64,000 nucleotides of DNA, from contig OW388290.1 in NCBI GenBank assembly GCA_936450465.1, forward strand, positions 28,447,457-28,511,456, in the 5' to 3' direction. How positions within the stretch are numbered: position 1 is the first letter of the stretch; each line of letters opens with the position of its first letter. The notes beneath the pieces were generated by a model. The model saw only the letters and a list, made by a program, of their open reading frames with translations, made no database searches and was not told the origin of the DNA. The translations under genes and the position numbers were made by a program. Origin of the DNA: Gibbula magus. Lineage: Eukaryota; Mollusca; Gastropoda; Trochida; Trochidae. Shown here piece after piece: positions 1 to 64,000 of this stretch.

Positions 1-3000
1 TTCGTATAGAATTTATAGATTCGTAATTATCAAAAGAGCGTGAGATCACGTATTTAAATGACGATTCGTTATTAGATTAGTTTAAGTACTAGAACATGGA
101 ATTTTGAAGACGTATCTGACAGATTGAACATAATGAAAGCAGCGTTAAGTCATGATTCACTTCACTTTTAACTCTCTAGTGTCCCACGGAGTTAAAACGT
201 CTTGGTATTCACAAAAGCAACTGCAAACATATCGGAAATTGAAATGAAGAATTTTCAAATCTTGCCATTTTCCAGGTCAATTTATGAACTCTGTTTTTCA
301 TTTAAGTTATATTTTTGTTCACGTCATTTAATTCTATCCATGACCTGTGGATTGTGGGCTTCCAACTCCTTGCTATGGAACAAGCATAATGACTCTCTGC
401 TTCTGATTTGAAAAAAAAACACATGATGTATTACCGCCCCAAGTGAACATCAACAATAAAAACTAACAATAATAGCCCCAAATATGGTGCGATATATATA
501 CAACTATATGGAACTCGGTATGTTTAAAGATTCCCAAAGAAATAAAAGCAATACAAAAAGGAAACATAATTTCGCTTAAAGTGGTTTATCAAAATCATCT
601 GTCTATATGTTATCAGTCAACACGTGTGTCTTTCAAGACAGTTCATCATGAGATGGGAGGGAAACATACATTTTTATCTTCTTTGATAAAGAATTAAAAA
701 ATCCGTCAAGATTCCTATAGAGGTCTCGTAATTTCCTTCACCATAAAAGAAACGTTAATAGGTTTGAAGAAGATAATTCATATCTGACAGAACTGAAAAA
801 TATTCAATTTTCGACCATTTTTATAAGGTGCATAATTCATTTCATCAGTTTTACGATGGAGTCCTTGATTTATATTCTGAAGGGACACCTCATGTTCATT
901 TCGGACCCCTTTCATGGCGATGTTTTAGTAAAGGAAGAGCTTGAACGAAATTAAATAATACCTTTTGATGTCAGAGGCCATAAATCTTGTCATGACAGTG
1001 AAGGCAAATATGTGCAATGTATTATATTCTATTAGTGATATCGATTTAATTAGCTTAGACTTCCGCATGTATACCCAACAGAAATACTAAAAAAGAAACT
1101 TATTACGTGGCAGCAATGGGCTGACAGTATTGCAGATAAAGGCACCATAACTGCGATAAAAGAAGATATCACGTTCAGGAAATATTTTGTGAAAAACCAT
1201 ATTTTAACATTAAGGGCCTTAAAGTGAATGTTCTACTGCAGAGATCGGAATTTAAACATTGCAACTGCAACTTGTCTAACACTTAGACACATGTTTATGC
1301 TGAAAATATCGTCATTTTATTAAATATTGAAAAGGAGCCGTTGATTCTAAAAATCCGATTTCTCCAAGGCTACTTTCCAATGTTTCATAAATTGGTAATA
1401 CTCTACGAGTACATACTTTTTCTAGGAAATGAAGGCAAATCCGAAATTGTGTTCACCTACTTGTATATCTAAATGTAAATATATTTAAATTGGATTTCGT
1501 TTGGACGTCAATTACAGTAATTCGAATGCACAATAACCATTATAAAGAATTACCATGCGATCGTCATGTATAAGTGGTGCAGGTTTTCGAATTTTTAGCA
1601 GGATCACATAAATTTCCTTTATTTTGGAATAAAATTGTCCTTATTGACTAAATGAAAACTATCATCACATGTACATTAAATGAGTATAAAGTAAAATCCA
1701 TTATTGGTTTTTCAGGTTGTTGATGACTTATCTTGTATGTTAATTTTCGTGAAACAATTATTGTCGCTTCCAACGTGAAAACACAAAATTAGTTTTCACA
1801 AAATAATCGCTACTTTGAATTCGATGCTTCAAATACATCACACATGAGGTGATATTTGCACTACGATACGCAAAGAGGTGAATAGAATCTCCGCATGCAG
1901 TTGTATTCATGTTCACTTTACAATAAACAAACGTTTAGCTATACTCTCGTGAGATGTGGATTATGGTCAAATTACTTGACATGTGTCACGCATTGTTAAG
2001 CGGTGGTTTGTCCTTCTTCAATTGGATTCTAATTTAAAGCAACCATCCACACGGGGTTACACAGATTTCAATTAACTTTTACAGTTCACATTTCCAGAAG
2101 TTCCGTTCCGGTAAATTCAGAAGTCCTTCGATTACCGATCAGTGGAGCATTCGAATGTGAACTAATATCATCTTCTTATTCATATTCAGAGGAAAAATTA
2201 ATTCTTGTATAGCTAGTCTTGCTGTAACGGGTCTATGGAACGAGTTTGTAAAGGACAGAAACTGTATTTATAAAACTAGGATTCATTTATACCATATTTA
2301 ATTATTAACGCAAAAGTTCAAATTAATTAGGATTGGTTTAATTAGAAATCGGAAGTAATTTGCAATCGTTATAAATCAAGTTTCAGATAATTTACAACAA
2401 AAACATTCCTCATTGGTTTTGAACCTTTTAAACAGTTAACTTTATATGGACTGGTGATACATGACGTCTGAGTTTAGTACGAATATTTCAACATTAATAC
2501 ATTTTTTATGACAGCAATTTTCTTCGTTTAATGTTTTAACAATAATCATGGTAAAACAATGTTAATTTTCTCTGTCAAGTTTAATCTTCATTAAATTTTC
2601 AAAAATGTAAGTTCAATCATTGCCAACCACTTAATATCATATGATAAAATGCCGCTCTCTCGTGTTTTGAGAAGGAACTGATTGTATAACCTTAATCTAG
2701 AACATCAAGATAATGTTTATAAAACCAGGCCTTGTCTATGTCTGGTATATGCACAAACGAAGTCAGCTATATTCTTGTGTGATCGTCCATCTGATAACAC
2801 ACACACACACACTCACTAATGGCAGGCATCATCATATAGCCTCAAATGTACAGTTCGTACCTTAGCTTGTTAGCGTTGTTGCTAAGACTTATATGTACTT
2901 TTCTATTTGTCCTCAGAACCAGTTTTATTTGGAGAATAGGGTTGTATGCTATCGAATTAGGTGAGTGTTAACATGTACGTACACGGCTTGAAAACAAACA

Positions 3001-4299
3001 GATAGCTCTGTAGAGGTAAGGACCTTGATATGCCATTGTCCGTTAGCTATGACAGTATATATAGTACTTAAAATGAATAATTATATAATGGAAAATGAAT
3101 GTATATATGTATGCATCATACGTTAGTTAACTTACGTTGGCTAGGGGGGTGTAATCTATTGTTAGAGGCAGTTGGAAAAAGAGCAACAACATACTTACAG
3201 TACACGTGTAGAGCATCGTGATCGGCCTCAACGATAAACATTGCTTGTTTAAACCAGGCTTAATGGTATTGCAAGGTATTCTTACATACGGTTCAAAGCT
3301 GTTGATAACATTCCAAACTCACAAAACTGCTAATCAAGTTATCTCTCATGAAATTATACAATACTTGGTAGTTCAAACTGCACCTTTCACAATCATAATT
3401 CCCCTACCGGTCTATAAACATTAACTATTCATCTATGCTTTTACCCCCAGTAATGAAAGCCATGCGATTCCAGACTGTCATCACGAATATGCACCAGTTT
3501 GCTTAATTAAATTAATATTGAAAGCAATGTTAATCACCTGGCACCCAGTGTTTATGTCGCTTTATAAGCATGCATGTACTTAAACGCGCTGCAGGAAGGT
3601 AACTTTAGTGTATCCTACCCGTATGTGTACCCATTAACCATCTGGTAATCAAGGCGCTAATTATGCGGTAACATGTCGCGCCCTGATAGCTCACGCTATG
3701 TACTATTGTTAAGTCTTACTCTAATTAGGTAACTAAGGAATAAATTAACGATTGTATTTTGCGTATCAATCATATTTTTCAAAGTATTCAATATTTGGAT
3801 GAGTGTCGACAGTAAACAAACGTAATGCAATGTTTAAAAGGTGCACATGATACAACGGATGTAAAATGGTTAACAAGAACAAACAAATGTGACATATGAA
3901 TATAAAATGCATGTATGTTACTCGTCTGCAATATGTCACATTATGGATGATTATAACAAGCGTGCATACCATTCTAAGAAAATATATTACATATTATTCA
4001 ATAAATATAAGTCAAAGTATGAATGAAACAAGACAGCATCATACTCACTGAGGATGAGATGCAGGATAACTATCTCCAACAGGTGGTACAAAACTGATCG
4101 CTCACACAGATCCATCTGGTTTCAGTGCAGACTTTGTCTTCTCCGACGTACAAGTGACATTATGCACATAATACACTTCAATTCCACTGTGACGTCTTAT
4201 GAAAGTTATGAAGAATCGCTTTACATTTTCAACATGAAAGTGACAGTGAAACTGTCGATGATTCATAAATCCATCTCCTCCTGCTAATAAAGAAGTTGA
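1..4299. other. AT-rich stretch without recognisable genes
   Basis: I see no supportable gene or transposon here. Open frames are all under 80 codons, many begin at non-ATG codons, and none shows a recognisable domain. The only simple-sequence tract of note is an (AC)8 run at 2,797-2,812. It could be intergenic or intronic. Confidence 0.6.
2797..2812. repeat. (AC)8 microsatellite
   Basis: Eight uninterrupted AC dinucleotides, followed by ACTCACT. It is a simple tandem repeat and likely length-polymorphic. Confidence 0.9.
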
Positions 4300-4369
4300 A
4301 ACTGCCCAAGAGGAACAAATGTCTCAATTTGCAAGGAAGTAGTTCCACCTATCACTAAGGACGTACTGA

Positions 4370-4560
4370 GCGGCACGTGGACTCTCTTCACGCTCCCATC
4401 GCCTCAAGGCTCAGATTGCTGCTCATAGATCTAGCCGTGATCCGACAGACGGGCAGCCAGTCAGCCAGGGAGTCAGCAGCATTGAGGGAGGGAGGGAGCT
4501 AGCGTTGATTCTCGTCCATTGCGGCCAGCTCACACCCACAGCTCTACCGTCCTCTTAGGT
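4370..4560 (+). other. GC-rich, exon-like block (possible first exon or promoter)
   Basis: This block is clearly richer in G+C and CpG than the surrounding AT-rich DNA. It contains CAGCCAGTCAGCCAGGGAGT and a short GGGA-repeat run. It ends in a splice-donor-like CTTAG|GTAATT, with the GT at 4,559-4,560. A strong acceptor-like tract, CTCTGTCTCTGTTTCAG, ends at about 5,393. The frame after that acceptor (about 5,395-5,493) is cysteine-rich but short. A spliced transcript with a 5' untranslated exon here is conceivable. No domain or conserved reading frame supports it, so this is a low-confidence guess. Confidence 0.2.
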
Positions 4561-4571
4561 AATTTGCCATT

Positions 4572-6350
4572 CCAATGCGAGCAGTTCAGCAAATTATTCG
4601 CAAGTAAATGGCAATGAGTTTGGAATAGTTGTCTTCCATTTGATGATTGAAGGAGATAACCAATGATAGAACAGAGGGGGTATGCAATTTAATCTGCATC
4701 TAGCAATGTACTAGCCATTTGATGTCCTTATTTGTCATAGTCTGGAGACCATTTAGAAAGATGTGATCTACAGAAGATGGTCTCTTGTGTCAGTGTTAAG
4801 CACTCTTTCTGTAACCTCCCCACGATAGGACACACGCTATTTGACAGGCCATATACTGAACGTGGTTAAGAGGATAAATCCCTATTAAGTGTGACAGGCA
4901 CTCATTAGAGTTACTGCGGATAAGCAAATGTTGACTTTTAGCGTGCTTTGGTACTCATGATCAGCTCTCTGAACAACTTCTCTGACTATTGAGAACTCTG
5001 TGCACAAAGACACAAGGACAGCTAGTATCTAAGTATAAATTGCGGAGGTTACGATGAGGACTTAATATTGATTCCTCTAATAACGTCACTGTTGTGATGG
5101 ATGCTTTTCTTTCCGAATTACTCTCTGTAGATTGATCATCTGCCCACCTATACAAAACATGCAGTTAGAATATATGACACAAGTGCACCCCTCCAATATG
5201 AGCGCCGCTGCACGGGTGTTTGCTTGACGTGCAATATCGACAGTGAACATTCCCAGGTAGCCTCGTGGACTCACAGCTGCATCTTCAGCGCAATGGCTCT
5301 AATTGACTCGCACGCCGCACGAGCCGAGTGCTTTCAGTTTTGTTTATGTCCTGTTATACAGTGGACGCCACAACTGACTCTGTCTCTGTTTCAGTGTTTG
5401 ACTTCGTGTTCTAGGGTTTCCATGAGCCGATGCTGTTTTACACCAGGGGATCTCATAAATATGGAAATAATGAAATTTGCATACGGCATTTGAAATTCAA
5501 CTCGCCAGCAGAATACACGAAGGAAACCAAAGCTATGCAAATGCTAATGGCGTTAACAGAAATATGTGATTCAGGCGTATACTACGTATGTCAACCAATC
5601 CAATGTTCTCCGAGGGGATAAAGATAAATAGTGTGGTATTTATATTTAAAAAATGTACATACAAAGCAATTGAAATCAGATATATATACATGTGTATATA
5701 TAGTATATATAATATCGTATGTGATGTTAATAAGAAAAATATGCTTACACAGCACAAGTTTTCATGAAAGGTCTTAAAGGTTGAATTTTGGCCACATCGG
5801 ATCAATGCAGATTCGTTTAACCATTCTGCAATTAGTTGCCCTATGTATACAAACAGTACTAAATCAAAGGATTGACGTTGTATGGTTACTGATTAAACAA
5901 TCTTTATATGTCGCATATTTTTCATTCATATAAAGTTAAATTAGTCATGATACAATATGGATCTTCTCTGAAAAGTTCCTAAAGTATTAACTTGAAACAT
6001 CGTGACGTTTTATTGCAAAATTCGAATTACCAATTCAACAGAAGGCATTATTTTGCATTCTCCAGTACTTAACGGCCTTTTTCTTTTATTCTCGCATTTA
6101 ATGCCGATCTGAGCAGACAACATAATATATATGATTAGAGATATAGAGTATAGTGTCTTTTTACCAACTAAATACATCTTTATGTTTCTGTTACTTACTA
6201 GCTTAAGGCATTTCAATATTTATGTTTTCATATCAGTACACACGACAGCAGGATTGGGTTAAAACATATACATCATAGCTATATTAGATATCCTGTTTTG
6301 AAAGAATGGAAATACGAAATTTCCATCCAATTTCGATGATTAGAACTCGT
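4572..6350. other. Gene-free stretch with a mildly GC-enriched patch
   Basis: No domain-bearing reading frame is seen. A patch at about 5,190-5,420 is richer in CpG than its surroundings and ends at the acceptor-like tract noted for the exon-like block. The rest is ordinary AT-rich sequence, with a TATATA-rich run at about 5,680-5,715. Confidence 0.5.
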
Positions 6351-6354
6351 TTTA

Positions 6355-6450
6355 GTTCCTGCAGTTCCTATCAATCAGTATAGGATTATTTGCTATCCTC
6401 AGATGAGACAGACGATATGTTATGTTGTACGAGCAGCATCTATTAGCTCC
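6355..6450 (+). repeat. Dispersed low-copy repeat, copy 1
   Basis: Contains TCCTATCAATCAGTATAGGA, then TTTGCTATCCTCAGATGAGAC and a GATATGT-TTGTAC-GAGC segment followed by CTATTAGCTCC. The same string of motifs recurs at 9,097-9,192, and in part at 6,777-6,815 and 10,921-10,995. The family is unnamed. I see neither clear terminal inverted repeats nor coding capacity, so an old local duplication or a degenerate short interspersed repeat are both possible. Confidence 0.6.
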
Positions 6451-6776
6451 TTCAGTGATTATGCAGCATGACCTCAATGCTTTACCACGATTAGCTTTAG
6501 AGTGAATGGGGAGGATATCCTATAACGATAGCCAATAACAACAACTAATCGTTCAAACCCATACATAAACAGAGACTATGTGATTAGATAAATAATAGGT
6601 GTACTTTTGTACATTGTACATAAGTATATAATTGAGTGGTGTTTTAGAGCAGAAGTATTTTTCGTATTTTGATAATAAAAAACAGAGAGATTGGATGATA
6701 AGAGAAATAATTTCTATATTGGTATGAGGTTTGGAAAGAATGCTGTTTGGATATTCCCGTCATATCTATCCCTTGT

Positions 6777-6815
6777 TTCCTGCAGTTTCTATCAAGACAG
6801 GATTATCCTTAGAGA
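6777..6815 (+). repeat. Dispersed low-copy repeat, partial copy 2
   Basis: Short fragment sharing CCTGCAGTTTCTATCAA and AGGATTAT with copies 1 and 3. Only about 40 bases are recognisable. Confidence 0.4.
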
Positions 6816-7636
6816 TGCAAACATGTACACACCAACAACTCATTTTGCAAATAATCGTTTAAAATAAATAAAAGGGAGTAGGTAAGAATTCTACATGTAA
6901 AATGTAAAAGTATTATTAATGGACAAGCCACAACTTTTATTGGTGACAACGGAAGAAAGAAGAATTGTTAACAGTACAAAATAACTTTATCATATGCTCC
7001 CTAATAACGATATTTTATTTTCCATTACATCAGGTAATTACCGAATTAATGAAATAACCAAATAGAACACATTATTACCAGATTTTAGAAGTTGTATTAG
7101 TGCTGAGACAGCCATAAGCCAATTTAAATGTATGGTGCTAGCTAATAAACGTGATTCGAACTTCTAATAGAAAATTGAGTTATAAAGGTCATAATCATTA
7201 AATACTGATGTATCTATCAACTATATGGGGACATCACTATTTTCGTCCAAGATCAAGAATGTTAATGACATTTGCTAGATGAATTTGTGAATAAAAGCGG
7301 TCAGGGCAATGGTGTTTATTTGATGCAGAATCCAGATGCAACATCTAACTTCCTCTTGCAATAATAAGCCCAGGAAACAATCAGTAATAGCGTATCTTCC
7401 AACTGCTGTATATATACATGTGTACAATAGTATCAAGTAGGTAATGACTGTTATTACTTCATTCTACTTCTCATTTGATTCCAAACACATATATTAGACG
7501 GATGTGTTCCAATATTACATCCTAAAGCTGACAGATTGGCAGCATATTTGACAAGACAGTCAAGGGTAAAGTTTGGGGTTAAGTCAATTACAACTAGAAA
7601 GTGTTTTTACTTGTAATTCAATTTTAAAAAAACTTA

Positions 7637-8180
7637 GTCCAAATTGTTGCCATGGAAACAGAACAAAATTAAATATTTAAAGTTCAAACACCTCAAAGGC
7701 ACATCTAAAGGATATCGGGAGGTAGTGTACCAAATTTGGTAAGGATAGCGCCCGTAGTTTTAGAAATTTGTTCTGGAAACAAACCCCACCCTACTAAAGG
7801 ACGTCCAAATTGTTGCCAAGGAAACTGAAAAATATAAAATAAAGTTCAAACCCCAAAAAAGGCACATCTACATTTACATGGTATGGGAAGGCTGTATACC
7901 AAATTTGATGAGGATTGGTGAAGTAGTTTTAGAGATCTACCCCGGAAACAAATCCTATCCTTCAAATACACAAAGTCCAAATTGTTACCATGGAAACAAA
8001 ACACTTGAAATTTAGAAAAAGCTGAAACCCCCAAAAGGCACATCTATATGATATGGGGAAGCTGTATGGTGAAGATTGGTCAATTAGTTTTAGAGGTATG
8101 CTCCGGGAACAATGGAAACGCCGACACCGACGGGAACTCAACCAAAAACAATATGTCTCCCGACTCTTGGGGGAGACATA
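7637..8180 (+). repeat. Three-unit repeat with terminal hairpin (mollusc-type repeat)
   Basis: Three diverged units start at about 7,637, 7,803 and 7,975. Each opens with GTCCAAATTGTTRCCAWGGA, followed by AAAGTTCAAA-, AAAGGCACATCTA-, TACCAAATTTG- and AGTTTTAGAGAT-like blocks and a CCGGAAACAA-type end. The last unit runs into a distinct tail with CGCCGACACCGACGGGAACT and finishes with TATGTCTCCC ... GGGAGACATA, a 10-bp inverted repeat at 8,152-8,180. There is no coding capacity. From general knowledge, repeats of this look are common in molluscan genomes. The array plus defined 3' end suggests a non-autonomous mobile repeat, but I cannot assign a class. Confidence 0.75.
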
Positions 8181-9090
8181 AATATGGATATAACCTACGA
8201 TAACAATATCAAGGAGAGATGAATGTTGCAGGTGTCATAGATATCAAACACTGGCTTTAAAGGTGCCCTTCCTCCAAATAGTTCTGAAACATATGCACAA
8301 GAACACAAGCAAATATTCCTAAGACTCATTTTACAACATTTTGCAATCTGAGAATCATCTCAATTGTAATCAACCGACATTTTCAAATTTGATTATCTTG
8401 ATTATCCTAATACAAAAGTAAACAATGAGCAGCGACAATATTTAAGACTCTGAAATCAATAAATCTGAAATCAACGCCTGCAGTCAAAGTTATCGGAAAG
8501 CAAGTTCACTGTTCAAATTGTAACTCTCTCCTAGATATGATGTTCGTGTGAAATTTATATCTTAAAAGTTTTAGTTTGCAAAAATTCACAAACAATTTTT
8601 CGATTACCGATAGTTTGTGAAATTTGAGTGGATAAATGAGTATTCGAAACTTTATTTCATGATCATTATGTTTTTGTTAAATGCCTATCAAAGATATTTT
8701 ATCGTTGAAGTAATCAGATTTGAAAAAGGCGACTCATTGCCTCGGGTGTGTATTTACTTAATTCATTGTGACACAGCAGAATATGTTTCAACAGAATGCG
8801 TCCTTTCCCGTAATTAATATGTTATTTTAAAAAAAATCAGTTCACAACCCTCAAACACAGCAGAATACAGCATAAATGTCCAAAGTCAACTTGGATCAAC
8901 ATTGCATTTGCCATGTCGACTCAAAGTCATTAAAGGGAAATATTATGTGTATTTCTTACGAGAAACTTCAAATTGCTTCAAGTTCGTATACAAGCAGCAG
9001 GGCAGTGTTATTAGAGCTATTACGTGTATGTCTCTTGTTCTAAAGGACTGACAATAAGGAAATCAATCATAACGGGATGAAAAGAACAGG
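8181..9090. other. AT-rich stretch, nothing recognised
   Basis: No domain, RNA gene or structured repeat is visible. The longest open frame (8,617-8,817) has no recognisable feature. Confidence 0.5.
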
Positions 9091-9096
9091 GCTATA

Positions 9097-9192
9097 TTCC
9101 TACAATTTCTATCAATCAATATAGGATTATATGCTATCTTCAGATGAGACACCCGATATGTCTTGTTGTACGGGCGGCCTCTATTGGCTCTT
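9097..9192 (+). repeat. Dispersed low-copy repeat, copy 3
   Basis: Matches copy 1: TTTCTATCAATCAATATAGG, then GCTATCTTCAGATGAGAC, CGATATGT, TTGTTGTACG and CTATTGGCTC. The flank at about 9,250-9,320 (GTGAGCTTAAG, TGATAGATTACAG) resembles the flank of copy 4 at about 11,015-11,060. The duplicated unit is therefore probably several hundred bases long. Confidence 0.6.
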
Positions 9193-10920
9193 TCTGAACG
9201 GGCCTTCAATGATGGAACAGCATGAAGTCAATGAAGAGGTTTTTCTGATGATTTCGTGAGCTTAAGTGTGCATGTTGGTGATAGATTACAGGCTTGTTAA
9301 CGATAGATGGGTGGCACTTCACCTTGATTTCTAATAAATCTTGAATCCTAGACACATGATACTGACAGGTTCGTGATTCTGAGACTGGTTCAGCTGACGT
9401 AATGTTTAAGGTGAAAGGATGCAAGGCAATTCTGTTTTCAATGATTCCTTTGATCCTTCTGGGTTGATAAATGTTTTGACGAATTACACAAAATAATACC
9501 ACACATTGATGCCAACTATAACATTGGCTTAGGTAAATCTTTATAGTTCGACATTTTCATCCAACATGTAATCCGCGTTAAGGCTGCAATTAAGCCAGTA
9601 ATTAATTTGAACCGAAGCAAATACAAATGAAGATTTTAAATTTCCAAACGTGTGCATGGTGCAAGATATCTTGTAATGCAATTGCAATCATTTAGAGGAA
9701 ATATGGCAATGTGTTAAATGTGGCATAGTGTCAACCAGATTGCTATTAGATGTTCGGTAACTGTACGTATTGAAACAATATTTATGACAGTGACACTTGG
9801 AATGGAAACACTCTGTCTAAGTACATGTAGTCTTCTTATTATATAATCTATGAAATAACATGATTAACTCAGGGATATCTAATGTAAAACAATACTTGCA
9901 GGAATTGCTATGATGAATAAGAACACCACTCACGAAGATCCATATTAACTGCAACTCGGTGATCTTGATCAACCAATTAACAGAAGAAACCGCGCGGAGT
10001 TGCAAAACGTATGGCACATATCAAGATAGAAGCTATAAAAACATGACAACGGCCAAGGCTCCGGGGAAAAGCTTCTCACTGTCAAGGCCAGTTGTTTTTT
10101 ATAAAACACACATAAGTCAATTATTCTGCGAAATTGTCCTTTATAGAGTGGATGTAAATATTTAACAGTTATATTATTACTTCCAAAACTAGTTTGTCTT
10201 TATGAGTAATTTCTAATTGATAGCAATGCTTTAGAAACTATAGGAATCATTTAATACATTATTTTGCCTTTGCTGTAGTTGCTGTAGGATGTGAAACGAA
10301 GGGCATCAATACGACATTGTGAAGGTTACGTAAGTGCGTCAACTTCACACACCTGGTCGATAGGTGTCAAAACCTGCAAATTATTTCGATTAATAAGTCT
10401 TGCAACTTATAAAATACCCAAATGCTATTACAAAAGCAACCCTTGCTGTTAAGCCTCAAGTGTTTAAAATGTCGAGTCAACATAACTGTAGTTTCTATAT
10501 GCAAAAACAGGAAATGTTGAAATATACTTATGTGAAATAGTTATATAGCAATGTATTGGAGCTATATATCATGCTTTAAACAATCACATCTCTGTTTTAA
10601 CATACCCCTTTCCAAAAATGTATACCTTTTAACACTGTGTTATAGTATACTTCATGAGATTAGTTACCGCTACGGCTAGTTAGGGATTCTTCCTGGTTAC
10701 GGTGCAAAATCCGTCTTCGATTCCGCCTAATCTTCAAAATGTCATCATACTATATCCAGTCAAATAAGTTTTAAAATCAATTTAACTTCCCTTTCAAATC
10801 GACATATAAAGCGTGTCTATGTGTTACGCAATCTCATTCATATATTAAGGTCTCTGGTAAACTGACACCAGGAAGAAATATTTGTGGAGTCAGTATGATT
10901 GAAATACGCATAAGCTCGTG

Positions 10921-11060
10921 CATGCAGTGCCTATCAATCAGGAAGGAATTATTTACTATCCTCGGGGATTTCTCCTCATTGGTTGAGCAGTGTGAAGTCT
11001 GTTAGATATCTAAGATGACCGTGTAAGCTTAGAATTGCACATTATTGATAGGTTACAGCA
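10921..11060 (+). repeat. Dispersed low-copy repeat, copy 4 with flank
   Basis: Carries CATGCAGTGCCTATCAATCA and TTTACTATCCTC, then a flank GTGTAAGCTTAGAATTGCAC with TTGATAGGTTACAG that parallels the flank of copy 3. More diverged than copies 1 and 3. Confidence 0.45.
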
Positions 11061-11339
11061 GTTGTGGTGTTACTGTCACCTAGCTACTCCCTTCATTCAA
11101 CTTACGTTGATCCATGCAATATAACATCTTCGAGAGTTATGTTTTTTTTCTACTGGAACTTAAATGAACATGGTTGATAGTTACGCTTCTCAAGCAAAAC
11201 TCTTTTTGTCTGTAAACATTTAAGCTGGTGAAAATGATTTCGTAAAGTGAAGTGGGTTAACAACGGTTTCATTTCGTGTACGAGGTGAAGTAATTTTTGC
11301 TCTGAAAATAAAGACATTAAGATAAACAACTTCACACTA

Positions 11340-14009
11340 TCATGTTGTAAATATAGACATATGTATAGTTATCTTTGTGCTCTGAAATGCACAGCGGGGA
11401 ACCCTGATGTGAAACATGTAGAATTATTGAAGAAACATTACAAACCTAGTGTAAATTTACTGACAGTAAAGTGTGAAACAATAAACTGGCAGTGGAATAG
11501 TTTGGAATGACTAAAACGGACTTTATTACGAAAGTTTGTTATCGTCAGGTGCTACCAAAGTAGCTTGCATTCCCTTGTCGCAGCCACCTGGAGATATCAA
11601 TAATCATTCACATGTTTTCTATTTGAAGTTTCTGTTTCACTTCCCTTCTTATGCAAATGTTTGAATGAATTTCAACTTCCAAATAAATATGTTTCTAGGT
11701 TCACGTATATGTATGTAGACATATGACCAGTGATTCATGTTGCCCTGTGTTGAATAACACGCCTTCGGACTTAGAATGATTCACAGAGACGAAGATAACG
11801 GGTTGAAATATGATACGTTGCAGGCATGGTAATACTATATGTATGAGTAGCGATTACATCATTATCAAGGTATTTATTATGTAAGTCTATCTTGATTTAT
11901 CTATCTGGCAGCACAAACAAAGCCAATTTAGTTGTAAATAGATATGGAGCTATCAGTCCGTTCAGAATGTTTATATTCGAGTATTTATATTAAAACCAAA
12001 CGAGTAACACAATTCGTATAAGGGAAGACTGCCTTTTGAGTAGACTAATTTCTGAATGTACAATTTAGACAGGACAATTCTCAGTTCGGTTTAATTATAG
12101 GTTGGAATGTATTTTCGATAATCCGTCATGTATTGCAAAGTAAAATTTGTATATAAAGATCATACGAATAGATGGCCAAAATGGACTTGAAATGACTTGA
12201 GCAAATTATTCAAAATATAAACCTTGCACAAGTAAGAAAATGCGTATATAAATGAAACTTAGAGATGGTATGCAGTTCACTTTGTGAACACAAAAGCAAT
12301 AACTCAGCCATGTTTGTAGGCCTCTGATGACTGTGAAGAAAACAACAGGGAAACCTTATTGCACTTAAAAGGACATTTGCCATTGTCAAAGTTGTTTATG
12401 AACCTCTAAGCGTCCCAATGTATTGAATTGCAAATGGTGACGATACATCTTCTGAATAACTTGGGCTGTACGTACACACACTCCGTCTGCTACGCCGTGT
12501 CTAGTATATACAATAAGGTCATGTGGAAGACAAGCATTTGATGTATTGCTCTTTGAAGACGACTAACGTTTCTTACACGATGCCCTTTGCGACATTCCTT
12601 ATTTTGATTAAACAATGTCTTTGTCGTGTATCAGATGAAACATGTACTTTCATAATCAAAATGATACTGAAAGTGATATCCAATAGCTGTAATTAAAACC
12701 AAGTTATACACAATCTCTTGATGAATTCTCCTCCGCTTTCAGAAAATATATTTGCAACATTTATCGCAATGGACAATCTATCATCCATAACTCTGTTCTA
12801 CAGAAGATATCGCTTGTGTGAGATAAAGCGGTATATCCTGGTAGATATCATTTTGTCAGAAGATTTTGCACAATGCCTTGTCATCGTCAACCAAATGACA
12901 TCATTATGTTATTTACATCATCAAGTAACGACTCAAAATGCTATGACGTCAAACCCCTGATGACATCACACTGCCATGCCGTCATAAACATGAAAACTTC
13001 ACAGTGCTATGACATCACCGCACTGAAGGCATTTAGGCTATGCCGTATTAATATATGAACATTTTTCATTGAAAGTAATGAAGAATGATTTTGGATGATA
13101 AAATTAATCTCACATTCGTGTGATCTGATATCAAATATGTCAACACTCGTTGATGAAAGTAAACTATCCTCGACAAGCTTAGGATATGTGTAACTTTTAA
13201 CAACTTGTGTTGATATATTTGATGTCAGAAGGCACTTTGGTAGGAGTCTCTATTTTTCCTGTGATTCTGTCAGTGTCATGATTACTGTTTCATACAGGGT
13301 TACCACATTTTTACATACTAGCCAAAATTGTGTCCGATGCCATTTGGTTCTATGATTCATAATGCTTCTTGATCAACGTCCACTGTCGTTAATCGTAGGT
13401 CGATACTATTGTATATTAATTCATTGACATCCCCTAGCTATTGAGATTGAGGTGTTGAATTGACGATAACTGATATCTTATGAAACACAAGGGATGGGGG
13501 TGTATCATGGAGTTTTTAATTTCTAACCTGTAATTCAAATTTGTATTGTTATAATACAATCGATAAAATTAATTCTGACCTCACCACATTGTTGTTTTGC
13601 AAACCTGCTAATGTAAAACTTCAACTTGATAAAAATAATGTCGTAATGTGGACGTTAGCCTCAATGTGTCTTTATAAAATCTATTCACAGAGAAGATACA
13701 GAAAAGTATTCAATAATAATTTAATTGCATGCTTTTCAAATGGAACAAATACATTTTTGTCTAAAGCCACTTAAACAGTATAAATGAAGACCTCATTATC
13801 TCTTGAAGATGCGTTTAACATTTCCTTTAGAAAGTAATCCTTTGAAGAAAAAGAGACAAGCCTTAAAAAGGGGAAATGTGTCAGCCAATATGAGTTCATG
13901 AAAAAGGTATGAGCGAATGTTGATATAAGATTAAGTTAAAGGTTCTTTTTTTCTCTCATGATAAGCCTGTCATTTTTTCGACGGGCCTTCGTTTATAAGT
14001 TTCTTCCCA
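11340..14009. other. Gene-free stretch with a CRE-like motif cluster
   Basis: No supportable gene. The only local structure I note is at 12,890-13,020, where ATGACATCA or ATGACGTCA-like motifs recur (CCAAATGACATCATTATG, CTATGACGTCAAAC, CTGATGACATCACAC, CTATGACATCACC). These look like cAMP-response-element half and full sites, or a decayed short tandem repeat containing them. Confidence 0.4.
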
Positions 14010-14300
14010 TGTAACCTCTGTTACAATTGTGTCATATTTATCGCTTAGTTATGGATACCTTTCTTATTTCTTTTCAATTAGAAATCGTGTTACATCTCAA
14101 TCTGACTTCTGTCGTGTAAGAAATATATACACTTCGCACAGGTGAGGGAACTCCATTCTCCGCCAGGGTGAGGACAACAGATCGAATGCTCAGTTTGAAA
14201 CAACGTATTTGATTGCACAACTTTAATTGCAACCAATCGGAATTGTCTATTGCTAGCCAAGAAATCACTATACTTGTAACAAAGATTACTTGGGACAACT
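14010..14300 (+). repeat. Duplicated segment shared with 30,140-30,470
   Basis: Collinear blocks recur near 30 kb: CATGTAACCTCTGTTA / CACGTAACCTTTGTTA; CGCACAGGTGAGGGAA / CACACAGATGAGAGAA; GAACAGATGCTC-like and TTTGGAACAAGG-like blocks; and GATTGCACAACT / GATTGCATAACT followed by AACCAATC/AACCAATG. Similarity is patchy and old. I cannot tell whether it is a decayed transposon or a remnant of an older segmental duplication. Neither copy keeps a common open frame. Confidence 0.55.
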
Positions 14301-16630
14301 GACTTGAGTAACCTCTAGCTCTGTAAGAGAATATCGTTTAATTAAAACCTCGGGTTTTGTGTACTGAGGTTTCACAAAGATCATGGTGTCATGTAGAATC
14401 ACATTTTGTCAAAATAATCGGAACTATTAAATGCTGGGACAATTAGTATGCTATTGATGCTCGCGCTATTAGTTAAGCAAGTAGACCCACTCTAAAATGA
14501 GGTATTTTTTTAAATAACATATCAATACTTTCTGAAGACATGAGCAAGTCAACGTAATTTCTCTGTAATCTCCTATTCATAAAGAACCTTAACGTGATTT
14601 GTCATTGTTGTTCAAGAAAATCTTTTCACTGCTTTTCACATGTTCAATTCTATAAATAAGTCTAAATAATCCTAAATCAATTGACCTGTGTAATAGAATC
14701 AATATGGTCTAACTTCATCAGAAGTTACGTCAAATTATGTCATTGTGATGAGGATGAAATCAGTAGGAACATGTCACCTTTGCTTTTGCAGTAAATTTAT
14801 CATTTCATAACTGCAAGTTTTGTGGTATCATATACATTTTGTTCGAAATTTACCTTGGACCTTAATCTATTGGCAGCGTGATTTATCATTTCTAGTTTTA
14901 TCCAAAATGCATAGATATATAAAGACTTTTCAATTTAGTGTGGTGAATGCTAGTAGATATCATATCGTTTCAAACAAATGTTATTCATTAGAAAAGGATT
15001 GGGGACAAGTTATACACATAAAAATGGTATTGAACCAATAGTTTCGTCGTCTTATGTGAACTGAATTGACTGGGGTCTATAACTTAACCAATATCCCATG
15101 CCAAATTTGAATGAGCCTTATTTCATTTCTTTGTGTTCTAGTAAAAGAATTCCATCAAAATTTACGAAAACGAAATTCACAAATTGTGCAAATCTGTGAA
15201 AGACGGGTTTTGTCCGTTGTATCTTAACCAACTAGTTCTGCTTTGTCCAGCTTTCACAAAGAATGGTCAAGACGTTAATTATACTACATGTGCTTTCGCT
15301 ATTTTAACATAAAATAATTAACTCGATCTAAAAATATGTAATAACGCTTACTATTCTGCATAAGTGAAGTAGCTGACAGGGTGACGAAACTTTCTGCGAG
15401 TCAAATACCATGGTAACGCTGGTAGTGTCATTATTACCTCGCAACTACAAACAGTGATATCACATGTGAAGCAGTATTATACTATTCCAATATTGCCGAA
15501 TAAATATCACAGTATCTTCCAGGAGCTGGTAATCATAATGTATACCTGTACAAGCCATATATAATAATTGACCAGGTAAACATATTCAAACACCACAACA
15601 CCACTTTCATCAATACTTATTACTTCAACACTTCTTATTTACACGCTGTTTTACTCTTTGCAGCCTTCATTCAATGAAATATTCACTCTGACACTGAGTA
15701 ATGCCAAGTTATTCTTTTTATTGGAATGAGATGTGTTTTGATACAGAGAACCATTTAACACATCGTAAAGGCAAAACACAACTGTTTCAAAAGCTCGTTA
15801 CTTTGTTACTGACGTTAACACATTGGTAGCATACGTTGTAGGTGTGGAATGAAGCTGTCGTGAAAAATTGACATCTCACTTAACGTTACATACGATGTAT
15901 ATCAAACACTATGCAAATTCAGAATTACAATTTCAAAGTTAAATAATGATCATACTAACGTTGTTCAATGTTCATAGTTACATCCATAGGTTATTCTCAT
16001 ATTTTTAAGATTACAAATAACTTAGTTTAACCCACAACCTGTAGGCTAACAGCAAGGCCATATAAACATATACAGTTCACCTGTACTGGAAGGCTATATC
16101 TCTGAGTCAGCGATAAGCAGCTGTTGGACTAATAGCAACGATTTGATAATAATTGATAAGACATAAGAGATAGTTAACTTCAATTAACAGGACAGATACG
16201 TTAACGATAGATAGATAGATTACATTTGACAAAAAGTACCAATGTACGAAAGTATATTCCTTGTTAAAGACTATGTAGTTCTGAACCGAACCTAAAACCA
16301 TGTGTCGAGGGCGGATGGTACATAAACTACATAATGTTTACTATATACTTACAAGTACGGATTTAAGTACTTTTCGCTCGATTTGACCTCACAAGGCACT
16401 CCAGTAGGACCATAAAGACAGACCCGGATGTTTGTAACCTAAAGTCTATAACCTTAGTTTCACAATTTACACTTTCGAAATTATAATGTATGGTTTCATT
16501 AGTGAACATTCAAAATTGAATCAATTGCTAAAATCTGCCTACAAATGAATGCGTTTGCAATTACTCAAAGTATAGTAATATTTGTCACATAACACTTAAT
16601 CGGAAATTCTCGTAATTGATTGATTCGGGA
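14301..16630. other. AT-rich stretch, nothing recognised
   Basis: No gene, transposon signature or structured repeat is identified. A short GATA run (GATAGATAGATAGAT, about 16,206-16,220) is the only simple repeat seen. Confidence 0.5.
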
Positions 16631-16640
16631 TTGAAGCAGA

Positions 16641-16727
16641 CGTGGATTTGCTTTGCTAGTTCAAGGTCCAGGTCAAGATGGTATTCCACCTGATATGTTA
16701 AAGGCTAAGAGAGAGAAATTTTAATGT
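16641..16727 (+). pseudogene. Possible LINE reverse transcriptase scrap
   Basis: The plus-strand frame reads GPGQDGIPPDMLKA at about 16,665-16,706, then stops at 16,725-16,727. The G-x-DGIP-x-(E/D)-(M/L)LKA pattern is typical of the N-terminal fingers region of reverse transcriptases from non-LTR retrotransposons. Only about 28 codons are open, and no flanking RT motifs were found. This is either a tiny remnant of a degraded LINE or a chance match. Confidence 0.3.
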
Positions 16728-18640
16728 TCACCTATTGATATCCATAAATATTTTAGTTCAGTAAATATAGTTCTCTTTGGTTTTTCCTCTCATTTAATAA
16801 AATCCATGTTCAATATAAGTAGAATATTCATTAAAAGGCGAGGGGCGTGTTAAATAATAAACCATTCGTAATAGTTTGGTTCTATGTATGGTGAAGAAGG
16901 CAAAGTTTACAACTTCTTTATTAACAATAGCTACGATTCGGTATAGATCCTTATTCCCTTATGAAGCATATATTTGCCTTCTTCATCACACTAAGTTCTA
17001 GAATGCCTCTCAAACAGTTCTATGTATGGTGACTATTTGCTTATCGGCTCTAGATTTACATCATTGATCCAGAGTTTATATAATTACGGACTTGTATGTA
17101 CAATGTTTGTTTTCAGATAAGTAACCAGTCCATAAGTCATTAGTCCGCTGATAATTATTTCATAAAGAAAGCATTATTATAGTGCTTTTTTTATACATGT
17201 GCCTAATTGCCAGTAATATAAAGTTAAACACGTTTGTCTATTTTGTATAAAGGTAAGGCCTTAAAATGATATAAACTTGATTGAAGTACTCATTTCAAAT
17301 ACAATATCATCATATCATAGTTTATATTTCAAAACTATTTTTCTTCAAATACAACTATTAGAAATATCAAAAGGTAAAAATGACACATGTACGAAAATGG
17401 ACAATGCCTAAGACTCGACTCATCTTTGAACTACTAAATTAGTTTTTAACGAGTTTGCTTTATATTTCAAGATCAAATTAGATTAAATACCACCAGCCAT
17501 TCAAATCCGTTTTATATTACCGTTTCGAAACTCTACCAAGATCAGTTTTCATTAGTGAAATAGGTAATTCAAATCAAGAGGAGACATGAGCTTCACGATA
17601 ATATGAACCTACATCAACGTAGAGTTCAAAGTATGTCTGGTATGAGATCCGGTTTAAAACTTATTATTTTTATGACCAACGATTATAAACATTCAATTCT
17701 CCAATAAAACTTTCCTGGTGATCATTAGGTGCACATCTGTTTTAAGTTAATGTTACAGATTTAGCTTAAATGATTTCCTCGTTTCAAACTTACATACAAC
17801 AAACAATTAAATATATGGTAACTGACTCGAGCCGCCTCTAAAGAACACACAAATGGAATTACCCGTTATGATAACTACAAAAATACAAAATGTACAAGAA
17901 CACGAAAGTTTTAATTTTGTTTTAAACTGAAAATCTTTTCAGTGAGTAAACAAAACAAACTGTTATCGATGGAAAGCGAACAGGTGTTGATAAAATATTA
18001 CCTGTCGACTTCAATTAGCCCGGCAGGTGCTTGGGTCATAAATTTTCTCATCGGTCACGTGACACGAGTTCGGAACGAGATGCAAGGGAGAGAACCAGGA
18101 TCAAAGTTTACCATATTGCCTCATAATAGTTTACAAGGTAAAAACTGCTGGAAAGGATTGCCACGTATGTGCGTGATAGGTTTAACATGAAAAACACACG
18201 GAAGCAAGTCAATGAAATTAGAAATATGTTTCTCTTTACATCTGGTTTGTATCATTTGGTACTCAGGTTGTTCCATTCATTGTTAACTCATAATCACTCA
18301 GACGTTCCCAGTATCACGGTTCTAGATCTGTGTAAATATGTCTCTGTATTTCTGCCTTCTGCTTCATTAAGAGATTGTCTCATATGGAATGTGTTTGTGA
18401 ATTGGTACTGTATACATTTTACTACCAAACAACCTACTGAACTTCCATTTAATTAATTTTAAATATCAATCATTTATCAATCTTATAAATGCTACAGGAG
18501 AGACGTTCTGTTCATGTTATGGTGTTGATATTGTAAATTAAGAGCATATTTGCTTTGAGAATAATCGTGTAAAGTATAAGATCAGTCAATCGGTTGGACA
18601 TACTCATTTATCCACCAAATGGCCAAGGAAGGTTTATTCT
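16728..18640. other. AT-rich stretch, nothing recognised
   Basis: Contains a weak inverted repeat: GTGAAGAAGGCAAA near 16,890 versus TTTGCCTTCTTCATCAC near 16,973. A direct repeat of GTTCTATGTATGGTGA lies near 16,881 and 17,018. This might be a small decayed TIR element, but I could not define its ends. No gene is recognised. Confidence 0.4.
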
Positions 18641-20935
18641 ATTATGCCTTTTACAACATGATGCGTGTCGACAACACATCTCAATGGACAAATATACATG
18701 CATATTAAATCATTTGAAACACACATCCTTGATTGAATCTTTTATATGCCTCCAGTTAGACGATATCAGGTAAACAATATGTGTGATATGGTCAGTAAAT
18801 GCATTCTGCCGGTATCTTTATGACGCATCAGCTTTGTCAGTTTGATTGATGGGTGAGCTTGTGACTATTGCAGAAGGATAGATCTAGATAGATTAGAGCA
18901 GCAGCATATCCAAGGTCTTAACAAACTTTTTTTGTTTAAGATAATCTAATTTTAAAAAGCTTTTTCAAATTTACTGAAGACGTTGAACAAAATGACTACA
19001 TGATATTGTTTTCCTGATAATACACATCTATGTATGATTTAGCAACTACTTCAAATGTCATAAAAATGACATTGATTGGTACATGTAAATGTATAGTGTG
19101 TTGAAAATTTCCACTCAAAGTTTCAACTGAAAAAACAATGTTGAGTTATGTATATTACTTTTTAAAAATGATCATCAAGGTAATGTTTACTGTGATAACT
19201 GTATATATTTCTATTACATTAGTGTCATGTAAATACTATGAGAAAATATTTTACATTTTATAATACTACACTGTTAATTTCTTGCACATATCATAATGTA
19301 AAATATCTATTTATTCACGTTTGTTATATCTTTATAATATACATAATCATTTAACAGGAGACGGCCTTGTAAGTGTTTCACTTGCGCCTAATCAGTTTGA
19401 CCTTTATGTCAATAATATATGTTTATCACATACTATTTTTTTTGAAAATGTAACTTTCGGAGTAATTGACATGTTAGAAATAAAAAGTATAGAGCACACA
19501 GAGTACTGTGAGGATCAGCATTCTAAATAAATTCCCCTGAGAATAAATAGACTCACCGACAGTACAGACGTATTTATAACTGTTTTCTCAAACACGCGTA
19601 CGAATGTCATAACCATAACACGGAATTTGAACTGTAATAAGGACGATGATTATACGGTGATGCCGACAGGCAATACTTTCCTTTTCAAATTTATACTAAA
19701 TGCATAAAATCGACAAAACAATATGCTACAAAACCTATATACATGTATTCATGATTTCATGGGTATGTGAAAAATACGCATTCTTAAGTTTAAGTTCTAT
19801 GTGGCTGTATTGCAATTTTCGAATATCGGTATAGAGGGGGGATAAAATAATTGAATAGTTTGAATATGTGTAGACGGTTGATAAATTATTTTCAAAAGTA
19901 CCACAGTCTCGCTTTCTTTTCTTCACTAAGCCATAACTCATGTCTATCTATCTACATGTATGTGCAGACGTTCTGTGCTTCTACAGAAAGTGTTTTTTTG
20001 TTGTGAAACTTTCATGTACATGTATGTACATAGTTCATGTCCACGTGTCTTACATTGAAAATCATAATGGATTCTGAAAGAACAGATCCTTTAGCGTATA
20101 TCCTGAAATATGTTTAGATGCAAGTGTATAATTCAAATACGACATTTATCGGTTAAAACAAAATGCGTATTTTCACTGAGTGAAATTACATATATTATTC
20201 TACTCAATGAAATAAAACTTTCAATCATAAGATATCATCATAACTATATAGGATGGTGTCATAGAAAACCTCGGTAAAGCAAGGGACCATGGAGGATAAT
20301 CGTTTACAAACTATGCATAATTTCTTCAATCTAATAAATAGAAATTTAACCTTTCTCGTGGAATACCATCTGTGCCTCATAGAGTAAAATAGAAATGTAT
20401 ATTTTCACGAGTGGTGCAGCCACGATTGTAAATATATTATTTATATTTGACATTTCTGCTTTATAACGGTTATCGTATGACATTATCATATTGTTATACT
20501 ATTGGATGATACCATTAAAAGTGTTATTTCACTCAGTGAAAATACAATTTTTATTTTAACCAATAAATTATGTATTTCACCACTGATAATAAAATAAAAG
20601 GTTATAGTGAGACCATGAGGGCCTGTTGTCTAATACGAAATATTGAAACCACGTAAAAATCTGGAATCGTATAAAAAGTAGTTCCGGCCGAGGTCTAACT
20701 GAAATTCACGTTGTTTATACCACGGCTCAAACAATAGCAGCTATGGTCTAAATAATACTAAACATGTTCAGTAACGTCATTCAGCAGTTGATCAAACCTT
20801 TTTTGAAAATTGATTTGCAGTATAGGGAATTAGTGCGCTTCAAGTGTGTTGACCTTATTGTGGTGTTTCATTATAGAAATTTCACATGTACAAGGCTAAT
20901 GCTGTTGTCTAAATTAAAGATTTGTTTAATCATCA

Positions 20936-20971
20936 ATTTACAAATCTATTTACAAATCTATTTACAAATCT
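20936..20971 (+). repeat. 12-bp tandem repeat, three units
   Basis: Three perfect copies of ATTTACAAATCT. Copy B lacks this run. Confidence 0.9.
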
Positions 20972-21574
20972 AAAAAAGTTTACAACGAAATTAAGCTATA
21001 ATAACACAATCTGTAAATTTTTCGTTAAAATGTTTGGTAATTGTATTTGCACAAACAAATCTATTTTTTAACACAAATACGAGTAAAAAAAACAATAAGT
21101 ATATTTTCAGCGGACAGATCCGTTACAGATAGTCACATTGTCAATATCATTGGTTGTAGTAATTCAAAATAACGTCTTTCGAGAAAAGTCATAAAAATGT
21201 AGCTTATTTATTTAGGAAATAGCTAATTGCATAAATTAAACTTCATTTACATCGTAGATTGTATAAACATCTGTGTCTGGTGGATGTGTGACATCAAATG
21301 ACGTTAAAATATTATTTGACATTTCTCTAAACGACTTTCTCTTAACTTGACAAATCCATTGGCCAGTTCTTATACATATGTTTCCTACGTAAGTACTGAT
21401 AAAGTGCAGGGATATGATGAGGAGAGTTGAAGACGGTAAATGTATATTCGTAAACAAGTATTTTTAAACACAGATATGCCAACATATACAGAAGTTAGTG
21501 AATATAAAGACAAGCTACAAGTTACCAAATTGTATGCAAAATGTTCATGATACCCCTGTCGTGGTTACACGTCT

Positions 21575-21712
21575 TTTCTTTCCTGGGTGCTCGCGATCAT
21601 ACCAGTTTGTGACGTACGGGCGTGCATTCGCCTATTGCTTTGCGTTAGCAATGGGTAACAACAATCCCAAGAAGTTGACTTACTGGCGTTTGTCGGACTA
21701 AGCAATTTACCC
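21575..21712 (+). repeat. GC-richer conserved block of the duplication (copy A)
   Basis: This block (GGGTGCTCGCGATC, ACCAGTTTGTGAC, GGGTAACAACAATCC, AAGAAGTTGACTTACT) stands out from AT-rich surroundings and is among the best-kept parts of the duplication; its partner is 49,775-49,912. The open frame through it is not equally preserved in copy B, which has a 9-base insertion (GATGGGCTG-like). I cannot assign a function. Options are a retained regulatory block or a relic of an older element. Confidence 0.4.
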
Positions 21713-22300
21713 CAGAGGTTTCAATGGAGCACACACAAAGGCCCATTTATTTTGAAACAATATCAGTGGAACGGGATACCAGAACCCAATCACGTCCATA
21801 AATCACTACATGAGTGTATGAAAGAACCAAAACCAGCTTGGAATCTGAGCAATAGTTGGGAGTAATAAATGTTAACCTTCTGCTAGCGTTGAAAGTATCT
21901 CAGCTCTCTTCAATTGTGATTTTCTGTCCTGATGGAAGAAATTCAATATTTTTAGGAAGTATTTTAGTCTGGAGGATAGAAGATTTGTCAAAGTCAAGGT
22001 TTTAAAAAATCCAATTTTAAATGTTTGAAATATAAGCGAAATCATCCATTTGTTTTCTTTAAACAAAAGAATGGAATTGACATTTCTGTATTCATCAAAA
22101 TCTGAAACCCTGCTCTCTAATTAAAGCTTTGGTATTCAAGATAATATATTTGAAAATGTCAAATGTAAGATATCTCTCAGAGCAAATGGATTGCAAGATA
22201 TCCAGTAGAGTTACAGTATGCCTGTTACTTTCACAGCTGACACCATGGTATCGAGTTGTTCTAATAATTTGAGTTGACAACGGAAAACGACACATTTTAA

Positions 22301-22790
22301 AGGTACATCCATTGTGTTGTTGGGGGTCACATATTCCAAACGTTAATAATGGTGTTAGTTTATCGAGAAGTACCGACTGTTACCGAAAACTACCATTTTG
22401 ATGACAGTCGACTTAGTATATTGACAATATGAAGGTAAAAGTAGTGATTTCTGATCGAAAACCGGACAATGCATCGTGATTGACGCGCGCCAATGAGTCA
22501 AACGTAATTTTGGAATCTTATTTAAAGCAGTCAAAATAACAAATTTGGTGTGATCATGTTTAATATGTCATATACCTGATGTGCATGTAAATGGGACGTG
22601 CAGTTTAGGTTTCTGCGCATGCATAACGATGTTACTCGATTTTAATTGGAAACTAGTAATTGTGATATATTTGGCGATTGGGGATGAATATGCAAGTTGA
22701 ATGAACTTGTTTGTTCTGTAAACAGCACATATGGTGTGTTGGAATGTATTAAAGCCAAATAAAAGTTTTTGAAACACAATGGATGCACCT
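22301..22790 (+). mobile_element. TTAA-flanked MITE (piggyBac-like), copy 1
   Basis: Termini are AGGTACATCCATTGTGTT at the left and AACACAATGGATGCACCT at the right, an almost perfect inverted pair of about 18 bp. The element is 490 bp and bounded on both sides by TTAA (22,297-22,300 and 22,791-22,794). A TTAA target duplication is characteristic of piggyBac-superfamily transposition. It has no transposase frame and is non-autonomous. Internal landmarks shared with the 63-kb copy include CGAAAACCGGACAATGCA and AATGGGACGTGCAGTTT. It lies inside a block of about 1.1 kb (22,060-23,205) missing from copy B. Confidence 0.85.
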
Positions 22791-23110
22791 TTAAGTTTTG
22801 ATTACCTATATACAAATCAAAACGAAAGTTTCTGCTTGAACATAATGACCGTATTTCAGAAATGTTTACCAAGAGTTACTTATCTGTTCCTGTGTACATT
22901 CAATAAAAATAAAAGATTAAAACTTAATAAAATAAGTTCATTTTTACAGTAATAGTTTTCATTAACACATTTTCAATTTGACTTCAAATTAGATTTTCAT
23001 TCTAACTTGTCCAAAACTAATGTAGCTACAAATCAAACAAGCACATGCTGTGAATTAAGGACAAGTCATCCTGACTCATAGTAAGAGACTATCTAACAAG
23101 AACTGTAGCT

Positions 23111-23290
23111 TCAGTCTTCTTGCATAATTGTCATCACGAATGGGCCAACATGCAGAGGTTCTCCAAATAGCTCTGCGGTTAAACAGTTTTCAAACACATA
23201 GTTGTGCACAATGCATCGTTCTAAGCAGGTGACCCATCTCCATTCCGAGTCTCTGCAAGGAAGGCGCCACATGAATGCTACATCGTGTAT
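23111..23290 (-). other. Exon-like minus-strand open frame, function unknown
   Basis: On the minus strand, an acceptor-like CCTTCCTTGCAG at about 23,259-23,248 is followed by an open frame that reads roughly RDSEWRWVTCLERC, continues for about 35 residues, and stops at 23,111. The tryptophan/cysteine content looks more protein-like than most open frames here. Copy B lacks the AG at the equivalent site and has no downstream half, so a duplicated gene is not supported. I do not recognise the peptide; it may be chance. Confidence 0.15.
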
Positions 23291-23551
23291 GTTTTTAAGT
23301 GTTACATTAGCTTCTAAATGAGGTCTGTGGTGTATTTGCCCTATCAAATAGATATGATATATCAAAGTTTTCAAAGTGTGTTTTTGGATGGATAACATCA
23401 TGCATTAGAAATAAACATTGTATTTGCGAGCATTGGCGAGCTAATTAGTCTTTATTGTGAATGCAGGGTATTTACAATGGCAAATCATAAAATGTAATAA
23501 CCTTCATATTGGACATTGCCAGTTTATCAAAAGTGCATTAATATTAGTTTC

Positions 23552-23865
23552 GGGGACGGGATAGCGCAGTGGTTAGCGCGTTCGACTTCGGATCAAGAGG
23601 TCCCGGGTTCGAATCCCGCCAGGGGCACGGCAACTTTGTCTGCAGTAGAGAACTGTTCTACACGCAGTAAGGTTTGGGTGCACTGCCACACTGAATTTCA
23701 GAGTAGTACCACCCATGGTTCGCTAGTTCCAGCCGTTGCTCGCAGGTTTCACCGCAATGCATAGCCACATGGCGTTGCGGGCTTTTTCCTGCCGTAATAC
23801 TAGCAGCCGCGGTATAAGTGAAATACTCTTGAAATCGGCGTTAAACCCCAACTCACTCACCTCAC
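23552..23865 (+). mobile_element. tRNA-derived SINE with target-site duplication
   Basis: The 5' part is tRNA-like, with an A-box-like TAGCGCAGTGGTTAG near 23,562 and a perfect B box GGTTCGAATCC at 23,606-23,616. A non-tRNA body follows, ending in CGGCGTTAAACCCCAACTCA and CTCACCTCAC. The insertion is bracketed by a 14-bp duplication, TTAATATTAGTTTC (23,538-23,551 and 23,866-23,879). Copy B has no SINE at the matching position (about 50,460). The element is 314 bp. Internal pol III promoter boxes imply retroposition by a partner LINE. Tails of this CTCACTCAC type are common in gastropod repeats, which supports the host call. An authentic tRNA gene is unlikely because of the tail and the duplication. 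Confidence 0.92.
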
Positions 23866-24336
23866 TTAATATTAGTTTCAAAGTTGAAATTCCTTCAAAT
23901 GTGCACATTGATAAATTGAAATGAACAGAGATATTCTGTACGTTGTAATTGTTTTGTTGACATGACCTAAGTATTCACTTGTTGATGAATCAAAACACCT
24001 TGATTTTCTAATTTGAAATAGTTAACGTATCGAAGTTGAACATTGATAACGGCAAGGCGTACATTTCAATAGATGTTGTGAGGGTGAGTGTGATTTCTTG
24101 TTTAACACCACTTTAGCCATGTTGCAGCCATTAGGGGCAATATATTATAGTTAATTGCCTATTTCGTAAAATAATTGCAAAGGTAATCACAGAACGACAA
24201 AAAGGCTATGAAACAAAATAATGTTAGTTATTTGTCTTATATTACAAACTACATTTGTAATCATATCCACGATAACAGCAATCTCACCTAACGTTCGATA
24301 ATTATATTTTCATATCTTAAGGTTATCAAATTGCGG

Positions 24337-24695
24337 CAATGAGATTTAAACTGAACTAAATGTTTGCCCTGTTTTGAATACTGGTCTTGTTTGCATCTGT
24401 CAGTAACAATATGTTGACGAACAACAATAATATTCTATAACTCATATACATGAACATAAATTAGCATTATTCATGTTCTCAAACGATTACCATTAAATGT
24501 CGATGATCATCAATATAATCAAATGAGATTTAATCTGAATTTTATGTCCTGTTTTGACTTCTGGTCTTGTTCGTATGTGTCAGTAACAGTAAAAGCATAT
24601 AACTCACATACATGAACATACATAAGTATAATTCATGTTCGCACACGATTATCATTAAATGTCAATGATCAACACTATAATCAAATTAGTTCTAT
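24337..24695 (+). repeat. Tandem duplication of about 175-190 bp in copy A
   Basis: Two adjacent units share, in order, CAATGAGATTTAA/AATGAGATTTAATCTGAA, CCTGTTTTGA, TCTGGTCTTGTT, GTCAGTAACA, TAACTCA, ATACATGAACATA, AATTCATGTTC and CATTAAATGTC. Copy B has a single unit at 50,932-51,110 that is nearly identical to the second unit. The duplication therefore arose in copy A after the A/B split, or was lost from B. Confidence 0.85.
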
Positions 24696-27600
24696 TCGAA
24701 CAAAATACCAGTACACTTACATAATATCAACGCAATTATGCAATGGCAGGTATATTTACATTTCTATAATTGGATCTTTATCATAGCCTTACATATGTAC
24801 ATTTGTAATTACTGGGATAATGTTCATTCATTCACTTCTATCTAGATAGATCGAATAGATTTTCCCTGTTCCCTGTCCATTTACACTCAGACTTACAGGA
24901 GAATACACGCTGTCCGAAAGTAGTAAATCATCTACACGTGACTTGAAACATATTGCTTAACAGCATAAACAATAGGGAAAGTCTGGAAAGCTCGTTGATA
25001 GCTAGAGATACAACCCATTACAAATGAAAAAGAGGCTTCAAAGTAACCTTTGCAGAAGAGTTCCATATGTCAAATTGTCAATATCACATTCTACAAGCAT
25101 CTTATCATTATTGCTAATTCTTAATTATAAAACATGTATTGGTAACACAATTCCAAACCTGTGGATACGCTACCCTTATTTCATATTCAATGTTATACCT
25201 TTAAAGTTATTTATTGTGAAGATATTTTATATTATAAAAACTGCCTAAAAACAACAACATTAAACTAATTCATTGTAAAGCATATCAGTATTATTAAATG
25301 CAGGTCATTTTTGGAGGTATTTTTACACAAGGAGGCGTCTGTCCGAAAATGGAATGAATTAAGCTACATGTAAGCCTTGTACATGTATAATCATGGTAGT
25401 CGATTAGCCGATTTGTAGCCCTCTTTAACATTCTGATTTTATTTTAAATTTGGCTTTGTTCTTCGAAATTGTCGATGCTGACAGTTTTGCCTCTCTTGAA
25501 CAACCTAGATGATGACGTTGACTATGTCGAACAGGTGACCGCTGTATAGGGGTATATTTATATTAAAGTCATTTTGATTTTGTATTGTTGCGTCAAACAG
25601 GAGGTTGCTTCAAAGGAACTTTACATTGTGTATGTATTTTGTTAGTCAACTGCAGAGAAGTTAAGTCAGTTTCAAAAGTTTCATGTGGCATGTTCAGTTA
25701 CAATAAAATAGTTGGTCGTTTATTCTAATACAATGATTCATCAGTGTTCCAAAACTAATTAAAGATTATCTTCGTGAGTAAGACCTATAAATTTATTCAG
25801 AATATACGTAAATCATTTCACATGACTGGAAGCTCTTCTAGATGACTAGGGTGGGAGCATCGTAGACTTACCTGTGTCTGAGTCATGTGTCTTAATGTAC
25901 ATACTCTACTTTATATTGTCTATAGGTGTTTCGTTTATACTTATCAGTCTACTTATTCAGGAGATGCAACAGATTTTAGTAATAACGTACGCACTTATCA
26001 GTATATACATTAGGATAATGTAAAGTGTATATATAACTAAACATCGCGAGCTTGAACAAATTCTGCAAAAATATACATTCCAAAGAAGTTGTTTTGTTTT
26101 CAAATGTTATCAGAAATGCTTATATGTCTATTCAATAGTTCTTTTTTCATGTAAATAGTGTATAGATATTGGCAAGTTTGACATTATTCTTTGCAAGCGA
26201 CCATATTTGAAAAAACATCGTCATTTTATGTAATATTTTGAATGTTGTTCTAAAAACAAATCAGTACGAAAATGCCATACTTCTAGCATCTAAAGAATCG
26301 CTCACATTTCGCTCATGTATGATGCTGTGATTCACTTCACCAGTTTCTTGTTAGTTGTCACATTATACCTTTTCAAACGAATTTCATTAAGACATTAACG
26401 ATCAAGCTAAACATTCTGCCTTATTAACATATCAAATATGAGTAAAGCAAGGGTAAAAATTAGAAAAAAGGTCATGTAACTTCAGCTATTAATGAAAGTT
26501 CTCTGTAATGGGTTAAATGGTATCTTGACCTCATAAAAAATAATTCAAATTTGCATACACTCTTTATAGCACAAGAAAAATAGTTATGAATTGTAAAAGA
26601 GCATTTAAATAATCATGTTGTTAAAACAACAATCAGTACAGAGTGTAAGACTACATTAGGCTATGAAGTGTCATGTTTGAAATTATTTTTATTTACAGAA
26701 AGAAACATGCCCGTTTGTGTAGTCTTGTCATATTATAATCAATCTGTCAATGCAATTTTCATAAAATCTAGTAAATGAAACTGCTTTACTTTTAATTCGA
26801 AATTCTACCTAATTGGAAACATACATGAAAAACACACTAATTTCTCGGAGAAATATTCCAACAGCTGAAAGGAGACAATTTATTACCCTGAAACGCAGTA
26901 ATTTGTACAGTACATGTAATTGAATAAAACGATAACAAATTACTACAGGAGGATAGAGGGATTGCCTAACTTTCTTGAGAATCTAATCAAATCACAATAT
27001 GCAAAACAAGATGATAGTAACGACTGTTCACCATCTAAAAACGTTGTGGGGGTCCTCCGACTCTCCTCAATGAAATCTATTTTTATCTTGGGAGCAAGAA
27101 GCAGAACATTTCAATTTCCAAAGCTTACTTCACTCTACTCCACACAGATTTGCGAAGGAAGACATTTTGAGAACGAATTTTTGCATGGCACAATATCTGT
27201 ATTCTCTTTTACAAGTAAAGTGTACTGTTAAGCTTATGTAAAGGTAATGCATGCTGCATGGACACAAATATTGAATAATATCTGTTTTATATAAAGCTAG
27301 TAAATGAATATTTGACATTCTAAATGTTTCAGACACAACAATTATTTCATTTTTCAATCATTATTCATGTAATCTTAAATCACTTCTATTAATAGAATGC
27401 TATAAACTATAAACTACATTCAGCTTATGACAGGAATTTTAGTAGAAGTTGACAATAAAACTTAATTGCAAGAACATCCGGACAATGCAACTGATCTGAA
27501 GATGATACATACAGTCATTCTTATAGTTACAATGATCAATTCAACGTACAAACAAAACGATTATTGCTGAAAGTTAGTTGTCTGCCCTTTTAACCCTCAT

Positions 27601-29445
27601 CTTATTCAAACTTCAAAGTGGAATCTACAGTTAAATACCGCTGGTGAAATCAGCCCAAGGTGGAAGCATATATATATATATCACATAATCACATAGTTTA
27701 TTAAATTCAGTGGCAGATAGTCTGAGATAACGTTACTGAATGCATGTCTTTAACAACAAGAGTCAACCGAGTTTTCATGCGCATCATTATTGTTGAAATA
27801 TGGCACACGTCTCTCTCATAGCATGTCACACAGCCAAGTGTTCAGGACACATGTCTTTCCTACCGTATCATAAATGCCATAATTTGTCTCTATCCCATAC
27901 CTTGTCAAACATGACGCCAGCAAGAGATGACTGTGACATACATTTAGGATGTGTCCACAGCAGACATGTATATATATAGCATCCTCTTAAACCATTTATC
28001 AGACATAAACGAATCAGGAAGATCAGTAAATCGAATCTTCATGAATATCTCAATATATCTGCATTATATCTGTATCAGCTGATAAAAATATTGTTGTGTT
28101 TTTCGAATGTTTTCTGAATCCTGTTTATTTGTGGAATGCGTATTTTTAGTTATATCGACCCACATTGAATGGTTTTTTTTATATATATATATTATAGATT
28201 TGGTATGTATATTAAGTAAATCTGTACGTACAGGCATATCACACAAATAGACTAATTAATGTAAAAGTAAGTATAAAAATGACAACAAAAGTACATCACC
28301 AATTTTTTACATGTACATCGTAATGACAAGATACTAATTGTCTGAATGAAACGGGACCATAAATAATATAAATTTATAGAAAATTCATACAGGACAGACT
28401 GAAGATTGACCTTCATATTATTGACCAGTTTTACTATATGGTGGTCAATACATCTTACACACTGTGTTGCTACTCATATAATAGCATGTTCCAACCCGTA
28501 GTTACATGACTCTCTATTCGCGATATCCTGTTGAGTAATATCGTATTTGTTCGCACGCCTTGTCATTCTCAGCTGGAGCTCTGACAGACCAATTCAGTGT
28601 GCCCCGTCATTATTAAAAGCACCATACGCCATTATGTAAGTGATAATTGCCTCTAGGTCTTGTCTTGAGGTCCATTTTCTCATTAAATAATTTCATATTG
28701 AGTTCGTTCAGCAAGTATTAATTCTATGTGTAAGATCGTCCGGATTGTTACATAAGTGCAGACACATGTCAACATCTGGCGATTTGTATGGATCTGTCAA
28801 CAAGTATTAGTTCATTTCTTAAAAGTAAATATATTTGTTCACACTTCAGTTATAAAATGTGTATGTTATGTTTCTGGTTACCAACATAAATAATGTATTT
28901 ATCAATTCCCAAATCAGTTTTTAAGAATGATTTCATAACAACCCGTATTCTAACAGTGGATACATAGATAACTGAATTAGAACTTAGCTATCATTTCAAT
29001 TCAGTACCAAAAACATAAAATTCAACTTGGGTTTTAAAAAAGACAATTTAAAAGTTAATTTAATTCCAATATACACCACTGAATGTAAATAACCATTCTA
29101 TCATAACATTTTTTATATTTACCGTGGGATTGGACGTTGTGTTTGGGAAAATACATTGATGACCTTCCCATGCTATTATGTACTCTGTAATCATTATGTT
29201 CAAACACCTCCGTTAATAGTATAAACATACTCTTTATATATATATGCATATTCATGTTCACATGTTCTACATCACTAGCTTATTAACATAGTTATTATCC
29301 AACATTAAAGGTCGCATTGACAATTTCCATTGAAATAAACATTTCTATCTCATCGACCAATCAAATAAAATAGTTTTAGCTTTATATCGATATTAATGCA
29401 TTGGTTTGTAAATAAAGATATTATAAGTTGTATGCTTTTCACGTC

Positions 29446-29522
29446 GGTAATACGGTCTCATGTAACATCTTTGTATCAGTGTCTGACACAGGTACAAAGA
29501 TGGTACATGAGACCGTATTACC
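29446..29522. repeat. 77-nt near-perfect palindromic hairpin
   Basis: The left arm GGTAATACGGTCTCATGTA pairs exactly with TACATGAGACCGTATTACC. Pairing continues inward through ACATCTTTGTA / TACAAAGATGG with few mismatches, to a small loop around GTGTCTGACAC. A stem of about 35 bp with a tiny loop fits a minute foldback MITE. It could also form a microRNA-like hairpin if transcribed, but the stem is unusually complete and the loop unusually small for a conserved animal miRNA. Confidence 0.8.
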
Positions 29523-29650
29523 CAAGGGAGAACTATACAACATATTTATCTTCCGTCATGTCAATACAATTACTACTATTAAAATTATTGCGTTTTAACT
29601 GCGAGTGACTGATCAGCTGCGCCCCGTTCAATAGCAGCGAGCGCTTAAAT

Positions 29651-29762
29651 TGCTCAATGTAGCGCTCAATGTAGCGCTCAATGAGCGCTTCTTCTCTCTT
29701 GAACGACACAGTGCAAATTCCTCAAAGTTTGCTCGCCTTGCTACGTAGCGCTACATTGAGCA
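29651..29762. repeat. Inverted repeat with AGCGCT core
   Basis: TGCTCAATGTAGCGCT (29,651-29,666) has an exact inverted partner AGCGCTACATTGAGCA (29,747-29,762). Extra direct copies of AGCGCTCAATG lie between them (about 29,661-29,690). It sits between two other hairpins and probably belongs to the same foldback element. Confidence 0.8.
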
Positions 29763-29767
29763 ATCGC

Positions 29768-29828
29768 GTTCAAGATAGGTATCAAAGTCATCGCTCTTTG
29801 AGCGATTACTTTGAAACCTATCTTGAAC
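29768..29828. repeat. 61-nt near-perfect hairpin
   Basis: GTTCAAGATAGGTATCAAAG at the left mirrors CTTTGAAACCTATCTTGAAC at the right with one mismatch. ATCGCTC/GAGCGAT closes the stem over a TTT loop; GTC versus ACT inside gives one more mismatch. It is adjacent to the AGCGCT inverted repeat. Confidence 0.8.
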
Positions 29829-30139
29829 ACGGCAAAGATATCGCTTGAATGATCTTGACCCTAAACGTAAACAAAATGGCGTTTTCCGCCTCGACTGAAA
29901 TGTTAAAAGTCGTATAACGTACTATTACAAGCTTTTTATATGCCTTAAGATGAGTTAATATTAGTTTAATTGAGCGCGCAACCAAGACAAAATAAGATTT
30001 GTTTCCAAAACCTAACGACTGTTAGCCAATCAGAAAGGAGTATTTTACTGTAAGGAAAGATAAAGCTAATTGTTTCTTAATCTTATCTTTAATGATGATA
30101 TATAATCTCTCCCAAAAGAGGTTACTCAACCCACATCTT

Positions 30140-30470
30140 GCCACGTAACCTTTGTTAAAAGTGAGTCAAATCTAACACTTACAGCAAAATTGTTTAGCAG
30201 TGACAATTACAACACGGTTACCGTCCCTATTTCTATTCATTCAGACACCGCACTTCGTCCCCTTGTCAGACGTATATGCACATCACACAGATGAGAGAAA
30301 ACTGGGATTTTCAGATGTCTCGAGAACAGATGCTCTGTTTGGAACAAGGTCGCTGATTGCATAACTAACCAATGATGGTTGCTAATGATAGTCATGAAAT
30401 CGATCAACGAACTGTGTTGACAGCCTTTGTCTTTTTGTTGATTGATATATCTTGCCAAATGATACGTTAC
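30140..30470 (+). repeat. Duplicated segment shared with 14,010-14,300
   Basis: Counterpart of the 14-kb segment, with matching blocks CACGTAACCTTTGTTA, CACACAGATGAGAGAA, GAACAGATGCTC, TTTGGAACAAGG and GATTGCATAACT in the same order and orientation. It lies inside the copy-A-only block and so has no counterpart in copy B. Confidence 0.55.
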
Positions 30471-31747
30471 TGTTCATTGCAGGGTCTGCATTGATGTTTT
30501 TGGCCTTAAGAGCTTGTAAATAGAAATTTGGCATATCGTTTATCAAAACATTGTCAACTTTTCGAAGTGTAGCATTTTAAATCTTTACATTATTATTGTT
30601 GCAACAAGGCATGCTCACTCTTACTAAGAGTCATTTAAATCATATACGAGTTTAATCAACTTTCTTGTCTTTATTTGTATTTACAGAGGAGAGAACCACG
30701 CAATCACATAATTTTGTGACATTCGATGAAGAACATTTACATCGTTATTTTGCCAATAGGTTTGCTTGTCATCGTTAACATAATTTATTATCATTTTAAA
30801 AAGTGATATCCATTTGGCATTTCCAGTAAGTTCTCATAAGCTGCAACGCTTGCTGGCAAGGCAAATTAATTGATTAGGAAATCTAATAGGATATCAAACG
30901 AGCATCCAGGTTAATATTATAAGGGCAATTTCCCGTCTACCAGTCTTGAAATATCGAAACATTTGCAGTTCTTTATCAAAAATGAATAATCTGTCAAATA
31001 AGACACTAGTGTCTATCGTGTTGATCTATTTTTATCATACATCCTTAACTGAGTGTACTTTCATAAACAGATTCGCAGAAATATTCTAAGATAGTGTTGA
31101 TCTGTTGCATTTCATATAGGATAAGAATCTTTATTTCTATTTGACTGTGGCGTCATCATCCGCAATCATTTTATGCATGAATGCCCATGACCGTTTTATT
31201 TATTGAGGAAGGAATTACAATTTCCAAAAGCTTTCCTCCAATCACAAATCCTCAAAGTCGTTTATGAAATTTCGATTTTATGTTTTCCATTATGAATTTA
31301 ATTGATGGAATTTTAATCACAACGATATATTCACTAATCACAAATGGGAATATTGATACCTGTACTTGATCTAATCCATAAAGACAAAAATGTTCAAAGA
31401 TAAATATCAAAATCACACTTCAGTGTATATGTATATGCGTCATTCAAGACTAATATTAACTTTATCACGCTAAGGTACGTCATCATTGGAATAGTATAAC
31501 GTTATTACTTAAAAGGAAGAGACAGGGTTTACATTACTGTGATTTACTGTTCCATTTATGAACGATTAAAACATGTTTAAGAAATTAGCTAACCTATGAA
31601 ATACTATATCAGTTAATAATGTGTAATATACATATCGCGTTCCCATTTCATGTCAAGATTTTATTTCCTCGTGAATCAGTGTTCGTAGTCTCTCGCTGAG
31701 ATTCAGGACAAGGCAACCTATCTTTAAAACATTCTATTGATTGGCTT

Positions 31748-31761
31748 GGGGGGGGGGGGGG
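31748..31761. repeat. (G)14 homopolymer
   Basis: Fourteen consecutive G residues in otherwise AT-rich DNA. This may be a length-variable or assembly-uncertain site. Confidence 0.9.
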
Positions 31762-33529
31762 TGAAGCTAGCTGTGTCACTTAATTTTAAAGAATAGGAAT
31801 AGATGTATCAATAGCATGAGTACTTAAACGAATATACATGGTTCGGTTAAGCCATGCGAGTCCATTTCCCATCGAGTAGCCGTTTTAATGTGCTCACATT
31901 TAAATGGTCGCTCCAAGATAATTCAAGTGGTCTGGCTGATGCAGCGATACTTAAACATTCAGAGTAGAGTTTTGAATATGGTACACTGATGGAATGGTCA
32001 ACTACCCCTGTCGCTTTATACGTTGCACCATTTTCTACCAACAGGGATAACCGTTTTCAATGGACGTGGCTGATCGGGTTGTCTAATCAGTTGTTTTACC
32101 AATTACCCATAACTATATATTGCATAAACTTAAATAATAAATGGCAAATTTGAGAAAACATAATTTCCAAAAAAACGTGTTACAGCGCGTTTAAAATATT
32201 TATTTTTACAGTTATTCAAGATAACAGAAACAGTTGAAACTTGTGAATTAAATATCATTGCCGCAAAATGGCATGTGACTTACACTTAAAACTGAGACCT
32301 ATAATGAGATTAGTTTTCGTACAATCTTAACACTAATGTTAGCCTTAGTGTCATTCTTTAACATGTTAATAAGGCTGTTTGAAGGCTACCTAAAGGATTC
32401 GCGTAACGGACCTAGAATATACAGGCACAGACATTATAAAGAGCAATATAGTTTCCATTATCAAATACATTGACATTAGATTCAAACACATCATCTCCTG
32501 TGCATGAAATGGAACATTGTTGAAGAGCAAAATCCATCAAATAAACAGCAAATACCGCCAGCGCCACGCTAATAGAGCTATATTACCTCACTGTTAGTAC
32601 AAATGTATCCACATAACACTATTTCAAAGGAAGCGATCATGTGCAGACAGTTATCGGACCTTTCAATCTAGGACTCGACGAATCTGCAGTTCAAAAGAAA
32701 TAACTGACTGGTCTCAATTTCAGATTCCTTTGATAGTGACAAACTATTAGTCTCAATGAGTAGCATCTGAAATATTTTAGTCAATGTTTCTGTTCAAGGT
32801 TTAGTGAGCTATGTCAAATAATACACATATTAAACTATCTTTAATACTGTGTATGTAATGTTCAATACTGAATCACTAGTCCAAAAGGATTAACAAAGAA
32901 TCTCATTAGGTACTCGATCTATCAACACGAGTCGATTGAAGTTTGAGAAGAATGTCATCAACATAATGGTGTCAAAGTATCGCCAACTGTGTAACATATC
33001 TAACATATTACCCCGGAAATTAATTGCAAATCCCGATGATTTAAATTTATTTTAACTTTGGCTAGTTTTGCTTAGTGCGCCTATTGCATTCACATATAAA
33101 ACGAATTTGTTATACAAATTATACAATTTGAATCTTAGTGAATGCTATTTATCTTATTTTGAAGTGCATTCATTAAATAATCCTTAAGCGGTATACTATA
33201 CATTTAGGCTAGTAAATTCGTTAATATTTAATGAATGATCACTGTAAACATTATCAATCAAGCATTTACCCGCCCAATTGATGTTATTAGGAAACCAATT
33301 GATATGAGATAGATCATTAATAGTATTATATTATCATTAAGATATGATTGTCACATGTCCACAGTGAAATAATGAAATAATGGGATATGTACATTTATGT
33401 ATTTCTGTTTCTTTATCTGGGTTATTAAATTTTTTACACTATTACACTATGCATTGAAAACCAAATCTGATCACATAACCTTTCGCAGTAATCATCAAGA
33501 GCGAATTAGTGTTTTACCAACACAGATAA

Positions 33530-33790
33530 TGTATGTGTTTTCTAGTAATTCAAATCTGATGGCTGACACTTCAATTACATCAGTCTCCTTCAAAACAGCC
33601 ATTGGGGAGGATTTCTGCCTCATGCATACATATACATCAAGCCTCCCACTAATCTATCTGAAGTGTTTTCTGCTCCAGATGTTTGCTAAGAGTCCACTAA
33701 GCCCGTTATTTTTTTCTTCGATGAGTCATCGCTATATTTCACATTTTTATTTGTTAATGTGAACATGTTCTTCAGACAATGAATTCATGA
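33530..33790 (+). repeat. Low-copy module, copy A version
   Basis: A module containing CTGATGGCTGACACTTCAAT, TTGGGGAGGATTTCTGCCTC, CCTCCCACTAATC, GTCCACTAAGCC and TTAATGTGAACA. It recurs in copy B at 58,960-59,110 with an internal deletion, and outside the duplication at about 44,500-44,720. A weaker relative of its first part occurs at 37,400-37,470 and 60,510-60,580. Reading frames are open in two copies but not conserved in the third. I treat it as an unclassified repeat, not a gene. Confidence 0.55.
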
Positions 33791-33980
33791 TAGAAAAATC
33801 ATGTGTCTCTGTTTTCTTTACCCAAATTATATTTTCAAGAAACAATTGTTTTCCATTGATAACATTAATATATTGCGTACTTGACATATAAACATATACC
33901 AAGCATAACCATGAGTCACTATTCAGTACCAATCGGATCCAAAGAAGACATCCATTTAGAATTTCTCACACTTTGTAATA

Positions 33981-34084
33981 GTTAGAACCTATGAAGAGAA
34001 ATCTTCGTGATTAAGAAGGGGCGGAGCGAGCGTAGCGAGCGAGCCCCTTCTTAATCACGAAGATTTCTCTTCATAGGTTCTAAC
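33981..34084. mobile_element. Perfect 41-bp inverted repeat (hairpin element)
   Basis: The left arm 33,981-34,021 begins GTTAGAACCTATGAAGAGAA. The right arm 34,044-34,084 is its exact reverse complement, 41 of 41 bases. The 22-base loop is the G+C-rich, self-similar CGGAGCGAGCGTAGCGAGCG plus AG. The hairpin sits at the left edge of about 0.9 kb present in copy A but absent from copy B at about 59,280. The perfect arms suggest recent insertion or arm-to-arm correction. It is analogous to the hairpin at 51,565-51,702. Confidence 0.9.
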
Positions 34085-34086
34085 TG

Positions 34087-34878
34087 ACTTAGAACTCCAC
34101 CTACTTTTGATTGACAGGTTCAATGACGTCACTGTTTCCGTGAGTTCCTACGTAATCGTTTCATATGACGCGATGTCGCCAAGCTGTATGGACGTGCTTT
34201 TATGAACTCTCACTTTCGAAAAACGTATTTGTTCGTTACATTTGTAATGGTAAAACTAGAGATAATCTTCCGTCTGTCTTTGAGGTGAGCTCATTTTCCT
34301 CTGTTCATTGTATTCGGAAATAGGTTATTTTTAACCATGTAGAGACCGTTGTCTAAATCAAATTGTGGAATGTGCGAGTCATTAAAATTAACATTGTTGT
34401 TTCATAATTTAATGCAAATGGAAGTATATATCTATTTAGTTATTAGTGTTTTGTGTTTAGATTACAGAAAAAAAAACAGAATATAATTAATTCATAATTC
34501 TATAATTAAATTAAAGTCGGCTGTTTTGGCTTTAGTTCGTTAAAAGACTGAACGTTTTTGTTTGTAAAACGACTTCAACAACAACTCTTACTAACAAATG
34601 CATGCTGCATGCAAAATATTTCGAAACTCATTTGCCAGTATCTTAATACCGCCTGCGTAAGCGTAGTGTCGAGGCCATGTTTACTTCGAGTCACGTGGGG
34701 CACATGTCAATAAAAAGTTGTAAAACAGTGTTGTCATTTGTTTTTGACCAATCAGACACAGAGAGGGCGTGTCATGAAGAGCGTTTTAGCGTTGAGTTCT
34801 TAATCATTAAGAGTCTATTTTGTCAGGAAAATACGACCGTCTGATTGGCTGAGAAAGTAGGTTGAGTTCTAAGGAATA
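34087..34878. mobile_element. TIR element adjoining the perfect hairpin (non-autonomous)
   Basis: The left end CTTAGAACTCCACCTACTTT and the right end (reverse complement CTTAGAACTCAACCTACTTT) form a 20-bp inverted pair with one mismatch. The insert is about 790 bp and has no transposase frame. It contains GATTGACAGG at the left and GATTGGCTGAG at the right, just inside the termini. Copy B lacks the whole 33,970-34,875 stretch, supporting insertion. The exact target duplication is unclear, and the hairpin at 33,981-34,084 may be part of the same element. Confidence 0.65.
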
Positions 34879-35317
34879 TTAGAATTACACGAGAGTCAAT
34901 AATTCAGTCATTAGTTTTTTAAATTGCGAGAATAAACATTTGAGGATGATGATGAATGAGTATGCAAAGCCTTGAAGTATCCTGTTTTTTTATATCAAGT
35001 ATAACGTACTGGAAAATGTATGCAATAAGTCATGCATATCTTGCAGACATCATTTGAATTTCTGTGTGCAGAGAACAGATGTTTCTGTACATTTAAGGAT
35101 GTTGAATAAAAATACCGTTCTTGTCAATATTTTAAGTCGTCATAGAATATATGTCATTCCTCTGTTCATTTGAAAACACATGTTTATTAAAGATGTATAT
35201 CAACTAAAGAAATGGAGTTTCACTTGAATCTCAAAAGCCAAAAGTTAACAAGGTGTTTTCATAGAATCATTTGTGTAGAAATAATTTCATTTCAGTAGGA
35301 CAGTTATTACATTAACA

Positions 35318-36180
35318 CACCATGATATTCACCGACATCAATATGCTGATGATTCCCAACTGATGAAGATCGATGTTTCAAGCAGATGTCCTGAATTCCA
35401 AGTCTGCTTCAGATTTCCTTTCACAATGCTTCAATGGATTGGATGTCCTGGAACAAGCTAAAATTGAACGACTCCAAAACTGAATGCAGGTGGAAAAGGC
35501 AAAAGTGACTTCCTTAGCATTTGGACATGTCAACCACCTTGTGAAAAAATCCTACTTTCAACTGAGGAACATCGGACACATCAGAAACTATCTGACAGTA
35601 GATTCTACCAAAGTTCTAGTTTTCTCCCTTGTCATCTCGAGATTGGAGTACTGTAATAGTATTCTGTATGGTTCTCCCCAGTCTCTTACCAATTAGATCC
35701 AGCGAGTCCATAATTCCGCCGCCAGAATACTCTCCAAAGGTCAGAAATGGGACCATGTAACACCACTTCTGATGCAGTTGCACTGGGTCCCAGTCTCACA
35801 GAGAATCATATTCAAACTCTCTGCCTGACTTACATGTACCTGAACAATCAAGCTCCTTCCTACCTTTCGGACTTAATTGAACTCCACACTCCCAGCCGTT
35901 CTCTGCGCTCTGAATCGAAACAACTCCTCAGAGTGCCCAAAGTCAGAACTGCTACTCATGGCGAACGTTATTTCGCCTTTGCTGCTGCCTCATGTTGGAA
36001 CTCACTTCCCCAGACGATCCCTATTTCAGACACTCTTCATCCTTTCAAAAGAAACCTAAAGGCTTTTCTCTTCAGACAAGTTTTTCTGTCTTGACTCTAT
36101 CACAAGTGTGCGCCTAGAGCATGCAATGAGCATGGAAAAAGCGCTTTACAAATGTACTGTACTGTTATGTTATGTTATGA
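35318..36180 (+). mobile_element. 5'-truncated LINE (CR1/L2-like), 3' end of ORF2
   Basis: The insertion starts within the reverse transcriptase: the RT catalytic box reads QYADD at 35,339-35,353. Frameshifted pieces follow with the usual C-terminal landmarks: HVNHLVKKSYFQLRNIGHIR and SRLEYCNSILYG (35,484-35,696), a piece equivalent to VHNSAARIL near 35,710, TYMYLNNQAPSYLSDLI, and a final NLKAFLFRQVF ending at 36,094. A short 3' UTR with GCGCTTTACAAATGTACTG leads to TTATG repeats (about 36,163-36,178), a typical CR1/L2-type tail. The matching place in copy B (about 59,690) has no LINE. Several frameshifts and loss of the endonuclease and most of the RT make it dead. Confidence 0.88.
35342..36094 (+). 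pseudogene. LINE reverse transcriptase C-terminal remnant
   Basis: This is the protein-coding part of the truncated LINE. The YADD metal-binding aspartates are at 35,342-35,353, near the 5' break. The thumb and C-terminal region then spans at least three frames. The last intact frame (35,747-36,094, 115 codons) carries the C-terminal SLRSESKQLLRVPKVRT region, common to CR1, L2 and Rex-type elements, before the stop. Nothing functional can be made from it. Confidence 0.85.
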
Positions 36181-36684
36181 AAACATGAATATTATGTGTT
36201 TTACCATTTAAAAACATTATATTCATTTACATGAAAAACATACAAGTGCGGTTAAGCAACTAGCAGATTACCACCAATTCAAACTTTCAATATACTATTA
36301 ACTCTATATTATTATCAACAAATATTGATAAAACTAACTATCATGAACACGGATTTGGGTTATTCATTTTAGCAGATATAGTGACAGGCAGATGGTTACT
36401 TACATATATGTGTCATCATCTATCTAAAAGGTTCAGCGAAATGAGTCTCCAATGTCTACCAGAAAAAGTGAGAATAATAATTGTGACTCTGATATCCAAT
36501 CTTCTCTCGTCGAGCAGCGTGTTCTATTGACAGATTTTGACAGTTGAATTCAAGAAAGAGAAATGTGTCGTCTGATTTGGTCAAATATAGCATCCAAAAG
36601 TGGAAATACGATTTTGAAAAATATGACAGAATTTGGGTGACTTTTCTATATGTGTATTGCGAACATGAATGCATATAAATGAAT

Positions 36685-37045
36685 GAAACTGGACATACTG
36701 ACAGTCTGCAATGTGTTTCACTTGTTTTTTACATGAGGACAAAATGCTCTGGAAGGGGCATTGTTCTTAGTAGCAGTTGTCACAACTCCTGGCTGCCAGT
36801 ACTATCTCTGTCTCAATTTATGTTGAGGGTGGAAGGTTTTGCTGTTCCTAATGGCAGGCTAAAGCTTACGTCTAATGTGCACGTGGACGGTGATTATGGT
36901 CAGTGATGCCAGCCAGGGGTGCTGACAAATGGTTCTGGAAACAGAGCCCCCTCTCTAAAATATTTTCAAAATGATTACGGTTTTCGTCTTTACAAAACAC
37001 TGCGGAATTGCAAAGAGTGTAAGTGTTTACAGTTACAGTAATCTA
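36685..37045. other. Copy-A-only insert of about 0.36 kb
   Basis: Copy B passes directly from the counterpart of 36,680 to the counterpart of 37,045 (about 60,200-60,240). The insert is richer in G+C than its flanks (CTCTGGAAGGGGCATTG, GTGCACGTGGACGGTGATTA, GCCAGCCAGGGGTGCTGAC). It has one open plus-strand frame of 75 codons (36,679-36,906) with no recognisable domain. No TIR or poly-A tail was found. It may be an unclassified mobile fragment. Confidence 0.45.
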
Positions 37046-37699
37046 ATTTGCTTTCAATATGGCAATACGATCTTTCACAACCTGTCCCTTTCTTTGATAA
37101 TGATATGATATCATCAAATACAGGTTTCAGACAATATTTTAAATGTTATTTCTATACAAAAAGATATTTTTCCAATGTAATTCATGAGATTATCCATCCG
37201 CAATACAAAAGTTAAATTGTAATTCTTTAATAATGCACTTATATGCAATAAACATGTTTTTATTTCCATACACAATGGTGTTTGGTTTTCCTTTAATATT
37301 CTTGAAAAAAGTAAGTAAGTATGAATTATGACTGATAACCAATTTTCCCAAAGATGTGGCAAATCTCGAACTTTATCTTCCAATGACATTAGCATTTAGA
37401 GTTGATGCTTGATACTTCAATCACATCACTCCTCTTCGAGCAGGCGCTGCCCAGGATTTCTGCTGAAATTATCCCCAGGTGGATTGATAATAAATAAGTC
37501 AAACTCAAGCGTGTTTCTTTTGATTTTCAATATTCATACCTTTGTACTGTCAGTTACCTCTACCGCCAGTGCCCGTAATAAGTCTTTACATATATCAATA
37601 TGACTTAAACCAATAAGTGGTGCTAACATGCTAAAGATCTCTATTTTGTTTACCACGTTGTTCTATAGAATGCAAACGTTCTTAACTTAGAGAGTTTAA

Positions 37700-39660
37700 A
37701 ATGAAAACAACATCGCCACCTGTATGTGAATAAACATATCAGACTTATTTTTACCTAAATGGCTTTTGCTGTGTGTAATTGCAATACCGTGTATAAAATG
37801 AACTGAATGTTTTGGGTTCCTAACGCAGTTAATTATATAGAAAATATAGAGCCCTTACTGCACTAATTTTGTAATAGAGAATGTTATATCAATATATCAA
37901 CCCATCAAAACGAACTTTACAGGGAACCAAATTGGATTCATCTTATCGTCAATTATCTAAATGCACCAAAGTAATGTTTACATCTTATTAAGAGAATGTC
38001 GTTACTTGCTTTCATCAACATTTTGAAAACCTTACACCATCTTTCTGATCAAATTCAGAATAAGAGATGAAAATGTCACGTCTAAGTTGTCCAAAAAAAT
38101 GTTTGCCACAACTTCAAACAGATCCAATTACTTTGAAACCGGAGAATCTGATAATTCTACGTCATTTAAAATGACAAAATCTTAACAGACTTAAGGCAAT
38201 TAAAATATTTAAAAACCAACGATATGAAAGATTTAATTTGTATAAAGGTATTAGCTTACCTGTCGAGGAACTTTATTTTCTGAACAAAATGTTTCTTTTA
38301 CCAGTTTCATATTTTGAAATTTGACTAAAATATTTGATTTACCATTTAACATGAATCTAACAGTGAAACATTTAAAACAATTGATGGCTTAGAACACAAG
38401 CATAACATACGTATTCATCATTAAACACACCAGAGGGACATGTGTCACACATAGCGACTGATAAGTAAAGGTAATTTAAAAAGAGAATGCCTTTAATTGT
38501 GTGCAAAGTGTCCTTAATCAAAACAGGCATCTGTAGCCACAATAGCTACAGCAGCCACTTATGCGATATGCGAATATATGCGATAGACACGTTGCTCTCC
38601 CACCCTGCAATACATGCAGGGATTCAGGAAAAGTGGCAGCAATAAGCATTGTATAAATGTCATCTGGCAAGTGTCAACTACATAGGGACCTTCAAAAACA
38701 ACGTCCTCTTGAACCTTTACCATACACAAGTAATAAGGAAGATACACACGTTGTCAACATCTGAATAAATAATATACGTTAAATATCACTTGTCCCTTAT
38801 CTTACATACAGAGAAGGATAATCAGAGAAATGTTTCATGTTATTGTGATGTCATTTACCAGTTGTATCAGTTTACAGTTTTGATAAATCTGTATGTGTTC
38901 ACTTGAAAGGATAATCTTATGAGTTTAATCATTGGATAACTACTGAAGTGTAATATACATGTGATTCTATCTCAATTTCTACTCGCATTATATAAGCCAT
39001 GGTACAGGTATCTAACGACCAATCTTTTATATCATTACTTACAAAAATACTGCTTAAACTTTCCAATAAGAACTTGATATGCCCATTTCACTTCTATTTA
39101 TTGAAATTACCCTAACTTCATAAGATTGTAATCAGTGATATTGAAACGAAATGCCATGGTTAAACTTTGGATTTAAAAGCCACTAGCTACAAATATAGAA
39201 ATATAGCAACAAACGTATGCATGGAGGCACAATCATAACTTTTACAAGTGATAAAAAAACAACATAATGTCGTGTTGAAAAATTCCAGATAGAACAGTAG
39301 CCATGATCGTTCGGATAGATTGCACAAAAATCAAATATTGCATATGGAAAACTATGTTTAAACCAATGCAAATTGCTGAGTGATAGATTAGGCAATGTCA
39401 ACCACTCCAGCTTTAAAATAAAAAAAAAACTAAACATGTATATTTAGACATTGACAATCTTTCAAAAAACGGCAAAAATACATCTTATTATTATTAGGTC
39501 TTATTATTCACGTTCTGTCACTTTGTGTACTGAATGTCACCTGAATGTATATCGGTATGCTCTAACAAACGAAGTAGGTTACTAACTTTCATGCACCGAA
39601 AGTAAAATGTTTAATGTACAGTGACATTATAAAGAAGAGTTAAGCGTGAATAACATAGTG
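37700..39660. other. AT-rich stretch, nothing recognised
   Basis: Lies between the end of duplication copy A and the local tandem duplication. No gene, SINE or TIR element is recognised. Confidence 0.5.
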
Positions 39661-40133
39661 CATACATCAATGTCAGAGTCAAACACGTTACCCCCTCCTG
39701 TGTTTCACTCTATAAGAGGGCGGCAGACATGAACTATACAAGCGACATAACAATCGGTCCTATGGTTATACAATATATGTTGCATAAATGTTACTGGTTA
39801 AATATCCACCTGTCAACCTTTCAAACGAAGCCATTATGTTCAGTCAGTTATCATTTCTGGGAATGAAGGAAAACGGGGGTTCCAAAAGTACCTCACATTT
39901 ACAATTCTTTTGATAGTAACATCAAATAGTTCAGATGATTTGTGGATTCTCACTAAACTAATAAACTAATATACATAACATGAAATAGTACCTTTTTTAT
40001 TTAAACTTGAAAGATGAACATACATTTTGATTTGTACCCAGCAACGATTATCTAACTGGAACAGTATTACATTGCTGGGCCAGTATTGGGCGATTACAGG
40101 AACTAATCACTCCCTATACTCAAATTCAGTTAA

Positions 40134-40681
40134 GGATGTCCGCCCCTTCCGGTTGAACTTCAAAAATGAAATATGATTAAGTAAAGATTTGTTCTCATCT
40201 TTATTTACTTCATGATATTCTACATCATCTACATACTTTTAAAAAACATATGAAATAAAGAAAATGTTACTTTAGAACCTCTAAAAAGGGCTTAAACAGC
40301 ATAAATGGCCTAATTTTGACTAAAAAAGGGGGTTTTCAGGTACATTTTGTGTCAAAGCTTAAAACAACCCACACTGCCATATACATTTTTTCATCGATTT
40401 CGGTAGGGTAAAATGAACTTTGTAACATATCAAAAAAGGAAAAAAGGTTAATACTAGAAATGTAGTATTTTAAAGTTTTTAGCAATTTTTTTTCTCATTT
40501 TCCCATGGACTCCCATGTTAAAATTGTACTTCAGTCCACTATCTTTCAAGCGTCATATCTCGAAAAAAAACCACACTACCCCCTATTTTTTAATGCTGAT
40601 TTTTCAATCATATTCTTTGATATTTTAAAAAATATAAGTTAGAAAAAAGTTTAATTCTATAAATTTGAGGAGCGAACATCC
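40134..40681. mobile_element. TTAA-flanked MITE, second family
   Basis: Ends are GGATGTCCGCC at the left and GGAGCGAACATCC at the right, a roughly 10-bp imperfect inverted pair, with TTAA on both sides (40,130-40,133 and 40,682-40,685). In the sister unit the site is unoccupied and has a single TTAA (about 43,020-43,023, in TTCACTTTAACCTTAACTG). This filled/empty pair defines the 548-bp element precisely. It has no coding capacity. The interior contains homopurine and homopyrimidine runs such as CGAAAAAAAACC. A TTAA target fits piggyBac-type transposition. The termini differ from the 22-kb family. Confidence 0.88.
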
Positions 40682-41349
40682 TTAAGCCTTAACTGTCATT
40701 GTGCCCGAGCCAGTGCTTGGCCAGTAGCATGCCATTGGAAGTACGATGATATTCGAGTATTGGCTCGATAAAGCCATTAGTGTTCCCGGATGTTAAATAT
40801 ATCATAACGTAAATATGAAATGTCACGGTTGATTCTGGTCATTACCATAACCTTCAGTCTCTAAATTATTAACTATCCCTGAAATTAGCATGTATTAATT
40901 TGATCAGTACTTTTATCAAATTAGTCTTGCCATCGCAATACTTATTGTAATTTTGTATAATGTTTATCACACTCAAATGTTATTCAAATATATTATTTAA
41001 AGAAAAGACAACATTTCTGTTTAACAAATATGCGTCGGTCGATAATGTCAGTAATTCAAGACATGGAGCTTGTGATATGAAAAATAACAGTTAATGCAAA
41101 ACACATTTGTAGATGTTGTAGGATTGTTAATATAGTTTAAGAGAATGTATCACAGAGAAAGTAAAGTAATTCGTCTAGATATCATAATTTGAGCTCAAGT
41201 AAAACATAAATATACTGCCAACAATACAGACACTTATCATTGGGTCATGGTCAAGTTTACTCATGACAAATACAACATATTTCAAAATTTAACAATTATA
41301 AACAACTGCAATTTGTCTTCGACAATAATATACGAATAACACTTGAACC

Positions 41350-42360
41350 TTCCATATGTATGTGTCAAAAGGAGCCTCCCATACAATTTGGCAAGGAGGA
41401 TTTGTACGATTGTATCCAACAAAAATACGCGTAATACTTGATGAATTGAAGTTTGTTTATGCTTTCGGGAATATCCAAAAACTCTAATTGAAGATTGAAT
41501 TAAAAAGGCTTTGGAATTGAATAGACTTGATCTTTTAACAGCGAGGAAACACAACAATACATAAAAAGTAATTGCATTTGGTGTCAACATATAACCCCCG
41601 AAATGCTAATATCTATCAAAATATCCAATCAAATATGTGTATCCTTGACCAAGATGTGAAAATGAAATCAATTTTGGAGTCAAGAAGAATTATAAACAGT
41701 AAACGGCAAAGTCAAAACCTAAAAAGCATTCTAACAAAAGCTAAATGTGTTTCGAATGTACAAAATATTTCCATTCCAACTGTAAGAAAGTGCAAAAGAG
41801 GCAATTGTGGTACATGCCCGTATCTATAGGAAGGAAATGCAGTGGATTTTAAGGGGAAATGAAATTTCCGAGTTAAACATAATTTTGATTGTGCATCAAA
41901 AAACATTTTATATGTTATGACATGTACAGGTTGTAAAGAACAGTATATCGGACAAACAGAAAATCTACGAGCTCGTGTTAGAGTCCACAAACAACAAATA
42001 AAGTGTCCAGAGGTGCGATGTATCCCTCTCAGTGAACATTTGGACGTGTGTGCAAAAGGAACAGAAATAAAATTTAGCATTTTCCCATTCTATCATATGG
42101 AAAACTCAAATAAAGTCAAAAGAGTTTTAAAAGAAGAATATTTCATAAAGAAATACCACCCAAAATTGAATACTGTTAAATTCTAACGTATAGTTTCATG
42201 AATGTTCATTGTCCCCCACTATGACGTCTTAATATAAAGACTATGACGTCATAACCTTCTGTATAACGAATCATTCTCCCTGAAGATGACATAAAACCGG
42301 TAGGAGAAAGAAACTCGGCATTGTGTTTTATAATTTTTTGATAATTTGAAGCAGCCATAC
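41350..42360 (+). mobile_element. Penelope-like element (5'-truncated)
   Basis: Similarity between the two tandem units breaks at about 41,350 and resumes at about 42,400, so this insert lies in unit 1 only. It encodes the C-terminal part of a Penelope-like polyprotein: a linker with LVSTYNPRNANIYQNIQ, RQSQNLKSILTKA and a CKRGNCGTCPYL cysteine motif, then a GIY-YIG endonuclease. The RT domain is absent. The 3' untranslated part holds an ACTATGACGTC repeat pair (about 42,221 and 42,240) and CCTGAAGATGACATAAAACC. Dead copy. Confidence 0.88.
41572..42186 (+). pseudogene. GIY-YIG endonuclease end of a Penelope-like protein
   Basis: One frame runs from 41,572 to the stop at 42,184-42,186, interrupted by TAG at 41,827-41,829 and TGA at 41,860-41,862. 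The pre-nuclease cysteine cluster CKRGNCGTCPYL lies just before the first stop. The nuclease core reads LYVMTCTGCKEQYIGQT, where LYV and YIG form the GIY-YIG pair. LRARVRVHKQQI follows and supplies the expected arginine and histidine. LSEHLDVC, FIKKYHPKLN and the C-terminus complete the domain. In this family the nuclease makes the nick that primes insertion. The domain itself looks nearly intact; the two upstream stops and the missing RT make it a pseudogene. Confidence 0.88.
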
Positions 42361-42587
42361 ACCTGGAAATTTGACTTTTTGTACATGTCTCCCTTTAGCT
42401 TAACAGAGGCAAGCTAGTCATGCTGTCAGTTTTAACGCCAAATATATATATTTATCTTTATATATTTATTAATTTATTTATTTGTCTGTTACCTCTCAAA
42501 AACAGACGCGAGTTTGAAAAGACTACCCATAATTCTCTAACAGGAAGTGTCATGCCTCTATTGGGTCAGCAGTAGACCAGTATGTAG

Positions 42588-43885
42588 AGTCAAACACGTT
42601 ATCCCCTCCTGTGTTTCACAGTATAAGAGGGTGGCAAACATGAACTATACAAGGGACATAACAATCGGTGCTATGGTTATACAATATATGTTGCATAAAT
42701 GTTATTGGTAAAATATCCTCCTCAGACAGTTATCATTTGATTTTAGATTGAAGAAAGCTGGTCATTCCAATAGTTTATTTACATTTACAATTCTTTTGAT
42801 AGTAATTTCAAACAGTTCAGATGATTTTGTTTGTGGAGTCTAATTAAGCTAATGTACAAATGAAATGACAATTTTTAAATTTGACATGAAATATGAACAT
42901 ACATTTTGAGTTTGTACTCAGCAACGATAACTCTAACTGGTCCAGTATTGGCTTATGGTGCTAGGCCAGTATTGGGCCATTACTGGAACTAAAACATTCC
43001 TTATACTGGTCCAATTCACTTTAACCTTAACTGTCAGTGTGGCGGGCCAGTACTGGACCAGTAGCATGTCATTACAAGTACGATGCTTAGTGTTTGAAAT
43101 TGTTCATAAGGTCTTCCACTGTCAAATATATTATTAAAAAAAGACAACATTTATTTTCAACAAGTAGTAATACAAACATGTCATTGATAAATAATGCCAG
43201 TAATTCAAGACATGGAGCTTGTGATTTTTACATTTTCTGATGAAACATTAAACTTACTGCAAAACACTTTTGTAAATAAGATAGCTAATATGGATTCGGA
43301 GAATGTATCTCAGAGAAAGTAAAGGTAATTCGTCTAAAAAATCATAATTTGAGCTCACGTAGAACATAAAAGTAGAACCATATAATAGAGAAACTTATCA
43401 TTTGGTCATGGTCAAGTGAATTCGTGACAAATACAACATATTTCATAATGTAATAATTTTAAACAACTTCAATTTGTCTGTGGCAATAGCACACGAAAAA
43501 CACTTGAACCCTGCACAGATATATAAATTGCAAAACTTAGACCTAGAAAAAAGACAGTTTGACCATTACATGGCTGTCTTTGAACTCCAACTTATGGACG
43601 AGTCCCTCATAAAATTACAAATCAAAACATGAAACTTTGCACCTTAATTAGCAGAGTTTTCTCCCATTGACCAGAACATGCAGGTGTTGTCTTGCTTGAG
43701 CTTTAAATAGGCAAGTTGGTCATGTTGTTCGCTTTAAACACCAGATAACGTTACATATTTATTATTATATTTTTTGTTATATGTTACCTCTCAAAAGCAG
43801 ACGAGAGTTTGAAAAGACTACCCATAATTCTCTAACAGGAAGTGTTATGCCTCTATTGGGTCAGCAGTAGGCCAGTATGTAAACA
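42588..43885 (+). repeat. Local tandem duplication, second unit
   Basis: The uninterrupted copy of the 1.3-kb unit. It lacks both the TTAA MITE and the Penelope-like insert and so preserves both empty sites. No gene is recognised. Several GGCCAGTATTGG and CCAGTATTGG-like repeats occur at 42,938-43,055. Confidence 0.85.
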
Positions 43886-44096
43886 TAGTAGAATAAGTAC
43901 TGGCCCTTTGTAAACATCCAGTGACACATTTAGACTAGTACAGTCGTGTTTGCTGTGTACGTAGAGGTATCTAATACTACTTTATATCAATACTGTCTAA
44001 TGTTACATGTATTTTCACTTGATTTAAATACACAGATAACAGTTTAGCAATATATTTTCAAGCAATATATTATTATCAACTGATAGAACACTGATT

Positions 44097-44424
44097 TAGG
44101 GGTGCAACCATGCAGGTAGGTCACGATACGATACATATCTAGACACATCTGCCACGATCGATACGTATCGCGATACACAATGTTTTACTAAAACCTGGGC
44201 CTCAAAGTTCAGAAAGTTTGGATCATTCAGTTTCATCAGGCAATATATTGTTTACATTCCCAATGTTGAAATACTTTAAAACTCTAATGAGACAGGATTT
44301 ACTGTATTTGACAAGATAAGTTTGTATCGTATTATATCGTTTCACTGGCAACTCGTATTGTGTATCATATCGTATGCCTATGATTCGGGATGCATCAGTG
44401 TATAGATGTATTGTTGCACCCTTA
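44097..44424. mobile_element. hAT-type MITE
   Basis: The left end TAGGGGTGCAACCATG and the right end GTTGCACCCTTA form inverted termini. The interior is rich in CGATACGTATCGCGATACAC-like motifs and matching TATCGTATT motifs near the other end. GGGGTGCAAC ends with ATACGATAC interiors are typical of a widespread hAT MITE group. Flanking octamers CACTGATT (44,089-44,096) and CTCTGAAC (44,425-44,432) agree at five of eight positions, consistent with an aged 8-bp duplication. It is 328 bp with no transposase. Confidence 0.8.
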
Positions 44425-44499
44425 CTCTGAACAATGACGATATTATTACATGAAGTCAAAAGTAATTAATCACGGAGGGTTGTTGAACCACCAATGTTT

Positions 44500-44720
44500 T
44501 GTCTTGAAATCAATCAAATCTGATGCTTTTTTCTTCAACACAGCGTTTGGGGAGGAGTCCTGTATCATGCCTACTTATAAATCAAGCTTCCCACTAATCG
44601 ATGTGAATCGTTTCTTTCTTAACGGCTCTAGCTGTGCATCCACTAAGCCTGCAATTTCGTCCCCAAAGAGGCATCACTATTTTCCCCATTTTTTTTTTAT
44701 CTGGGAATGTGAATAAGCTC
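44500..44720 (+). repeat. Low-copy module, third copy
   Basis: Shares AAATCTGATG, TTTGGGGAGGAGTCCTGTAT, CTTCCCACTAATC, ATCCACTAAGCC and AATGTGAA with 33,530-33,790, outside the segmental duplication proper. Its frame is open, but it is not conserved in copy B, so no gene is called. Confidence 0.55.
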
Positions 44721-44849
44721 TCGAGATAAGTACTTAATGGTAAAAAAAAAAACATTTGTCTTATTCTCTTGCTCCTAACGATTGGTTTTCATTTAAAACA
44801 GTTATTTCATAGCTGACATAGGTTATATTGTAGTGACGAAGCTTTACGA

Positions 44850-47770
44850 ATGAGCCACATTTCCAGCCCAGTTTTAAAATACGTTCATATTATAATAAGA
44901 GGATTAAATCGTAAACAAATGTCCGAGGCTGAGATAATTGTTTTTGTTGAAAACAAAAGTTGCAGGTGATGTAATTATTTTACACCAATCAGAAATGTGT
45001 GTATCTTTTTTCAATATGCGTAATACTAGCAGTGTTATTTAGAAGAACCAATAATAATCTATATTTATATCATTTAGTCATTAACAACATCCTTTGACAT
45101 AGAGTCTTTGAGATCAAAGGTCTTTTTTCATGTTTTGTTTTCAAATGTTTGTTAAAAAAGCTATTATCAAACCCAGCATCTGTTTTAAATAGCTTGCAAA
45201 TTATACATTGACAGGCATATCACATTGCTATTGAAAGTTATAATATTCAGTCAAGTGTTATATGGCAATGTAATTAGCCCTCCTTGAAGTCGAGTTTCAT
45301 AAAACATAGTAAGGCATTAATATTCTTCTTTGTCAACGTCATGTTTTCTTACAATATATTTATCTTACCACAGTTTGTATTGACCTTACCAACAGTGACA
45401 AGAAACGTATGACATATATTTTACACCAAATCAGTGATTCGTAACTTCAAGTTTGGTTTTCTGTTGTTCGTTTTTGCTTATTTTGTAATCACCCCGTCTA
45501 TAGTTTGAGACATAAGGCTTTAATTGTGTGATCATAAGTGATCTGATATGTTCATGTGACACACCATGCAGACAATTCATGATTTTTTCATGATAGGATA
45601 AATGTTTTCACCCTCACAAAGGGTCAAACCAGTTATTATCAGGGACAAATCCGAGGTCGAAATTCTTACATGACGTGAGATAGGAAACTGTGTTACATAT
45701 TGTGTGATTTGTTCATGAACTAGCATAGTTTAGGATGGAATTAATTAACTAAAATTTTCGACCACTTATTTCCACAAATATTGGTCACGACGCAAAATTC
45801 ACTATATTCGATAACTTGATGACCAGCATGTATGACCGTGCCTCATTGTGTTTGCTGCCACTTTAATTCTTTAAGTTTCAGAAACATTTTATCAATACTC
45901 ATTGACTGTGACATGTAGATCTGGGTTTGCAAAGAAGCCATTGTTGTATTCATTTTAAGGAATGCTATGAAATGTTTGACACCTAGTTTATGAATGAAAA
46001 CGTATTCACTTGGGTTTAAAACTATTCGGCATTACAAATAGTCAATAAAATCTGCATATGAAAAGCATCTATCTAGTGTTATTTTGTCTTTTGATAGACG
46101 GAGATGCCAAAGATTTCAATGAAAGTTGCTTGTTAATATGCAGTTGCCATAACAATTTGAATACAAAGATAAAAAAAGTTACTACAATGATATTGATGCG
46201 ACGGTTTGGAAGCACACATGTTATCTTTGATTTCAAAATATCGAAGACAGGTGTTGTGGAAAGAAAACAGTTTTATTTGAATACATAGAGGATATCTGTC
46301 TTTACTTGATTAATACCATATTTATCTCATGGATTGAGGTTGAAAGTATATATTTTCACAAGAAGAGACAAACACGGCATCTGTCAAGAATTGACAGATA
46401 TTCTATTTATTATATGATGTTATCCTTGTAATTGCGTCGTGTAAACGTGTCGTTTTTCATGTTGAATGGCTGTAAGGATCACCCCGTCACCACAGTAACA
46501 ATGTGACATCATAATATAATTCATTACGTCAGACCATTGTCATTTGTCAAATTATATCAGTCACTGGTCACAGTGAAAATATAAGTTATTTTCTCTCTAG
46601 CTTGACGTTATCTTTAGCGTACATACATTTAAATATAAGTAACCTTATATATAATGTAGGCGTGATCTACTTGTGATTCCTTCCTTGATATCCCAAGCAA
46701 AAATATATTTTCATGGTGATTTTGTAAAACCGATTTAGTTCACCAAGCATCCATCAGGGAGGAGCCGTTTGTTTTCTGACTTTTTCATAACTTTTTGCTT
46801 GTGGTCTGGTTCACAAGAATCTACTTCCTTCATCACTTCTCTAGCACTATAACATTGTTGCTCTTCTTTTTTTCAAAACTGGTGTGAAATTTGTTGAGTT
46901 CATCTTGACTCGTTTGTGTAATGGCTTCACCTGTTAGTCTGATCATTTCGGTCAACGACAGAATGTCAGAGATGTATGGTTCACTATCAGCTCTGTTAGG
47001 TGAGGCCTGTCCTTGGCTACTGAGCAACATTTAGATAATGCTAAACGGAAAACCTACACATTTATAACTTTATGATGTGCAACAATTTAATAGTTGTAAT
47101 CTTGACAATAGGCTCAGTTGGAAAGAATTTGCGATGTTTGCAGTGCTATCATGTGCCACAAGGACACAATTGGTCTGAAGCATATCAATTGGAATACTCA
47201 TCACTCCAGACTTGGCATTTAAATCTTTGGTTAATTTGAATTTAAAAAATAGCAGTCTAAGTATGTTATTCACAGGAGCAATAATTATAGCTACTTGTCA
47301 GAACCACTTGAAATACCCATATTACATCAACCTCATCCGAAAAACGACTTTTAATCATTTTGAGAGGTTTCATAGAAACAATTCAAAAACATTACTGATA
47401 AATGAACGTCCACTTGATATTGTATTTACAATGTTGATATCTAAATTGTGTGAATGTAGCTATAACGTGAGTGTTTCGATTGAAATATTGTGTTAGATAA
47501 AGAACACAATTTATAGAAGACTTGATAGAGAAAAAGTAATTAAATTTTGCCAAAAGAGAAACTATTAACTTTCACTATATCAGTTCAATTGACAGTTGAC
47601 AAATGAACAAAGCAACAAGAATGAAAGATACACAGTGTATATTCTCTACTCACGCATCCTAAGGCCGTAACTATAATTCCTCATATTATCAAAGAGCGCA
47701 ATTGTCTATAACATCAAGTCACATGAAAGAGTAATGTGACACAATCGTGCTTGCAAACCTAGACATCCTG
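44850..47770. other. AT-rich stretch, nothing recognised
   Basis: No gene, RNA gene or transposon terminus is recognised. Short open frames at 46,058-46,288 and 46,833-47,030 show no domain. Confidence 0.5.
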
Positions 47771-47782
47771 ACAGTGTTACAA

Positions 47783-48107
47783 AAAGTATAAAAGACGAAG
47801 TCGAAAAACTGAGAGAATTTGCATCAATTATAAAATTGAAGGTATGAAACACACGAAAGGTAGATGCACACATCATGGTGATTATATGTACAACCTTTTG
47901 TAACATTTGAATAATTAGTGTCTGAGTATTGAGTAAAACAAAAAGTGTGAAAGACAACTGACAAACTGAGAATTTGTTTTTATAAATAATACAAATTAGG
48001 GTTTGAAACATACACGAATGCAAATTTACCCGTCATATTCAGTATGCATATGAAGTTTTGAAACATTTGAACAATTAATGTCTAAATAATGAGTGGAACA
48101 AAAAGTG
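47783..48107 (+). repeat. Tandem repeat, two units of about 158 bp
   Basis: Unit 1 (47,783-47,941) and unit 2 (47,942-48,098) share AAAAAGTRTRAAAGAC, AAACTGAGA, GAAACA.ACACGAA, TTTTGWAACATTTGAA and AATTARTGTCT. A third unit starts AAAAAGTGACC and breaks off. It adjoins the left end of duplication copy B. Confidence 0.8.
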
Positions 48108-49774
48108 ACCAATCCTTAACGGGCGTATGATTAAATGCTAATTGACATAGAAATGTTCTTGTGTGTATGCCTTTGGAACACAATGCTTTTCTATCACAAA
48201 TCTCAATGAACATAAATATATTAAGTCATTTGAAACACATATCCTAGATTGAATCTCGTGTTAGTATCCAGTAGGAAGATGTCAGATTTACCGTATGTGC
48301 GATATGACCAATTAATGCATTCTGCCTGCATCTTTAAGACGCATCAGCTGTCTTTGTTTAAAGGGATCTTATCTTAACTATACTCGTTTTCAAGTAATGC
48401 GAGTTCGTTTACTGAAGCAGGAGGGGACATGCAGGAGTGGAAGATAGATTAAAGAAACAGTACAACCGTCAATGTAAACACCACTTCAGTTCGTTGAACA
48501 TTTTAAAGAACTTTGTGGTTGAATTGTCAATTCTCGAATATCAGTGTAGAGAGAGATATAATAATTAAATTTAATAGTTTCACTGATATTTTTTAAACAT
48601 TTATAGTCGGCGTTTCACATTCCACTGCCCCGCTTTGATTCATCTCAATCAGCAACAAACGTTAGTACTTCTACAGAAAGTGTCTTGAAAACATATGTGT
48701 ATGTGAGCAACTTACAACATATCCACATATCTTACATTGCAAATCATCATGGATGCTGAAAGAAGAGATTTTTAGCATATATCCCTTCACAATTGCATAA
48801 TTCACATATAATACTTCAATAATAGGCGAAACAAATATTATTTTAAACTAGTCTGAATTGTACTGGATTTGATAGGCTCATTTCCTCAATTCAATCTATA
48901 TTCGACATTGTCACTTGGTTTAAGTAAATGGCAGGAAACATCAGAGACAGATCCCATAATGATAGAAATTGATTAACATATTTCAGTAACTGATCAAACC
49001 TGTTTTGAATATCGATTTACTGTATATTCCGCGTGTTGAACGAGTGTGTTCCAAGTGTTGACCTGTGGTGTTATATTATTTGAAGGTTCACCTGTACGAG
49101 GCAAATGTTGAGTTGAGTGTAGAACTAAAAATTATGTCAAGTCATCTAAAGAAAATCTAAAGAATTTTGCATTGAAATTAAACAGTAATTTCAATACCGG
49201 TAAGTTTGGGTCATAGAGTGTTGTCATTGCATTTGCACAACTGCATTCATTTATAAATGTAAACAAGCTTACCTAAATAACAACAGTTTCCACACTAATC
49301 ACTATATACTTTTATATGTTTTAGTGTTTTTGGACTGTATATTGCTCGAATAATGTAATTCGCCTGTGCATAAACTACTTTATTTATTATCATCATTATA
49401 AATTATGTCAGCGGACACATCCATTAACATTCATTAACGTCGTAGATAGTATAAACATCTATGTTTGATGGATTTGTACCATTACTCTAAGGAAAGAACA
49501 AATATGTAACATAGATTTATAGATTTAACAGCATACATGTATACATAAGTTACTGAATCTAAAGACATTGTAACCTATTTGATAACGCAAGTGGTATGTT
49601 TTGATATGATGCATGAACGATCATACAGTATCGAATTGTATCCATGTCTCAATTGGTTATTGCAATACAGTTGCAAATTGTCCTCAAAATTGTCATTACA
49701 TCCTGTCATGTTTATCAATCTCAACTGCTGTTGATGACCCAATACCTTGCTATCACATTGATGACAATCTAGAT

Positions 49775-49912
49775 TTTCTCTCGTGGGTGCTCGCGATCGA
49801 ACCAGTTTGTGACTTTCGGACTTACATTTGCCCATTACTTTGCATCAGCGATGGGCTGATGGGTAACAACAATCCTAAGAAGGTGACATACTTGCGTTTG
49901 TAGGACTAAGAA
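49775..49912 (+). repeat. GC-richer conserved block of the duplication (copy B)
   Basis: Partner of 21,575-21,712: GTGGGTGCTCGCGATCGAAC, CAGTTTGTGAC, GGGTAACAACAATCC and AGGACTAAGAAGTTTACCCC. A small duplication around GATGGGCTGATGGG distinguishes it from copy A. Function unknown. Confidence 0.4.
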
Positions 49913-51564
49913 GTTTACCCCAGGACTCATAATAATAGAGAGTCGCTCAATGAATCACCTCAAAAGGTCTCTCATTTTTGGAAGTCTGGAGGATGGAACA
50001 TAAGTTTAAAATATTTGTCATGGTCAGGGTTTTTAAAACTTCAATTTTAAATGTTTGAAATATAAGCGAAATCATTCATTTGTTTTTGCAGTTTTGCACA
50101 GTGCATCATTCCAAGCAGGTGACACGTCTTCATTCTGAGTCTCCACAGGAAGGCGCCACATGAATGCTACATCGTGTATGTTTATATTTATCTATGTGTT
50201 ACATTAGCTTGTTTGTGATGCTGCCCTATCAAACGGATATAATATATAGAAGTTGTCATAGGTATAGATATATAGAAGTTGTCATGTGAGTGTGTGTTTG
50301 GATGGATAACATCATGCATTCGAAACACATATTGTATTGCAATTGCGAGCATTGGCGAGCTAAATACATAGTGTTTATTCCTACTGCAGGGCATTTACCA
50401 TGACAAAACAAAAGCTTATAACCTTCATATTGGACGTGGTCAGTTTATCACAAATGCCCGAAAACATTAGTTATAAAGCTAACATTCATTCAAATGCGAG
50501 CATTTATCTATTGAAATGGATAGTGGGATAACTCTGCCTGTAAATGATGGTGTAAGTTGTAATTGTCATTTTAGCATGACCTTAGCTTTCGATGTTTGAT
50601 GTTTCAAAACATCTTGATTTTCTAATTTAAAAATAGGTAACATATCGAACGTGAACATTGATAAAGGCAAGGTGTATATGTCCATAGATGTTATGAGAGA
50701 GAGTGTCTTCTTGTTTAACACCACGTTGGAAATATTGCTGCCATAAGGGGCAATATATCATATTTAATTGCCTTGTTGATGCAATAATTGCAAAAGCAAT
50801 CAAAGAACGACACAAAATAATGTTAGTTATTTGTCTTATATTACAAACTACATTTGTAATCATAGCAATGATTACAGCAATCTCATCTAACATTCGACAA
50901 TAATTTTCATATCTTAAGGTTATCAAGTTGCGGCAATGAGATTTAATCTGAATTTTATGTCCTGTTTTGACTTCTGGTCTTGTTCGTATGTGTCAGTAAC
51001 AGTAATAGCATACAACTCACATACATGTACATACATAAGTATAATTCATGTTCGCAAACGATTATCATTAAATGTCAATGATCAACACTATAATCAAATT
51101 AGTTCTATTCGAACAAAATACCAGTACACTTACATAATATCAACGCAATTATGTAAGTTAACTGCAAAGTAATGTTAATGGCAGGTCTATTTACATTTCT
51201 AAAATTGGATCTTTATCATAGCCTTACAAATGTACATTTGTTATTACTGGGGGAATATTCATTCATTCACTTGTAGATAGATCGAGGACATTTTCACCGA
51301 CTGACAGGAGAATACATTTTCGCTCCGAAAGTAGTAAATCCTTTATACATGCCTTGAAACATGGTGCTTAACAGCATAAACAATAGGGAAAGTCTGGTCA
51401 CCTCGTTGGTAACTAGAGATACAACCCATTACAAATGAAAAAGAGGCTTCAAAGTAACCTTTGCAGAAAGAGTTCCATATGTCAAGTGTCATTATCACAT
51501 TTAATCGTTTCATTCCACAAGCATCTTATCATTATTGCTATGTCTTAATTATAAAACATTATTA

Positions 51565-51702
51565 GTTACACGGTGTTTTGACAGGGTGTACGGGACTGTA
51601 AGACCCTTGTATATTACGTATTTTCCTGAGGCGCAGCCGAAGGAAATGCGGAATAAACAAGGGTCTTAGAGTCCCGTACACCCTGTCAAAACACCGTGTA
51701 AC
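51565..51702. mobile_element. Hairpin element with 46-bp inverted arms
   Basis: The left arm 51,565-51,610 starts GTTACACGGTGTTTTGACAG. The right arm 51,657-51,702 is its reverse complement with one mismatch. The 46-base loop has its own small stem, TTTCCT ... AGGAAA, around GAGGCGCAGCCGA. Copy A lacks it at about 25,145. Design and loop style match the hairpin at 33,981-34,084, although the arm sequences are unrelated. About 240 bp to its right (51,703-51,940) also has no counterpart in copy A and may belong to the same insertion. Confidence 0.88.
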
Positions 51703-52405
51703 GAATTTATTACTCTTTAGATCTATTATTTGTACTTATTTCAACCATTTCCGATAACATATATAGGCTGCATAGCTATTTCCGCCTGTGTTAAAAACTC
51801 CGCACACTGTGAAACAGCGAAAACACTGTACAGAGATTACCGATCCATTATTATTATTATATTGAGAAGAAGCTGTATTCTCATCTCGGTGACCTGCGTG
51901 ATAGCATCGCAGTCGTCCCTCTGTTTGAGGCTTGGGGTTTCCTGTGTCTTAATGTTTATATATATTCTACATGTATTTATAGGTATATTACATCGCGAAC
52001 TTGAACAAAATCTGCCAAAATATACCTTTCAACGAAGTTATGTTATTACTCAGAAATGCTCATATGTGTGTTCAACGTTTCTTTATTATGTAAATAGTGT
52101 AAAATGTTGACATTATTCTTGGCATGCGACCATATTTGAAAGAACATCTTTATTTTAAGTGTCAAATATCGCTATATAAACCAATCAGTACGAAAATGCC
52201 ATACTTCAAGCAGCAAAATAATAATAATGCATGATGCCGTGATTTAACTTTACCAGAAGTAACCTTGAATATTGTCACATTACCTTTTCCTTTGATTAGG
52301 ACATTAACGTGCAAGCTAAATATGCTGTCTTGATTTAGTTTATGATGATCAACAAATCACACATGATTAAAGCAAGGGTAATAAGATACACTTGTAAACA
52401 TTTAA

Positions 52406-52413
52406 GGTTCTCT
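52406..52413. repeat. Left 8-bp target duplication of the composite element
   Basis: GGTTCTCT here matches AGTTCTCT at 56,550-56,557 except for the first base. The unoccupied site in copy A (26,497-26,504) reads AGTTCTCT. Confidence 0.8.
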
Positions 52414-52457
52414 ATGGAAGCGCATTGCTGCCACCAGTGAGAAAAAATTACACAACG

Positions 52458-52964
52458 TCTAATTAGATGATAGTTTCATCTAATTAAAAGATAGTTTTAT
52501 CTAATTAGAGTATAGCTTAATCTAATTAGATGATAGTTTTATCTAATTAGACGATAGTTTCATCTAATTAGATGATAGTTTCATCTAATTAGACGATAGT
52601 TTCATCTAATGAAGTATTTTTTTAAATGTCTAATTAGATGATAGTTTCATCTAATTAGATGATACTTCGTATAATTAGACGATACTTAAGGTCTAAGTAG
52701 ATGATACTTTCGTCTAATTAGATGATACCTTCGTCTAATTAGATGATACTTTCGTTTAATTAGATGATACTTTCGTCTAATTAGATGATACTTTCGTCTA
52801 ATTAGATGATACTTTCGTTTAATTAGATGATATTTTCATCTAATTAGATGATACTTTCGTCTTCTTAGATGATACCTTCGTCTAATTAGATGATACTTTC
52901 GTTTAATTAAATGATACTTTCGTCTAATTAGATGATACTTTCGTCTAATTAGATGATACTTTTG
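52458..52964 (+). repeat. Left 21-bp minisatellite array of the foldback arm
   Basis: About 24 units of TCTAATTAGATGATACTTTC plus a final G or A. Outer units have GATAGTTTCA or GATAGTTTTA and inner units GATACTTTCG. An irregular spacer, TCTAATGAAGTATTTTTTTA plus AATG, interrupts the array at about 52,605-52,628. Each unit contains the palindrome TCTAATTAGA, whose TAATTA core is the classic homeodomain-type sequence. Confidence 0.95.
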
Positions 52965-53489
52965 TCCTTAAGGGCCTCCGGGTCCGCTGCCTCCTCGCGT
53001 GTTTCTCACAACCTTACGCGTCGTGTCACGTTGGTGTCGCCCACCCGTGATTCCTCGCCAGACTCGGCGGAGCATGACGCCCGCTTCATTGACCTGTAAG
53101 ACCCTCCGTTCATCAATATAGTATTGAATGTGGAGGGTATGGGGTTGTCGGAGGATCCGCCGGTTGTCGACTCATTCGCCATGCTGTCGGAGGTTTGCCT
53201 CGTTGGCAGAGGTACCACTCAGTCAGGTCAGGGTGTCGGGACCTCGTTCATCGGGAGCCAGGAAGGCTTCCTTTTGTCCTGAAGGCAACTTAGTTCCCAC
53301 GCGTCTCGCCCTTCCACCGCATAGGCTCCTGCTGGACGCCTCCGAGGATATGGAGCAGGTCATCTCGGATGCGGTCCTAAACCGTCTGCTTCCACCATTA
53401 GTGGTGTCGGATAAGCGCCGGCGTCAATTGTCTTTGTTACGGACTCCTTTTCAACTCGTCCCACCTGCTCTTGATCAGGGTGCGTCTCG
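52965..53489 (+). repeat. Left inner arm: inverted copy of DIRS gag 5' region
   Basis: About 525 bp from CCTTAAGGGCCTCCGGGTCC to GGGTGCGTCTCG, matching 55,494-56,018 in reverse complement. It is much richer in G+C than the genome around it. The plus-strand frame inside it repeats the gag-like stretch PPHRLLLDASEDMEQVI. At 53,489/53,490 it abuts the truncated end of the tyrosine recombinase. This arm is therefore an inverted duplicate of the element's gag end, not the native right terminus of a DIRS element. Confidence 0.85.
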
Positions 53490-54290
53490 CCAAAAACACC
53501 CCGCCATGACGTCCGAAATCGCGATGTTGTAGCGGTAAGCCATCGTGGCTGAAACTGCACGGATCTCATGAGGGTTGGAACGCGAAGGAGGAGGCAGGTC
53601 AGTGGTCTTGTACACATCAATGACCGCCGACCTCAGGTATACCCCCAACGCTCGCTTACCTAGCTCCTTGGTGCTCCTCGGCGATTGAAGCAAGAACAGA
53701 CGACGCCTGCCATCTCTCAGCCTGCGGGTACGCTGCACGTTCCAACTTCAAGGCCCTCACCAGACACAGAGAGAGATCCACCTGTCCTGAGTCAGAACCC
53801 AGAGCTGGAATAGAGAAAGTACGGCCAGCCTCATCAGTTGCCTGGTTTTTGCAGACAAAGTCGGGAGCTAAACCAAGTAAGGCTGATACCCCTTCCTGAC
53901 CTCAAAGCGTAGAAGGTCCGCATGGATCTCGGAAATGCGAGCTGCGGAGGTCAAGGCCACCAGAAAAATGACCTTGATAGTGAGAGGGCTACGTCAGAGA
54001 GCGGTTCATACGTATCGGAGCGAAGATGGTTGAGCACAATTGCTAAGTTCCACTCAGGAGGACGAAGCTTCGTCCTGCCGTCCACAGAACGGAAGGTTTT
54101 GACGAGGCCCTTGAGGACCGACACATCTAACCCTTGCGACCTCTTCCTGAGAACGGGGAGGACAGCAGACATGTTGGTATTAATTGATGACACCTTAAGA
54201 TGCCTGGTGTTGCGTAGGTACACTAAGTACTCCGCCACCTGAGGGATTGAGGCCTCTGCCGGGATGAAATCCCTCTGAGCACAGAAGGAG
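53490..54290 (-). pseudogene. DIRS-like tyrosine recombinase, truncated and frameshifted
   Basis: On the minus strand, the N-terminal SAM-like part reads VAEYLVYLRNTRHLKVSSIN, then LKGLVKTFR and PPEWNLAIVLNHLRS (54,238-53,951 frame). After a frameshift comes TSAARISEIHADL (53,952-53,920), with the first catalytic arginine. After further breaks come TRRLRDGRRRLFLLQSP and NPHEIRAVSATMAY, with the H-x-x-R pair at 53,570-53,559. The sequence reaches SDVMAG-FWR and is cut at 53,490 by the foldback arm, just before the expected catalytic tyrosine. In DIRS elements this enzyme inserts the circular DNA product. Missing tyrosine plus at least three frame breaks make it inactive. Confidence 0.88.
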
Positions 54291-54377
54291 GCGAAGGCCT
54301 GCCACTGAAAATCCTAGTTGTCTTCCTATGAGAGGTAGCTATGGCATCGGCGACACATCTTGAGTACCCACTACTCC

Positions 54378-54965
54378 TTAGCCCTCTTTTAATACAAGCC
54401 AAGCGTGAACACCTGAGGGTTCTCGTGTAACCTTCCGCTTGGCCTGCTGAGGAGCAGATCTCTCCGTGGCTGAATCGGAACAGGTTCCTGATGATAGAGC
54501 CGCCGGAGAGGAACAAACCACGGTTGGGCTGGCCACCAAGGGGCGACCAGAAGAAGACGAAGAACCCAAGTTGTCCATATCTTGGCTACAACTTGGGAGA
54601 GGATGGCCGGCGGCTAAAAAGAATTGGCGTCCATCCCCTCCCGTCCTAACGAGAGCGCGTCTAAGCCATAGGTTGAGACATAGGTTGGCAATTGGTGATT
54701 GGGACATGTCGCAAACAGGTCTATTAGAGGGGTGCCAAACTTTAGACACAACCCCCTGAAGACCACCAGATTCAGTTGCCACTCCGTGGACTAGCAGACA
54801 CTGGCCTCGCAAGGGGGTCTGCCAGTGATGAATGGCTAGATGTGTTGGTTCTGATCTGACCAGACTCCCGCCACCTGCTCGTGACCCATATGCGCCCCCC
54901 ACACCTGGATGGAGGCGTCTACAAACAGGTGAGCTGAGGGGGGACGAGGGCGAAGTGGAACCCCA
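54378..54965 (-). pseudogene. DIRS-like RNase H and downstream linker remnant
   Basis: On the minus strand, LFVDASIQVWGAHMGHEQVA (about 54,927-54,868) is the RNase H start seen in DIRS-type polyproteins, with the first catalytic aspartate in LFVDAS. WSDQNQHI and, after stops, EWQLNLVVFRGLCLKFGTPL and IDLFATCPNHQLPTYVS follow, matching the usual DIRS order. Several stops (for example TAG right after QNQHI) break the frame. The upstream RT palm that should precede GVPLRPRPPSAHLFVDAS is missing, so the gag tail joins the RNase H region directly near 54,965. An uninterrupted 174-codon frame on this strand (54,902-54,378) is a shifted frame and not the protein. Confidence 0.82.
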
Positions 54966-55855
54966 GAGAACAAACTCTCACCGGGGACTGACCTGAGGAT
55001 CCACGGCCACGTCCTCCCCGCCGAAAGTCCGTCTTGGCTTTCGTGGGGGAAGGTTGGCCTCTGCCGTGACTTTGACCCTGACGGAAATTAGTCAGAGGAC
55101 GCTTAGGCGTAGTCTGCCTCTGACTCACCAGACGATTGGTGAGGTCTTGCTATTGAGCCTCTTTCCGCGCCCTCAGAACCTCGGGGATACGACCCCCAAA
55201 AAGAGGTTCAGAGTGGGCAGGGGCCTGCCGGAGGAAGGATTCCTGATCGGGGTTGAGACCTGAACGGTGAAGGAAATGGTCTCTACGAAGTACTGTAATG
55301 CCTGATGAAATCCGCGAAGCTGATAACATGATCTGCTCTTTGAAAAGCACCGGGTCACCCGACTTCATGCCAGCCTGCTTGGAACAGGCAAGCATTTCCT
55401 GACAGGTGAATGCCACGTTGTTGCCCAACCCTAACACTGTGCGAGCCTCTCTGTCGAGATGCGTAAGCTGCGCATCAGTAATGGGAAATCAACCGAGACG
55501 CACCCTGATCAAGAGCAGTCAGGACGAGTTGAAAAGGAGTCGGGTACAAAGGCAATTGACGCCGGCACTTATCCGACACCACTAATGGCGGAAGCAGACA
55601 GTTTGGGACCGCAGCCAAGATGACCTGCTCCATATCCTCAGAGGCGTCCAGCAGGAGCCTATGCGGTGGAAGGGCGAAACGCACGGGAGCTAAGTCGCCT
55701 TCAGGACAAAAGGAAGTCTTCCTTGCTGCCGATGAACGAGGTCCTGACACGCTAACCTGACTGAGTGGTACCTCCGCCAAAGAGGCAAACCTCCGACAGC
55801 ATGGCAACTGAGTCGACAACCGGCAGATCCTCCGACAACCCCATACCCTCCGCAT
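54966..55855 (-). pseudogene. DIRS-like gag (ORF1) remnant
   Basis: On the minus strand, the N-terminal part (55,855-55,475 frame) includes PPHRLLLDASEDMEQVI, LLPPLVVSDKCRRQL and TPFQLVLTALDQGASR. A frameshift near 55,480 leads to LTHLDREARTVLGLGNNVAF, ending in PLFGGRIPEVLRARKEAQ at 55,153. A TAG at 55,152-55,150 is followed in the same frame by QDLTNRLVSQRQ and an R/G-rich tail with FRRGGRGRGSSGQ. This arrangement, an acidic or helical body, an LFGG-type motif, then a basic RG-rich nucleic-acid-binding tail, is typical of DIRS ORF1. One frameshift and one stop disable it. Its 5' half lies within the right arm and is duplicated in the left arm. Confidence 0.82.
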
Positions 55856-56018
55856 CCAATACTATATTGATGAACAGAGGGTCTGATACCTCAATGAAGC
55901 GGGCGTCACGCTCCGCCGAGTCTGGCGAGGAATCACGGGTGGGCTACACCACCGTGACACGACGCATAGGGGTGTGAGAAACACGTGAGGAGGCAGCGGA
56001 CCTGGAGGCCCTTAAGGA
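55494..56018 (-). repeat. Right inner arm: DIRS gag 5' region
   Basis: Reverse-complement partner of 52,965-53,489. It is continuous with the gag-like frame in the core, so this is the original end and the left arm is the duplicate. The boundary with the core is at CGAGACG (55,494-55,500). Confidence 0.85.
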
Positions 56019-56504
56019 CGAAAGTATCATCTAATTAGACGAAAGTATCATCTAAATAGACGAAAGTATCATCTTATTAGACGAAATTATCATCTAATTA
56101 GACGAAAGTATCATCTAATTAGACGAAAGTATCATCTAATTAGACGAAAGTATCATCTAATTAGACGAAAGTATCATCTAATTAGACGAAAGTATCATCT
56201 AATTAGACGAAAGTATCATCTAATTAGACGAAGGTATCATCTAATTAGACGAAAGTATCATCTACTTAGACCTAAAGTATCGTCTAATTATACGAAGTAT
56301 CATCTAATTAGATGAAACTATCATCTAATTAGACATTTAAAAAAATACTTCATTAGATGAAACTATCGTCTAATTAGATGAAACTATCATCTAATTAGAT
56401 GAAACTATCGTCTAATTAGATAAAACTATCATCTAATTAGATTAAGCTATCCTCTAATTAGATAAAACTATCTTTTAATTAGATGAAACTATCATTTAAT
56501 TAGA
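56019..56504 (-). repeat. Right 21-bp minisatellite array of the foldback arm
   Basis: About 23 units of the same 21-bp sequence, in reverse orientation (CGAAAGTATCATCTAATTAG plus A). The irregular AAAAAAATACTTCATTAGA spacer sits at the mirror position (about 56,337-56,357). The mirrored inner GATACTTTCG and outer GATAGTTTCA variant types show the arms were copied whole and not amplified independently. Confidence 0.95.
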
Positions 56505-56549
56505 CGTTGTGTAATTTTTTTCTCACTGCTGGCAGCAATGCGCTTCCAT

Positions 56550-56557
56550 AGTTCTCT
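56550..56557. repeat. Right 8-bp target duplication of the composite element
   Basis: AGTTCTCT, followed by GTAATGG exactly as in the empty site of copy A (26,497-26,511). Confidence 0.8.
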
Positions 56558-59500
56558 GTAATGGTTTAAATGGTATCTTGACCTCATAACAAATAATTCA
56601 AAGATTTGCGTACACGCTTTATAGCACTTCAGAGAAAAAGATATGAATAATAAAAGAGCATTTGAAAAATCATTGAATTGTTAACACAACAATCAGTACA
56701 GAGTGTTAGACTGCGTTAGGCTATGAAGTGTCATGTTTGAAATTCTTATTATTTTCAGAAAGAAACATGCCCGTTTGTGTAGTCTTGTAATATTATTATC
56801 ATTCTGTCAATGCAATTTTCATAAAATCTAGTAAATGAAACTGCTTTACTTTTAAGGTGAAATTCTATCTAATTGGAAACATACATGAAAAACACACTTA
56901 TTTTCTCGGAGAAATATTCCTACAGCTGAAAGGAGACAATTTATTACCCTGAAACGTAATAATTTCGAAGTAATTGAATAAAACGATAATAAATTACTAA
57001 AGGAGGAAAGAGGGATTGCCTAACTTTATTGAGAATCTAATCAAATCACAATATGCAAAACAAGATGATAGTAACGACTGTTCACCATATAAAAACGTTG
57101 TGGGGTCCCTCGACTCTACTCAATGAAATCTATTTTTGTCTTGGGAGCAAGAAGCAGAACATTTCAATTTCCAACGATTACTTCACTCTACTCCAAACAG
57201 ATTTGCGAAGGCAGACATTTTGAGAACGAATTTTAAACCTTCATATTAACTGACTCAATATCTGCATTCTCTTCTACAGGTAAAGTGTACTGTTAAGCTT
57301 ATGTAAAGGTAATGCATGCTGCATGGACACAAATATTGAATAATGTCTGTTTTGTATAAAGCTAGTGAATGTATCTTGGACATTCTAAATGTTTGAGACA
57401 CAACAATTATTTCATTTTTGTCTTTATTCATGTAACCTTAAACCAATTGTATTAACAGAATGCAATATCCTATATTAATAAACATTCAGCTGAAAACAGG
57501 AACATTAGTAGAAGTTGACAAAAGGACTTAATTGCAAGAAAACCCGGACAGTGCAACTGATATGAATATGATACACCAGTCATTCTAATAGTTATAATAA
57601 TAAATTCAAAGTAAAAACAAAACGATTATTGCTGAAAGTTAGTTGTCTGCCCTTTAGAACCTTATCGTATTCAAATTGAAAGTTGAATCTACAGTTAGAT
57701 ACCGCTGGTGAAATCAGGTAATAAATATCAAACAATCAACAACAATCTACAGTTATTTATTCCAGTTTATGTATGTACAGTTCATAAAGTACAAGGAATA
57801 ATATGTATATGTGGGACATTGTTGAAGAGCAAAAGACTTTAAACAACCAGAAAATCTCACCAGCATCATGCTTATAGAACTGTGTTGCCTCATTGTTAGT
57901 ACTAATGCATCCACATCACAATATTTCAAAGGAAACGATCATGTGCAGACAGTTATCGGACTTGTCAATCTAGCACTCGACGAATCTACTGTTCCAAAGA
58001 AATAACTGACTGCTTTCAATTTCACTTTCCTTTGATAGTGACAACATGTACAACAACTATTAGTCTCAATGAGTAGCATCTGAAAGTTTTAGAACATGTT
58101 TTCTGGTAAAGGTTAAGAGACTTAGATATATGCCACATAATACACATCTTTTATGATCTTTAAAAATGTTATATAATGTTCTAAACTGAATCAATAGTAC
58201 AAAAGGATAAACTGAGAATCTCATTAGGTACCAGATCTATCAAAACGAGTCGAAGTTTGAGAGGAATGTCTATATTTTCTGAATAGGTTTTGGTCTATTT
58301 GATGCCAAACGTTAGAATGAAAGCGTATTGTTTCATTCAAATGTTACTTGCAGCAGTTATCATTCTGAAAATGGGCTACTTTAGCATTGATCTCAGTGAC
58401 GTCATAACATAATGACATCATAGCATTGTGATATGATCCATGTAATGGTGTCAAAGTATTGCCAACCGTGAAACATATCCAACATATGGCTCCGAACATC
58501 AACTGCAAGATCCTGATGTGTTATATTATGTTTAACTTTGACCACTTTTTTCTTAGTGCACCTATTGTATTCTCATATAAACGAATTTGAAATTATACAA
58601 TTTGAATGCCATTTATCTTATTTTAGAGTGTATTCATAAAATAATCCTAAAGCGGTATACTGTTTATGTAGGCTATCGAAATTAATTAACATTAAATGAC
58701 TGTCCACCGTTAAAATTATCAATCAAGCATTTACCCAGCGTATTGATATCCTTAGGAACCAATCGACATGAGAGAGATCCTTAATACCCGTGTTATGCAT
58801 AAAATTGTCACATGTCTACTGTCTACTGTCTCCGAGTGAGAGAACAGCTCCGCTGAAAATCGCTCGTAAAATCCCCGTAATCATCATCACTGTGAAATAA
58901 TGAACTAAGTAATCATCAAGAGCGAATTAGTGTTTTACCCATAAATATTATGTATGTGTTTTCCAGTAATTCAAATCTGATGGCTGACACTTCAATCACA
59001 TCAGTTTCATCAGATGTTCGCTGTGAGTCCACTCAGACCGTTATTTCTACTTTAGAGAGTCATTACTTTTTTCACATTATTTATTTGTTAATGTGAACAC
59101 GTTCTTAAGATAATTTATTCATGATTGAAATACATGTTTTTCTCTTATCTTTACACAATTTATCTTTTCATGAAACAATTGTTTTGCATTGAAACATTTA
59201 TTGATTAATTGACATAAATACAAAACGTGTTCATGAGTCACATATCCGTACCAATCGGATGAGCTTTTCTTCTAAAATCACATTGGAATATTAGAAGTAC
59301 ATGAGAGTCACGATTTCAGATAACGGGAATATGTGAGCATTTGAGGACAATGATGAAGAGCGTGCATAACCTTTAAACTATCCCGCCCTTTGTTAGTTTA
59401 TATTAAGCATAACTAACTGCATGCTGTATATCTTTCATATATCATTTGAATGGTTTTGTACCTGGGAAAATATGTTTCTGTACATTTGAGGATGTTGGAT

Positions 59501-60926
59501 AATAATTCCTTTCGGTCAGTAGTTTACGTCGTCATAGAATATATGTCGTTTTTTTGTTCAATTAAACATAAATGTCCATGAAAGCTGAATATCAAAATCT
59601 GGATCTCAAAAGCCAAAAGTCAAGGTGTTTTCATAGAATGTTTTTTGGTGTAAAAATCATTTTATTTCAGTTGGACACTTATGTTAGTACATTAACATGA
59701 ACATGAAGTGGTTTGCCATTATTATGCAACTCATTCATTTACATAACACACACACAAGTGTGATTCAGCATCTGGCACACTTATTCAAACGTTTAATATA
59801 CTATGACTATTGGATGTTTGTTTTACAAAAGGATAAAACCAAATATTATGGACACGGATTTGGGTAATTAGATTTTTGCAGATAGGTGACAGACAGATAG
59901 TTACTGGTTTAAATCATATCTCATCTATCTAAAAGGTTCTATGAAATGAATCTCCAGTGTCTCCCAGACAATAGGAGAATAATAATTGTAAATGAGACTA
60001 ATCTTCTCACGTAGAGCACCACGGAATACATTCAAGGACCACCTGCAATGAGTATAGTCTATTGACGGCTATGGAAAATTGATTTCAAGAGAGAGAAATT
60101 TGTCGTCTGATTTGGTCTAATATATCTTTCAAAAATAGGAATGCAAATTTGAAATATATGACAGTTTGTTGCAATTGGTGATTTGTTCATAGATCTGTAA
60201 CGAACAAGAATTCATGTGCATTCAATAATTAATTTGGCTATACGATCTTTCCAAACCTGTCTGTTTCTTTTATTATAATATGATACCAACAAATACAGGT
60301 TTCAGACAAGTGATTATTTTAAAAATTGTAAAGATATATTTTCAAAGCAATTCATGCGATTATCAATCCGTAATACAAGAGTAATTTTTTCTTTTAATAT
60401 TCTTGAAAAAAAAGTAAGTATGAAGTTTGACTTATAAGCAATTTGTCAAAAGATGGCGCAAATCTCAGATTATCTTCCAATTCAAAAAAACATTTAGAGC
60501 TGATGATTGATACTTCAATCACTCTTCTTCGAGCAGGCGCTGCTCAGGATTCCTGCCAGTATTGTCACCAAGTGGCTTGATAATATTTAAGTCAAGGTCC
60601 AGCGTGTGTCTTCTGACTTCCAATATTCATACAATGTACCTCCATACTAACACAATCGTGATTGATTGAATTCTCTTTTAACGAACATGAACTGTCAGTT
60701 ACCTCTACCGCGGTTGCTCGTAATAAGTCTTTACATATAACAATATGACAAACAATAAGGGGTGAACATGCTAAAGATCTCTACTTTTTATTACAACGAT
60801 GTATTCAGTAGGTAGTTGTCTTTGTTCGCATTCTAAAAGCAAAGTCAATAAACTATGTATTTTAAAATCAATAGTCATTTTGCATGTTTGTCTTTTGATG
60901 GAAGAAGTAAAATGTGTTTCAATTAA

Positions 60927-61310
60927 AGATACATCCATTGTGTTTCATAAAATAGTTTTTGGCTGAAATACGTGCCAACATACACTTTGTGCTGATTTCA
61001 GTTCAAATAATTTGACTCAACTTGCATATTCATCCCCAATAGCCAATCATAATACTAGGTTTTAATTATAATTGAGCAACATCATTATACATGTACACGT
61101 ACAGAAACCGAAACTACACGTCCCATGTACATGCACAGTAGTTATAAAACCTTTCTAACACTGTCAACCCAAAGTTATCTGTTTGTATGGTGATAATAAG
61201 TTTCCAAAATTACGTTTGACCAATTGACCCCCGCCACACGTGGTACATTGTCCGGTTTTCGATCAAAATTCGATACTTTGACCTTTATATCGTCACTAAA
61301 CTTTCGGTTT
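60927..61310 (-). mobile_element. TTAA MITE family, inverted and degraded copy
   Basis: Starts after TTAA (60,923-60,926) with AGATACATCCATTGTGTTTC, the family's right end in reverse. Family landmarks follow in reverse order: TGCATATTCATCCCCAATAG, ACGTCCCATGTACATGCACA, CCAAAATTACGTTTGACC and ATTGTCCGGTTTTCGATC. Similarity fades at about 61,310 and the other terminus is not recognisable. More diverged than the 22-kb and 63-kb copies. Confidence 0.75.
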
Positions 61311-61724
61311 GTTACATTTTTCACAAGCAGTTCAGAAGAAATGACAAAGTAAACTAACAACTAACTGACGAATAAACTAAATATCTCTAGTGCGAACTAT
61401 AAGGAAGCATCAATTTAACCGTCTTCATACTATAACCACCACGTCTCCATGCTATAACCATCACGCTCTCTATTTCAACAATGGTAACACTGCTTTTTAA
61501 GGACATCATGGAATGTGTCTGCCAAATAGATTTCCATTTCAGACTGATTCACACAATGGTCACATGTCAGATATTATATGGAGGATTGACATAGCTTTTA
61601 TAAACAACTCTGTAATGGCTGAATTGAAAAACGTGTCTTCTCTAGTTTGACTTTGATAAACGAGAAATGATAATAACACTCTTTTTTAATGACTTATTGT
61701 ATCAAATAGTATATGATTTAAATC

Positions 61725-61774
61725 ATTCATTTGAATTCATTTGAATTCATTTGAATTCATTTGAATTCATTTGA
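61725..61774 (+). repeat. 10-bp tandem repeat, five units
   Basis: Five perfect consecutive copies of ATTCATTTGA. Confidence 0.95.
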
Positions 61775-62884
61775 TTAAAATGATAACGGATTGCAATAGT
61801 TTTCTTGACATATTATCATTTAATGGACATCAGTGATTAATTAATTATATTGGAATTGCTTACCCAACATGGGCATGATACATGTTTACCTAATATAACA
61901 GCTGTCAGTCTTCCAATTATACTCACTGTTTGTTTTTTTTTTTATAAAAGGAAGCATTACATTTCAATTGTTAAACATTAATTCCCTTTACAGAACTCAG
62001 GTTAATTTAAGGTGGGAGAAACGTGTTTATTATTAATTTAACCAACTGTTAACTGCCTCTTAAATAAGTTACTTTCGGGAGAAATTTAATTTGATGTCAT
62101 GAGGTACATTTCTTAAACACAAATCTTCACTTGCGTAGAATAGAACCACACAATGCCAGCGTAAGTGTTAAATTGTTCAGAAGGAGGAGGCCTTAAACAA
62201 CTCTAAATGGCTTCAAACAACCCTGAACAATCTTAATGCACACTCAAATTAAGGTGTTACTTTTCTGGGAGAAACTATTTTCCCTGGAATATAATCAATG
62301 CAGAGGCAGCTTGATAAAGCAAACGCACGTTTTTAATGAATAATTTTGATCTGAAGTTATGTAACTCCATGCACTAAATAAATGTCTTCTTTGCTTGATA
62401 ATAGACACTTAATAACGATATTTTAATGATAGACAGATTTAGAGAGATAATAGTGAACAAAGTTAACATTGTTATATTTGGGATCACGTTATCTGCTATA
62501 GGACAAATCCCTGTATTTTTTCAAGACGAGTATTTTGTGGGTTTTGATAGTGTGATCCCAAATTTACTGAACAGCAAAATTAACGCGAGTCCACTGTAAC
62601 AATTTCAAAATAACTGATAATGAGAAAATTTATAATATCAGAGCATTAACATTTTGTTGACATGAGGTAACGTTTTAAACAACACGCAAGCATAATGACA
62701 AGTCAATACTGGTGTAGAACTTCTGCAGAGCATTATATTGTGCCATAGTCATTCTCTGGGAAAACAGCCACATTCTTGTTCAGATGATGAAGGGCCCAAT
62801 GTGCTTTTAAATGCAATTGGAAATTGTGCAAACACTGTCATGAAGTTGTTTGACGCAAAATCCCTGTCTTTGCTAATGTTGATT

Positions 62885-62900
62885 TGACGTCATGACGTCA
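62885..62900. promoter_or_regulatory. Two adjacent full CRE palindromes
   Basis: TGACGTCATGACGTCA is two abutting perfect cAMP-response elements (TGACGTCA). This is the consensus binding site of CREB/ATF bZIP factors. Whether it is used is unknown; there is no gene model beside it. Confidence 0.45.
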
Positions 62901-63191
62901 TTGTGAATTGCATCCAGAATTTTGTTTTTAATATTTTTTTATTAACTTCATTTGGATACAGTCAAGATACAGGTGCATTCACTGATGGGGCTGGACATAT
63001 TGTTCTTTTTCATCCAGAATTGTTCTATAGGTCTCATTTTGGTTAAAGTTCAAGGTATTGCATTCTTGTTCGGTACCAAGGTATTCCACGACCAAATTTA
63101 CAGTCCTTGCAAACTGTGCAACATGCAATCAGGCAATATCCTAGTTTCCGAAAATTTCACAGGTTTTTTTGGCCAAGCGTTAAATTCTTAA

Positions 63192-63691
63192 AGGTACATC
63201 CATTGTGTTGTTGGGGGTCACATATTGCAAACTTTATAAATGGTGTTACTTTATCGAGAAGTGCCGACTGTTACCGAAAACTATCATTTTGATGATAGTA
63301 GACTTAGCATATTGACGATATGAAGGTAAAAGTAGTGATTTATGATCGAAAACCGGACAATGCACAGCGTGTGGCGCGCGCCAAAGAGTCAAACGTAATT
63401 TTGGAATCTTATTTATAACAGACAAAAAGACAATTTTGAGTTGATAATGTTTAATAGGTCACATAACTACTGTGCATGTAAATGGGACGTGCAGTTTCGG
63501 CTTCTGCACATGCATAATGATGTAACTCAATTTTGATTGGAAACTAATAATTATGATATATTTGGCGATTTGGGATAAATATGCAAGCTGAGATAATTTA
63601 TTTGTATTGTAGACATCACATGTGGTGAGTTGGAACATATGAAAGCAAAATTAAATTATGAAATTAATTATGAAACACAATGGATGTACCT
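63192..63691 (+). mobile_element. TTAA MITE (piggyBac-like), copy at 63 kb
   Basis: Same family and orientation as 22,301-22,790. It begins AGGTACATCCATTGTGTTGT and ends AACACAATGGATGTACCT, with TTAA at 63,188-63,191 and 63,692-63,695. It is 500 bp. Well aligned internally (TTATCGAGAAGT, CGAAAACCGGACAATGCA, AAATGGGACGTGCAGTTT), with a small ATTAATTATGAA duplication near the right end. Non-autonomous. Confidence 0.88.
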
Positions 63692-63695
63692 TTAA

Positions 63696-64000
63696 ACATT
63701 GAGGCTGGGGTCACAAATTGGGTCCTTTTCACAGAGCAAGTCTCGGAATACAGCACGATTAATTTGAATTTTACCAGGCTCATACAGATAATGTTATCAT
63801 TACAACATGCATAATCGCGAACTGATACCCTTTAATTTTGCAATGGTACCATCTGTACTCTACAGTACCAAAAGTTTAACATGTTCTCTGACATTTACTT
63901 ATGATATGACAAACCATAGACTTATATGCAAACAGAAACTGTTATCTTTAAAGCTCGCGTTTCTTTTACTGTTCAGTATACATGTATAACACTATTACAT
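63696..64000. other. Window end, nothing recognised
   Basis: AT-rich sequence after the last MITE. The open frame 63,807-63,989 has no recognisable domain. Confidence 0.5.

Follow-up and report, generated by a model that had tools for sequence, protein, structure and literature searches.

How does a piece of a retroelement come to lie between the inverted arms of a cut-and-paste transposon, and which of the two has been responsible for its spread? The question is raised by a 4,138-bp element at positions 52413–56550 of a 64,000-nucleotide stretch of the Gibbula magus genome, the whole of which is referred to here as the window.

Anatomy of the Window Element

The element begins and ends with TATGGAAGCGCATTGCTGCCA, a 21-bp inverted terminus that is perfect once the terminal T is counted (Table 1). 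A preliminary description of this DNA had recognized perfect 20-bp termini, and these stand, although its boundaries (52414–56549; 4,136 bp) left out the terminal T/A. The 8-bp target duplication that it reported proves to be 6 bp, GTTCTC; with those boundaries, the 8-bp repeats (GGTTCTCT and AGTTCTCT) mismatch at one base. The empty site that it placed at 26,497–26,504 does exist, with its extent corrected to 26498–26503.

The inverted arms measure 1,077 and 1,057 bp and are 92.0% identical, in keeping with the ~1.06 kb first estimated, and the mirrored 21-bp minisatellites noticed at the outset were likewise found, with 24.2 and 23.2 copies of the unit. Long, tandem-repeat inverted arms around a variable middle are the structural hallmark of a foldback element, and that is the structure present here.

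Table 1. Features of the window element and its target sites (window coordinates).
Feature	Position	Strand	Remarks
Target duplication GTTCTC, left copy, 6 bp	52407..52412		
Left terminus TATGGAAGCGCATTGCTGCCA	52413..52433	+	220 genome matches of the 20-mer, ≤2 mismatches; control 0
Left minisatellite arm, 21-bp unit, 24.2 copies	52456..52966	+	
Inner left arm, inverted DIRS gag-side end, joining the minisatellite at CGTC	52967..53489	+	gag by position
DIRS stretch behind RNase H, with tyrosine-recombinase remnants, frames broken	53490..54785	-	
188-bp deletion junction	54785..54786		common to 18/18 aligned cargo copies
RNase H remnant of the DIRS fragment	54786..54982	-	domain placed via native relatives
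~0.8–1.1-kb deletion junction, reverse transcriptase lost	54980..54984		in 18/18 aligned cargo copies
Gag-side DIRS remnant	54983..55493	-	gag by position
Inner right arm, DIRS gag-side end, inverted repeat of 52967–53489	55494..56016	-	
Right minisatellite arm, 21-bp unit, 23.2 copies	56017..56506	-	
Right terminus TGGCAGCAATGCGCTTCCATA	56530..56550	-	
Target duplication GTTCTC, right copy, 6 bp	56551..56556		
Unoccupied paralogous site, single GTTCTC	26498..26503		

Copies in the Genome

A whole-genome search with the terminal 20-mer, allowing up to two mismatches, returned 108 forward and 112 reverse matches, and since a reversed-pattern control returned none, the terminus is not a chance sequence. 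As the first 100 of the 220 terminus matches were listed individually, and 40 of 297 first-look candidates were scored with the arm query, all copy counts given here are lower bounds. The arm query was used to sample 28 places, and at 20 of them, the window element included, the minisatellite arms are joined to the DIRS-derived part, which supports the early reading that a cut-and-paste foldback moved DIRS cargo.

All 19 of the two-ended cargo copies are flanked by exact duplications, which are 6 bp long in 18 copies and 7 bp long in the remaining one, so that the 8-bp duplications anticipated for every copy did not materialize. Among all two-ended elements, with or without cargo, the duplication is exactly 6 bp in 24/29, exactly 7 bp in 1/29, imperfect in 3/29 (L024, L027, and L034), and lacking in 1/29 (L040); these counts omit three elements whose second end is missing (L010, L014, and L035) and a neighbor inside L009 that starts outside the stretch. 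The flanks of the 19 cargo copies are unrelated to one another, barring neighboring family members and a single 159-bp pair located apart from the insertions.

The contents of the family vary: TATGGAAG termini and 21-bp arms enclose short loops, a transposase, or the DIRS fragment. No DIRS sequence accompanies these termini and arms in the seven short foldbacks that were read (0.75–1.4 kb), in L040 and L043, or in the transposase-bearing L044. One loop is common to six of the seven short foldbacks and is found again next to a right terminus that lies ~5.4 kb downstream from the transposase of the C3 copy. The sizes of 22 short pairs are known, and a minority of these pairs were read. The alternative floated in the preliminary description, that a DIRS copy became a foldback, is not supported, given these DIRS-free relatives and the nature of the cargo, which is an internal DIRS fragment devoid of ends.

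The DIRS-Derived Cargo

The minus-strand core was initially described as DIRS gag, RNase H, and tyrosine recombinase. Its DIRS derivation and strand hold, while gag is assigned by position only, and Pfam returned no profile match for the gag pieces of either the window element or the native DIRS locus L036. Within the window element, only the N-terminal domain of the tyrosine recombinase matches Pfam, and weakly so (E 0.0018, below the cut-off); the RNase H piece gave no usable Pfam match and was recognized through native DIRS relatives. In the native loci L036 and L037, reverse transcriptase, RNase H, and tyrosine recombinase domains were all detected, and a protein search with a piece of a native recombinase returned five relatives. 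The cargo does not retain this domain set, as its reverse transcriptase region is deleted in 18/18 aligned copies.

Both deletions are present in all 18 of the aligned cargo copies and in neither of two native DIRS loci, and the 18 copies fall into one clade within native DIRS with support of 100/99 (bootstrap not fully settled); L010 and L013 were too short for this core alignment. The cargo is a single DIRS capture that was already deleted and then spread. It is 92–94% identical to the two native DIRS cores over aligned bases, gaps not counted, while the cores of the youngest cargo copies are 99.3–99.8% identical. A further locus, L053, was first taken as native DIRS and is a cargo-copy fragment (99.1% to L031).

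Neither the inverted ends nor the internal complementary region of DIRS was found in the window element or in 19 other cargo places (E 1e-3), and both are present in native L036. Because the ends are absent, the recombinase of DIRS does not explain the mobility of the cargo, and it was rejected as the mover on this ground and on that of the exact duplications at cargo copies; according to PMC3266345, DIRS insertion makes no target duplication. When the core (positions 75–1290) was compared with the window copy, 10/11 indels in L019 and 11/12 in L021 were not multiples of three. With its frames broken and its indels ignoring codon phase, the cargo is a passenger.

Two opposed gag-side copies lie within one element; they are ~91–92% identical to each other in window-type copies and ~86% identical to native DIRS. 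The arm/gag join lies at the same DIRS start position on both arms in most copies of all subfamilies, and it is this shared join, rather than the weak deep branches of the gag-side arm tree, that places arm duplication before the subfamily split. In that tree (36 rows, leaving out L023 and with one arm only from L010, L013, and L031), the gag-side halves from each subfamily group in clades of their own. The two arms have diverged separately rather than being kept alike, and arm-to-arm homogenization was accordingly rejected as the cause of arm similarity.

The Transposase and Its Superfamily

The window element itself has no transposase. One family member, L044 (6,833 bp; duplication GATTGG), has the same termini and arms around an integrase-type transposase, and the rva_4 domain (Pfam PF24764) was detected both there (E 9.9e-19) and in the C3 copy (E 2.3e-17). 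A DD35E spacing was counted by eye, and no HHCC motif was seen by eye upstream of the core in the L039 and L042 pieces. All 29 two-ended elements have TA..TA termini, with one or two inner mismatches in L016, L019, L020, and others, a uniformity partly set by the search because the ends were located via their match to the window terminus. IS3EU elements are described in PMC10045372 as having TA..TA ends and usually 6-bp duplications. Taken together, the ends, duplication length, and Pfam domain fit a probable IS3EU/GingerRoot type. Another source, PMC8268682, lists oyster satellites labeled IS3EU.

An intact family transposase was not found among the 101/101 candidates scored: three pieces at 97–100% lie in two elements and have broken frames, and the next relatives are at 64–65%. 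The recent spread of the young copies therefore needs a source other than these broken genes. Treating L045 and L060 as one element is an assumption, with ~2.3 kb between them unread, and a left end for this copy was not found. In L044, the arms run into the element's own transposase gene (94% over 1,144 bp).

Origin of the Element

The window element is very probably a non-autonomous foldback of the IS3EU/GingerRoot type, which took up a dead piece of DIRS through repair and was then amplified in trans. An IS3EU transposase supplied in trans would cut at the TA..TA ends and insert the element where the target is cut with a 6-bp stagger. A broken element may have acquired the DIRS piece while being repaired by end-joining or template switching; arm and DIRS sequence overlap by 4 bp (CGTC) where they meet. 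The minisatellite and gag end would then have been copied onto the other end to give longer arms. The capture and arm-copying steps were read from the junctions by eye.

A different route to the same structure, judged unlikely, is that a whole DIRS was inserted by its own recombinase into an existing foldback, and that deletions afterwards removed its two ends. Arm-free DIRS pieces are common in the genome (40 of 2,989 candidates scored), which makes such an insertion plausible, and deletions of 188 bp and ~1 kb did occur in the cargo; against this, the 20 cargo places yielded neither DIRS end, the arm/gag join starts from one and the same DIRS position in the two arms of most copies across all subfamilies, and none of the cargo places showed an intermediate that had kept a DIRS end.

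In maize, a hairpin transcript of Mu killer leads to silencing of MuDR through small RNAs. There is a slim chance that the family's foldback arms repeatedly grow by copying the neighbor of one end onto the other, and that the resulting loci are putative trans-silencing hairpins. Such growth would have made long inverted repeats of retroelement gag in the window family and of the transposon's own gene in L044. If so, the hairpin loci could silence native DIRS and the family's own transposase, which would account for broken transposase copies alongside abundant non-autonomous ones. About as slim is the chance that the cargo itself is not passive, with transcripts of the 0.5-kb inverted gag-arm hairpin feeding small-RNA silencing of native DIRS. 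Two gag-side copies that match native DIRS do face each other in one element, and a second family member has arms extending into its own transposase gene, whereas the arms diverge separately instead of being kept alike.

That the element is a foldback like FB, belonging to the MULE or hAT superfamily and making an 8–9-bp duplication, is very improbable. The long tandem-repeat arms do give the element a generally FB-like anatomy, and foldbacks are mostly regarded as Mutator-like (PMC4079207). The mover suggested earlier was of the hAT or MULE type, and its exclusion rests on duplication length and transposase type: the exact 6-bp duplications in 24/29 copies match neither the 8–10 bp of FB/MULE nor the 8 bp of hAT, and the transposase between the same ends is of the integrase-like rva_4 type. 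Finally, repetitive arms are a known assembly hazard, and an assembly artefact or local rearrangement can be dismissed as next to impossible given 20 joined places on many contigs, 19 of them two-ended with their own duplications and distinct flanks.

Comparison with Known Systems

The sea-urchin element TU is counted among the foldbacks. Like IS3EU/GingerRoot elements, the family has TA..TA ends, mostly 6-bp duplications (PMC10045372), and an integrase-like DDE transposase in one of its members; unlike them, the window element lacks a transposase, its foldback arms contain minisatellites, and it carries a piece captured from a retroelement. Drosophila FB and Tetris share the long inverted arms, internal tandem repeats, and variable middle (PMC4079207), whereas the window family has 6-bp duplications rather than the 8–10 bp of Tetris, an integrase-type mover, and a middle derived from a retroelement. 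In contrast to DIRS1-like elements, the window element has target duplications and neither DIRS ends nor a reverse transcriptase. Pack-MULEs and Pack-CACTAs (Pack-TYPE elements) are likewise non-autonomous class II carriers of captured DNA (PMC8616336), although those described are from plants and carry host gene pieces, while here a retrotransposon piece was captured and partly copied into both arms. In Teratorn, a piggyBac-like composite, a DNA transposon is likewise joined to an unrelated element, albeit in a giant of 180 kb, whereas the window cargo is a short, dead fragment. A foldback combined with DIRS was not described among the matches listed (titles and abstract openings; few subscription journals; Repbase outside the scope), nor did the terminus letters occur in the literature searched, which likewise included few subscription journals.

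Significance

The element is a new case of a mobile element that rides within another, in which a class I piece has been spread as a unit by a class II foldback. The documentation comprises copies and their target duplications, the relative order in which the events took place, and a candidate for the mover. The case also adds an IS3EU-type example to the foldbacks, the majority of which are regarded as Mutator-like. Moreover, the existence of two members whose arms have taken in different sequences makes both arm growth and a possible role in silencing testable.

Structure of the element and its target site

The foldback transposon of the window begins with TATGGAAGCGCATTGCTGCCA and closes with the exact reverse complement, as the perfect inverted outer termini of the preliminary description would have it. 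Each end is followed inward by a minisatellite built of 21-bp units (24.2 copies on one side, 23.2 on the other), and the inverted arms, 1,077 and 1,057 bp long, are 92.0% identical. While this structure holds as a whole, its ends, formerly put at 52414..56549, have been corrected, and with them the supposed 8-bp target duplication becomes a 6-bp match, 6 bp also being usual in other copies. When the flanks are joined with a single GTTCTC, they align across the insertion point to an unoccupied paralogous site, with gaps further left, and the empty site once placed at 26,497-26,504 is retained at a shorter, 6-bp position.

Coordinates of the window element and related features
Feature	Position	Length	Remarks
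Window element	52413-56550	4,138 bp	
Target duplication	52407-52412 and 56551-56556	6 bp	GTTCTC
Unoccupied paralogous site	26498-26503		
L044 element (transposase-bearing, no DIRS cargo)	2803-9635	6,833 bp	ends and minisatellite arms as in the window element; exact duplication GATTGG
L036 (native DIRS)	about 1560-6394		inverted ends; end repeats inside recombinase side

Window stretches 23200-27653, 32510-33322, and 36221-36516 are collinear with 50090-51571 and 56550-60018 (76-89% alike), which suggests an old duplication of the region, only one copy of which would have received the element. A dispersed repeat of ~500 bp occurs at 22284-22795, 63185-63695, and, in reverse, 60923-61302, as well as inside the L044 element and in four stretches matched by the arm query (L012, L014, L027, L034). 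The window also has two neighbouring short tandem repeats, at 61420-61470 and 61725-61774 (22-bp and 10-bp units).

Family size and separate insertions

Across the genome searched (1.47 Gb, 140 contigs), the 20-base terminus has 108 forward and 112 reverse matches at two or fewer mismatches, and a reversed-terminus control pattern has none. The first 100 of these 220 matches form at least 32 plus/minus terminus pairs, 22 of them 0.4-1.6 kb in size and seven of 4.07-4.21 kb, with single pairs of 2.3, 3.5, and 6.8 kb. Scoring the best 40 of 297 candidates found with the arm query gave 28 places including that of the window (the other 27 being L009-L035), and arms and a DIRS piece occur together in 20 of the 28, bearing out the proposed joining of the two across genome copies in this sample.

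Two-ended elements number 29, comprising 26 from the arm-query set and three family members without DIRS cargo (L040, L043, L044). Rather than the 8-bp duplications anticipated in all copies, 24 have exact duplications of 6 bp, one of 7 bp, and three imperfect ones. A 633-bp family member at L040:1396-2028, situated between open pieces resembling, by eye, a non-LTR reverse transcriptase, is alone among the two-ended copies examined in having no duplication that can be recognised. The duplication is exact in every one of the 19 cargo copies with both ends (6 bp in 18, 7 bp in L017). Their 1-kb flanks share no similarity above 150 bp, save where L009 and L021 have family members as neighbours and in one 159-bp stretch that does not adjoin the insertions. 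Judged from these private duplications and unrelated flanks, the cargo copies are separate insertions.

Identity and history of the DIRS cargo

The native DIRS locus L036 resembles DIRS1-like elements, as these are described in PMC3266345, in its inverted ends and the repeats of those ends within the recombinase side. Against Pfam, open pieces of L036 and a second native locus, L037, match RVT_1 (4.5e-7, above its cut-off), with RT_RNaseH (1.1e-4) and Phage_int_SAM_4 (2.2e-5) just under theirs; the gag piece, which has no profile match, owes its name to its position. The window core, previously read as gag, RNase H, and recombinase, does match native DIRS, with gag so named by position only and 188 bp missing in RNase H relative to L036, to which it aligns from inside one DIRS end to inside the other. 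A second deletion, including the reverse transcriptase, amounts to roughly 0.8 kb (versus L036) or 1.1 kb (versus L037). The gag-side DIRS end occurs twice, inverted, with one copy per arm, and the 20 places with cargo yielded neither DIRS end.

Both deletions are present in all 18 aligned cargo copies and in neither L036 nor L037. Native pieces compared at the RNase H deletion numbered 15 (L036, L037, and 13 of L046-L059); nine are readable on both sides, and all nine retain about 100-200 bp there. In a tree of core positions 1-1300, whose bootstrap was not fully settled, the 18 cargo copies group together in a single clade (100/99) among native DIRS. L053, seemingly a native intruder in that clade, is a piece of a cargo copy: it contains the junction between gag copy and recombinase side that is peculiar to the cargo. 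In G000, at C10:74683556-74687777, three DIRS-like pieces that match the window core at 83% and are spaced 1,458 bp look like a tandem array built from a DIRS fragment.

Gaps not counted, window-type cores (the window element, L009, L011, L012, L015) are 99.3-99.8% identical, a middle group stands at about 97.5% (L016-L018) and 95.4% (L031), and members of a third (L019-L023, L025, L028-L030) share 98.2-99.3% identity with one another and 94-95% with window-type. Third-group members lack the initial 71 bp of the window-type core, and their inverted copy reaches 63 bp deeper into the core. Left and right gag-side arms of each subfamily fall in separate clades, which radiate with native DIRS almost from a single point; on this tree, capture, inverted copying, and subfamily split are placed close in time, the arms having diverged independently since. 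Indels relative to the window element over core 75-1290 are mostly out of codon phase (10 of 11 in L019, 11 of 12 in L021), so the cargo looks like a passenger.

By eye, the arm/DIRS join of the window copy has CGTC common to minisatellite and DIRS, the inner join shares CG, the RNase H deletion junction shares GT, and a few additional bases lie at the second deletion; such junctions would be accounted for by end-joining or template-switching repair. The identical arm/gag join on both sides, in turn, suggests that one element end was copied onto the other, and the foldback at breaks by which inverted duplications form, as described in PMC11724301, is a possible route. L044 has reached the same arm-growth outcome with different material, its arms running into its own transposase gene (inverted piece 94% over 1,144 bp).

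The transposase and the type of mover

The minus strand of the L027 loop resembles, by eye, the start of a transposase, and a search with it led to 12 places. The middle piece of the L044 transposase matches the Pfam integrase core rva_4 (9.9e-19), as does a piece of a second transposase-bearing copy, C3 (L045; 2.3e-17). The acidic D, D, and E appear, by eye, within HMDSYD, RADKGTE, and RIERMW, the second and third being separated by 35 residues, and a later open piece (5138-5587) is presumably the remainder of the protein, lying beyond an intron. Three transposase pieces at 97-100% exist in the genome, in two elements and with broken frames; the next relatives, at 64-65%, have open frames. 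The relative to be looked for between the same termini, with a hAT- or MULE-type transposase, is represented by L044, whose enzyme is of integrase type and in broken frames. The loop common to all but one of the seven short foldbacks read also adjoins a right terminus (L060) that lies ~5.4 kb downstream of the C3 transposase, and if C3 and L060 are taken as one element, the short foldbacks would descend from a transposase-bearing form.

Comparison with known systems

In PMC10045372, complete IS3EU elements are described as ending in TA..TA and as duplicating, usually, 6 bp of the target; for GingerRoot the duplication is 6 bp and the ends are mostly TA..TA. By its ends, duplication, and mover, the window element is assigned to the IS3EU/GingerRoot type; the core of the earlier interpretation, that a foldback moved DIRS cargo, stands, and its family assignment does not. 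The element is like foldback elements in anatomy and like Pack-TYPE capture, as treated in PMC8616336, in cargo. Foldbacks may come from different lineages through transposase loss and end lengthening, and most seem Mutator-like, in the account of PMC4079207. Among the matches listed by a literature search lying mostly outside subscription journals and outside Repbase, no IS3EU foldback was described, nor, in the same scope, any DNA transposon that mobilised part of a DIRS element. The family, a variant of kinds already known, is a clear example, with many copies and a mover of defined type, in which a mobile element of one class carries another.
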